A stretch of DNA of 37,367 bases, taken from contig JAJDVB010000121.1 in NCBI GenBank assembly GCA_022826345.1, positions 1 to 37,367 of the forward strand, given 5' to 3'. The number at the start of each line of letters is the position of its first letter. Within the stretch, counting starts at the first letter, position 1. Below the pieces are notes generated by a model. That model saw nothing but the letters and a program-made list of their open reading frames with translations. It did no database searches and had not been told where the DNA came from. The translations under genes and the position numbers were made by a program. Below are positions 1-37,367 of the stretch, piece by piece. The DNA comes from Alphaproteobacteria bacterium (lineage in GTDB: Bacteria; Pseudomonadota; Alphaproteobacteria; UBA828).

Positions 1-569
1 AACTTCGACTTCGTCACCGAATCGTTCACGTTGATGGCGGGCGCGCCCAGGCTGCCACTCTGCTCCATCTCGTAGAGCCGTAGCACGCCGGTGGTGGTCT
101 CCTCCGAGATGCCCCTGATGTCCGCCATGAGCGCGGGGTGCGCGTCGTGCATGATCTTGGTGAGGTCGCCCCCATCATCCAGGATCATGTTGGGGCGCCA
201 GCCGTCGGGGCCCTCGATGGTGCGCTCGATGCACCACTCGTACTCCTCCTCGGTCTCGCCCTTCCAGGCGAAGACGGGGACGCCGGCGTCGGCCATGGCA
301 GAAGCCGCGTGGTCCTGGGTCGAGAAGATGTTGCACGAGCTCCAGCGCACCTCCGCGCCGAGCGACCGCAGCGTCTCGATCAGGACGGCGGTCTGGATCG
401 TCATGTGCAGGCAGCCGGCGATGCGCGCGCCGGCCAGCACCTGGGCCTCGCCGAACTCGGCGCGGAGCGCCATCAGCCCCGGCATCTCGGTCTCGGCGAT
501 GGCGATCTCCTTGCGGCCCCACTCGGCCAGCGAGAGGTCCTTCACCTTGTAATCGGCGCCGTTCTGCAT
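1..569 (-). CDS. ahcY: Adenosylhomocysteinase, N-terminal part (C-terminus outside window)
   Basis: S-adenosyl-L-homocysteine hydrolase splits SAH into adenosine and homocysteine in the cytoplasm, which keeps the methylation cycle running. The minus strand from the ATG at 569 reads [20 protein letters not shown], then family motifs such as [33 protein letters not shown] and [16 protein letters not shown], and is still open at base 1. About 189 residues are present and the NAD-binding domain lies outside the window. A purine-rich AGGGAA sits a few bases upstream of the ATG. It is downstream of ptsI, separated by about 120 bp with no evident gene. An ahcY gene next to the HPr/EIIA/HprK genes is a recurrent alphaproteobacterial arrangement. 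The identification is secure; only the end is missing. Confidence 0.96.
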
Positions 570-688
570 CGCGCTGTTCCCTGAGTACCCTTACGCTTCG
601 GCGCGCGACATCCGATCCGCTGCCGGCGCGGCTTTTAGCATCGCCGCCGGGGGCTCACAACCGGCGCCGCCTCTGCCCGGGCTCGGCA

Positions 689-2488
689 CTACTTTCCATT
701 CGAGAAATCGTCGATCAGCTTCGCGATCCGGCCCGCCTCGGACTGGCTCAGCAGCTCCTCCGCGTGGTGCGCCGCGGCCGAGGCGTCGAGGCCGAGGATG
801 CGCTGCTTCACGCGCGGCACGTTGGGCGGCGCCATGGAGAGATCGCGCAGGCCGAAGCCCACGAGCATCGCGGTGAAGCGCGGATTGCCCGCAAGCTCGC
901 CGCAGAGATTGACCGGAATGCCGGCACGCCGGGCCGCGTCGGTGGCGAAACGGATGAGCCGGAGAACCGCGGGATGGAGGGGATCGTAGAGGTGAGCCAC
1001 CTGGTCGTCGCCGCGGTCGATCGCCAGCGTGTACATGGTGAGGTCGTTGGTGCCGAGGGAGAAGAAATCGCAGGCGCCGGCCAGCGCATCGGCCGCGAGT
1101 GCCGCACCCGGCGTCTCGATCATGATGCCGAGCGGCGGCGCATCGGCGATCGGCACCCGCGCGCGGGTCAGCCGGCGCACCATCTTGTCCACGGCCTTGC
1201 GCACGGCCCTGATCTCGTCGACCGAGGTGATCATCGGCACCAGGATGCGCACCGGCCCGTGGGCGCCGGCGCGGAGGATGGCCGCGATCTGCGCCTCCAG
1301 CAGCGCCGGCGTCTTGAGCGATAGCCGCACCGCTCGGAGCCCAAGCGCCGGATTGACGCTCGGCGTGATGTGCGCGCCGAGCGAGTAGGCGAGCTTGTCC
1401 GAGCCCACGTCGAGGGTCCGTACCGTCACCGGCGCCCCCTCCATGCCGTCGACGATGTCCTTCAGCGCGACGTACTGCTCGTCCTGGCTCGGTGGCTGGT
1501 CGCGGTTCATGTACATGAACTCGCTGCGCAGAAGCCCGATGCCCTCCGCGCCGGCCTCCTGGGCTTGCGCCAGTTCGTTGGGCAGCTCGATGTTGCACTG
1601 GAGCGTCACGCGCTCGCCGTCTTGCGAAACCGCGGCGACCTGGCGCAGCCGGGCGAGCTGACGCTCGCGGCGCTCGAGTGCCCGCCGCCTGCGCTCGAGC
1701 CGCGCGATCGTCGCCTCGCCGGGGTTAACCACCAGCCCGCCACGCACGCCGTCCACCGCCACCACGTCGCCCGAGCGCACGGCGCCCGCGAGGCCGGCCA
1801 CGCCAAGCACCGCCGGCAGGCCGAGCGAGCGCGCCATGATCGCGGTGTGCCCCTCGGCCCCGCCGTGCGCGGCAGCGAAGCCGCCGATGCGCGCCGGGTC
1901 CATGAGCGCGGTATCGGCCGGCGTGATCTCCTCGGCGATGACGATGGTGCCGGAGGCCACGCCGGAGAACGCCTGGTAGCCGGCGCGGGTCAGGTTGCGC
2001 ACCAGGCGCCCGCTGGCCTCGCGCACGTCGTCGATCTTGCCGGCGAGGTAGGAATCCTCCATCCCGGCGAAGGCCTGCGCGATCTCCGAGAGCTGCACCT
2101 GCACCGCCGCCTCGGCGTTGATGCGCGCATCCCGGATGCGCATCTCGACGCCGCGCACGAGCCGGGAGCCCGAGAGCATCAGGAGGTGCGCATCGAGCAG
2201 GTGGCGGAGCTGACCTGCCACCTCCTCAGGCAGCGCCTCGGCCTGGACCTGCAGTTGACGGATCTGCGATGCCGAAAGCGCAACGGCGTCGTGAAAGCGC
2301 GCGATCTCGGCTTCCACCGCGTCGTCTTCGATGCGGTACTCGGGCACGTCGATGAGGCCGCGCTCAACCACGTGCGCGGGCCCCACCGCGATGCCGGCGG
2401 ACACGCCAAGGCCGCTGAAGTGCCGCTCGGGCCGCTTCGTCAGTTCAACGACCTGAGCGCACGGGACGGCGCTTTCTTCAGTCTTCAT
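689..2488 (-). CDS. ptsI: Phosphotransferase system Enzyme I (PEP-protein phosphotransferase)
   Basis: Enzyme I takes phosphate from phosphoenolpyruvate and passes it to HPr, the first step of the PTS. The protein has 599 residues from the ATG at 2488, the usual Enzyme I length, and has no GAF domain, so it is PtsI-like rather than PtsP. The phosphohistidine swivel domain contains GGAEGHTAIMARSLGLPAV with His214. The C-terminal PEP-binding barrel shows RTLDVGSDK, FFSLGTNDLTMYTLAIDR and catalytic Cys529 in CGELAGNP. A longer frame with an ATG at 2539 exists, but that start lies deep inside ptsH, so 2488 is preferred; it overlaps ptsH by 11 bp and implies translational coupling. The residues before the active His (AEG) differ from the common RTS or MTS. 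No sugar EIIBC is nearby, so the phosphate probably serves regulation. Confidence 0.95.
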   Translation of the reverse strand: MKTEESAVPCAQVVELTKRPERHFSGLGVSAGIAVGPAHVVERGLIDVPEYRIEDDAVEAEIARFHDAVALSASQIRQLQVQAEALPEEVAGQLRHLLDAHLLMLSGSRLVRGVEMRIRDARINAEAAVQVQLSEIAQAFAGMEDSYLAGKIDDVREASGRLVRNLTRAGYQAFSGVASGTIVIAEEITPADTALMDPARIGGFAAAHGGAEGHTAIMARSLGLPAVLGVAGLAGAVRSGDVVAVDGVRGGLVVNPGEATIARLERRRRALERRERQLARLRQVAAVSQDGERVTLQCNIELPNELAQAQEAGAEGIGLLRSEFMYMNRDQPPSQDEQYVALKDIVDGMEGAPVTVRTLDVGSDKLAYSLGAHITPSVNPALGLRAVRLSLKTPALLEAQIAAILRAGAHGPVRILVPMITSVDEIRAVRKAVDKMVRRLTRARVPIADAPPLGIMIETPGAALAADALAGACDFFSLGTNDLTMYTLAIDRGDDQVAHLYDPLHPAVLRLIRFATDAARRAGIPVNLCGELAGNPRFTAMLVGFGLRDLSMAPPNVPRVKQRILGLDASAAAHHAEELLSQSEAGRIAKLIDDFSNGK

Positions 2489-2777
2489 CGAAGCCGCCGT
2501 CCACGAGCGTTGCCAATGCTGCCAGCGCCGCCGGAGCATCCCTGCCCGCGGTCTCGATCTCGATCTCGGTGCCGGGCCCTGCTGCGAGCATCATCAGCCC
2601 CAGGATCGACTGGCCCGAGACTCGTGTACCGTTGCAGGAGACGGCGACGCTGGCCTCGAACTGCGAGGCGGTCTTGACGAAGTTGGCGGCGGCCCGCGCG
2701 TGCAGCCCGCGCCGGTTGGCGATCAGGCATGTGCGGCGGTAGCTCCCCTCGCCGGGCGAGGTCGACGCCTCTTTCAT
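2478..2777 (-). CDS. ptsH: Phosphocarrier protein HPr
   Basis: HPr is the small cytoplasmic phosphocarrier between Enzyme I and the EIIA proteins. The 99-residue product has the active-site motif RRGLHARAAANFVK with His26 and the regulatory serine motif SGQSILGLMML with Ser57, the site that HPr kinase phosphorylates. Both phosphorylation sites are intact, which fits the hprK gene three genes upstream. About ten extra residues precede the usual HPr start. The ATG at 2777 overlaps the stop of the EIIA gene by 4 bp (ATGA), so the two are probably translationally coupled. Confidence 0.96.
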   Translation of the reverse strand: MKEASTSPGEGSYRRTCLIANRRGLHARAAANFVKTASQFEASVAVSCNGTRVSGQSILGLMMLAAGPGTEIEIETAGRDAPAALAALATLVDGGFDED

Positions 2778-3181
2778 GTCTCGTCATCCTCGAGCAGCCG
2801 GCCTGCGACATGGATATAGGTGCGTCCGGCCTCCTGCGCGGCGGCCACGGCGCTCCGCAGGTCGCTGCCCGAACGCACACTCGCGAGCTTGATCAGCATC
2901 GGCAGGTTCACGCCGGCGATGACCTCGACGTTCGCGCCCTCCATGACCGAGATGGCGAGGTTCGAGGGTGTCCCGCCGAACATGTCGGTAAGCACGATCA
3001 CACCGTCGCCCTCTTCGGTGGCACCGATGGCGTCGAGAATGTCCTGGCGGCGCTGCTCCATGTCGTCGTCGGGGCCGATGCAAATGGCGCGCGTGCGGGA
3101 TTGCGGCCCGACGACGTGCTCGGTCGCCGCGACGAACTCCTCGGCGAGCCGTCCGTGCGTGACCAGAACGATGCCGATCAT
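2774..3181 (-). CDS. manX: PTS EIIA, mannose family (regulatory)
   Basis: This 135-residue single-domain protein begins MIGIVLVTHGRLAEEFV, in which His9 is the expected phosphorylation site of mannose-family EIIA proteins. The fold signature VIVLTDMFGGTPSNLAIS follows, and the whole domain length is present. There is no linked EIIB, EIIC or EIID, so a role in sugar transport is unlikely. In alphaproteobacteria such orphan EIIA proteins act with HPr and HprK as phosphorylation-dependent regulators. The start was chosen at the ATG at 3181, four bases after the rapZ stop. The symbol manX follows alphaproteobacterial usage; the actual target is not visible from sequence. Confidence 0.92.
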   Translation of the reverse strand: MIGIVLVTHGRLAEEFVAATEHVVGPQSRTRAICIGPDDDMEQRRQDILDAIGATEEGDGVIVLTDMFGGTPSNLAISVMEGANVEVIAGVNLPMLIKLASVRSGSDLRSAVAAAQEAGRTYIHVAGRLLEDDET

Positions 3182-3185
3182 CGGC

Positions 3186-4100
3186 TCATCCGTTCGCCTG
3201 CATCGCGGGTGCCGCAGGCTCGGTGTCGAGGTCGCGATGGCGCACCGTGACTTGCCAGCGCTCGCCGCCCAACGCCTCGGCCAGGCGCCCGGCCACGGCG
3301 ACGGAGCGGTGCCGCCCGCCCGTGCATCCAAGCGCGATTGTGAGGTAGGAGCGCCCGTCCCGCTCGAAGGCCGGTAGCAGCGGCCTGAGCATCGCGACCA
3401 TGCCCTCGAAGAACGGGCCATAGGCCGGGTCGTCCAGTACGTGGCGCGCGACCTCGGGCTCTCGCCCGGTGAGCGGCCGGAGTGTCGGCACATGGTGCGG
3501 GTTGGAGAGAAAACGGACATCGAACACGAAGTCGGCCTCCGGCGGTACACCGCGGCTGTAGGCAAAGGAGAGCACGAAGATCGCGGGCGCCCGCCCGGCT
3601 TCCGGCCCGAAGCGCGCGGCGATGATGCTGCGCAGATCGCGGACGGAAAGCCGGCTGGTGTTGACGGTGAGGTCCGCCCGGTCTCGGACCCAGCCGAGCA
3701 GCGCGCGCTCACGCCGAATTCCCTCGTCGACAGGTTCGTCGTGCGCCAGCGGGTGTGGGCGGCGAGTCTCACTGAAGCGCCGGCGCAGCACCTCGGTCTC
3801 GCAGTCGAGAAAGAGCAGCGCGATCTCACCACGTTCGCCTTCGCCAAGCAGCGGCTCGAGATAGCGCTCGATGTCGCCGGGATCGAACCCCCGCGTCCGC
3901 GAATCGATGCCGAGCGCGAGCGGGCCCGGCCGCCCGTTCTCGCCCCGCGCCTGGACCAGCTCCGAGAGCAGCGAGAGGGGCAGGTTGTCGATCGCCTCGT
4001 AGCCGAGGTCCTCCAGGATCTTGAGCGCGGTCGACTTGCCGGCACCGGACATTCCGGTCACTAGCACGAGAGCACGGCTGCCAGAGGGATCTGCGCTCAT
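3186..4100 (-). CDS. rapZ: RNase adapter / nucleotide-binding protein RapZ
   Basis: RapZ-family proteins bind nucleotides; in E. coli RapZ directs a regulatory small RNA to RNase E to control glucosamine-6-phosphate synthase. The 304-residue product starts at the ATG at 4100 and has a Walker A motif GMSGAGKST near residue 18, the family motif EAIDNLPLSLL, and the C-terminal signature GCTGGRHRSVAVA. A much longer upstream reading frame exists but runs antiparallel over hprK codons and lacks homology. The start overlaps the hprK stop by 4 bp. Clustering with hprK, manX and ptsH is typical of alphaproteobacteria. Whether it acts on RNA here, rather than as a nucleotide sensor, cannot be told. 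Confidence 0.95.
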   Translation of the reverse strand: MSADPSGSRALVLVTGMSGAGKSTALKILEDLGYEAIDNLPLSLLSELVQARGENGRPGPLALGIDSRTRGFDPGDIERYLEPLLGEGERGEIALLFLDCETEVLRRRFSETRRPHPLAHDEPVDEGIRRERALLGWVRDRADLTVNTSRLSVRDLRSIIAARFGPEAGRAPAIFVLSFAYSRGVPPEADFVFDVRFLSNPHHVPTLRPLTGREPEVARHVLDDPAYGPFFEGMVAMLRPLLPAFERDGRSYLTIALGCTGGRHRSVAVAGRLAEALGGERWQVTVRHRDLDTEPAAPAMQANG

Positions 4101-4549
4101 CGTCCGGCCGAGCGGGTGGCCTGCGCGCCCTGCCCGGCAAGGGCGCGCGAAAGCGCGAGCCTGACCTTCACCGGCGCCGAGGCCTCGAACGGCGCAAGCA
4201 TTGCGTGCGCGATTCGATAGCCGCAAAGGTCGACGGTCGCGGCCTCCGGCATACGCTCTACCATGTCGGGTTGGGCCAGATCGACCACGAGATGGACCGG
4301 ACACTGCGTCACGAAATCCATCGAGACGATACCGATCCCACGCACTTCGAGCAGCCCCGCAATGCGCACTGGCGGCGCCGCGAGCAGCAACTCGCCGCTG
4401 CTCGTCAGTGCGACCTGATCGTCCGCGACGAGCGCCGCGCCGCCTTCGATCAGGCGCAGCGCGAGGTCGGACTTGCCGGCGCCGGGGGCGCCCCGCAGCA
4501 GCACGCCCTTGCCCTCCAGGGCGACGCAGCTGGCGTGAATCAGAACCAT
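4097..4549 (-). CDS. hprK: HPr kinase/phosphorylase, short alphaproteobacterial form
   Basis: HprK phosphorylates HPr on its regulatory serine (Ser57 in this window). The product has 150 residues from the ATG at 4549 and corresponds only to the C-terminal kinase domain of firmicute HprK; the missing N-terminal domain is normal for alphaproteobacteria. It begins MVLIHASCVALEGKGVLLRG, followed by the Walker A motif GAPGAGKSDLALRL, LVADDQVAL, and the family signature LLEVRGIGIVSMDFV. It lies 47 bp after ptsN and overlaps rapZ by 4 bp. The usual chvG/chvI (or equivalent) two-component genes upstream of hprK are absent; ptsN and hpf are there instead. Confidence 0.93.
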   Translation of the reverse strand: MVLIHASCVALEGKGVLLRGAPGAGKSDLALRLIEGGAALVADDQVALTSSGELLLAAPPVRIAGLLEVRGIGIVSMDFVTQCPVHLVVDLAQPDMVERMPEAATVDLCGYRIAHAMLAPFEASAPVKVRLALSRALAGQGAQATRSAGR

Positions 4550-4596
4550 GGCGCGACCGTGCGGCCCGGCGGGGCGGCTGTCAATCGGCCGGGCGC

Positions 4597-5061
4597 TCAC
4601 GCCCGCGACGTGCCGGCCGCACCGGTGAGGACCGCATAGAGCGCCTCCGCGTTGTCGGCGCCGCGCAGGCGCGCGCACACGCGGTGGTCCCGCAGCAGGC
4701 GCGAGACCAGCGCCAGCGCCTTCAGATGATCCGATCCGGCAGAGTCCGGCGCGAGCAGCAGGAAGATGAGGTCCACCGGCTTCCCGTCCACCGCGTCGAA
4801 CTCAATGGGCTCCCGCAGGCGGGCGAACACCGCCGAGAGCCGCGTGAGGCTGGTGAGTCTGCCATGCGGGATTGCAACCCCGGCACCGACCCCGGTCGAG
4901 CCCAGCCGCTCGCGCGCGAGCAGCAAGTCAAGGACGGTGCGTTCTTCCTGCGCCGTCTGCGCCGCGGCGACGGCGGAGAGCTCTTGCAGCGCCTGCTTCT
5001 TGCTGGCCGCCCTCACGTCGTCCAGGACGCCGCTCAATGACAAGAGGTCCGCGATCTCCAT
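4597..5061 (-). CDS. ptsN: Nitrogen-regulatory PTS EIIA (PtsN)
   Basis: EIIA-Ntr is the terminal phospho-acceptor of the nitrogen PTS and regulates potassium transport, stress responses and carbon/nitrogen balance by protein contact. The 154-residue protein begins MEIADLLSLSGVLDDVRAAS and contains the active-site motif GVAIPHGRL with His66, followed by FDAVDGKPVDLIFLLLAP, typical of the fructose/Ntr EIIA fold. The start at 5061 was chosen because upstream in-frame residues lack homology. It lies 81 bp downstream of hpf. In many proteobacteria hpf and ptsN sit behind rpoN; no rpoN is visible here. Confidence 0.94.
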   Translation of the reverse strand: MEIADLLSLSGVLDDVRAASKKQALQELSAVAAAQTAQEERTVLDLLLARERLGSTGVGAGVAIPHGRLTSLTRLSAVFARLREPIEFDAVDGKPVDLIFLLLAPDSAGSDHLKALALVSRLLRDHRVCARLRGADNAEALYAVLTGAAGTSRA

Positions 5062-5142
5062 TTCCCGGCCGCTCTGTCGATTGCCGTTGGAGGCAGCGCT
5101 TGCTTGAAGTTGGTGGCGGCCCGCACCCGGCCGCAAAGCCGC

Positions 5143-5499
5143 TCAGTCGGCCGGCTGTGGCGAAGGCTCGCCCACGTCTGCGGCTCTACCGCTGCGCGGG
5201 GTCTTGTGATGGTCACGAAGCTTGCGCTTGTGCCGGCGCATGCGCTTCTCCAACCGCTCGGCGGCGATGCTGAAGCTCGCCGTCATGTCGGCGGCCGACG
5301 CGTGACTCTGGAACCTGATGCCGTGGCCGACATGGATCATAAGGTCGGTCTCGATCATCTGCGCCACCTTGGCGAACACCGCCTGCGCATCGATCGCGGT
5401 GGAAAAGAACTTCCCCGCCGACGACTCGAGGCGCTGCGTAACCTGGTCCCGAAAGCTTTCGTTGACGCTGACGTGCCGGCCCGTGATGGCGATCTGCAT
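5143..5499 (-). CDS. hpf: Ribosome hibernation promoting factor, short form
   Basis: Hpf/RaiA proteins bind the 30S decoding region and inactivate ribosomes during starvation. The 118-residue product starts MQIAITGRHVSVNESFRDQV and contains the S30AE features HVGHGIRFQSHASAADM and SIAAERLEKRMRRHKRKLRD. It ends soon after this basic helix, with a polar tail, and lacks the C-terminal dimerisation domain of the long Hpf that is usual in alphaproteobacteria (about 190 residues). It is the first gene of the leftward PTS cluster. A TATAAT hexamer lies about 30 bp upstream. The short form could be natural or reflect loss of the tail; no sequence break is visible. Confidence 0.9.
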   Translation of the reverse strand: MQIAITGRHVSVNESFRDQVTQRLESSAGKFFSTAIDAQAVFAKVAQMIETDLMIHVGHGIRFQSHASAADMTASFSIAAERLEKRMRRHKRKLRDHHKTPRSGRAADVGEPSPQPAD

Positions 5500-5529
5500 G
5501 ACTACCCCCGCAGTCTCGCTGCAGGGTTG

Positions 5530-5535
5530 ATTATA
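5530..5535 (-). promoter_or_regulatory. Possible -10 element for hpf
   Basis: On the minus strand this reads TATAAT exactly, about 30 bp before the hpf ATG, which would give a leader of roughly 24 nt. No good -35 hexamer is found 16-18 bp further upstream, so only the -10 is supported. Confidence 0.3.
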
Positions 5536-5598
5536 GGCGAGGTGAGCCTATGGCGGGAAGCGCGGCCGGGCGCCTTGTCGCGTCCGACGGGGGTACCT

Positions 5599-5621
5599 GT
5601 GCCGCCGGGAAGAATTGAACT
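5599..5621 (-). repeat. Left copy of 23-base direct repeat (tRNA-Thr T-arm/acceptor end)
   Basis: These 23 bases are identical to 36064-36086. Read on the minus strand they are the last two bases of the 5' T-stem, the T-loop, the 3' T-stem, the seven acceptor bases, the discriminator A and one C of a tRNA-Thr. The rest of a tRNA is not present on either side. This is a candidate attachment-site remnant. Confidence 0.75.
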
Positions 5622-5836
5622 GTTGTTAAGCGCTGAATCCTGACCCCCTAGAATCTATCTTTTTCAATAGGTTACAGTGATGATCGGCGGCAAGTCCCCG
5701 TGCCGAACAAAACGCCGGTCCTCGACATTGCATCAGGCCTGTCCGGACACCGGTGCCCCGACGGGCAAATCTTAGAAGTGCTGTCGCCAACCCGTGCAAT
5801 AGTGTCGCGAGCACACCCGCCAGAGGACCGCCGCGC

Positions 5837-6418
5837 ATGTCCAGAGTGCCCCTCGCCGATCCGCAAGACCTGCCGCCCTTCCTCAAGACCATGCACGACG
5901 GTGCTGATGCGGAGGACTGGTCGACGCGCCATTGCGCGCGCGCCTTCGCGGCGCATCCGGATATCCTGGAGCGCTATCTCGCCTTCTACTATCCCTTCCA
6001 CGCGAGTGAGCCGGGAAGCCTTCTCGATAGCCGCATCAAGGAGTTGGTGCGGCTGCGTATCGCCACCCTCAACGGCTGCAAGACCTGCAAGGCGGCGCGT
6101 CTCGCGCCGAGCGATGTGAGCGAGCGGGAGGCTGCGGTCGGAGTCGACGACCCGGCCGACATGGAGTTTTCAGCGCGGGAGCGGGCTGCGCTCGCGCTCG
6201 CGGAGCAGATGGCGCTCGACCACCATGGCTTCGACGACGGGGCGATGCGCGTGTTACGTCAGCACTTCTCGCAGGCCGAGACCCTCGAACTCATGATGAT
6301 GATCGGCCAGTACATCGGCTTCGGCCGGATGCTGGCGATGCTCCAGCTCGAAGAGACGCGTTGCCCCATCGAGCCGGCGGGAGATGTTCAGCCCCAGACC
6401 GCGGGGTCCTTGAGGTAG
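5837..6418 (+). CDS. Carboxymuconolactone decarboxylase / AhpD-like family protein
   Basis: The family contains alkylhydroperoxidase-like and decarboxylase-like small helical proteins. The 193-residue product has the core pattern SRIKELVRLRIATLNGCKTCKAARLA, with a CxxC pair at Cys81 and Cys84, followed by the helical segment ERAALALAEQMALDHHGFDD. The canonical AhpD motif has a His three residues after the second Cys; here that position is not His, so peroxidase activity is uncertain. The ATG at 5837 was chosen over an upstream in-frame ATG at 5753 because the earlier residues are low-complexity and unlike the family. Its 3' end overlaps the convergent acetoacetate-decarboxylase-like gene by 31 bp. 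A role in the neighbouring catabolic cluster is inferred only from position. Confidence 0.8.
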   Translation: MSRVPLADPQDLPPFLKTMHDGADAEDWSTRHCARAFAAHPDILERYLAFYYPFHASEPGSLLDSRIKELVRLRIATLNGCKTCKAARLAPSDVSEREAAVGVDDPADMEFSARERAALALAEQMALDHHGFDDGAMRVLRQHFSQAETLELMMMIGQYIGFGRMLAMLQLEETRCPIEPAGDVQPQTAGSLR

Positions 6419-7176
6419 TCGTGAACCACGCGGCCGAAGTTCAGGTCGAAGTCGACGACGGCGAAGAAGCCGCCCAGGATGCGCACGGGCGCCAGTTGAT
6501 GCCATGAGTCGGCGGCGGTGCTCGCGAGTGTGAGCGCGGCGCGGCCCGCGTAGAGCTCGGGGCTGCCATCGGCGCTCTTGCGCAGCGCGCCGGTGACATC
6601 GAGGCGCACCAGCTCCGAGACGCTTGGCCGCGCGGCCGTCTCCGCGCTTGGGATGTGCCGGTAGGAGAGCACCGGCGATTCGGCAAGCTCGTCGGGCGAG
6701 GCCTTGCGGTCGCACACCATCGAGGCGGTCATCAGGCGCTGCCCGCGCGGCCGCTCCACCGTGAGCAGGAGCTGTTCCATGTAGGGCATCACGTCGCCGC
6801 CCCAGTTGTGCTCGATCACGGCGATCTTCTTGGCATAGCCCCAGATTTCGCGGCCGGCGCCGAGGGGGATGTCGTTATCCACCAGGATCGACGGCTGATA
6901 CATGTAGCGCGTGCCGTGCAGCATCACGTCGACCATGACGAAGGCCTCGTGATAGGGGCCGAAGGCCGAGAACGGGACCCAGCGAGCCCAGGCGGTGCAG
7001 ATCGCGGGATCGTCCGCCGGCTCCAGATGGGGCGGCAGCAGCTCCATCACCGCCGCGCTGTCGGCCTCGTACCGGATCATGAGGTCCTGCACGCCGCGGA
7101 AGGGATAGGGTGGGGCCTCATACATCGGGCCGCCCAGCGGCATGCTGAAGTGGCGCTTGAAGGTGGCGATGTCCAT
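6388..7176 (-). CDS. Acetoacetate decarboxylase family protein (copy 1)
   Basis: The 262-residue protein matches the acetoacetate-decarboxylase fold. The motif GAGREIWGYAKKIAV contains the adjacent lysines Lys116-Lys117, at the position of the Schiff-base lysine and its pKa-lowering neighbour in acetoacetate decarboxylase. The N-terminal pattern PYPFRGVQDLMIRYEADSAAVMELLPPHLEP is also typical. True acetoacetate decarboxylases release CO2 from acetoacetate to give acetone, but the family also includes aldolases and dehydratases, so the substrate is open. It is followed 24 bp after its upstream neighbour, a divergent paralogue, on the same strand and downstream of the Liv transporter, and may act on what that system imports. 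Confidence 0.85.
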   Translation of the reverse strand: MDIATFKRHFSMPLGGPMYEAPPYPFRGVQDLMIRYEADSAAVMELLPPHLEPADDPAICTAWARWVPFSAFGPYHEAFVMVDVMLHGTRYMYQPSILVDNDIPLGAGREIWGYAKKIAVIEHNWGGDVMPYMEQLLLTVERPRGQRLMTASMVCDRKASPDELAESPVLSYRHIPSAETAARPSVSELVRLDVTGALRKSADGSPELYAGRAALTLASTAADSWHQLAPVRILGGFFAVVDFDLNFGRVVHDYLKDPAVWG

Positions 7177-7200
7177 GGCGGGTCTCCCTCGCGCGCGGGC

Positions 7201-7974
7201 CTAGACGTTTTCCGTGTCGAGCGCGGACCAGTCGTCGAGCCGGCCGTAGAGGTAGGGCACGAATTCATCTGCCGGGAGCCGCGCGAGCGGGCGGCAGGTG
7301 GAAAGCAGGTCGCCCTCGATGTAGGAGGCGCCGCGCACCTCGCAGACCTCGATGTCGGCCAGTGGATCGTGGACGGTCGAGCGGAGTGCGAGCATGCCCG
7401 TTCCCTCCCGCCGCTGGGTCAGGTGGTTGTCGAACTCGGCGAGCGTGAGGACCGGATCGTCCTCGAGGCCGACTCCAGTACACGACGGCAGCGCCTTGAT
7501 GTTGAAGTTGGCGCCCGTCTCGCGGCTGGGTCCGCGCTCGTTCGGCAGCGTCGCCTCGATCTCGATCACCCGCGTGCCAAGCCGCTCGACGTAGCCGTGC
7601 ATGAAATCCCCGCGCCGCTGCAGGCGCGTCGTGGCCTGCTTCTTGGGCTCGCCGAAGAGGTCGCGCCCGAAGATGATCGCATGGTCCTGATCCATGAACA
7701 TCGCGAGCACGTAGGGCGCCTCGATCTTCCCGTGGCGGGCCATGACGTAGATCGCGCCACCGGTGAAGTCAGCGACGCAGTTAGAACGCCAGCGGCCCAC
7801 CATCGCGGTTACCAGCGGCTCCGCCACGGGCTCCAGCCCCGGCGGCAGAACCTCGGTCACGATCTCCGGCCGCGTGAGGAAATCGATCATCAGCATCTCG
7901 GCACCGACGAAGCGCGGCCGCATCATCACTGCCTCAATGCGCTTCACCTCCTCAGGCGATTTCACGAAGCCCAT
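7201..7974 (-). CDS. Acetoacetate decarboxylase family protein (copy 2)
   Basis: This 257-residue protein is a second, divergent member of the same family. It has LTRPEIVTEVLPPGLEPV near the N-terminus and FGRDLFGEPKKQATTRLQRR, where Lys111-Lys112 occupy the Schiff-base lysine position. It lacks the short N-terminal PYPF-type segment of copy 1. The pair suggests either a two-subunit enzyme or two related reactions on similar beta-keto acid substrates. It begins 35 bp downstream of livF on the same strand, so it is probably part of the liv transcript. Confidence 0.82.
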   Translation of the reverse strand: MGFVKSPEEVKRIEAVMMRPRFVGAEMLMIDFLTRPEIVTEVLPPGLEPVAEPLVTAMVGRWRSNCVADFTGGAIYVMARHGKIEAPYVLAMFMDQDHAIIFGRDLFGEPKKQATTRLQRRGDFMHGYVERLGTRVIEIEATLPNERGPSRETGANFNIKALPSCTGVGLEDDPVLTLAEFDNHLTQRREGTGMLALRSTVHDPLADIEVCEVRGASYIEGDLLSTCRPLARLPADEFVPYLYGRLDDWSALDTENV

Positions 7975-8009
7975 GGCGCGGTCCTCCTGCTTGGGGCGGT
8001 GAGCGTCCC

Positions 8010-8717
8010 TCAGGCGCCCAGGTATGCGCGCTTGAGACGATCCGAATCCCTGAGCGCGTCCACGGTGCCGCGGAAGCTCACTTCGCCGCCGGAAATGACG
8101 GTCCCGTTGTCGGCGACCCGGAGCGCGAACTCGGCGTTCTGCTCGGCGACGATGATGGTGAGCCCCAACGACTTCAGCGCGCGGAAGGTGTCGACGAGCG
8201 TATTGATGATGGCGGGCGCGAGTCCCAGCGTCGGCTCGTCCACCATGAGCAGCCGGGGCTGCGCCATCAGCCCGCGCGCGATGGTGAGCTGCTGCTGCTC
8301 GCCGCCCGAGAGCGTGCCGCCCGCCTGCCGGGCGCGCTCCTTGAGGATGGGGAACATCGCGTAGTTCCGCTCGATCAACTCGCGCGTCTTGGCCCGTTCG
8401 CGAATGTGCACCGTGGCGCCCACCAGCAGATTGTCGAGCACGCTCATCTCCGGAAAGATGCGTCGACCCTCGGGCACGTGGGCGATTCCGTCCAGCACGA
8501 TCCGGTCTGGCGATCGCTTGAGGAGCGATTTCCCTTCGAAATTGATGTCTCCCGTAAGTGGACGCATGAGGCCGCTGATTGCCCGCAGGATCGAGGTCTT
8601 GCCTGCGCCGTTGGGGCCGAGCAATGCGCAGACTTCCCCCTGATCGACCGACAGACTGAAACCGCGCACCACGCGGTTCACACCGTAGGCGAGCGTCAGG
8701 TCGTCGATCGCCAGCAT
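8010..8717 (-). CDS. livF: Branched-chain-type ABC transporter ATP-binding protein LivF
   Basis: One of the two cytoplasmic ATPases of a HAAT-family (Liv) importer. The 235 residues include Walker A LGPNGAGKTS, the ABC signature LSGGEQQQ, Walker B RLLMVDEPTLGL and the switch region IVAEQN, in the LivF pattern. It is separated from livG by a single base. The substrates of such systems range from branched-chain amino acids to amides, urea and aromatic or organic acids, so this one need not carry leucine. Confidence 0.93.
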   Translation of the reverse strand: MLAIDDLTLAYGVNRVVRGFSLSVDQGEVCALLGPNGAGKTSILRAISGLMRPLTGDINFEGKSLLKRSPDRIVLDGIAHVPEGRRIFPEMSVLDNLLVGATVHIRERAKTRELIERNYAMFPILKERARQAGGTLSGGEQQQLTIARGLMAQPRLLMVDEPTLGLAPAIINTLVDTFRALKSLGLTIIVAEQNAEFALRVADNGTVISGGEVSFRGTVDALRDSDRLKRAYLGA

Positions 8718-8718
8718 C

Positions 8719-9468
8719 TCAGTGCTCGCCGCCGAGATAAATGCTGACCACCTGCTCGTTCGAGCGGATCTCGTCAGGCGTGCCGGAGACCAGCAGCGCG
8801 CCGTGATGCATGACGAACAGGTACTCGCAAACGTCCATGACCACTTCCATGTTGTGGTCGATCAGGAGCGTGGTGAGTCCGCCCCGCTGGCATTCGCGCA
8901 GGTGCTCGATCAGATCGAAAGATTCTTCACGGCTGAAGCCGGCGAAGGGCTCGTCGAGCAGGAGGACCTTGGGGCCGAGCGCCAGCGCCTGCGCGATCTC
9001 GGCGCGCCGGCGCAGCAGGTGGCTGAGATCGGTTGGCAGGTTGCCGCGGACGGCTTCCAGTTCGAAGAACTCGAGCAGCGCGTCGCAGCGCACGTCCTCG
9101 TCGCCGGTGCAGCCGGGGTAGCTCAAGTCGCGGCCGCCGTGCCGGCCGCCCCAGATCATCGCCGTCCTGATGTTCTCCTCCACCGACTCCTCGGTAAAGA
9201 GGCGGTTCTTCTGGTAGGTGCGGCTGAGGCCGCTGCGTGCGACCTTGTAGGACGGCAGGCGGTGGATCGGCTTCGAGTCCAGCGTGACCGTGCCCGTATC
9301 GGGCGCCGCGTGCTTGGTGACGAGGTTGACGAAGGTGGTCTTGCCGGCGCCGTTCGGCCCGATCAGGCCGACCAGCGCGCCGCGCGGCACGTCGAAGCTC
9401 ACGTCGCGCACGGCCTCGACGCCGCCGAAGCGCTTGCTCAGGTTGCGGACCTCGAGGATGGCGTCCAT
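8719..9468 (-). CDS. livG: Branched-chain-type ABC transporter ATP-binding protein LivG, atypical signature
   Basis: The second ATPase of the Liv-type importer has 249 residues. Walker A (IGPNGAGKTTF), Walker B (KVLLLDEPFAGF) and the H-loop (TTLLIDHNMEVVMDV) are intact. The ABC signature is not: the position usually occupied by LSYGQQRR or LSGGQ reads LSHLLRRR (in NLPTDLSHLLRRRAEIAQAL), so the glycine and glutamine that contact ATP in the partner subunit are missing. In a heterodimer with LivF, which has a good signature, one of the two ATP sites would be degenerate, a known arrangement in some ABC systems. It lies 6 bp after livM. Confidence 0.92.
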   Translation of the reverse strand: MDAILEVRNLSKRFGGVEAVRDVSFDVPRGALVGLIGPNGAGKTTFVNLVTKHAAPDTGTVTLDSKPIHRLPSYKVARSGLSRTYQKNRLFTEESVEENIRTAMIWGGRHGGRDLSYPGCTGDEDVRCDALLEFFELEAVRGNLPTDLSHLLRRRAEIAQALALGPKVLLLDEPFAGFSREESFDLIEHLRECQRGGLTTLLIDHNMEVVMDVCEYLFVMHHGALLVSGTPDEIRSNEQVVSIYLGGEH

Positions 9469-9474
9469 CGGCTG

Positions 9475-10512
9475 CTATTGCCCCCGCGGCGCGCCGCCGA
9501 GCGCCTCGGCCACGCTCTGCCTGATGCCGACGGACTCGAGGGCGAAGCGCCAGAGCAGATTGGCGCCGCCCCAGAGCCCGCCGCGGAAGAACAGCACCGT
9601 GAACACGATCAGCCCGCCGAGGACGATCTGGTTCCACTTGCCGAAATCCTGGATGAACTGATCGAGGACCACCAGGAAGACGACTCCGATGGCGGGCCCC
9701 AGCAGCGTGCCGGAGCCGCCGATGATGACGTAGATCACATACTGGAAAGAGCTCCAGATGGTGAACGAGCTCGGGTCGATGGCGATTTGCATGGAGGCAT
9801 AGAGTGCGCCGGAGAGGCCCGCGAAGCCGGCGGCAAAGACGAAGACAAGCTGCTTGTAGCGGAAGACGTCGAGGCCACGCGCGGCGGCGAGGTCCTCGTC
9901 CTGGCGGATCGCGCTCAAGGCGCGCCCCACGTGGCCACGCGCGAGCCACCAGGAGGAAAACGCCGCGATCACGAGGAAGAAGAGCACCACGATGAGGAAG
10001 CGCGCATTGGTGACGAAGGCGTAGTCGCCGAGCGCGGGCCTCGGGATGCCGGCGGTGCCGTGCGGGCCGCCGGTGAACCACTCCCAGCTGTCGAACATGA
10101 TGTAGAGAAGCTGGCCGACGGCGAGCGTGCCGATGGCGAAGTGGTAACCGCGCAGGCGGAACAGCGGATAGCTCAGCAGATAAGCGAGCGCGCAGGTGAT
10201 GATGATGGCGCAGGGCAGCGCGGCCCAGAAGTCGAACTCGAACTGCTGCACCGTGAGTACGCCCACCACGTAGGCGCCGACGCCGACGAAGCCGCCCTGC
10301 CCCATGGCGAGGTAGCCCATGTGGCCCATGAGCAGCCCGAAGGGGATGACCGCGATCATCGCCGTGCCCGCGCCCACCAGCAGGCGCAGGTGGTAGTTGT
10401 TGTCGACCGTTGCCCAGAGGATGCCGAGGAAGGCGAGCAGGATGAGCCAGCCGATCACGGCCCGCGTGCGGCGGTCCTTAAGCGATAGCTGGCGGGCCTG
10501 GAGGAGCGTCAT
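9475..10512 (-). CDS. livM: Branched-chain-type ABC transporter permease LivM
   Basis: This 345-residue integral inner-membrane protein has many hydrophobic segments, beginning with AVIGWLILLAFLGILW, and LivM motifs such as MGYLAMGQGGFVGVGAYV and the cytoplasmic-loop sequence GRALSAIRQDEDLAAARGLDV, which contacts the ATPases. The later segment YVIYVIIGGSGTLLGPAIG is also characteristic of the family. Its start overlaps the livH stop by 4 bp, and livG follows within 6 bp. Confidence 0.94.
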   Translation of the reverse strand: MTLLQARQLSLKDRRTRAVIGWLILLAFLGILWATVDNNYHLRLLVGAGTAMIAVIPFGLLMGHMGYLAMGQGGFVGVGAYVVGVLTVQQFEFDFWAALPCAIIITCALAYLLSYPLFRLRGYHFAIGTLAVGQLLYIMFDSWEWFTGGPHGTAGIPRPALGDYAFVTNARFLIVVLFFLVIAAFSSWWLARGHVGRALSAIRQDEDLAAARGLDVFRYKQLVFVFAAGFAGLSGALYASMQIAIDPSSFTIWSSFQYVIYVIIGGSGTLLGPAIGVVFLVVLDQFIQDFGKWNQIVLGGLIVFTVLFFRGGLWGGANLLWRFALESVGIRQSVAEALGGAPRGQ

Positions 10513-11384
10513 GCGTTGCGATCCGGCAGGCCGAAGAGCCCTTGCGGGCGGATCATCAGGATGGCGAGAAGCACCAGGAAGGGCACCAGGTCGCCGAGCT
10601 TGGAGCCGACGTAGAAGACCGTGAGGTTGTAGAGAATGCCGAGGATGAGGCCGGCGACGATGGAGCCCGCGATGCTGCCCATCCCGCCGAAGATGATGAT
10701 GACCAGCGCCATGAGCAGGGGCTGGAAGCCCATGTCTGGCCGCACGTTGAAGAGCGCGCCCAACATGGCGCCGGCAGCGCCGCCGAGCGCGCCGCCGAGG
10801 AAGAACACGATCGCCGCCACCCGCCGCTTCTTGATGCCCATCAGGGCGGCGGTCTCCTCGCCCTGGGCGGTGGCGCGCATGGTGCGCCCGAGATGTGTGC
10901 GGTAGACGACGAAGTAGAGCAATGCGAACAGGACGAGCGTAATGGCGATGGTGACCAGCCGCGCGCCGTCGATACGGATGTCGCCCGCCGTCAGCGCCCA
11001 GTCCTCCCCTGGCATGGCGATCGGCCGCGCCTCGAAGTCCCCCCAGATGCGGAGCGCCGTAGTACCGAGAACCATATAGAGGCCGAGCGACGCCAGCAGC
11101 TGGTCGGTCAGCGGGCGGCGCTGGAGGAAGCGGAAGACCGCGTTCTCCAGCACGATGCTGAGCAGCCCCATGACGATCATGGCAGCGAAGAAGCCGACGA
11201 AGAAATGGGTGCCGAGTTGCGTCGCAACCACATAGGCCACGAAGCCGCCCAGCATGATGAGCTGGCCGTGGGCGAGGTTGATGACCCGGTAGACGCCGAA
11301 TATGAGGGCAAGGCCCGCGGCCGCTACGGCAAGGTTCATGCCGTAGGAGGCGCCGTAGATGAGCTGCTGGGCAAATGCGGTCAC
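10509..11384 (-). CDS. livH: Branched-chain-type ABC transporter permease LivH
   Basis: This 291-residue inner-membrane permease carries the LivH landmarks GVYRVINLAHGQLIMLGGF near the N-terminus, LGRTMRATAQGEETAALMGI in the coupling loop, and LIMALVIIIFGGMGSIAGS-like sequence in the last third. It forms the membrane channel with LivM. It is preceded by about 138 bp separating it from the binding-protein gene, which contains a terminator-like hairpin likely to reduce its expression relative to that gene. Confidence 0.94.
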   Translation of the reverse strand: MTAFAQQLIYGASYGMNLAVAAAGLALIFGVYRVINLAHGQLIMLGGFVAYVVATQLGTHFFVGFFAAMIVMGLLSIVLENAVFRFLQRRPLTDQLLASLGLYMVLGTTALRIWGDFEARPIAMPGEDWALTAGDIRIDGARLVTIAITLVLFALLYFVVYRTHLGRTMRATAQGEETAALMGIKKRRVAAIVFFLGGALGGAAGAMLGALFNVRPDMGFQPLLMALVIIIFGGMGSIAGSIVAGLILGILYNLTVFYVGSKLGDLVPFLVLLAILMIRPQGLFGLPDRNA

Positions 11385-11430
11385 AGCCGGGGCCGCTCCG
11401 GCTGCGCGTCAGCGCCCGGCGATTGGGGGC

Positions 11431-11470
11431 AAAAGAGAGGCGGCGCGCACCCTCGCGGGCAGGCGCCGCC
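11431..11470 (-). terminator. Intra-operon terminator-like hairpin between binding protein and livH
   Basis: On the minus strand an 8-bp stem, GGCGGCGC (11470-11463) pairing with GCGCCGCC (11446-11439), encloses a 16-nt loop and is followed directly by TCTCTTTT (11438-11431). This looks like a weak intrinsic terminator or mRNA-stabilising hairpin. Its position after the binding-protein gene and before the membrane genes fits the usual need for excess binding protein. Confidence 0.6.
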
Positions 11471-11522
11471 CCAGCGTGTTCTCAACCTGCGGTGTCCGGC
11501 CTGGGCCGTCCCCGCTGCGGGC

Positions 11523-12902
11523 CTACTTCGGCAGCTTGTCGCCGTAGACGTAGGGCCCGTAGAAGAGCTCGTCGCGGTAGCTGATGCCGGTGTACCAGAC
11601 CTTCTCGTCCGCGACGCCGATGATGTACTCGGTCGCGAAGAGCTGGCCGGTCTTCTCGCCGGTATCGGGCCGGGTGAAGAACTCGTTGGTCGGCCCGCGC
11701 AGGCCGTTGATCTTCAGGTTGCGCCAGGCTTCCACGATCTTGTCGTTGTCGGTGTGGTCGCCCGAGGCCTGCACGCCGTAGAGGAACCAGATGGCGGCGT
11801 CGTAGGCGCCGCGATCGAAGGGGCTCGAGTTCCCGACCTCGGTGTCGCCGTACTTCGCATTGTAGATGGGCACGTATTTCTCGACGCGTGCGAGTGTCGC
11901 CTCGTCCTGCGCCGGATTGTGCTCCTGCCAGCCCCAGACGTAGCCCGACGACATGTTGATACCCTGATCCTTGGCCACGTCGACGAAGATCTGGAGCATC
12001 AGCACGTCGTTGCCCAGCAGAATGATCTCGCCGGTCTCGTAGTTGAGCCCCTGCTTTTTCATCTCGTTCATGATCGCCAGCATGTCGGGGAAGATGTAGG
12101 CGTCCATCAGGACGATGTCGGGGTCCTGCTCCGCGAGTTTGGCAACGTGGGGCGCGAAGTCGGTGGTACCGAAGGGATAGAGCACCGCCCAGTCGTGCTG
12201 GTACTCGTACCGGCCGCCGCCCTTTTCCACCGCTTCCTGCCAGCCGATGGAGCCGTGCACCGTGTAGAGCTCGTTGCGGCCGATGAAGCCGAGCTTCTTG
12301 CGGCCGTCGAAGAGCGCGGGATCGATGCCGTGCTCCGCCAGCCTCTCGGGCGTCTCATGGATGAACTCACCCATGGCGTGCTTCTCGATCACGCCGGTGT
12401 CGGTGATGTCATGGCCGTACTTGCGGCCCACGGTCATCGCCGGGCTCGAGCAGATCGCGCAAATGCTGATGATCCCTTGCGGATCGAGGATCGACGCGGC
12501 CGACAGCAGCGCCGAGTTCATCCGGGGGCCCCAGATCGCGCGGGCTTCGTCCTGCTCGACCAGGCGGATGACGGCGTCGATCGACTTCTTGTCTTCGGAG
12601 ACGTCGTCATAGGCCGTCCACTCGATGGGGATGACCTTGTCGCCGATCTTGAGCCCGCCGCCCTCACAGGGCTGCGGCGGCACCGCCTCGACGATGCAGT
12701 CGCCCTTCATGAACTGCTCGACGGCGAGCCTCACGGCCGCCTCCTCGAAGAGCCCCAAGAACGAGGCCGGGCCCGACAGCGTGAAGACTCCGCCGAACTT
12801 GAAGGTGTCTTCCGCCTTGGCCAGTTGCGGGCCGGCCACGAGCCCCGCACAGAGCGCCGCACCCAGCAGCCCTGCCCGAATTACGCCAAAGGTTGATGCC
12901 AT
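11523..12902 (-). CDS. Branched-chain-type ABC transporter periplasmic substrate-binding protein
   Basis: The 459-residue product starts with a secretion signal of about 30 residues (hydrophobic core GLLGAALCAGLVAG, probable cleavage after AKA). Next comes FGGVFTLSGPASFLGLFEEA, the start of a periplasmic binding fold of the LivJ/LivK/AmiC class. It contains several cysteines (for example ISICAICSSPAM) and is larger than classical LivK (about 370), which suggests a ligand other than a simple branched-chain amino acid. It is the first gene of the leftward liv operon, behind a recognisable promoter. The start was taken at the ATG at 12902, preceded by a GGGAGAGGG-type ribosome-binding site. Confidence 0.92.
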   Translation of the reverse strand: MASTFGVIRAGLLGAALCAGLVAGPQLAKAEDTFKFGGVFTLSGPASFLGLFEEAAVRLAVEQFMKGDCIVEAVPPQPCEGGGLKIGDKVIPIEWTAYDDVSEDKKSIDAVIRLVEQDEARAIWGPRMNSALLSAASILDPQGIISICAICSSPAMTVGRKYGHDITDTGVIEKHAMGEFIHETPERLAEHGIDPALFDGRKKLGFIGRNELYTVHGSIGWQEAVEKGGGRYEYQHDWAVLYPFGTTDFAPHVAKLAEQDPDIVLMDAYIFPDMLAIMNEMKKQGLNYETGEIILLGNDVLMLQIFVDVAKDQGINMSSGYVWGWQEHNPAQDEATLARVEKYVPIYNAKYGDTEVGNSSPFDRGAYDAAIWFLYGVQASGDHTDNDKIVEAWRNLKINGLRGPTNEFFTRPDTGEKTGQLFATEYIIGVADEKVWYTGISYRDELFYGPYVYGDKLPK

Positions 12903-12960
12903 CTCCCTCTCCCTAAGTTCCGCGCTATGCGCGCTACAAAGCCACTCAAATTCGGCCCGG

Positions 12961-12990
12961 AGTATGGGTTAGCACCCCAAATGGTGTCAA
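12961..12990 (-). promoter_or_regulatory. Sigma-70-type promoter of the liv operon
   Basis: On the minus strand TTGACA (12990-12985) is followed after 18 bp by CATACT (12966-12961), four of six matches to the -10 consensus. Transcription would start near 12954, giving a leader of about 50 nt to the binding-protein ATG. The spacer contains a short imperfect dyad (GCACC and GGTGT arms) that could be an operator. Confidence 0.55.
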
Positions 12991-13002
12991 ACGACGCTCC
13001 GG

Positions 13003-13791
13003 TCACGAGCCGAACGCCTCGGTCAGGGGACCGCGCCACCCGTGATTGGTCATGTCCAGCTGGATCGGTGTGACCGAGATCGCGTTCTCGTGGATTGCGT
13101 GGAGATCGGTGCCGGGGTGTTTGCCGCCATCCTTGTAGCTGATCTTTACCCAGAAGTAGGGCACGTGGCGCGTGTCGATCCGCCCGTCGATGGTGAAGGA
13201 GCCCGGCGGTCTCTGCCCCTGGCTCGTGATGCGGACGCCGCTCACCGCTTCCGGGGTCGTATCTGGGAAGTTAACGTTGACCAGCGTGCCCGAGGGCCAG
13301 TCCGGCAGACGCATGAGGGTTTCGATCACGTCCGGCGCGAAGGCCTCCGCCGTGGCCCAGAGCGCCTCGCCACCCATGGTGAACACCTGGCTGAGCGCGA
13401 TCGAGCGGATGCCGAGCAGGGTTCCTTCCATCGCCGCCGCGATGGTGCCGGAATAGGTCATGTCCTCCGCGAGGTTGGCGCCGCGATTGATGCCGGAGAG
13501 CAGGACCGTAGGCGGGCTTTCGGTCATCAGCTCGTGAATCGCCATCAGCGCACAGTCGGTGGGCGTGCCATCCACCGCGTAGCGCTTCTCCCCCATCTGG
13601 CGCAGGCGGATCGGCGTGTGCATCGAAATGGAATGGCCGGCGCCGCTCCGCTCGTGATCCGGGGCGACGACCCAGACGTCGTCCGTCAGGCTCCGGGCGA
13701 TCGCCTCGAGAATCTTGAGCCCCCTGGCGTGGATGCCATCGTCGTTGGTGACCAGGACGCGGTGGTGGGAGAGATCGCTCTCCGCTGTCAT
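13003..13791 (-). CDS. surE: 5'/3'-nucleotidase SurE
   Basis: SurE is a divalent-metal-dependent phosphatase acting on nucleoside monophosphates and related phosphoesters. The 262-residue protein from the ATG at 13791 has the N-terminal metal-binding motif VLVTNDDGIHARGLKIL, then VVAPDHERSGAGHSIS, GTPTDCALMAI, and LLSGINRGANLAEDMTYSGT. An upstream extension in frame to 13983 is unlike the family. Core surE in proteobacteria usually sits near pcm or serS; here it lies between a transporter and a catabolic operon and is divergent from a gene encoding a phosphohistidine protein, so it may be an accessory phosphatase for a phosphorylated intermediate. That role is inference. Confidence 0.92.
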   Translation of the reverse strand: MTAESDLSHHRVLVTNDDGIHARGLKILEAIARSLTDDVWVVAPDHERSGAGHSISMHTPIRLRQMGEKRYAVDGTPTDCALMAIHELMTESPPTVLLSGINRGANLAEDMTYSGTIAAAMEGTLLGIRSIALSQVFTMGGEALWATAEAFAPDVIETLMRLPDWPSGTLVNVNFPDTTPEAVSGVRITSQGQRPPGSFTIDGRIDTRHVPYFWVKISYKDGGKHPGTDLHAIHENAISVTPIQLDMTNHGWRGPLTEAFGS

Positions 13792-13870
13792 GGCGGGGGT
13801 CCTTTGGGCGCTCTTGCCGGGGGCCGCAGTCTCTTCGGGGCGTCTGCCAGGCGCAAGATCGATAGCCAGA

Positions 13871-13899
13871 TTGACAGCCGAGAGGCCAATCCGCATGTT
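13871..13899 (+). promoter_or_regulatory. Candidate promoter of the dikinase/biotin-carboxylase operon
   Basis: TTGACA (13871-13876), a 17-bp spacer and CATGTT (13894-13899) form a promoter with a perfect -35 and a weak -10. Transcription starting near 13906 would leave about 30 nt before the GTG at 13938, which has a GGGGGAGAGA ribosome-binding site. A weak -10 after a perfect -35 would fit an activator-dependent promoter. Confidence 0.45.
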
Positions 13900-13937
13900 G
13901 GCGCCTCCGTTCCGGCGAGCCTGCCCTGGGGGAGAGA

Positions 13938-14690
13938 GTGGCCAAGCTTTACGTGGACACGGACAAGTACGGCGACCAGGCACACTCGCCCACCGTCGAG
14001 GCTTTCCACAGCGCGATCAAGGACCTGGTGAGGCGCCGCCTCGACGAGAGCGGGGTCGACTGGAACAGCTTCGTCTTCGACAAGTCCTACGATCTGATCA
14101 CCGCGGCCGACTTCGAGGAGATCGAGAAGAAGCTGCTCGACGCGGGGCACCGCTACGACTTCTCCGCCGTAATCTCTGTGAACGAGCGGCCCGAGGCCTA
14201 CAAACCCGCCGAAGGCATTCTGGGTGACGACCCAGACTGGACCATGGAGCACCCGGACGCGCCCTTCGGCGAAGCCGATTCAGACGGCAGGGCGCTCTGC
14301 GGCGTCGGCGACAACGTGATGCGCGTCGCCGAAAACACCGTGGGGACCGCTCGTTACGTCCGCTCCAGCAGCCAGGTCATGCACTACCTCGGCGATGGCG
14401 TACCGCCCGAAACCATCGCCATCATCGACGACTCTGGTGGCACGTTGACGGCGCCAATCCTGGAGCAATTCACCGGCATCATCTGCATGGGCGGCACCGT
14501 GCGCTCCCATCTCGGCATCTTGTCGCGGGAATACGGCATTCCCTGCTTCATGAACGCAAAGATCACCGGGATCAAAGAGGGCCAGCGGGTGGAGATGGAA
14601 ACGGCCGCGGCGGCAAAGACGGCGGAGGCCTACCAGAAAGGCGAGGAAATGACCGCCAACATCTGGAAGCTGGCTCAGGAGGCGTCGTGA
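13938..14690 (+). CDS. Stand-alone PEP-utilising-enzyme mobile (phosphohistidine) domain protein
   Basis: This 250-residue protein has in its C-terminal half the swivelling phosphohistidine domain of PEP synthase/dikinase enzymes: ICMGGTVRSHLGILSREYGI with His191 at the phosphorylated position. In known enzymes this domain shuttles phosphate between a nucleotide-binding domain and a substrate domain. The first 125 residues (acidic, with FVFDKSYDLITAADFEEIEKK) match nothing I know. It starts at a GTG behind a strong ribosome-binding site, and its stop overlaps the next gene by one base. A dikinase-like nucleotide-binding protein is encoded four genes on, so the two could form a split phosphotransferase. 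Phenylphosphate synthase, which splits these domains over subunits, is the closest concept I know. Confidence 0.8.
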   Translation: MAKLYVDTDKYGDQAHSPTVEAFHSAIKDLVRRRLDESGVDWNSFVFDKSYDLITAADFEEIEKKLLDAGHRYDFSAVISVNERPEAYKPAEGILGDDPDWTMEHPDAPFGEADSDGRALCGVGDNVMRVAENTVGTARYVRSSSQVMHYLGDGVPPETIAIIDDSGGTLTAPILEQFTGIICMGGTVRSHLGILSREYGIPCFMNAKITGIKEGQRVEMETAAAAKTAEAYQKGEEMTANIWKLAQEAS

Positions 14691-16243
14691 TGGTCGGTGC
14701 GCCTCGCCTCTCCTATGCCCAACTGCTAGAGACCAACAACCTCCTGCAGACCTTCACCGACGAGACCTACTGGCTTTGCGTCACGCGCACCGTGCAGGAA
14801 TCAAAGCTCTTTCCGGTGCCGCCCTACATGCTGCTCTCGTACCTCAACGCGTTCTACCGCTATCCCTCCCTCCTGCGGAAGGTGGAGAGCGTGATGACGG
14901 CGGAAGAAATCGGCGACCGCGCCCGAGAAGGGCGCCCGCCCGGCAAGAGCGCCATGGGTTGGGGGATGCCGGGCTTCTACCTGCTCGGCCGCGAGTGGCT
15001 CATCAACATGGGCCTGCTGAGGCCGCAAGACGCTGCCGAGGATGTCGTCTACCTGATGGACTTCTGGAAGCGCCTGCAGCTTTCCTGGCACCGCAACGAC
15101 GGTCACATCACCAACAAGGAGTTCGGCCACCGCTGCCAAATCTTGCCCGAACGACGGCTTCAGGTGTTCGAGTCAGACGCCTACGGCTGCGAGGCCGGCG
15201 ATCCGCTGCACAGCGCGGCCACGCAGTTCATGGCCTCTGCGGCGCAGTACGGCTTCCTCGTGAGCTGCGAGAGCCGCATCAGCCTGCTCAACACCGGGCC
15301 CTACAAGCTTGCCGACGGCAACGAGATGATTGTCCGCGAATTCATGGACCTCGGCGAAGGCGACTTTCCCTGGCTCGACGACGTGGCGGCTGACATTCCC
15401 TACAACAACCTCACCGTCCCGATGCTGGTGAAGGACTGCCACTTCTATCTGGTCGACGACTGGGGCAGCTTCGAGTCCGAGCCCGAGTTCCGGGCCGAGA
15501 ACATCGTCGGCGTGGGTCTCTACACTTCGGACCCGCTCACCGATGGGCACGTTCCGGTCGGGATGGAGAGCCGCGAGAGCCTGACCGAGACCTTCCGCAC
15601 GCTGGACGGGCTCTTCAAGGAGGCGACGGCGCGGCTCTGGAAGCGCATCGCCGGTTGGAGCCGCGACCAGATGCTCGATGCCGGCGCGCTCACCTATTTC
15701 GGGATCTGCAAGGACCTCGCCCATGTCGCCGGCGTCTATGCCCACGAGGACTGGATGCTGATCGATGAACGGGCCGAGCGCTTCCGCCCCCTGCTCAACG
15801 ACGAGTTCAGCCGCGACTGCCTGGGCGAGCTGGTCGGGCTGCTGACGCTGCCGAGCCACCGCCTCTCGTCCTACAGCATGATGCAGCACGGCAACGGCCC
15901 GACGCGGATGTACACGCCGATCCCCTACGCGGTCCTGGACGGCGAGGACTACGTGCCCACCTGCGGCCCGGTCTATCCCGGCGCCACCACGCTCCCGGCC
16001 AAGGCTGATCGCTACCGTACCAGCCAGGGCGTGCTGTCACTGGAGGAGTACAACGCGCGGGTCCGGACCTTCGCGCCGCAGTCCGACCGGTATCGCTTCC
16101 TTGACGAGACCTGGCTCAAATACAACCACGACACGGCGCGTGCCGACGAGATGTACCAGCACGAGCAGGTGCGGGCGCGGAAGATCCAGGGTCGCGGGGC
16201 CTCGCTCGGCGCTGCCGAGCTGGCGGCGCTCCCCCGCGACTAG
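14690..16243 (+). CDS. Protein of unknown function, 517 residues, in phosphotransfer operon
   Basis: I do not recognise this protein. It is soluble-looking, without signal peptide or clear membrane segments, and rich in Trp, Tyr and His: for example TDETYWLCVTRTVQESKLFP, AMGWGMPGFYLLGREWLINM, WKRLQLSWHRNDGHITNKEF and MMQHGNGPTRMYTPIPYAV. It shows no P-loop, CoA-binding or flavin motif. The start was taken at the ATG at 14690 because AGGAGG lies seven bases before it; a GTG three bases earlier is too close. It overlaps the mobile-domain gene by one base, which suggests a 1:1 complex. A substrate-binding partner for the phosphohistidine domain is a reasonable guess, but only a guess. Confidence 0.85.
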   Translation: MVGAPRLSYAQLLETNNLLQTFTDETYWLCVTRTVQESKLFPVPPYMLLSYLNAFYRYPSLLRKVESVMTAEEIGDRAREGRPPGKSAMGWGMPGFYLLGREWLINMGLLRPQDAAEDVVYLMDFWKRLQLSWHRNDGHITNKEFGHRCQILPERRLQVFESDAYGCEAGDPLHSAATQFMASAAQYGFLVSCESRISLLNTGPYKLADGNEMIVREFMDLGEGDFPWLDDVAADIPYNNLTVPMLVKDCHFYLVDDWGSFESEPEFRAENIVGVGLYTSDPLTDGHVPVGMESRESLTETFRTLDGLFKEATARLWKRIAGWSRDQMLDAGALTYFGICKDLAHVAGVYAHEDWMLIDERAERFRPLLNDEFSRDCLGELVGLLTLPSHRLSSYSMMQHGNGPTRMYTPIPYAVLDGEDYVPTCGPVYPGATTLPAKADRYRTSQGVLSLEEYNARVRTFAPQSDRYRFLDETWLKYNHDTARADEMYQHEQVRARKIQGRGASLGAAELAALPRD

Positions 16244-16284
16244 GGGCGCGCACCTCTACCCACGCATCCGGGCGGCCTGACCTC

Positions 16285-17775
16285 ATGCAGATCGGAGAGT
16301 ACATCCGGCGCGCTGGCGCCATGTACGGCGAGGCGCCGGCGCTGACCGAGGACGCACGCACGCTGAGCTTCCGCGAGTTCGATGCGGCGACGGACCGGCT
16401 CGGCAACGCGCTGCTGGCGCAGGGCTTCGAGCCGGGTGACCGCGTCGGCGTGCTGCTGCCCAACGGAATCGACTGCCTGATCGCCTACTACGCGCTCGCC
16501 AAGTGCGGCCTGGTGCGGGTCTCGCTCAACGTCCGCGAGACTGCGGCGGACCACCGTTACAAGCTCGGCGACAGCGGTGCGCGCGGTCTCATCCACGACG
16601 ATGTCGACGGCGCCGAGGGTTTCGGCGCGCCGATGGTCTACGGCACCCACGCATTGCGCCGTCTCATCGACGACGGGCCAGCCGGTGCCTGCCGCGTGGA
16701 TCGAGATATGCAGGCGCCCTACCGCCTCGGCTTCACCGGCGGGACCACCGGCGCGCCCAAGGCGGTCACACTGACGACGCTCGGCGAGACGGCGGAACTC
16801 TCGGCCTTTCTTATGGACTTGGTGCCCGACCTTGCGCCGGGCGACCGCTTCCTCCACGCCGCCCCCATCGCGCACGCGAGCGGCGCGTTCTTTCTACCGT
16901 CGCTGGTGCGGGGCGTGCTTCAGTTGATCATGCCGCATTTCGACGCCGCCGGCTTCGTCAACATGGCCGCGCATGAGTGCGCGACCCACACCTTTCTGGT
17001 GCCGACCATGCTGGCCATGATCATGGAGGAACCCGCGCTAGAGACCGCGGACCTCCGCTTCAAGCGCATCTGCTACGGCGCATCGCCGATCGCGCCGAGC
17101 CTCTTGGAGCGCGCCATGGCCCGCTTCGGCCCGGTCTTTGCCCAGACCTACGGCCAGGCGGAATCCCCCATGGTGATCACCTTCCTCGGGCCGGAGGATC
17201 ACGACCGCGTGGGCTCGTGCGGGCGGCCCTACACCACCGTCGACGTCGCGATCTTCGACGATGACGACAGGCCGGTGCCCGCCGGCGAGCGGGGCGAGAT
17301 CGTCTGTCGCGGCACCCAGCTCATGGCCCGTTACTGGAACCGCCCCGAAGAGACGGCCAAGGCCTTCCGCAACGGCTGGCTCCATACCGGCGACATCGGC
17401 CGCATGGACGAGGACGGATTCTTCTACATTCTCGACCGCAAGAACGACATGCTCATCAGCGGCGGCTACAACGTCTATCCGCGCGAGATCGAAGACGTGC
17501 TGCTGGCCCATGAGGGCGTCGTCGAGGCCGCGGTCGTGGGCCTGCCGGACGAGAAGTGGGGCGATCGCGTCCACGCCGTGGTCGCCGGGCGGCCCGGCCT
17601 GGACCCAGAGGCCGTGCGCCACTTTTGCCGCGAGAGGCTTGCTGGCTACAAGTGCCCCAAGAGTGTGGAAATTTGGGACGAGCTACCAAAGAGCGGGGCA
17701 GGCAAGCTCCTGCGCCGTGCAGTCCGCGAGCGCGTTATCGCCGCCGCCGCGACGGCTGGGCGGCAAAGCGCCTGA
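16285..17775 (+). CDS. AMP-forming acyl-CoA synthetase / ligase
   Basis: ANL-superfamily ligases activate a carboxylic acid with ATP to an acyl-adenylate and then form the CoA thioester. The 496-residue product has the phosphate-binding loop LGFTGGTTGAPKAVTLTT (residues 148-165), TYGQAESPMVI, the hinge region LHTGDIGRMDEDGFFYILDR, SGGYNVYPREIEDVLL, and the C-terminal catalytic lysine in PKSGAGKLLRR (near residue 474). The loop has Gly-Gly where most relatives have Ser-Gly. The closest families are medium- or short-chain and 3-keto- or aryl-acid ligases; the substrate cannot be read off. It sits among carboxylase and thiolase genes, which suits CoA activation of a carboxylation product. Confidence 0.92.
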   Translation: MQIGEYIRRAGAMYGEAPALTEDARTLSFREFDAATDRLGNALLAQGFEPGDRVGVLLPNGIDCLIAYYALAKCGLVRVSLNVRETAADHRYKLGDSGARGLIHDDVDGAEGFGAPMVYGTHALRRLIDDGPAGACRVDRDMQAPYRLGFTGGTTGAPKAVTLTTLGETAELSAFLMDLVPDLAPGDRFLHAAPIAHASGAFFLPSLVRGVLQLIMPHFDAAGFVNMAAHECATHTFLVPTMLAMIMEEPALETADLRFKRICYGASPIAPSLLERAMARFGPVFAQTYGQAESPMVITFLGPEDHDRVGSCGRPYTTVDVAIFDDDDRPVPAGERGEIVCRGTQLMARYWNRPEETAKAFRNGWLHTGDIGRMDEDGFFYILDRKNDMLISGGYNVYPREIEDVLLAHEGVVEAAVVGLPDEKWGDRVHAVVAGRPGLDPEAVRHFCRERLAGYKCPKSVEIWDELPKSGAGKLLRRAVRERVIAAAATAGRQSA

Positions 17776-17778
17776 GCG

Positions 17779-18381
17779 ATGACCGACGCCTATCTCGTCC
17801 TCCACGGCCTCGCGATCAAGAAGCACGCGGATGCTGGTGCGGTCGCCGCCGCGGTCGGTCTCGACGAGGCCGAGGTGCAGGCGGCACTCGACGAGGCGGT
17901 CGCCAAGGGCCGCGCCGCGCGTGCCGGCAGGGCATATTCGCTGACTCCCGTCGCGCGCGTGGCCCTCGACGGCGCCTATTCCAGGCTTTTCGCCGCGCAA
18001 CGGGTCGACCCGGCGTTCGCCGCCGCCCACGAGCGCTTCGAGGCAATCAATCGAGAGCTGAAGCAGCTCATGACCGCGTGGCAGACCATCGAGATCGATG
18101 GCGAGAGCGTGCTGAACGATCACACCAACAAGGATTACGACGACCGCCTGATCGACCGCCTCGGCGCCCTGCACGAGCGGGCCGAGGCAATCCTCCGGCA
18201 GCTCGCCGCCGGGCTGCCTCGCCTCGCGATCTATGCGGAGAAGCTCGAAGTCGCATTGGAGAAGGCCGAGGACGGCGCCATCGAGTGGATCAGCGGCGCG
18301 AAGATCGAGTCCTATCACACGGTGTGGTTCGAGCTTCACGAAGACCTGCTGCGGATCCTCGGCCGCACGCGGCAGGAATAG
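17779..18381 (+). CDS. Helical protein with winged-helix-like N-terminus, unknown function
   Basis: This 200-residue protein is not one I can name. Residues 1-70 (LHGLAIKKHADAGAVAAAVG, then EVQAALDEAVAKGRAARAGR and YSLTPVARVAL) look like a small winged helix-turn-helix: two helices followed by a basic wing. The remainder is long charged helices (EAINRELKQLMTAWQTIEID; RLIDRLGALHERAEAILRQL) with a conserved-looking core ESVLNDHTNKDYDDRLID. It starts 3 bp after the ligase stop and ends one base before the dikinase-like gene. Its place inside the operon suggests an adaptor or subunit of the dikinase-like protein, or a local regulator; neither can be decided from sequence. Confidence 0.82.
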   Translation: MTDAYLVLHGLAIKKHADAGAVAAAVGLDEAEVQAALDEAVAKGRAARAGRAYSLTPVARVALDGAYSRLFAAQRVDPAFAAAHERFEAINRELKQLMTAWQTIEIDGESVLNDHTNKDYDDRLIDRLGALHERAEAILRQLAAGLPRLAIYAEKLEVALEKAEDGAIEWISGAKIESYHTVWFELHEDLLRILGRTRQE

Positions 18382-18382
18382 C

Positions 18383-20152
18383 ATGGACTCCACCGGCCGC
18401 TGGGTCCTCGCCCTCGACGGCGCCGCGTTGCCTGAGCGCGCGCTTGTCGGGGGCAAGGCATGGGGCATCGCCGTCATGCGCCACGAAGGCCTGCCGGTGC
18501 CGCCCGCCTTCGTGGTGACGACCGAAGCCTGTCGCGCCTATCTCGCCGAAGGCGCGCTGCCCGATGGCCTGCTGGACGAGCTTGGCGCGGGCATTGCGAT
18601 GCTGGAGGCGGAGACCGAGCGCCGCTTCGGCATACCCGAGCGCCCGTTGCTGCTGGCCGTCCGCTCCGGCGCCGCCATCAGCATGCCGGGCATGCTGGAC
18701 ACGGTGCTCAATCTCGGTATCGACGAGGCGGTCGAAGCCGCGCTCGCGGCCGAGAGCGGCGACGCGGCCTTCGCCTGTGACACGCATCGGCGCTTCCACG
18801 AGATGTACGCGCGCATCGTGCTCAAGGCCGGAATCGACGGGCTTGCGCCCGAAGGGTCCGTCGAAGACTGGCGCGCCGCCGTGGCGGAGGCCGGGGCCAC
18901 GGGCAGCGTGCCGAAGGCGCCCACCGATCAGCTGCTGGGCGCCGTCCGCGCGGTCTTCGAGTCCTGGAATGGGCGGCGCGCGCGCCGCTACCGCAAGCAT
19001 CACGGACTGCCGGACGACGCAGGCACCGCCGTCACGATACAGGCCATGGTGTTCGGCAATCTGGGCGAGAACAGCGGCACCGGCGTGCTCTTCAGCCGCA
19101 GCCCGCTCACCGGTTCGCCCGAGCCATACGGCGAATATCTTGCCCGTGCCCAGGGGGAAGACGTGGTCTCCGGCCGGCGGACGCCGCAGGGGCTGGATAC
19201 TCTGGCGTCGTCCCTGCCGGGATCGCACGCTACCCTGATCGACGCCGCGCGCAAGCTCGAAACCCTGAACCGGGATGTCCAGGACATCGAGTTCTCGGTA
19301 CAGGAGGGCGCGCTCTACCTGTTGCAGACCCGTACCGCCGCGCGGGCCCCCGCCGCGGCCGTCCGCATCGCGGTCGATCTGGTGAACGAGGGAACGATTT
19401 CCACCGACGAAGCGCTCGCTCGCATCAGCGCGGAACAGGTGCGCACGCTGCTCATGCCGCGTCTCGCGGAAGGTGGTGCCGATTCCGCCACCCTGCTCGC
19501 CGCGGGAGAAGGCGCGAGCCCCGGCATCGGCATCGGCCGGGTCGTGCTCGACGCCGACGAGGCTGAGGCTCGCGGTGCGGCCGGCGAGGACGTGGTGCTG
19601 GTGCGCCCGACCACCAGTCCGGAGGACGTGCACGGCATGGTCGCCGCCTGCGCCGTGGTGACGGAGACCGGGGGTACGACCTCCCACGCCGCCGTGGTCA
19701 GCCGCTCCCTCGGCGTCCCCTGCGTCGTCGGCTGCGGCGCGGGCGCGGGCGATGCCCTCGCAGGCAGAGAGGTGACGGTGGACGGCAAGGCGGGACAGGT
19801 GTTCGGCGGCGTATTGCCAGTCAGCGCTCCCGCGGAGACGGACGACCCGCACCTGTGCCGGATCGCGGACTGGGCCCGCGCCGCTGCGCCCATCGCGGTC
19901 TATCGTTGGGGTGACTCGGCACCCGACGGCGCGATCGATCTCGACCGCTTGCCGGGCGGTGAGGACCCAGAGCGCTTGCCCGCGCTGCTCGCGGGGGCTC
20001 CCGGTGCTAGGGGCGGTGCACTCGCCAGCGATGCGGGTGTCGCGGCCGCCGTCGCCGCCGGTCTCGATTTCATCGTCGTGCGTCATGCCCTGCCGGCGCT
20101 GCTCGCTGCTTGCGCGGCAGATCGTGCGCTGCGGACGGAGGCGGTCGCGTGA
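18383..20152 (+). CDS. Pyruvate phosphate dikinase-like protein lacking the PEP/pyruvate barrel
   Basis: Pyruvate phosphate dikinase has three parts: ATP-grasp, phosphohistidine swivel and a C-terminal TIM barrel binding PEP/pyruvate. This 589-residue protein has the first two. Residues 1-320 carry LVGGKAWGIAVM, VRSGAAISMPGMLDTVLNLG, ENSGTGVLFSRSPLTG, RAQGEDVVSGRRTP and DIEFSVQEGALYLLQTRT. Residues 378-465 carry TTSPEDVHGMVAAC and TETGGTTSHAAVVSRSLGVP with His435. The barrel is absent; the last 110 residues form a different, alanine-rich tail. Full dikinases are about 870 residues long, so this one could phosphorylate its histidine from ATP but must deliver the phosphate to another protein or small molecule. 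The stop overlaps the biotin-carrier start by 4 bp. Confidence 0.9.
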   Translation: MDSTGRWVLALDGAALPERALVGGKAWGIAVMRHEGLPVPPAFVVTTEACRAYLAEGALPDGLLDELGAGIAMLEAETERRFGIPERPLLLAVRSGAAISMPGMLDTVLNLGIDEAVEAALAAESGDAAFACDTHRRFHEMYARIVLKAGIDGLAPEGSVEDWRAAVAEAGATGSVPKAPTDQLLGAVRAVFESWNGRRARRYRKHHGLPDDAGTAVTIQAMVFGNLGENSGTGVLFSRSPLTGSPEPYGEYLARAQGEDVVSGRRTPQGLDTLASSLPGSHATLIDAARKLETLNRDVQDIEFSVQEGALYLLQTRTAARAPAAAVRIAVDLVNEGTISTDEALARISAEQVRTLLMPRLAEGGADSATLLAAGEGASPGIGIGRVVLDADEAEARGAAGEDVVLVRPTTSPEDVHGMVAACAVVTETGGTTSHAAVVSRSLGVPCVVGCGAGAGDALAGREVTVDGKAGQVFGGVLPVSAPAETDDPHLCRIADWARAAAPIAVYRWGDSAPDGAIDLDRLPGGEDPERLPALLAGAPGARGGALASDAGVAAAVAAGLDFIVVRHALPALLAACAADRALRTEAVA

Positions 20153-20619
20153 CGATCGACCGCAAGGAAATCGAGGCGCTGATCCGCCTCTTCGAGCGGT
20201 CGGACTGGCACGAGCTCCGGCTTGAAACAGACGGCCTGAAGCTGGTGCTCTCGAAGGACGCAGATGCGGCAGCGTTCGGGTCGGAAGCGGAGGTTGCGGC
20301 AGCCTCGCCGACCGAAGACCCGCCGGAGCCGGCGCCCAAGCCGGTGCCGGCCGATGGGCTGGTGCCGATCACCGCGCCCAACCTCGGTACCTTCTACCGC
20401 GCGCCGAAACCGGGGGTCGCGCCCTACGTGGAGGTCGGCCAGCAGGTCGGCGAAGCGACTGAAGTGTGCCTGATCGAGGTCATGAAGCTGTTCACGCCGG
20501 TGCGGGCCGGGATCAGCGGCCGGATCGCCAAGGCCTGCGTCGAGGACGGCGAGATGGTGGAGTTTGGCGCACCGCTCTTTCTGGTCGAGCCGGAGGCCGA
20601 CGCAGCCGAGACAGCGTGA
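20149..20619 (+). CDS. Biotin carboxyl carrier protein (AccB-like)
   Basis: This 156-residue protein carries covalently bound biotin between carboxylase and carboxyltransferase. It has the AccB layout: an N-terminal segment (TIDRKEIEALIRLFERSDWH), a Pro/Ala/Glu-rich linker (residues 55-70), and a biotinyl domain with the motif EVMKLF, Lys113 being the biotin site. The start is a GTG at 20149 that overlaps the dikinase-like stop by 4 bp; the stop overlaps the biotin-carboxylase ATG by 3 bp. Although AccB-like, it lies with a pyruvate-carboxylase-type carboxyltransferase and not with accA/accD-type genes, so fatty-acid synthesis is an unlikely role. Confidence 0.93.
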   Translation: MTIDRKEIEALIRLFERSDWHELRLETDGLKLVLSKDADAAAFGSEAEVAAASPTEDPPEPAPKPVPADGLVPITAPNLGTFYRAPKPGVAPYVEVGQQVGEATEVCLIEVMKLFTPVRAGISGRIAKACVEDGEMVEFGAPLFLVEPEADAAETA

Positions 20620-21977
20620 TGACTCTCTCGCGGGTCTTCGTCGCCAACCGGGGCGAGATCGCCGTGCGCATCGTCCGCGCCTGCCGCTCGCTCGGGCTGG
20701 AGAGCGTCGTCGGTGTCTCCGACGCGGACCGCGAGAGCCTGGCGACGGAGCTCGCGGACCGCGCCGTGGTCTTGGGGCCGGCTCCGGCGCGCGACAGCTA
20801 TCTCGACGCCAACCTGCTGGTCCACGCGTCGAAGGCGACCGGGTGCGACGCGCTGCATCCGGGCTACGGCTTCCTCTCCGAATCGGCAGCACTCGCGGCG
20901 CTCTGCGAGCGGGAGGGGATCACGTTCGTGGGGCCGCGGGCCGTGACCATCGAGCGGCTCGGCGACAAGCTCACCGCCCGCGCTATCGCGGCCGAGGCGG
21001 GCGTCCCTATCGTCCCCGGCTCGGGTGAAATCCGCTCGGCGGCGGACGCCCGCAGGTTCGCCGGGCAGGCCGGCTACCCGGTGCTTATGAAGGCCAGCGC
21101 CGGCGGCGGCGGGCGCGGCATGTTCGTCGCGCGAACGGAGGCGGACATCGACGATGGCTTCGAGCGCGCATCGGCGGAAGCCGAAGCCGCCTTCGGCGAC
21201 GGGGCGCTCTTCGTCGAGCGCTTCGTGGAGGACGCGCGCCACGTCGAGGTGCAGGTCATGGGGAACGGCGCCGGCGCGGTCGTCCACTTCGGCGAGCGCG
21301 ATTGCTCGGTGCAGCGGCGCTTTCAGAAGGTGGTGGAGGAAGCCCCGGCGGCTGCCCTCCCTGCCGAAGCGCGCACGTTGATCCACGATGCCGCCTGCCG
21401 GCTCGCGCGCCATCTCGACTACCGGAGCGCGGGCACGATCGAGTTCCTCTACGATGTGGCGCGCGGCGAGGCCTATTTCATCGAAGCCAATGTCCGCATC
21501 CAGGTCGAGCATCCAGTGACGGAGGAGATCACCGGCATCGACCTGATCGAGGAGCAGTTGCGGATTGCCCAGGGGGCCGGCCTCAGCGTCGCGCAGGAGG
21601 ACATCGCCCTTGCCGGCCACGCCATCGAATGCCGGATCAACGCTGAGGCTCCGGAGCGGGACTTCGCGCCCTCGCCCGGCCTGATCGACGCCTGGTGCGC
21701 GCCGGAAGGCCAGGGCATCCGCATCGACAGCCACTGCCGCGCGGGCGCCTTCGTGCCCCCTTTCTACGACAGCATGATCGCCAAGCTGATCGTGCGCGCC
21801 GACGACCGCGCCCAAGCGGTGGAGCGCATGGCCGGCGCGCTGGACGCGTTTCGGATCGGCGGGATCGACACCAACCTGGCGTTCCAGGCGCGCCTGGTGC
21901 GGCACCCTGACTTCGCGGCCAACAGTCTCAATACGCGCTGGCTGGAGGAAATCTTCATGCCCTCGCTGGTGCACTGA
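20619..21977 (+). CDS. Biotin carboxylase subunit
   Basis: Biotin carboxylase uses ATP and bicarbonate to carboxylate the biotin on the carrier protein. The 452-residue protein, the usual length of a stand-alone subunit, starts MTLSRVFVANRGEIAVRIVR. It shows the ATP-grasp glycine-rich loop KASAGGGGRGM, HVEVQVMGNG, ERDCSVQRRFQKVVEEAPA and the active-site RIQVEHPVTEEITGIDLIE. The catalytic arginine and glutamates expected in these motifs are present. The ATG at 20619 overlaps the carrier stop. The enzyme itself looks canonical; the unusual features of the operon lie in its partners. Confidence 0.95.
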   Translation: MTLSRVFVANRGEIAVRIVRACRSLGLESVVGVSDADRESLATELADRAVVLGPAPARDSYLDANLLVHASKATGCDALHPGYGFLSESAALAALCEREGITFVGPRAVTIERLGDKLTARAIAAEAGVPIVPGSGEIRSAADARRFAGQAGYPVLMKASAGGGGRGMFVARTEADIDDGFERASAEAEAAFGDGALFVERFVEDARHVEVQVMGNGAGAVVHFGERDCSVQRRFQKVVEEAPAAALPAEARTLIHDAACRLARHLDYRSAGTIEFLYDVARGEAYFIEANVRIQVEHPVTEEITGIDLIEEQLRIAQGAGLSVAQEDIALAGHAIECRINAEAPERDFAPSPGLIDAWCAPEGQGIRIDSHCRAGAFVPPFYDSMIAKLIVRADDRAQAVERMAGALDAFRIGGIDTNLAFQARLVRHPDFAANSLNTRWLEEIFMPSLVH

Positions 21978-21988
21978 GCGGAGCGACC

Positions 21989-23449
21989 ATGGCGCACATC
22001 GAGTTCCTCGACGAGACCATGCGGGACGGCCAGCAGAGCCTGTGGGGCATGCGCATGCAGGCCGGCATGGCGCTCCCCATTGCGCCGGTGATCGACCGGG
22101 TCGGCTATCGCGTGGTGGACCTCACCGGATCGAGCCTCTTCGAGGTGCTGATCCGCCACTGCCGCGAGAACCCGTGGGAGGGGCTCGACCTCCTGGTCGA
22201 AGCCATGCCCAACAGCACGATCCGGGGCGGCATGCGCAGCAACGCGAGCGTCACCTTCGGCGTCACACCCGATGCGCTGATGGACGTGTGGATGCGACAG
22301 CTCTGCGTCCACGGCTGCCGCAGCTTCTGGATCTACGACGTGCTCTTCAACATCGACAAGACGCACCGCCTCGCCAAGGTGGCCAAGGAGTTCGGCGCCG
22401 AGGTGGCAGGCGCCATCATGTTCACGCTGAGCCCTGTGCATACCGACGACTACTACGCCGACAAGGCAGACAAGCTCTCAGCCTCGCCGGATATCGACAC
22501 GATCCTGCTCTACGACACGGGCGGCGTGCTGGAGCCGGACCGCATGCGCACGCTGGTTCCCGCCATCATGGCGAAGGCGCGCGGCAAGCCCATCGAGTTC
22601 CACTCGAATAATCTCCTGGGCGCCTCCGGCCGCACCTACGTGGAGGCGATCAAGCTCGGCATCCGCATCCTGCACACTGCCTGCGGGCCGATGGCGAACG
22701 GCCCGTCGGTCCCCTCGGTCGAGGTGATGACGCGGAACGTCGAGCACCTGGGCCACACCCACAACATCGACCGTTCGCTGCTGCCCGAGATCGCCGAGCA
22801 CTTCGAGCGCGTGGCGGGGGCTGCAGGCTTCCCCATCGGCGTGCCCCAGGAATACGACCTCTTCTCGGTGCGGCATCAGGTGCCGGGCGGGATGATGGGC
22901 ACCCTCAAGGCGCAACTCATCCAGCACGAGATGGCGGACCGTCTCGACGACGTGCTGGAGGAGACCGGCCGAGTGCGCCGCGAGCTCGGCTACCCCGGTA
23001 TGGCGACGCCGTTCTCCCAGCTTGTTGGCACGCTTGCCGTGCTCAACATCGTCACCGGCGAGCGCTACTCGGTGATCCCGGACGAGGTGATCCAGTACGC
23101 CGGCGGACACTACGGCGAGCCCGTGGCGCCGATCGATGAGGACGTGCTGGACCGCATCATGGCCGCGCCCCGCGCCAGGGAGGTGCTGGCCGAGCCTCCC
23201 GAGCAGCCCACAGTTGCCGAGCTGCGCAGGCGCCACGACACCGACAATGACGACGAGCTAATTCTGCGCGCTCTGGTGCCGGCGGCGGATCTGGAAAGGA
23301 TGCGGGCCGCCGGCCCGGTGAAGCGGGACTTCCCTATCCTGTCCACGCCGGAGCTGGAGCACGTGCGAAAGCTGATGGCGCTGTCGACCTCGAAGTATGT
23401 CGAGGTGCAGACCGCGACGCTCTCGGTCTCGCTGCGGCGGGCGGGCTGA
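21989..23449 (+). CDS. Pyruvate-carboxylase/oxaloacetate-decarboxylase-type carboxyltransferase with altered active site
   Basis: The 486 residues align from end to end with the carboxyltransferase domain of pyruvate carboxylase, OadA and transcarboxylase 5S: LDETMRDGQQSLWGMRM at the start, FWIYDVLFNID, VRHQVPGGMMGTLKAQL, and ELGYPGMATPFSQLVGTLAVLN late. Two key sites differ. The family has SICIKDMAGLL, whose Lys is carbamylated and binds the metal; here it is TILLYDTGGVL, with Tyr175 in its place. The metal motif HTHDTSG becomes FHSNNLLG (His205, Asn207), losing one metal His. Either the enzyme uses other ligands or it acts on a different acceptor, such as an activated enol. It lies 11 bp after the biotin carboxylase. 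The alignment is by eye. Confidence 0.88.
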   Translation: MAHIEFLDETMRDGQQSLWGMRMQAGMALPIAPVIDRVGYRVVDLTGSSLFEVLIRHCRENPWEGLDLLVEAMPNSTIRGGMRSNASVTFGVTPDALMDVWMRQLCVHGCRSFWIYDVLFNIDKTHRLAKVAKEFGAEVAGAIMFTLSPVHTDDYYADKADKLSASPDIDTILLYDTGGVLEPDRMRTLVPAIMAKARGKPIEFHSNNLLGASGRTYVEAIKLGIRILHTACGPMANGPSVPSVEVMTRNVEHLGHTHNIDRSLLPEIAEHFERVAGAAGFPIGVPQEYDLFSVRHQVPGGMMGTLKAQLIQHEMADRLDDVLEETGRVRRELGYPGMATPFSQLVGTLAVLNIVTGERYSVIPDEVIQYAGGHYGEPVAPIDEDVLDRIMAAPRAREVLAEPPEQPTVAELRRRHDTDNDDELILRALVPAADLERMRAAGPVKRDFPILSTPELEHVRKLMALSTSKYVEVQTATLSVSLRRAG

Positions 23450-23450
23450 C

Positions 23451-24620
23451 GTGCGCCGCGCCTGTATCGTCGGTGTCGTCCGCACCCCCTTCTCCAAGGG
23501 GCGGGAAGGGGGCGTGCTGAGCGCGGTTCACCCCGTCGACCTGCTTGCCCACACACTGAAGGGGCTGGTCGCGCGCACCGGCATCGACCCTAGCGCGGTG
23601 GACGATGTGATCGCGGGCTGTGTCATCCAGGTGGGCGAGCAGGCCGCCAACATCGGCCGCCAGGCGTGGCTTGCGGCGGGCTTTCCGGAGACCGTCCCCG
23701 CCGTCACCATCGACCGAAAGTGCGGCTCGGCGCAGCAGGCGATGGACTTCGCGGCCCAGGGCGTGATGGCGGGCGCCTACGACCTCGTCATCGCCTGCGG
23801 CGTCGAGATGATGAGCCGCGTGCCCATGGGCAGCAACCGGCGCGGCAAGGACCATCTGGGGCCGATGCTGCGCCGGCGCTACGCCGACGGCCTGGTGCAC
23901 CAGGGCATCTCCGCCGAGCTGATCGCCGCCCGCTGGGAACTCGCGCGGGAGGACCTCGACGCCTACGCGCTGCGTTCGCACCGGCGCGCGGCGGCGGCCG
24001 AGGATCGCGGGCTCGTTGCGCAGGACATTCTGCCCTTCGATGGGACATCGACGGACGAGGGCATCCGCCGTAACACCACAGCAGAGAAGTTGGCAGCGCT
24101 GGAGCCCGCGTTCGTGGATGCCGGCACGGCCGAACGTTTTCCCGAAATCAACTGGGTGGTGACGGCGGGGAATTCGAGCCAGGTCTCCGACGGCGCCTCG
24201 GCCATGCTGATCGCATCGGAAGCGGTGGCTGAGCGGCTGGACCTGACGCCGCGCGCCGCCATCACCCACTTCGCGGTCTGCGGCGACGACCCCGTGCTCA
24301 TGTTGACTGGGATCATCCCAGCGACGGAAAAGCTGCTGGCGCGGAGCGGCCGGACCCTCGACGACATCGACTGCTTCGAGGTCAACGAGGCCTTCGCCTC
24401 GGTCGTCCTAGCCTGGGCGGAGACGTTGGGCGCCGACCTCGACCGCGTCAACGTCAATGGCGGGGCCATCGCCCTGGGTCACCCCGTCGGCGCCTCGGGC
24501 GGACGGCTAACCGCCAACCTGATTGGTAGCCTGGAAGAGACCGGCGGCCGGCTCGGTCTTCAGACCATGTGCGAGAGCGGCGGCATGGCCAACGCGACGC
24601 TGATCGAGCGGCTGGGCTGA
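23451..24620 (+). CDS. Thiolase (acetyl-CoA acyltransferase family)
   Basis: Thiolases cleave 3-ketoacyl-CoA with CoA, or run the reverse condensation. The 389-residue protein has the nucleophile Cys91 in TIDRKCGSAQQAMDFAAQG, the active His in GGAIALGHPVGASGGR, and the second Cys in QTMCESGGMANA, where degradative thiolases usually show CIGGG. The start is a GTG at 23451, one base after the carboxyltransferase stop; an in-frame ATG at 23397 lies inside that gene and precedes no homology. In context it would cleave a beta-ketoacyl-CoA made by carboxylation and CoA ligation. The substrate is inferred. Confidence 0.93.
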   Translation: MRRACIVGVVRTPFSKGREGGVLSAVHPVDLLAHTLKGLVARTGIDPSAVDDVIAGCVIQVGEQAANIGRQAWLAAGFPETVPAVTIDRKCGSAQQAMDFAAQGVMAGAYDLVIACGVEMMSRVPMGSNRRGKDHLGPMLRRRYADGLVHQGISAELIAARWELAREDLDAYALRSHRRAAAAEDRGLVAQDILPFDGTSTDEGIRRNTTAEKLAALEPAFVDAGTAERFPEINWVVTAGNSSQVSDGASAMLIASEAVAERLDLTPRAAITHFAVCGDDPVLMLTGIIPATEKLLARSGRTLDDIDCFEVNEAFASVVLAWAETLGADLDRVNVNGGAIALGHPVGASGGRLTANLIGSLEETGGRLGLQTMCESGGMANATLIERLG

Positions 24621-24630
24621 GAGGCGCCAC

Positions 24631-25371
24631 TCACGCGGCCAGGTAATGGCCGCCGTTGACGAAGATGGTCTGCCCCTGGACGAACGCGGCCTGGGGGCTC
24701 GCGAGGAAGCGAATCACGCTGGTGTAGTCCTCGTCCTGAACGCCGCGCCCGCTCGGGTTGGTCTCGGCGGCATGCTTCACGATTTCGCTCGCCTGGTCGC
24801 CGAACAACGCTCGTACGGCGTCCGTGTCCACCACGCCGGGCGCCACGCTGTTGATGCGGATGCCGCGCGGTGCAAGCTCGCTCGCGAGATAGCGAACCAG
24901 CGATTCAGCCAGCGCCTTGGCGACTCCGATGGCGGCGTAGTTGGGCACCACGGTGCGTCCGCCTCGGCTGGTGAGGAAGAAGACCGTGCTGCCGCGCACG
25001 AGCAGCGGATCGGCCGCCTGCACGAGGTAGAGCAACGCCGTGCCGTTGAGATTGACGGCGGCGGTGAAGTCGTGCGCATCGCAGTCGAGCGCGGGCTTGG
25101 GAATGGCACGCACGGCGCAGTGCACGAGCTGGTCGAGCGTGTCCGTCCGCTCCGCCACCGCGGCGAGCACGGCACGGGCCCCCTCCGGCGTACCGACATC
25201 CTGCTTGATTACGTGGCAGCGCGCGCCCTGCGCCTCCACCTGTGCACGGGCCTCGCGCGCAGCCTCATCGTCGCCCTGATAGTTGAGAAACACGTCCACG
25301 CCCGGTTCGGCGAAGGCGAGCGCGATGGCGCGTCCGATGCCCTTGGTCCCGCCGGTAATCAGGATCGACAT
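24631..25371 (-). CDS. FabL-like enoyl reductase / short-chain dehydrogenase
   Basis: This 246-residue SDR has the nucleotide-binding motif ILITGGTKGIGRAIA and, instead of the common YxxxK, the sequence NYAAIGVAKALAESLVRYLA, in which Tyr145 and Lys152 are spaced YxxxxxxK. That spacing, together with RINSVAPGVVDTDAVRALFG, matches the FabL type of enoyl-ACP reductase, which reduces a 2,3-double bond with NADPH. In this setting it might reduce an enoyl-CoA or another activated double bond. The ATG at 25371 was chosen; the frame extends to 25437 without homology. It is convergent with the thiolase, with only 10 bp between. Confidence 0.86.
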   Translation of the reverse strand: MSILITGGTKGIGRAIALAFAEPGVDVFLNYQGDDEAAREARAQVEAQGARCHVIKQDVGTPEGARAVLAAVAERTDTLDQLVHCAVRAIPKPALDCDAHDFTAAVNLNGTALLYLVQAADPLLVRGSTVFFLTSRGGRTVVPNYAAIGVAKALAESLVRYLASELAPRGIRINSVAPGVVDTDAVRALFGDQASEIVKHAAETNPSGRGVQDEDYTSVIRFLASPQAAFVQGQTIFVNGGHYLAA

Positions 25372-25389
25372 GGCAGCCTCGCTTGCTCT

Positions 25390-25405
25390 CGTGCCCCAGG
25401 GCACG
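25390..25405. promoter_or_regulatory. Inverted repeat upstream of the FabL-like gene
   Basis: A perfect 7-bp dyad, CGTGCCC and GGGCACG with a two-base centre, lies about 20 bp before the ATG at 25371 in the divergent 170-bp region between two catabolic genes. It resembles an operator for a dimeric regulator rather than an RNA hairpin, because the loop is too small. No regulator gene is present in the window. Confidence 0.4.
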
Positions 25406-25540
25406 CTTTCGGGTAAGTGACTGATACTAGCACGCAAAATCGAAGACTGCCTGGCTTGACGGGAGGGGAGATGTGCGCTTCGCTCTCGCTCGCGATCAGG
25501 TCAGCGCGCCAGCGGCACCGCGCAGCGGGAGGATCGAGGG

Positions 25541-26401
25541 ATGAGCGTGAAGACCGTCGGCGTGGTGGGCGCCGGCATGATGGGCTCGGAGATTGCGCTG
25601 GTCATGGCGCTCGCCGGCAAGTCGGTGCTGCTGAGCGATCGCGAGCAGCCCTTGCTGGACGGTGCCCTGACGAAGCTGGAAGCCGTGCTCGACAAGGGCA
25701 TCGTCCGCGGCTTTTACAGCGAGGACGACAAGGTCAGGGCACAGGACAACATGCGCACCACCCTCGACATCGGCGACTTCGCGCCCTGCGACATGGTGAT
25801 CGAGGCCGTTTTCGAGGATGAGCAGGTGAAGGCCGGCGTCTACGAGGCGCTGGACCAGGTCCTTGCCCCGGAGTGCCTGATCGCGAGCAACACGTCGAGC
25901 ATCTCGATCAGCGTGCTCGCCTCGTACCTGGAGGAGGCACGCCGGCCCCGCTTCCTCGGCACCCATTTCTTCTCGCCGGTCTCGCGCATGAAGCTGGTGG
26001 AGGTGATTCCGGGGCTGGAGACTGCCGAAGAGACCGTCGCCGCCGTGACTGCCGTCTGCGAGGAGGCCGGGAAGACGCCGGTGCCGATCAAGGATGTTGT
26101 GGGTTTCGCGGTCAACCGTCTGATCCACATCTTCTGGATCGAGGCGATTCGCCTGGTAGAGGAAGGGGTGGCGACGCCGGAAGATATCGACACTGCCTGC
26201 AAGCTCGGCATAGGGCTCCCGGTTGGGCCGTTCCGCCTGATGGACGCGGTGACCAACAACCTCAGCCTCGACGTGCAGGAGATCCTGCACGAGGCCTACG
26301 GCCCGCGCTTCATGCCGCGCCCCTTGCTGAAGCAGATGGTGAAGGCGGGCTACAATGGGCGGAGCGCGGGCAAAGGCTGGTATCGCTACGACGAAAGCTG
26401 A
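25541..26401 (+). CDS. 3-hydroxyacyl-CoA dehydrogenase
   Basis: This 286-residue NAD-dependent enzyme oxidises 3-hydroxyacyl-CoA to 3-ketoacyl-CoA, or the reverse. It has the dinucleotide motif VGVVGAGMMGSEIALVMALA at the N-terminus, ASNTSSISIS, the catalytic histidine in FLGTHFFSPVSRMKLVEVI, the conserved KDVVGFAVNRL, and LPVGPFRLMDAV near the C-terminus. Length and layout match stand-alone 3-hydroxybutyryl-CoA dehydrogenases. The start follows a GGGAGG ribosome-binding site. It could supply the thiolase encoded upstream, and is followed by two further oxidoreductase genes in the same direction. Confidence 0.93.
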   Translation: MSVKTVGVVGAGMMGSEIALVMALAGKSVLLSDREQPLLDGALTKLEAVLDKGIVRGFYSEDDKVRAQDNMRTTLDIGDFAPCDMVIEAVFEDEQVKAGVYEALDQVLAPECLIASNTSSISISVLASYLEEARRPRFLGTHFFSPVSRMKLVEVIPGLETAEETVAAVTAVCEEAGKTPVPIKDVVGFAVNRLIHIFWIEAIRLVEEGVATPEDIDTACKLGIGLPVGPFRLMDAVTNNLSLDVQEILHEAYGPRFMPRPLLKQMVKAGYNGRSAGKGWYRYDES

Positions 26402-26445
26402 GCCGGAGCAGCGTGCGCGCTCGACCGGATCGAGGAGGGAGAGAC

Positions 26446-27477
26446 ATGGAAGCAGCGGTGTTCAAGGGCGTCGGCAATCCGCTATCGATCGAGCAGGTGG
26501 ATGAGCCGTCCGTCCGCCCCGGCGATCTGCTGATCAAGGTCGAATTCTGCGGCATCTGCGGCTCCGACCTGCACGCGACCGAGGCGGGCGCGCTGGTGGT
26601 GCCGGACGGCCAGATCCTGGGCCACGAGTTCACCGGGACCGTCGTGGAGATGGGTGCGGAAGTGGGCGGAGATTGGAAGGTCGGCGACCACGTGACGGCC
26701 GTGCCGGTCAACGCCTGTGCGGATTGCGGGCGCCAGTGCAGGCTCGGCATGGGCATCCACTGCCCCAACAACATCATCACGGGCTTCGGCGCGCCGGGGG
26801 CCTATGCCGAATACATCCGCGTCGATGCCGGCAACGCGCTCAGGCTGCCGCAGGGCCTCGGATTCCGCGAGGGCGCGACGGCGGAGCCCCTCTCTGTCGG
26901 CCATCACGTGATCGACAAGGCGGGCATGCGGCCCGGCACCAACGTGCTGGTGATCGGCGCCGGCCCCATCGGCCTCTCGTGCACGACCTTCGCCCGCTTC
27001 TCCGGCGCCCGCCACGTCGTGGTGAGCGAGTTCGCCGCGAACCGCCGCGAGCGCGCGCTCGCTATGGGCGCCACCGCGGCCATCGATCCCAACGCGGGCG
27101 AGGTGGCCGAGCAGTATGCGGCAATCGCCGGCGGCCCGCCCGACCTCGTGATCGAATGCGTGGGCGTCCCCGGCATGCTCGGGCTCTGCATCGACCTGGT
27201 GAAGCACCAGGGCAAGGTCATGGTCTGCGGCGTCTGCACCAACGAGGAGAGCTTCATCCCGCTCGCCGCGCTGGCCAAGGAGGTGTGCCTGCAGTGGGCG
27301 CTCGGCTACAAGCCGCGGGACTTCGAGGTGGTGCTGGACCTGCTGGCGAGCGGAAGAATCGACCCGGCACCGCTCATCACCCACGTGATCGGCTTCGACG
27401 ATCTGGCCGAGCGCTTTGAGCGGCTCCGGACGCCGACCGACGAGTGCAAGGTGCTGCTGCGCCCCCAACGGGATTGA
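26446..27477 (+). CDS. Zinc-dependent alcohol dehydrogenase (MDR family)
   Basis: This 343-residue medium-chain dehydrogenase has the catalytic-zinc motif EFCGICGSDLHATE (Cys35) and LGHEFTG (His60, Glu61), the four-cysteine structural-zinc loop NACADCGRQCRLGMGIHC, and the NAD-binding VLVIGAGPIGLSC. It resembles threonine, sorbitol and 2,3-butanediol dehydrogenases, all of which oxidise secondary alcohols to ketones. That would fit generation of a ketone substrate for the carboxylase operon upstream. The ATG at 26446 follows GAGGAGGGAGAG. Substrate is not determined by sequence. Confidence 0.92.
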   Translation: MEAAVFKGVGNPLSIEQVDEPSVRPGDLLIKVEFCGICGSDLHATEAGALVVPDGQILGHEFTGTVVEMGAEVGGDWKVGDHVTAVPVNACADCGRQCRLGMGIHCPNNIITGFGAPGAYAEYIRVDAGNALRLPQGLGFREGATAEPLSVGHHVIDKAGMRPGTNVLVIGAGPIGLSCTTFARFSGARHVVVSEFAANRRERALAMGATAAIDPNAGEVAEQYAAIAGGPPDLVIECVGVPGMLGLCIDLVKHQGKVMVCGVCTNEESFIPLAALAKEVCLQWALGYKPRDFEVVLDLLASGRIDPAPLITHVIGFDDLAERFERLRTPTDECKVLLRPQRD

Positions 27478-27492
27478 TGGGAGAGAGAGACC

Positions 27493-28278
27493 ATGGTCGG
27501 ACGGGTCGAAGGCAAGATCGCGCTCATCGCGGGCGCCGGCACGGGGGTCGGGCGCGCCTGCATGGTCCTCTTCGGGCGCGAGGGCGCCAAAGTGGTGGGC
27601 TGCTCGCGAACTCAGGCGAACCTGGACGAGACGCTGCGGCTCGCGAAGGAAGCGGGCGGCGACGGCATCGTGGTCGCGCACGACCTCGCCCAGCCCGAAG
27701 GCGCGGAGGCGCTGATCCAGGCCGCGATGGACGTTTACGGGCGCATCGACATCCTCGTGAACTGCGCGAGCGTCGGCTACAGCTGGCTGGAGAAGAGCCC
27801 GGACTCCATGGGCGACGTGGTCAACACCACGCCCGAGAAGTGGCAGGAGGTGATGGGGATCAACCTCGATTCCTATTTCTATCTCTGCCGGGGCGTGATC
27901 CCCATCATGCAGAAGCAGGGCGGGGGCGCGATCGTCAACGTGGCCAGCATCTCGGGCTTCCAGGGCCTCCCCGTCGCGCACACCTACACGGCGGCGAAAG
28001 GGGCTGCGATCAACCTGACGCGCTCGCTCTGTGTGACCTATGCCAAGGACAATATCCGCGCAAACTGCGTGGCGCCGGGCTTCACCGACACGCCGATGGT
28101 GGCGCCAGTGCTCAACCTCTTCGACGATCCGGACATGGCGGACCGCCTTACGCCGATGCTGCGCCCCGGTACGCCGGAGGAAATGGCCTACGGCTGCCTC
28201 TATCTCGGCTCCGACGAAGCGACCTACTGCAACGGCACCGTGCTGACCATCGACGGCGGCACCACGGCCCGGCAATAG
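27493..28278 (+). CDS. Short-chain dehydrogenase/reductase (classical)
   Basis: The 261 residues show the classical SDR pattern: LIAGAGTGVGRA for cofactor binding, NCAS in place of the usual NNAG, VNVASISG, and the catalytic pair Tyr165/Lys169 in TYTAAKGAAINL. The C-terminus TVLTIDGGTTAR is also typical. A segment of about ten extra residues (DSMGDVVNTTP) sits before the NxD helix. It lies 15 bp after the alcohol dehydrogenase and is likely cotranscribed. It is predicted to oxidise a hydroxyl or reduce a ketone; no specific substrate can be named. Confidence 0.9.
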   Translation: MVGRVEGKIALIAGAGTGVGRACMVLFGREGAKVVGCSRTQANLDETLRLAKEAGGDGIVVAHDLAQPEGAEALIQAAMDVYGRIDILVNCASVGYSWLEKSPDSMGDVVNTTPEKWQEVMGINLDSYFYLCRGVIPIMQKQGGGAIVNVASISGFQGLPVAHTYTAAKGAAINLTRSLCVTYAKDNIRANCVAPGFTDTPMVAPVLNLFDDPDMADRLTPMLRPGTPEEMAYGCLYLGSDEATYCNGTVLTIDGGTTARQ

Positions 28279-28401
28279 GCCCGTCGGCGCGGGGCCGCCC
28301 CGTCCAAAGAGCTCAAGTCCACGACCAGGGCAACGGTCGCACGGGAGAATGAGGGAAGCGCAGCACAGCGCGCGCGAAGAGGCCGCGAAAGGGCGAGGCC
28401 G

Positions 28402-29247
28402 TTGACGCCTCGTCGGCGCAGGCGGTCGCGGCGCATCAGGCGAGTCATCGCCCGGCTCCTGCCCCACGCCGTTCTCATCGCCTTCAGCCTCGCCATCCTT
28501 CTGCCGCTGCTGTGGTTGCTCCGCGTGGCGCTCACCGACAAGACGACGGCGTACAAGATTCCTCCCGAATGGGGTCAGGCGAGCATCGGCAACTTCGTCG
28601 AGATTTTTACCGGCTATCCCTTCTTCAATTACTTCATCAACAGCGTGACGGTGGCCATCGGCGCGACCGTCGTCGCCCTGCCGCTGGCCGCCGCCATCGC
28701 CTACGCCTTCGCCCGCTACAACACCGGCGGCATGACGCTTCGCCTGGTGGTGCTTTCGAGCCAGATGCTGCCGCCGGTCATTCTGGTGCTGCCGCTGTTC
28801 ACGCTGTTCCTCAAGGCCTCGCTGCTCAACAGCCTGGTCGGCCTAATCATCGCTCACCTGACCATCAGCCTGCCCTTCCTGGCCTGGTTGCTGGTGGCGT
28901 TCTTCGACCGCAACATCGCCCTCCTGGAGCAGGCGGCGCGGGTCGATGGCGCCACGCGCCTGCAGACCTTTCTCCGCATCACGCTGCCCGTGGCGGCGCC
29001 CGGAATCCTGGCCGCGGGTCTTCTCTCCTTCATCCTGAGCTGGAACGAGTTCCTGTTCGCGCTGATCCTTAGCGGCTCGCAGACCAACACGCTGCCCGTT
29101 GGCTTGTCGTCCTTCCAGACCCACCGCGGCGTCGACATCTCGCTTTTGTCGGCGGCGACGATCTGCGCGATTCTGCCGGTCTTCGTTCTGCTGCCCTTCA
29201 TGAGGCGCTATCTGATCAAGGGACTTTCACTGGGTGCGCTGAAGTGA
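28402..29247 (+). CDS. Carbohydrate ABC transporter permease (MalG-like)
   Basis: This 281-residue inner-membrane permease has about six hydrophobic segments, starting with AVLIAFSLAILLPLLWLL after an arginine-rich N-terminus. The EAA coupling loop EQAARVDGATRLQTFLRITL is clear, and the protein ends YLIKGLSLGALK, the characteristic MalG-type ending. The start is a TTG at 28402; no in-frame ATG lies nearby with homology. It is unusual for this permease to come first in the gene order: it is followed by the binding protein, the MalF-like permease and the ATPase. No convincing promoter is visible in the 123 bp upstream. Confidence 0.92.
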   Translation: MTPRRRRRSRRIRRVIARLLPHAVLIAFSLAILLPLLWLLRVALTDKTTAYKIPPEWGQASIGNFVEIFTGYPFFNYFINSVTVAIGATVVALPLAAAIAYAFARYNTGGMTLRLVVLSSQMLPPVILVLPLFTLFLKASLLNSLVGLIIAHLTISLPFLAWLLVAFFDRNIALLEQAARVDGATRLQTFLRITLPVAAPGILAAGLLSFILSWNEFLFALILSGSQTNTLPVGLSSFQTHRGVDISLLSAATICAILPVFVLLPFMRRYLIKGLSLGALK

Positions 29248-29260
29248 CGCGGCACCCCGC

Positions 29261-29284
29261 GCTCCGGCGCCGCCGGCCCGGAGC
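29261..29284 (+). other. Intercistronic stem-loop before the binding-protein gene
   Basis: GCTCCGG (29261-29267) and CCGGAGC (29278-29284) form a 7-bp stem with a 10-nt loop, in the 79-bp gap between the MalG-like permease and the binding protein. No T-tract follows, so it is more likely an mRNA-processing or 5'-stabilising structure that raises binding-protein output than a terminator. Confidence 0.45.
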
Positions 29285-29326
29285 AACAACCGGAGGAGCA
29301 CGGCTCCACATCAAGGGAGGACTGAC

Positions 29327-30607
29327 ATGAGATTGTTCATCGCAGTTGCCGCCGCAACCATGCTCTTTGCAAGCGTGGCGAAGGCGGAAACCATCCGCAT
29401 CCTGATGGAGACGGTGCCCGACACCCGCTACATCCAGGAATTGCTGCCGGAATTCGAGGAAGCGACGGGCATCGACGTTGAGATCGAGGCGATCAGCTAC
29501 ATCGACATGCACTCGAAGCTGGTGCCGCAGCTCATCTCGCCCCAGGGCAGCTACGACCTGATCGTTGTCGACTTTTACTGGGTCGGTGAGTTCACCAAGG
29601 CGGGCTGGCTGATGCCGCTCGACGATCTCGCCGCCCGCGACGGGGTCAATGTCGACGTATACGTGCCCAAGCTCATGGATCTGGTCGGGCGCGTCGATGG
29701 CGTGCTCTACATGCTGCCGTTCTACAACTATTCGATGGCTCTCATCTATCGTCAGGACCTGATCGACGATCCCGCGGAGCAGGCGGCCTTCAAAGAGAAG
29801 TACGGGATCGATCTCAGGGTGCCCGAGACCTGGGACGAGTACTGGAAGCAGGTCGAGTTCTTCACCCGCGACAACGACGGCGACGGCGAGAGGGATTTCT
29901 ACGGGACCGTCATTCAGGGCCAGCGCGGCGACTGCATCTCCATGCAGTGGGCCAACTATCTCTATGCCCAGGGCGGCCGCTATCACGACGAGAACTGGGA
30001 GCCCCTGCTGGACACGCCCGAGGCCATCCGGGCCATGGAGTTCTATCGTGACGCCGTGGTGAACTACAGTCCGGCCGGCTCGGAGGCCTACTGCTTTGAC
30101 GAGGCCTTCAACGTCATGGCGCAGGGCAGGGCCTACAGCTTCGTCACCTTCAACATCCTCTACGCCGGCTTCGAGGATCCCGAGTCCTCGACGGTGGCCG
30201 GCAAGGTCGGCATCACACCTAATCCGGGCGGTGGCCTGAACGGCGGCTGGGGCTGGGCCATTCCCAACTCGAGCCCGAACGTGGAGGCCGCGTGGACCTT
30301 CATCAAGTGGGCCGAAGACCCCGAGACCGCCAAGCGGCGCGCTCTGCTCGGTGGCGCTCCGACGCAGGCGCCGATCTTCACCGATCCCGATGTGATGGCG
30401 GCGCGCCCCTACTACCCGGTGCTCGGCGAGATCCTCGCCGGCACGCAGGACTTCCCGGTCTTCACCTACACGACCGAGTTCGTGGAGGAAGTCGGCCGTG
30501 AGCTTAATCTGGCCGCGATCGGCGAGAAGCCGATTCCCGAGGCCATGGCCGATGCCCAGGCGGAGCTTCGCGCCCTGCTGATCAAGGACGGCAAGATCGC
30601 CGAATAG
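29327..30607 (+). CDS. Extracellular solute-binding protein, family 1 (carbohydrate/polyol)
   Basis: This 426-residue periplasmic protein has a signal peptide of about 20 residues (MRLFIAVAAATMLFASVAKA, then ETIRILME). Family-1 features follow: LLPEFEEATGIDVEIEAISY, YDLIVVDFYWVGEFTKAGWL, and the late block GGGLNGGWGWAIPNSSPNVEAAWTFIKWA. It would deliver a sugar or polyol to the two flanking permeases. A strong AAGGGAGG ribosome-binding site precedes the ATG. The neighbouring polyol-type dehydrogenase and FGGY kinase suggest a sugar alcohol or ketose as ligand. Confidence 0.93.
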   Translation: MRLFIAVAAATMLFASVAKAETIRILMETVPDTRYIQELLPEFEEATGIDVEIEAISYIDMHSKLVPQLISPQGSYDLIVVDFYWVGEFTKAGWLMPLDDLAARDGVNVDVYVPKLMDLVGRVDGVLYMLPFYNYSMALIYRQDLIDDPAEQAAFKEKYGIDLRVPETWDEYWKQVEFFTRDNDGDGERDFYGTVIQGQRGDCISMQWANYLYAQGGRYHDENWEPLLDTPEAIRAMEFYRDAVVNYSPAGSEAYCFDEAFNVMAQGRAYSFVTFNILYAGFEDPESSTVAGKVGITPNPGGGLNGGWGWAIPNSSPNVEAAWTFIKWAEDPETAKRRALLGGAPTQAPIFTDPDVMAARPYYPVLGEILAGTQDFPVFTYTTEFVEEVGRELNLAAIGEKPIPEAMADAQAELRALLIKDGKIAE

Positions 30608-30619
30608 CGGCTCAGCCGC

Positions 30620-31522
30620 ATGGTCATGTCACCCCTGACGGGTGGCACGTTGACGCTGACACAGCGGGACCGGCGCTTTGGGTATCTGCTCACGGCGCCG
30701 GGCCTCGCCGTGTTGGTGGCTGTCGTTACCTTCCCGCTGTTCTTCACCATCTTTACGAGCTTCTACGACTACACTCTGCTCACCCCCAACCACGACACCT
30801 TCATCGGCGGGGAGAACTACCAGGAGGCAGCCGAGGAGGAGTACCTGCCGGGCTCGCTCTGGGTCACGGTCAAGTTCGTCCTGGCCTCGGTCGTCATCGA
30901 ATTCATCATCGGCTTCATCGTGGCGCTCTCGCTCAATGCCACCGAGCGGTTCAAGACGGTCTATTACCTGATCCTGCTTGCGCCGCTGCTGATCAACCCC
31001 GTGGTGGTCGGGCTGTTGTGGCGCATGCTCCTTCATTCCGAGCTCGGCATCGTCAACTACGCCATCGGTCTCGTCGGCATCAGGCCGGTAAGCTGGCTCG
31101 GCGATCCCACGATCGCGTTCTGGACCGTGGTGCTGACCGACATCTGGCATCAGGTCTCGTTCATGGCGATCCTGCTTCTGGCCGGGCTCTCGGCCCTGCC
31201 GCGCGAGCCCTACGAGGCGGCGCGCATGGACGGTGCGTCGCCGCTGCGCTGCTTCTTCTATATCACGCTGCCGCTGATGCAGCCGGTCATCGCGGTCGCG
31301 CTGCTCTTACGCATGATCTTCGCGATCAAGACCTTCGACATCGTCTTCATTATGACCAAGGGCGGACCCGGCACCGCGACCGATCTCATCAGCTACTTCA
31401 TCTACCGCGCCGCCTTTTTCGGCCTCGACATCGGACGCGCGTCTGCGATGGCGGTAGGGCTGCTCATCATCATCATCGTGCTGACGGCCTTTCTGTATCG
31501 CTACATGCGCTCGCTGAACTAG
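30620..31522 (+). CDS. Carbohydrate ABC transporter permease (MalF/UgpA-like)
   Basis: This 300-residue inner-membrane protein is the partner of the MalG-like permease. It has hydrophobic segments such as FGYLLTAPGLAVLVAVVTFP and FVLASVVIEFIIGFIVALSL, and the coupling loop EPYEAARMDGASPLRCFFYI. The following segment TFDIVFIMTKGGPGTATDLI is a MalF/UgpA signature. The gene starts 12 bp after the binding protein, and the ATPase gene follows 12 bp later. Confidence 0.93.
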   Translation: MVMSPLTGGTLTLTQRDRRFGYLLTAPGLAVLVAVVTFPLFFTIFTSFYDYTLLTPNHDTFIGGENYQEAAEEEYLPGSLWVTVKFVLASVVIEFIIGFIVALSLNATERFKTVYYLILLAPLLINPVVVGLLWRMLLHSELGIVNYAIGLVGIRPVSWLGDPTIAFWTVVLTDIWHQVSFMAILLLAGLSALPREPYEAARMDGASPLRCFFYITLPLMQPVIAVALLLRMIFAIKTFDIVFIMTKGGPGTATDLISYFIYRAAFFGLDIGRASAMAVGLLIIIIVLTAFLYRYMRSLN

Positions 31523-31534
31523 GAGGGATGGGAG

Positions 31535-32638
<1,104 letters not shown>

Positions 32639-32646
32639 GAGTTTGG

Positions 32647-34170
32647 TCAGGCGGCAGGCAGATCGGCGAGGGATGGGTAGAGGGTCTCCAGCCGGCGGTA
32701 GAGATCGCGATAGATGCCGTAGGCGTCGCGGTAGGCCTCGGTCCGGCTGGCGTCGGGCTCGAACACGCGATCGCACCGCGCGTAGCGGCTGATCGCGGCC
32801 CAGTCGTCGAGCGCGCCCGTGCCCATGCCCGCAACGAAGGCTGCGCCCAGACTGGAGCCCGGATGTTCGAGCAGCCGCTCGACCGGTCTGTCCAGGACAT
32901 CGGCCGTGATCTGCATCCAGAGATCGCTGGCCGCACCGCCATCGCACGCCAGGATACGGCCCACGCCGCAGTCCATCTCCGCGAACACGTCCATGTGGTG
33001 GCGGAAGCCAAACGCCACCGATTCGAGGGCGGCGCGCCAGATATGGCGCAGCTCGTGGTGGAGCCCGAGGCCCACCAGCGTCCCTTTCGCGCGGGGGTCG
33101 TGCAGCGGCGTCTTCTCGCCGAGGAAGTAGGGCAGCAGCACGAGGCCGCCGGCGCCCGGCGGCAGGTCGCTTGCCCGGTCGTCGAGCCAGGCGTGCGGTG
33201 TCTTTCCAGCGGCCCGCGCAGCTTGCGCTTCCGCTTGTCCGAGCTGCGCCACGATCCAGTTCAGCACGCTGCCGCTCGCGGCCATGCAGCCGTTGGAGAC
33301 GTAGAGCCCCGGCACGATGTGGAGGTCGATGAACATGCGCGGGTCGGTCACCGGCCGCTCGCATGTGAGCATGATGTCTCCCGCGCCGCCGAACTTGACC
33401 ACCAGATCGCCCTGATCGCAGGCGCCAGCGACGAAGGCAGAGGCGATGTGATCGGCGCAGCCGGTCACCACCGGCGTGCCGGCGACGAGCCCGGTCGCCT
33501 CCGCCGCCCGCTGCGTGACGGCGCCTGCGGGCTCGCCTGACGCCCTGAGCGGCGGCAGCTGGCCGGGCACTATGCCGCCCAGACGAACCAGGTCCTTGTC
33601 GAGGCTGCCCTCTGCAAGGTTGTAGAAGCCCGCCTCCAGCGCCCAGTTCCCCTCGATCGAGACCTCTCCGGTCAGCCGGTACGTGATGTAGTCGTAGGAC
33701 CCCATCACGGTCGCCGCCCGCTCGAAGCAGTCCGGCTCATGGCCCGCGAGCCAGAGCAATTTGGGCGCCACCACCTGCTGATTGATGCTGCCGCCGGTGC
33801 GCTGGAACCAGTCGTCGCCGTCGATGCGCCGCTTGAGCGCCTCGATCTCGTCGACGGCGCGGGCATCGTTCTGCTGTATCGAGGGGCGGAGCGGCCTCCC
33901 CGAGTCATCCAGCAGGATCACCGTGGGCACCATCCCGGTCACGCCCACCGCCGCGATCGCGCTTGCCTCGAGCCCGGCGCTTTGCAGCAGGTCCGGCACG
34001 AGCGCGCAGACATTGGACCACCACATCTCTGTATCTTCTTCGGCCCAGTTGGCGTGGCGCGAGACGAGCGCGCTGGGCCGCGACGCGGTGGCGAGGATGC
34101 CGCCCTCGGTGTCGATCAGAATGCCGATCGTCGACGTGGTCCCGATATCGAGGCCGAGCAGGATGCTCAT
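32647..34170 (-). CDS. FGGY-family carbohydrate kinase (xylulokinase-like)
   Basis: FGGY kinases phosphorylate ketoses or polyols with ATP. The 507-residue protein starts MSILLGLDIGTTSTIGILID with the first ATPase-fold phosphate loop. The proposed catalytic aspartate lies in VTGCADHIASAFVAGACDQG, followed by VVKFGGAGDIM. The C-terminal nucleotide site shows CDGGAASDLWMQITADVLDRPV and GSSLGAAFVAGMGTG. It is closest in style to xylulokinases, though the family covers glycerol, erythritol, ribulose and others. Its ATG shares one base with the stop of the BtpA-like gene. With the importer and the SDR it forms a plausible uptake, oxidation and phosphorylation route for a polyol. Confidence 0.92.
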   Translation of the reverse strand: MSILLGLDIGTTSTIGILIDTEGGILATASRPSALVSRHANWAEEDTEMWWSNVCALVPDLLQSAGLEASAIAAVGVTGMVPTVILLDDSGRPLRPSIQQNDARAVDEIEALKRRIDGDDWFQRTGGSINQQVVAPKLLWLAGHEPDCFERAATVMGSYDYITYRLTGEVSIEGNWALEAGFYNLAEGSLDKDLVRLGGIVPGQLPPLRASGEPAGAVTQRAAEATGLVAGTPVVTGCADHIASAFVAGACDQGDLVVKFGGAGDIMLTCERPVTDPRMFIDLHIVPGLYVSNGCMAASGSVLNWIVAQLGQAEAQAARAAGKTPHAWLDDRASDLPPGAGGLVLLPYFLGEKTPLHDPRAKGTLVGLGLHHELRHIWRAALESVAFGFRHHMDVFAEMDCGVGRILACDGGAASDLWMQITADVLDRPVERLLEHPGSSLGAAFVAGMGTGALDDWAAISRYARCDRVFEPDASRTEAYRDAYGIYRDLYRRLETLYPSLADLPAA

Positions 34171-34976
34171 CACCCGCGAACCTTCGAGACGACCTCCATG
34201 AAGCGCGCGACGCGGTCCCGGTCGACGGCATTCCAGGTGTCGCCGTCGACCTTGAAGTGCGTGCCGACGATGCAGCCGTCGGCCACCGTCAGAATATCGG
34301 CGATGTTGTCGATGGTGCAGCCGGTGTTGGCGAGGACCGGCGTGCCGGGAACGGCGCTGGCAACGCGCTCGAGGCTCGACTGGTCCACCGCCTGGCCGGT
34401 CATCGGACCCGAGACGAGAACGGCATCGGCGAGCGAGGAGAAGACGGCGCTGGCGGCGCGCGCCTCGACGGACCGGTCCCCCAACGGCGCGGCGAACTCG
34501 GCATTGACGTTGAACATGAGCTTGAGATCGTCGCGGCCGAGGTCGTGGCGCATGCGCAGCGCCTTGGCGGCCGAAGGCTGCCACAGACCCATATCGGAAT
34601 CGTAGACCCCGGTGAAGATTTCGCGCGCGAAGACGGCATCGGTCGCGACGGCCAGCGCCACGGTCGCCACCGGGTCCCAGAGATAGTTGACGCCGTAGGG
34701 AACGCGGACCTCGCCCTTGACCGCCGCGATCACGGCGGCCATGGCCGCAAGGCTTTCTGGCGAGGCGTCCAGCAGGTAGGGGCGGTCGCCTTCGTTGCCG
34801 AACATGACGGCATCCACGCCGCCCGTCTGCAGAGCCTCCAGATCACGCGCGACATGGTCGACGATGGCCTGAATCCCGCCGTCCGCATCGTAGAGCGGCG
34901 CGCCGGGGAGCGGCAGCAGGTGGGCCATGGCGATGACAGGCTTCCCCGTGCCAATGCTCTCCTTCAGCCAGGTCAT
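34170..34976 (-). CDS. BtpA/SgcQ family protein
   Basis: This 268-residue protein matches the BtpA family, a TIM-barrel group first linked to photosystem I assembly in cyanobacteria but often found in bacterial sugar-utilisation clusters as SgcQ. Typical stretches are KPVIAMAHLLPLPGAPLYDA, GVDAVMFGNEGDRPYLLD, VPYGVNYLWDP, and ADGCIVGTHFKVDGDTWNAV near the C-terminus. Its biochemical function is not settled. Here it is sandwiched between a dehydrogenase and a kinase, which suggests an aldolase- or isomerase-like step in the same sugar pathway. Confidence 0.9.
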   Translation of the reverse strand: MTWLKESIGTGKPVIAMAHLLPLPGAPLYDADGGIQAIVDHVARDLEALQTGGVDAVMFGNEGDRPYLLDASPESLAAMAAVIAAVKGEVRVPYGVNYLWDPVATVALAVATDAVFAREIFTGVYDSDMGLWQPSAAKALRMRHDLGRDDLKLMFNVNAEFAAPLGDRSVEARAASAVFSSLADAVLVSGPMTGQAVDQSSLERVASAVPGTPVLANTGCTIDNIADILTVADGCIVGTHFKVDGDTWNAVDRDRVARFMEVVSKVRG

Positions 34977-34993
34977 GACAGTCCCGCCCCGCG

Positions 34994-35779
34994 CTAATCC
35001 ATCAGCACGCCGCCGCTGGCGTTGATCGCCTCGCCGGTCAGAAAGCCCGACAAATCGCTCGCCAGGAAGACGACGATTGCGGCAACGTCTTCGGGCTCCT
35101 CGAGCCGGCCCAGAGGAGTCGCGGCGACGTACTCGTCGCGCACGACCTCCGGGGTCATGTTGCGCAGTTTGCCCTCCCACACGACTTCCCGGTCCTGCAT
35201 GGAAGTGCGCACGAAGCCGGGGCAAACTGCATTGACTCGAATGCCTCGCTCGCCGACCTCCCGCGCCAGCGACTGCGTGAACCCGACCACGGCGAACTTG
35301 CTGGCCGAATAGTGCGCGAGCAGGGGCGCGCCGATCTTGCCGGCGAGCGAGGCCGTGTTGACGATCGTGCCCTTCTCGCCGGCGGCGAGAAAGTGACGCA
35401 CGGCCTCCCGGTTGGACAGGAACACGCCCTTGGCGTTGACCGCCATGTTGGAGTCCCATTCCTCCTCGGTGAGGTCGACCACCGGGTTCATGGTCGAAAT
35501 GCCCGCATTGGCGGCGAGCAGATCGAGGCCGCCCATCCACTCGGCGGCGGCGCGGAAGACAGTCGCGGTCTCCGCCGCGTCGGTGACGTCGAGCCTGTAG
35601 GCGCGCGCGCTGTTGCCGAGGCGTTCGGCGAGATCGCGCGCCCCGTCGAGGCTGATGTCGCTGACCGCGACGCGCGCGCCCTCACGCGCGAAGGCCTCCA
35701 CGATAGCTTGCCCGATGCCGGTGGCCGCACCCGTGACGAGGGCCCGCCTGCCGGCTAGCAATCCGTTACGCTGGTTCAT
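34994..35779 (-). CDS. Short-chain dehydrogenase/reductase (polyol dehydrogenase-like)
   Basis: The 261-residue classical SDR has ALVTGAATGIGQAIVEAF for NAD(P) binding, AANAGI, VNTASLAGKIG and the catalytic Tyr157/Lys161 in HYSASKFAVVGF. The C-terminus FLTGEAINASGGVLMD is normal for the family; this pattern is common in sorbitol, xylitol and acetoin dehydrogenases. It is the first gene of the leftward SDR, BtpA, kinase set and lies 17 bp before the next. Its probable task is oxidation of an imported polyol to a ketose for the FGGY kinase; the actual substrate is open. Confidence 0.91.
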   Translation of the reverse strand: MNQRNGLLAGRRALVTGAATGIGQAIVEAFAREGARVAVSDISLDGARDLAERLGNSARAYRLDVTDAAETATVFRAAAEWMGGLDLLAANAGISTMNPVVDLTEEEWDSNMAVNAKGVFLSNREAVRHFLAAGEKGTIVNTASLAGKIGAPLLAHYSASKFAVVGFTQSLAREVGERGIRVNAVCPGFVRTSMQDREVVWEGKLRNMTPEVVRDEYVAATPLGRLEEPEDVAAIVVFLASDLSGFLTGEAINASGGVLMD

Positions 35780-36062
35780 TACGCATCCACACCGGTTGCA
35801 AATTGCGCATTCATGGTATTGGCGACCCCCCCACTGAGTGGTCCGGCTGGAATGTTAGTTGAGCGCTGTCGACGAGGCCACGCCCGGATCGGCACCTACC
35901 GACTGCGCGTAGTAGTCGGCGATGGCGGCAAGGTAGCGTAGCGGCTGGATCCGGGCGGCAAAGTATCGACGCACGGGTTTGGCGAAGGTCCAACGAATAT
36001 GCGCGTGATCGTTCGCCGGTCTCTGCGGTCCACGGATCGAGGCTAAGTTTTTGAAATGAAAC

Positions 36063-36106
36063 GGTGCCGCCGGGAAGAATTGAACTTCCGACCCCTCCCT
36101 TACCAA
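36063..36106 (-). pseudogene. 3' half of a tRNA-Thr(GGU) gene
   Basis: Read on the minus strand from 36106 the parts fit a tRNA exactly: anticodon loop TTGGTAA (anticodon GGT), 3' anticodon stem GGGAG, variable loop GGGTC, T-stem GGAAG, T-loop TTCAATT, T-stem CTTCC, acceptor CGGCGGC, discriminator A, then CC. Upstream, GTGTC cannot pair properly with GGGAG, and no D-arm or 5' acceptor is found within 100 bp. The gene is thus cut just 5' of the anticodon loop, where many tyrosine recombinases cross over. This fragment is a displaced attachment site; the intact gene is expected elsewhere. Confidence 0.85.
36064..36086 (-). repeat. Right copy of 23-base direct repeat
   Basis: This part of the tRNA-Thr remnant is identical over 23 bases, in the same orientation, to 5599-5621. 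The flanking bases differ on both sides. The two copies delimit 30.5 kb of accessory genes. Confidence 0.75.
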
Positions 36107-36188
36107 GACACTCGCGGCCCATTCGTTCGCCTTGTGGGGGCCAACATGTGCCAGTCTCGTTCATGTTCAACTCGCTTTGATCCACCTA

Positions 36189-36210
36189 TTTCTGTGCGAT
36201 CACACAGAAA
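36189..36210. promoter_or_regulatory. 22-bp perfect palindrome upstream of integrase remnant
   Basis: Arms TTTCTGTG (36189-36196) and CACAGAAA (36203-36210) flank a 6-bp centre. It lies about 120 bp before the integrase ATG and 80 bp from the tRNA remnant. It could be an operator controlling the integrase, or a recombinase or accessory-protein binding site; there is no T-tract to suggest a terminator. Confidence 0.5.
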
Positions 36211-36330
36211 CACGCACCTTCGGTTCTAAGCAACTGATTCGATTGCGATAGTCATCCGTTTCTATTGCCACCGGGTGCGGAATTCAAGCCGGTTCCGCAC
36301 CTCGCTGCAACAGATCGGAGACACGCGATC

Positions 36331-37329
36331 ATGCCACCCATCCGTCTCACCCAGCGTCGGGTCGACGCCCTTCAGCCCCGCCGCAAGGTGCGCGATATCC
36401 GGGACGCCGAGCTGAAGGGGTATGGCGTCCGGGTCATGCCCTCAGGCGCCAGGCGCTACTTCATCCACAGCCAGCACAGGGGCAAACGGGTCTGGAAGAT
36501 CATAGGCGACGCGGCGGCGATCGCCGAGCCCGAGGCGCGGGCCAGGGCCAGGTCGATGCTCGCCGCGCTGCGCGACGGCCGGGAGCCCGACGCGGCTGAC
36601 CCCGGCGCCACCCTCTTCGAGACGGTCGCCGAGGAGGTCTTCGACCGCTACGGGCGCCGCTGGAAGCCGCGCACCCTGGACGTGAACCGGGCCTACCTCC
36701 GCCGGCAGATACTGCCCTTCTTCGCAGGCAGGCCCATCGGAGAAATCACCCGGGAGGAGGTGCGGGCCTGGTTCCGCGGGCTCCACGCGACGCCCGCCGC
36801 CGCGAACCGCTCGGCGCCGATCCTCTCGGTCATCATGCAGCAGGCCGAGGCCTGGGGATACCGCCCGGAGAACAGCAACCCCTGTGCTGGGATCCGCCGC
36901 TACCGGCAGGGGCGGCTCTATCTGCCCGACAGGAAGACAGGCGCTTATTCCCTCCCGATGCCAGCCGGGTCCGTGCAGGGCCATGCGGTGCCTAACTTAC
37001 CGAAGTTCTTATCATTTTTCGGCTCTTCGGCGTTCCCGCCCCCTTGCATCAGGGACACGCGGGCTCTAGGATATCTCATCGAGGTGATGCCACGTAGGTG
37101 CGCCTTGATACCACGAATCGGGCCTCCCGACCGGGCCCGGAATCGTCGCCGGGGAACGCCATGCCCAAGAGAAGCACCCTCCGCCTTACCATCCGCAGCA
37201 TCGCCGCCCTGCCGGTCACCGGCAGCGACGCCTTCCACTGGGACCGCGACCTCGCCGGCTTCGGCGTGCGCGTCCAGCGCAACGGCCGCAAGGTCTATGT
37301 CGTGCAGTCCAGGGGACCCGCCGGCCTGA
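36331..37329 (+). pseudogene. Tyrosine recombinase (P4-type integrase), internally deleted
   Basis: From the ATG at 36331 the product begins like P4-family integrases: an arm-binding domain (residues 1-85, LTQRRVDALQPRRKVRDI, GYGVRVMPSGARRYFI) and a core-binding domain (95-190, TRAYLRRQILPF-like sequence, SVIMQQAEAWGY, NPCAGIRRYR). At about residue 193 it passes directly into GRLYLPDRKTGA, which resembles the middle of the catalytic domain, so the segment with the first catalytic Arg is missing. Past residue 204 (about 36942) there is no family resemblance and no HxxR or Tyr motif. The open frame runs on to 37329 only by chance, overlapping the next integrase in another frame. The product cannot be an active recombinase. 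Confidence 0.75.
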
Positions 37330-37367
37330 AGCGCGTCACCCTCGGACCCGTCGCCGGCGAGGCGCTC
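37161..37367 (+). CDS. Second tyrosine recombinase / integrase, N-terminal part
   Basis: The 69 codons present read MPKRSTLRLTIRSIAALPVT, then DAFHWDRDLAGFGVRVQRNG and RKVYVVQSRGPAGLKRVTLG, which is the N-terminal arm-binding (DUF4102-type) domain of a phage or island integrase. The remainder lies outside the window. It is a different protein from the decayed integrase 830 bp upstream. No strong ribosome-binding site is seen beyond GGGGAACGCC. It may be the functional recombinase for the tRNA-Thr site. Confidence 0.85.
   Translation, partial: MPKRSTLRLTIRSIAALPVTGSDAFHWDRDLAGFGVRVQRNGRKVYVVQSRGPAGLKRVTLGPVAGEAL

What the first reader, a model, noticed from the sequence alone, without database searches (positions are those of the whole stretch)
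13938..24620. Operon joining a split, barrel-less dikinase to a biotin-dependent carboxylase: candidate new ketone-carboxylation system
Nine genes with minimal spacing encode a free phosphohistidine domain, an unknown 517-residue protein, a CoA ligase, a 200-residue protein, an ATP-grasp plus phosphohistidine protein without the PEP/pyruvate barrel, a biotin carrier, a biotin carboxylase, an aberrant carboxyltransferase and a thiolase. Known ketone pathways (acetone, acetophenone) run ketone, ATP-activated enol phosphate, carboxylation, CoA ligation, thiolysis, but use biotin-independent carboxylases. Phenylphosphate synthase splits dikinase domains over subunits. Here both themes appear with biotin chemistry. 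The proposed reaction is phosphorylation of a ketone or enol followed by carboxylation to a beta-keto acid, then ligase and thiolase. The pathway is inference; the gene content is seen.
Basis: partly seen in the sequence, partly recalled or inferred. Interest (0 to 1): 0.88.

Follow-up and report, generated by a model that had tools for sequence, protein, structure and literature searches.

The report
Phosphate-primed biotin ketone carboxylase operon
A rare bacterial operon pairs a new-looking multi-protein phosphate-transfer kinase with a biotin carboxylase, probably to break down ketones by the same phosphorylate-then-carboxylate logic known from a lignin-compound pathway, but with mostly different parts.

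Summary
The nine genes are real, tightly packed and conserved: complete and in order in 7 of 10 loci found with protein B. The set reaches past the finding: a divergent SurE-type phosphatase gene (13003-13791) and an SDR (27493-28278) travel with it. The claim of novelty is only partly right, because phosphorylation followed by biotin-dependent carboxylation of ketones is published (Hpe/Acv pathway, PMC9618137). This operon is a different branch. Its kinase seems built from four proteins: A, a free swivel domain; B, 518 residues, whose confident model has no PDB match; D, winged-helix-like; E, a barrel-less PPDK like autophosphorylating VadK. Its carboxyltransferase forms its own clade, with Tyr (Glu in Rhodococcus) where OAD, PC and Hpe-type enzymes have Lys. 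The phosphatase is SurE and the end enzyme a thiolase. Second A-B-D sets occur in four genomes that each hold one short E, and A-B-D are fused in Gordonia and Rhodococcus opacus. This suggests a relay from ATP through E-His and A-His to a substrate on B, with D as the dock. Substrate, phosphate position and relay are inference. Verdict: new variant of a known kind.

The parts
13003..13791 (-). SurE-family phosphatase/nucleotidase, divergent to the operon; proposed to remove the phosphate after carboxylation (role of HpeD)
   Evidence: PF01975 E 1.6e-58, NCBIfam SurE 333 bits vs cut-off 233; start ATG at 13791 read; SurE within about 6 kb of the operon in 8 of 11 genomes examined
13938..14690 (+). 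A: 250 aa, free phosphohistidine swivel (PEP-utilizers) domain, His191 in GGTVRSHLGILSRE
   Evidence: Pfam PF00391; His kept in all 19 A-type rows aligned
14687..16243 (+). B: 518 aa, no known family; proposed substrate-binding subunit of the kinase
   Evidence: No Pfam/NCBIfam hit; 991 proteins with E <= 0.001 among 7996 scored; AlphaFold2 model pLDDT 88.5, no PDB match at E <= 0.001
16285..17775 (+). C: AMP-forming acyl-CoA ligase
   Evidence: PF00501/PF13193; none of the 25 NCBIfam models shown reaches its cut-off
17779..18381 (+). D: 200 aa, probably winged helix plus helical bundle; proposed docking subunit between E and A-B
   Evidence: Next to E in the operon of the window and relatives; fused to A and B in Rhodococcus opacus B4; fold seen in the model of a fused homologue, not of D itself
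18383..20152 (+). E: short pyruvate-phosphate-dikinase, ATP-grasp plus swivel (His435), no PEP/pyruvate barrel; proposed ATP-dependent phosphoryl donor
   Evidence: PF01326, PF00391, NF004531; closest solved relatives are PPDKs
20149..20619 (+). F: biotin carboxyl carrier protein (EVMKL)
   Evidence: PF00364 above cut-off; TIGR00531 107.6 bits, just under its cut-off of 115.2
20619..21977 (+). G: biotin carboxylase
   Evidence: PF00289, PF02786, PF02785; NF006367 610 vs cut-off 597
21989..23449 (+). H: carboxyltransferase of the PYC_OADA kind with Tyr175 in place of the Lys metal ligand and Asn207 in place of a His ligand
   Evidence: PF02436; alignments and tree
23451..24620 (+). I: thiolase (type II)
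   Evidence: PF00108/PF02803, TIGR01930 above cut-off
27493..28278 (+). SDR oxidoreductase, linked part: in gammaproteobacterial loci it follows the operon or a second A-B-D set; proposed alcohol-to-ketone step
   Evidence: 62-63% identity in L043 and L044, 56-59% in L040, L041, L042, L045
24631..25374 (-). SDR beside the thiolase, convergent; recurrent neighbour in alphaproteobacterial loci
   Evidence: L002-L006, L008, L010, L047, L048, L081

Best explanation
The operon encodes a catabolic route for a ketone, or for a secondary alcohol oxidised to it by the linked SDR. A four-protein dikinase phosphorylates the substrate. E takes phosphate from ATP onto its own His, it passes to the His of the free swivel protein A, and A delivers it to the substrate held by B; D docks E to A-B. 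The biotin enzyme F-G-H then carboxylates the carbon next to the carbonyl of the phosphorylated substrate to a beta-keto acid. SurE removes the phosphate, C makes the CoA ester, and I cleaves it thiolytically to acetyl-CoA and a shortened acyl-CoA. Shown: gene content, conservation, intact His/ATP/biotin motifs, a single short E beside two A-B-D sets. Inferred: every chemical step, the order of phosphate transfer, the substrate class. It works like the Hpe/Acv pathway but is not a member of it.
For: Gene set and order conserved: all of A-I in 7 of 10 loci (four of the seven, L002-L005, are close relatives of the window), also L043, L044, L047, L048 and, cut at its end, L039; and, with another thiolase plus OB-fold protein and a tyrosine phosphatase, in Rhodococcus oxybenzonivorans and R. 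pyridinivorans plasmids. Strong B in 5 of 385 alpha- and 4 of 369 gammaproteobacterial genomes; all 9 also have the window-type carboxyltransferase. Phosphatase: SurE near the operon in 8 of 11 genomes, 7 of those 8 having another SurE elsewhere. Second sets A-B-D-CT-SDR or A-B-D-SDR without E, F, G nearby in four genomes, one set cut at a contig end; each of the four holds one short E at 700 bits or more, so E looks shared and A, B, D substrate-side. A-B-D are one 793-aa chain in R. opacus B4. VadK, a short PPDK, autophosphorylates its His with ATP, and its operon partner improves its solubility (PMC13400623, abstract and passages). Hpe precedent: HpeHI phosphorylates, HpeCBA carboxylates only the phosphorylated ketone, HpeD dephosphorylates (PMC9618137 sections). 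The carboxyltransferase is 39% identical to one from an Hpe-type cluster (L057) and shares its PGGMxGT.
Against: No enzyme of this set has been assayed. G406 has C-F-G-H with Tyr175 but no A, B or E found in its genome, so either the carboxylase can work without this kinase or the assembly is incomplete. G348 lacks A and B hits too, though it has a short E and its carboxyltransferase contig is only 3352 bases. L007 has neither CoA ligase nor thiolase in the operon. No SurE lies near the operon in G002, G004 and G372, and SurE is a common housekeeping family (10 of 14 control genomes). B shows no sequence or fold link to HpeH or RPH, so its role rests on context only. Two metal ligands of the carboxyltransferase are changed, so its chemistry may differ from Hpe. 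Distant A'-B'-D'-E' sets lack a carboxyltransferase hit (L016, L049, L050, L052, L054), so there the kinase must serve some other reaction.
Confidence: 0.55

Rival explanations
1. Enol-phosphate version: the kinase phosphorylates the ketone's own enol oxygen, and F-G-H carboxylates the enol phosphate with loss of phosphate, so no metal-assisted enolisation is needed.
For: The carboxyltransferase has lost the Lys (Y175) and one His (N207) that hold the metal in pyruvate carboxylase-type enzymes, in all 120 listed homologues, whereas Hpe-type rows, whose substrate must be enolised, keep both. Metal-ligand roles are recalled knowledge.
Against: A phosphatase gene travels with the operon: SurE in 8 of 11 genomes, tyrosine phosphatase in two Rhodococcus plasmids, which is needless if phosphate leaves on carboxylation. 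The Rhodococcus relatives keep the His and have Glu for Lys. No enol phosphate was tested.
Confidence: 0.2
2. The kinase and the carboxylase serve different steps or substrates of one degradation pathway, for example phosphorylation of a tertiary or secondary alcohol for elimination, and a separate carboxylation of another intermediate.
For: A'-B'-D'-E' sets exist without a carboxyltransferase hit (L016, L049, L050, L052, L054; L049 has a biotin-carboxylase-like gene about 6 kb away), and L014 has A', B', D' alone. ATP-dependent phosphorylation then elimination of steroid C25 alcohols is known, with an unrelated kinase (PMC8449060, abstract and passages). G406 has the carboxylase without the kinase, in a cluster with acyl-CoA dehydrogenases, ChsH2-like OB fold and thiolases.
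Against: Second sets duplicate A-B-D together with a second carboxyltransferase and SDR (L040, L042), and in 9 of 11 genomes with the strong carboxyltransferase B is present too, which ties kinase to carboxylase.
Confidence: 0.15
3. E, with D, is a regulatory histidine kinase that controls the pathway enzymes (as proposed for VadK) and A-B are its protein targets, not a small-molecule kinase.
For: VadK is described as a regulatory kinase interacting with methylcitrate-cycle enzymes (PMC13400623 abstract); the D part of a fused homologue has a winged-helix, MarR-like fold.
Against: A is itself a swivel domain with a conserved His, B is strongly conserved, and phosphatases of three unrelated families sit beside such sets: SurE, tyrosine phosphatase, HAD (L016), as expected if a metabolite is phosphorylated.
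Confidence: 0.08
4. The genes make an ordinary product such as oxaloacetate from pyruvate; the dikinase-like gene is a degenerate PPDK.
For: The carboxyltransferase is in the PYC_OADA family and many of its homologues are named oxaloacetate decarboxylase alpha subunit or pyruvate carboxylase by their sources.
Against: 27% identity to a true OadA, separate clade, Lys to Tyr and His to Asn fixed; it passes none of the curated OadA/PC cut-offs; ligase and thiolase would be pointless.
Confidence: 0.02

Closest known systems
Hpe/Acv pathway (HpeHICBADEF of Rhodococcus rhodochrous GD02; AcvABCDEF of Sphingobium SYK-6; XccBCA of Aromatoleum)
   Same: Multi-component ATP dikinase with swivel His, three-subunit biotin carboxylase, a phosphatase gene, a CoA ligase and an end enzyme that releases acetyl-CoA, in one operon (PMC9618137)
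   Different: No sequence link of B to HpeH or close link of E to HpeI, judged by the Hpe-type cluster L057 (GD02's own proteins were not at hand); an extra free swivel protein and protein D; PPDK-type ATP-grasp with its own swivel; carboxyltransferase in another clade with Y175/N207; SurE in place of HAD; thiolase in place of the CouO-like hydrolase
VadK (Rv1127c) with partner Rv1126c, short PPDK of mycobacteria
   Same: ATP-grasp plus phosphohistidine domain without the PEP/pyruvate barrel, a partner gene next to it; autophosphorylates its His (PMC13400623, abstract and passages)
   Different: VadK is described as a regulatory kinase; here the pair sits in a catabolic-looking operon with A and B. 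That Rv1126c is a relative of D is my supposition, not tested
Phenylphosphate synthase PpsAB and 4-cresol kinase CreHI
   Same: Dikinase domains spread over subunits, small-molecule phosphorylation (PMC12167813, sections 8 and 10)
   Different: They are HpeHI relatives of two main components; [quoted passage not shown]
Acetone and acetophenone carboxylases (Acx, Apc)
   Same: ATP-driven ketone carboxylation (later steps recalled)
   Different: Biotin-free and of another protein family (recalled; PMC5543143 and PMC5214803 seen only in search listings with the start of the abstract)
Rifampin phosphotransferase (RPH)
   Different: Single chain; its substrate domain was not among the matches of B

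Membership tests
Hpe/Acv pathway | Three-subunit biotin carboxylase with PYC_OADA-type carboxyltransferase | tested here: met
   F, G, H; H 39% identical to the carboxyltransferase of the Hpe-type cluster L057
Hpe/Acv pathway | Carboxyltransferase belongs to the HpeB-type clade | tested here: not met
   Window in a separate 12-row clade (100/98); Hpe-type rows L057 and L055 with three Tm-1-type rows in another (100/100); K in those rows, Y/E in the window clade. GD02 HpeB itself was not in the tree
Hpe/Acv pathway | Two-component kinase: HpeH (substrate plus swivel) and HpeI (ATP-grasp only) | tested here: not met
   A and B are separate proteins and E carries its own swivel; B profile vs HpeH-like protein of L057 probability 0.4%, a weak test as the profile is of 8 close rows; E vs HpeI-like protein 25% over 178 columns; E is PPDK-like
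Hpe/Acv pathway | HAD-type phosphatase HpeD in the cluster | tested here: not met
   No HAD family among the 33 window frames scanned with Pfam; SurE instead
Hpe/Acv pathway | CouO-like beta-keto hydrolase HpeF | tested here: not met
   Thiolase I instead; SYK-6 also lacks HpeF (PMC9618137)
Hpe/Acv pathway | Phosphorylation of a ketone substrate is required for carboxylation | not testable with these tools
   needs enzyme assays
VadK-type short PPDK | PPDK_N and swivel, no PEP-utilizers_C barrel | tested here: met
   E: PF01326, PF00391, no PF02896; NF004531 709.4 vs cut-off 456
VadK-type short PPDK | Adjacent partner gene | tested here: inconclusive
   D is next to E here and in relatives; homology to Rv1126c not tested
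Pyruvate carboxylase / oxaloacetate decarboxylase | Metal site with Lys and two His (roles recalled) | tested here: not met
   Y175 and N207 in window and in all 120 listed homologues; K and H in the two OadA rows and K in the aligned OAD and PC chains 2nx9 and 5ks8
Acetone/acetophenone carboxylase (Acx/Apc) | Hydantoinase-type subunits (recalled) | tested here: not met
   No such Pfam family among the 33 window frames scanned
RPH / phenylphosphate synthase substrate domain | B shares the fold of the substrate-binding domain | tested here: inconclusive
   Foldseek and VIA-align list no such match for B; absence there is not proof
Canonical PPDK/PEP synthase | PEP/pyruvate TIM barrel | tested here: not met
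   absent from E

The most novel reading that the evidence does not exclude
A new class of small-molecule kinase that works as a soluble phosphorelay, comparable in logic to the sugar phosphotransferase system: one shared ATP-charged barrel-less PPDK (E) hands phosphate through a docking protein (D) to exchangeable swivel/substrate modules (A-B) for different substrates. In this operon it primes ketones for a biotin carboxylase with a remodelled, possibly metal-free, active site. The same relay would explain orphan short PPDKs in general.
Probability: 0.35. Interest if true: 0.8.

Novelty: new variant of a known kind. Interest (0 to 1): 0.6.

Why it matters
If right, phosphorylate-then-carboxylate ketone breakdown has been assembled more than once from different kinases (HpeHI, this A-B-D-E set, perhaps the Tm-1-like proteins seen here) and different phosphatases (HAD, SurE, tyrosine phosphatase). 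It gives orphan short PPDKs a testable small-molecule role, puts a function beside a 518-residue family without annotation (991 proteins detected), and offers a biotin carboxyltransferase whose metal site has been rebuilt.
Full report
Observation. The nine genes stand as described: A 13938-14690, B 14687-16243, C 16285-17775, D 17779-18381, E 18383-20152, F 20149-20619, G 20619-21977, H 21989-23449, I 23451-24620, each open to a single stop, with three short overlaps (A/B, E/F, F/G) and gaps of 1-41 bases. E has the PPDK ATP-grasp and swivel domains but no PEP/pyruvate barrel, and keeps the VRSGA, LLQTR and TETGGTTSH motifs (role of the motifs recalled). F has the biotin motif EVMKL.

Conservation. 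A scan of genome contigs with B gave 10 loci. All of A-I in one order are in L002-L006, L008 and L010 (7 of 10; L002-L005 are close relatives of the window). L009 runs A to H and ends with the contig, L007 has A-B-D-E-F-G-H without C and I, and L001 is a 3-kb fragment with part of A, B and part of C. In 385 alphaproteobacterial and 369 gammaproteobacterial genomes a strong B (over 600 bits) occurs in 5 and 4; G001, G002 and G004 among these were known. All 9 also have the window-type carboxyltransferase over 860 bits. That carboxyltransferase occurs in 6 and 5 genomes; the two without B are G348, whose carboxyltransferase contig is 3352 bases long, and G406. Two Rhodococcus plasmids carry A-B-C-D-E-F-G-H, then an OB-fold protein, another thiolase, a tyrosine-type phosphatase and an SRPBCC protein. 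Novosphingobium resinovorum pSA1 has B-F-G-H with a CoA ligase (37%) and a thiolase in one group, and SurE, A, D and E in another. So the set is real, rare and partly plasmid-borne.

Parts beyond the finding. The divergent gene upstream is SurE. A SurE lies within about 6 kb of the operon in 8 of 11 genomes examined: G001, G003, G005, G006, G086, G480, G602, G703; 7 of these 8 have another SurE elsewhere (G003 has none). In G004, G372 and G002 none is near. The SDR at 27493-28278 follows the thiolase in L043 and L044.

The carboxylase. In a tree of 23 carboxyltransferases the window lies in a 12-row clade (100/98) apart from a 5-row clade (100/100) that holds the two rows of Hpe-type clusters (L055, L057) and three with a Tm-1-like gene, and from kinase-less and OadA rows. 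Hpe-type here means gene content; GD02's own proteins were not compared. Of 33 locus rows column 175 is Tyr in 14, Glu in 3 (all Rhodococcus) and Lys in 16; column 207 is Asn in the 14 Tyr rows and His in the other 19; all 120 listed homologues (best 120 of 3254) have Tyr and Asn. Nine Hpe-type and Tm-1-type rows have Thr where the other 24 keep an Arg (column 83). PGGMxGT is shared with the L057 row. Roles of these residues are recalled from pyruvate carboxylase.

Comparison. Hpe: HpeHI phosphorylates 4-hydroxyacetophenone and acetovanillone, HpeCBA carboxylates only the phosphorylated forms, HpeD dephosphorylates, and HpeE/F are proposed to end the route (PMC9618137 sections 3, 4 part 1, 8, 11; kinase detail PMC12167813 sections 8 and 10). 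Hpe-type clusters are present in the same genome samples (L083, L084, L086) and on plasmids (L055, L057). The window works like this route but fails its kinase, clade and phosphatase tests, so it is filed as a new variant of a known kind.

Limits. Substrate, position of the phosphate and relay order are not shown. G406 (C-F-G-H, no A, B or E found; neighbours acyl-CoA dehydrogenases, hydratase, ChsH2-like OB fold, thiolase) weighs against a strict need for this kinase, unless its assembly is incomplete. The thiolase's best NCBIfam models are PRK07801, TIGR01930 and PRK06504, with a steroid thiolase model among the next, so a bulky substrate is possible, but this is weak.

Noticed in passing
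6388-12902 (-): Two acetoacetate-decarboxylase-family genes beside a branched-chain-type ABC transporter, conserved in L002-L005; ADC-family genes also lie about 5 kb from the operon in L006, L008 and L010.
   Followed up: partly
25541-27474: 3-hydroxyacyl-CoA dehydrogenase and a Zn alcohol dehydrogenase between the operon and the linked SDR; possible lower-pathway enzymes.
   Followed up: no
28402-32638: Sugar-type ABC transporter (SBP_bac_1, two permeases, MalK-like ATPase) downstream.
   Followed up: no
689-4304 (-): PTS enzyme I-like and RapZ-like genes at the other end of the window.
   Followed up: no
36265-37329: Phage-type integrase at the window end.
   Followed up: no
L056 7926-14610: Cnuibacter plasmid: carboxyltransferase, BCCP, BC, BioY, 3-oxoacid CoA-transferase and thiolase without a kinase; looks like a candidate biotin-dependent acetone (ketone) carboxylase route.
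   Followed up: no
L017 6972-12357, L018 6883-12365, L060, L087: Carboxylase clusters with a Tm-1-like ATP-binding protein and HAD-type gene where Hpe has its kinase and phosphatase; may be the single-component kinase type.
   Followed up: no
L014 11890-14779: Methylibium petroleiphilum PM1 plasmid: B-, A- and D-like genes a few kb from methylmalonyl-CoA-mutase-family and AMP-ligase genes; a possible kinase for a tertiary alcohol or its product.
   Followed up: no
L011 7902-11103, L012 7308-10879: Upstream of the operon, Rhodococcus plasmids carry two further A/B-like pairs (26-33% to B), one of them fused.
   Followed up: no
G480:C50 and G703:C17 second A genes: The matches to the second A copies contain one in-frame TAG each; not examined whether it lies inside the gene.
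   Followed up: no
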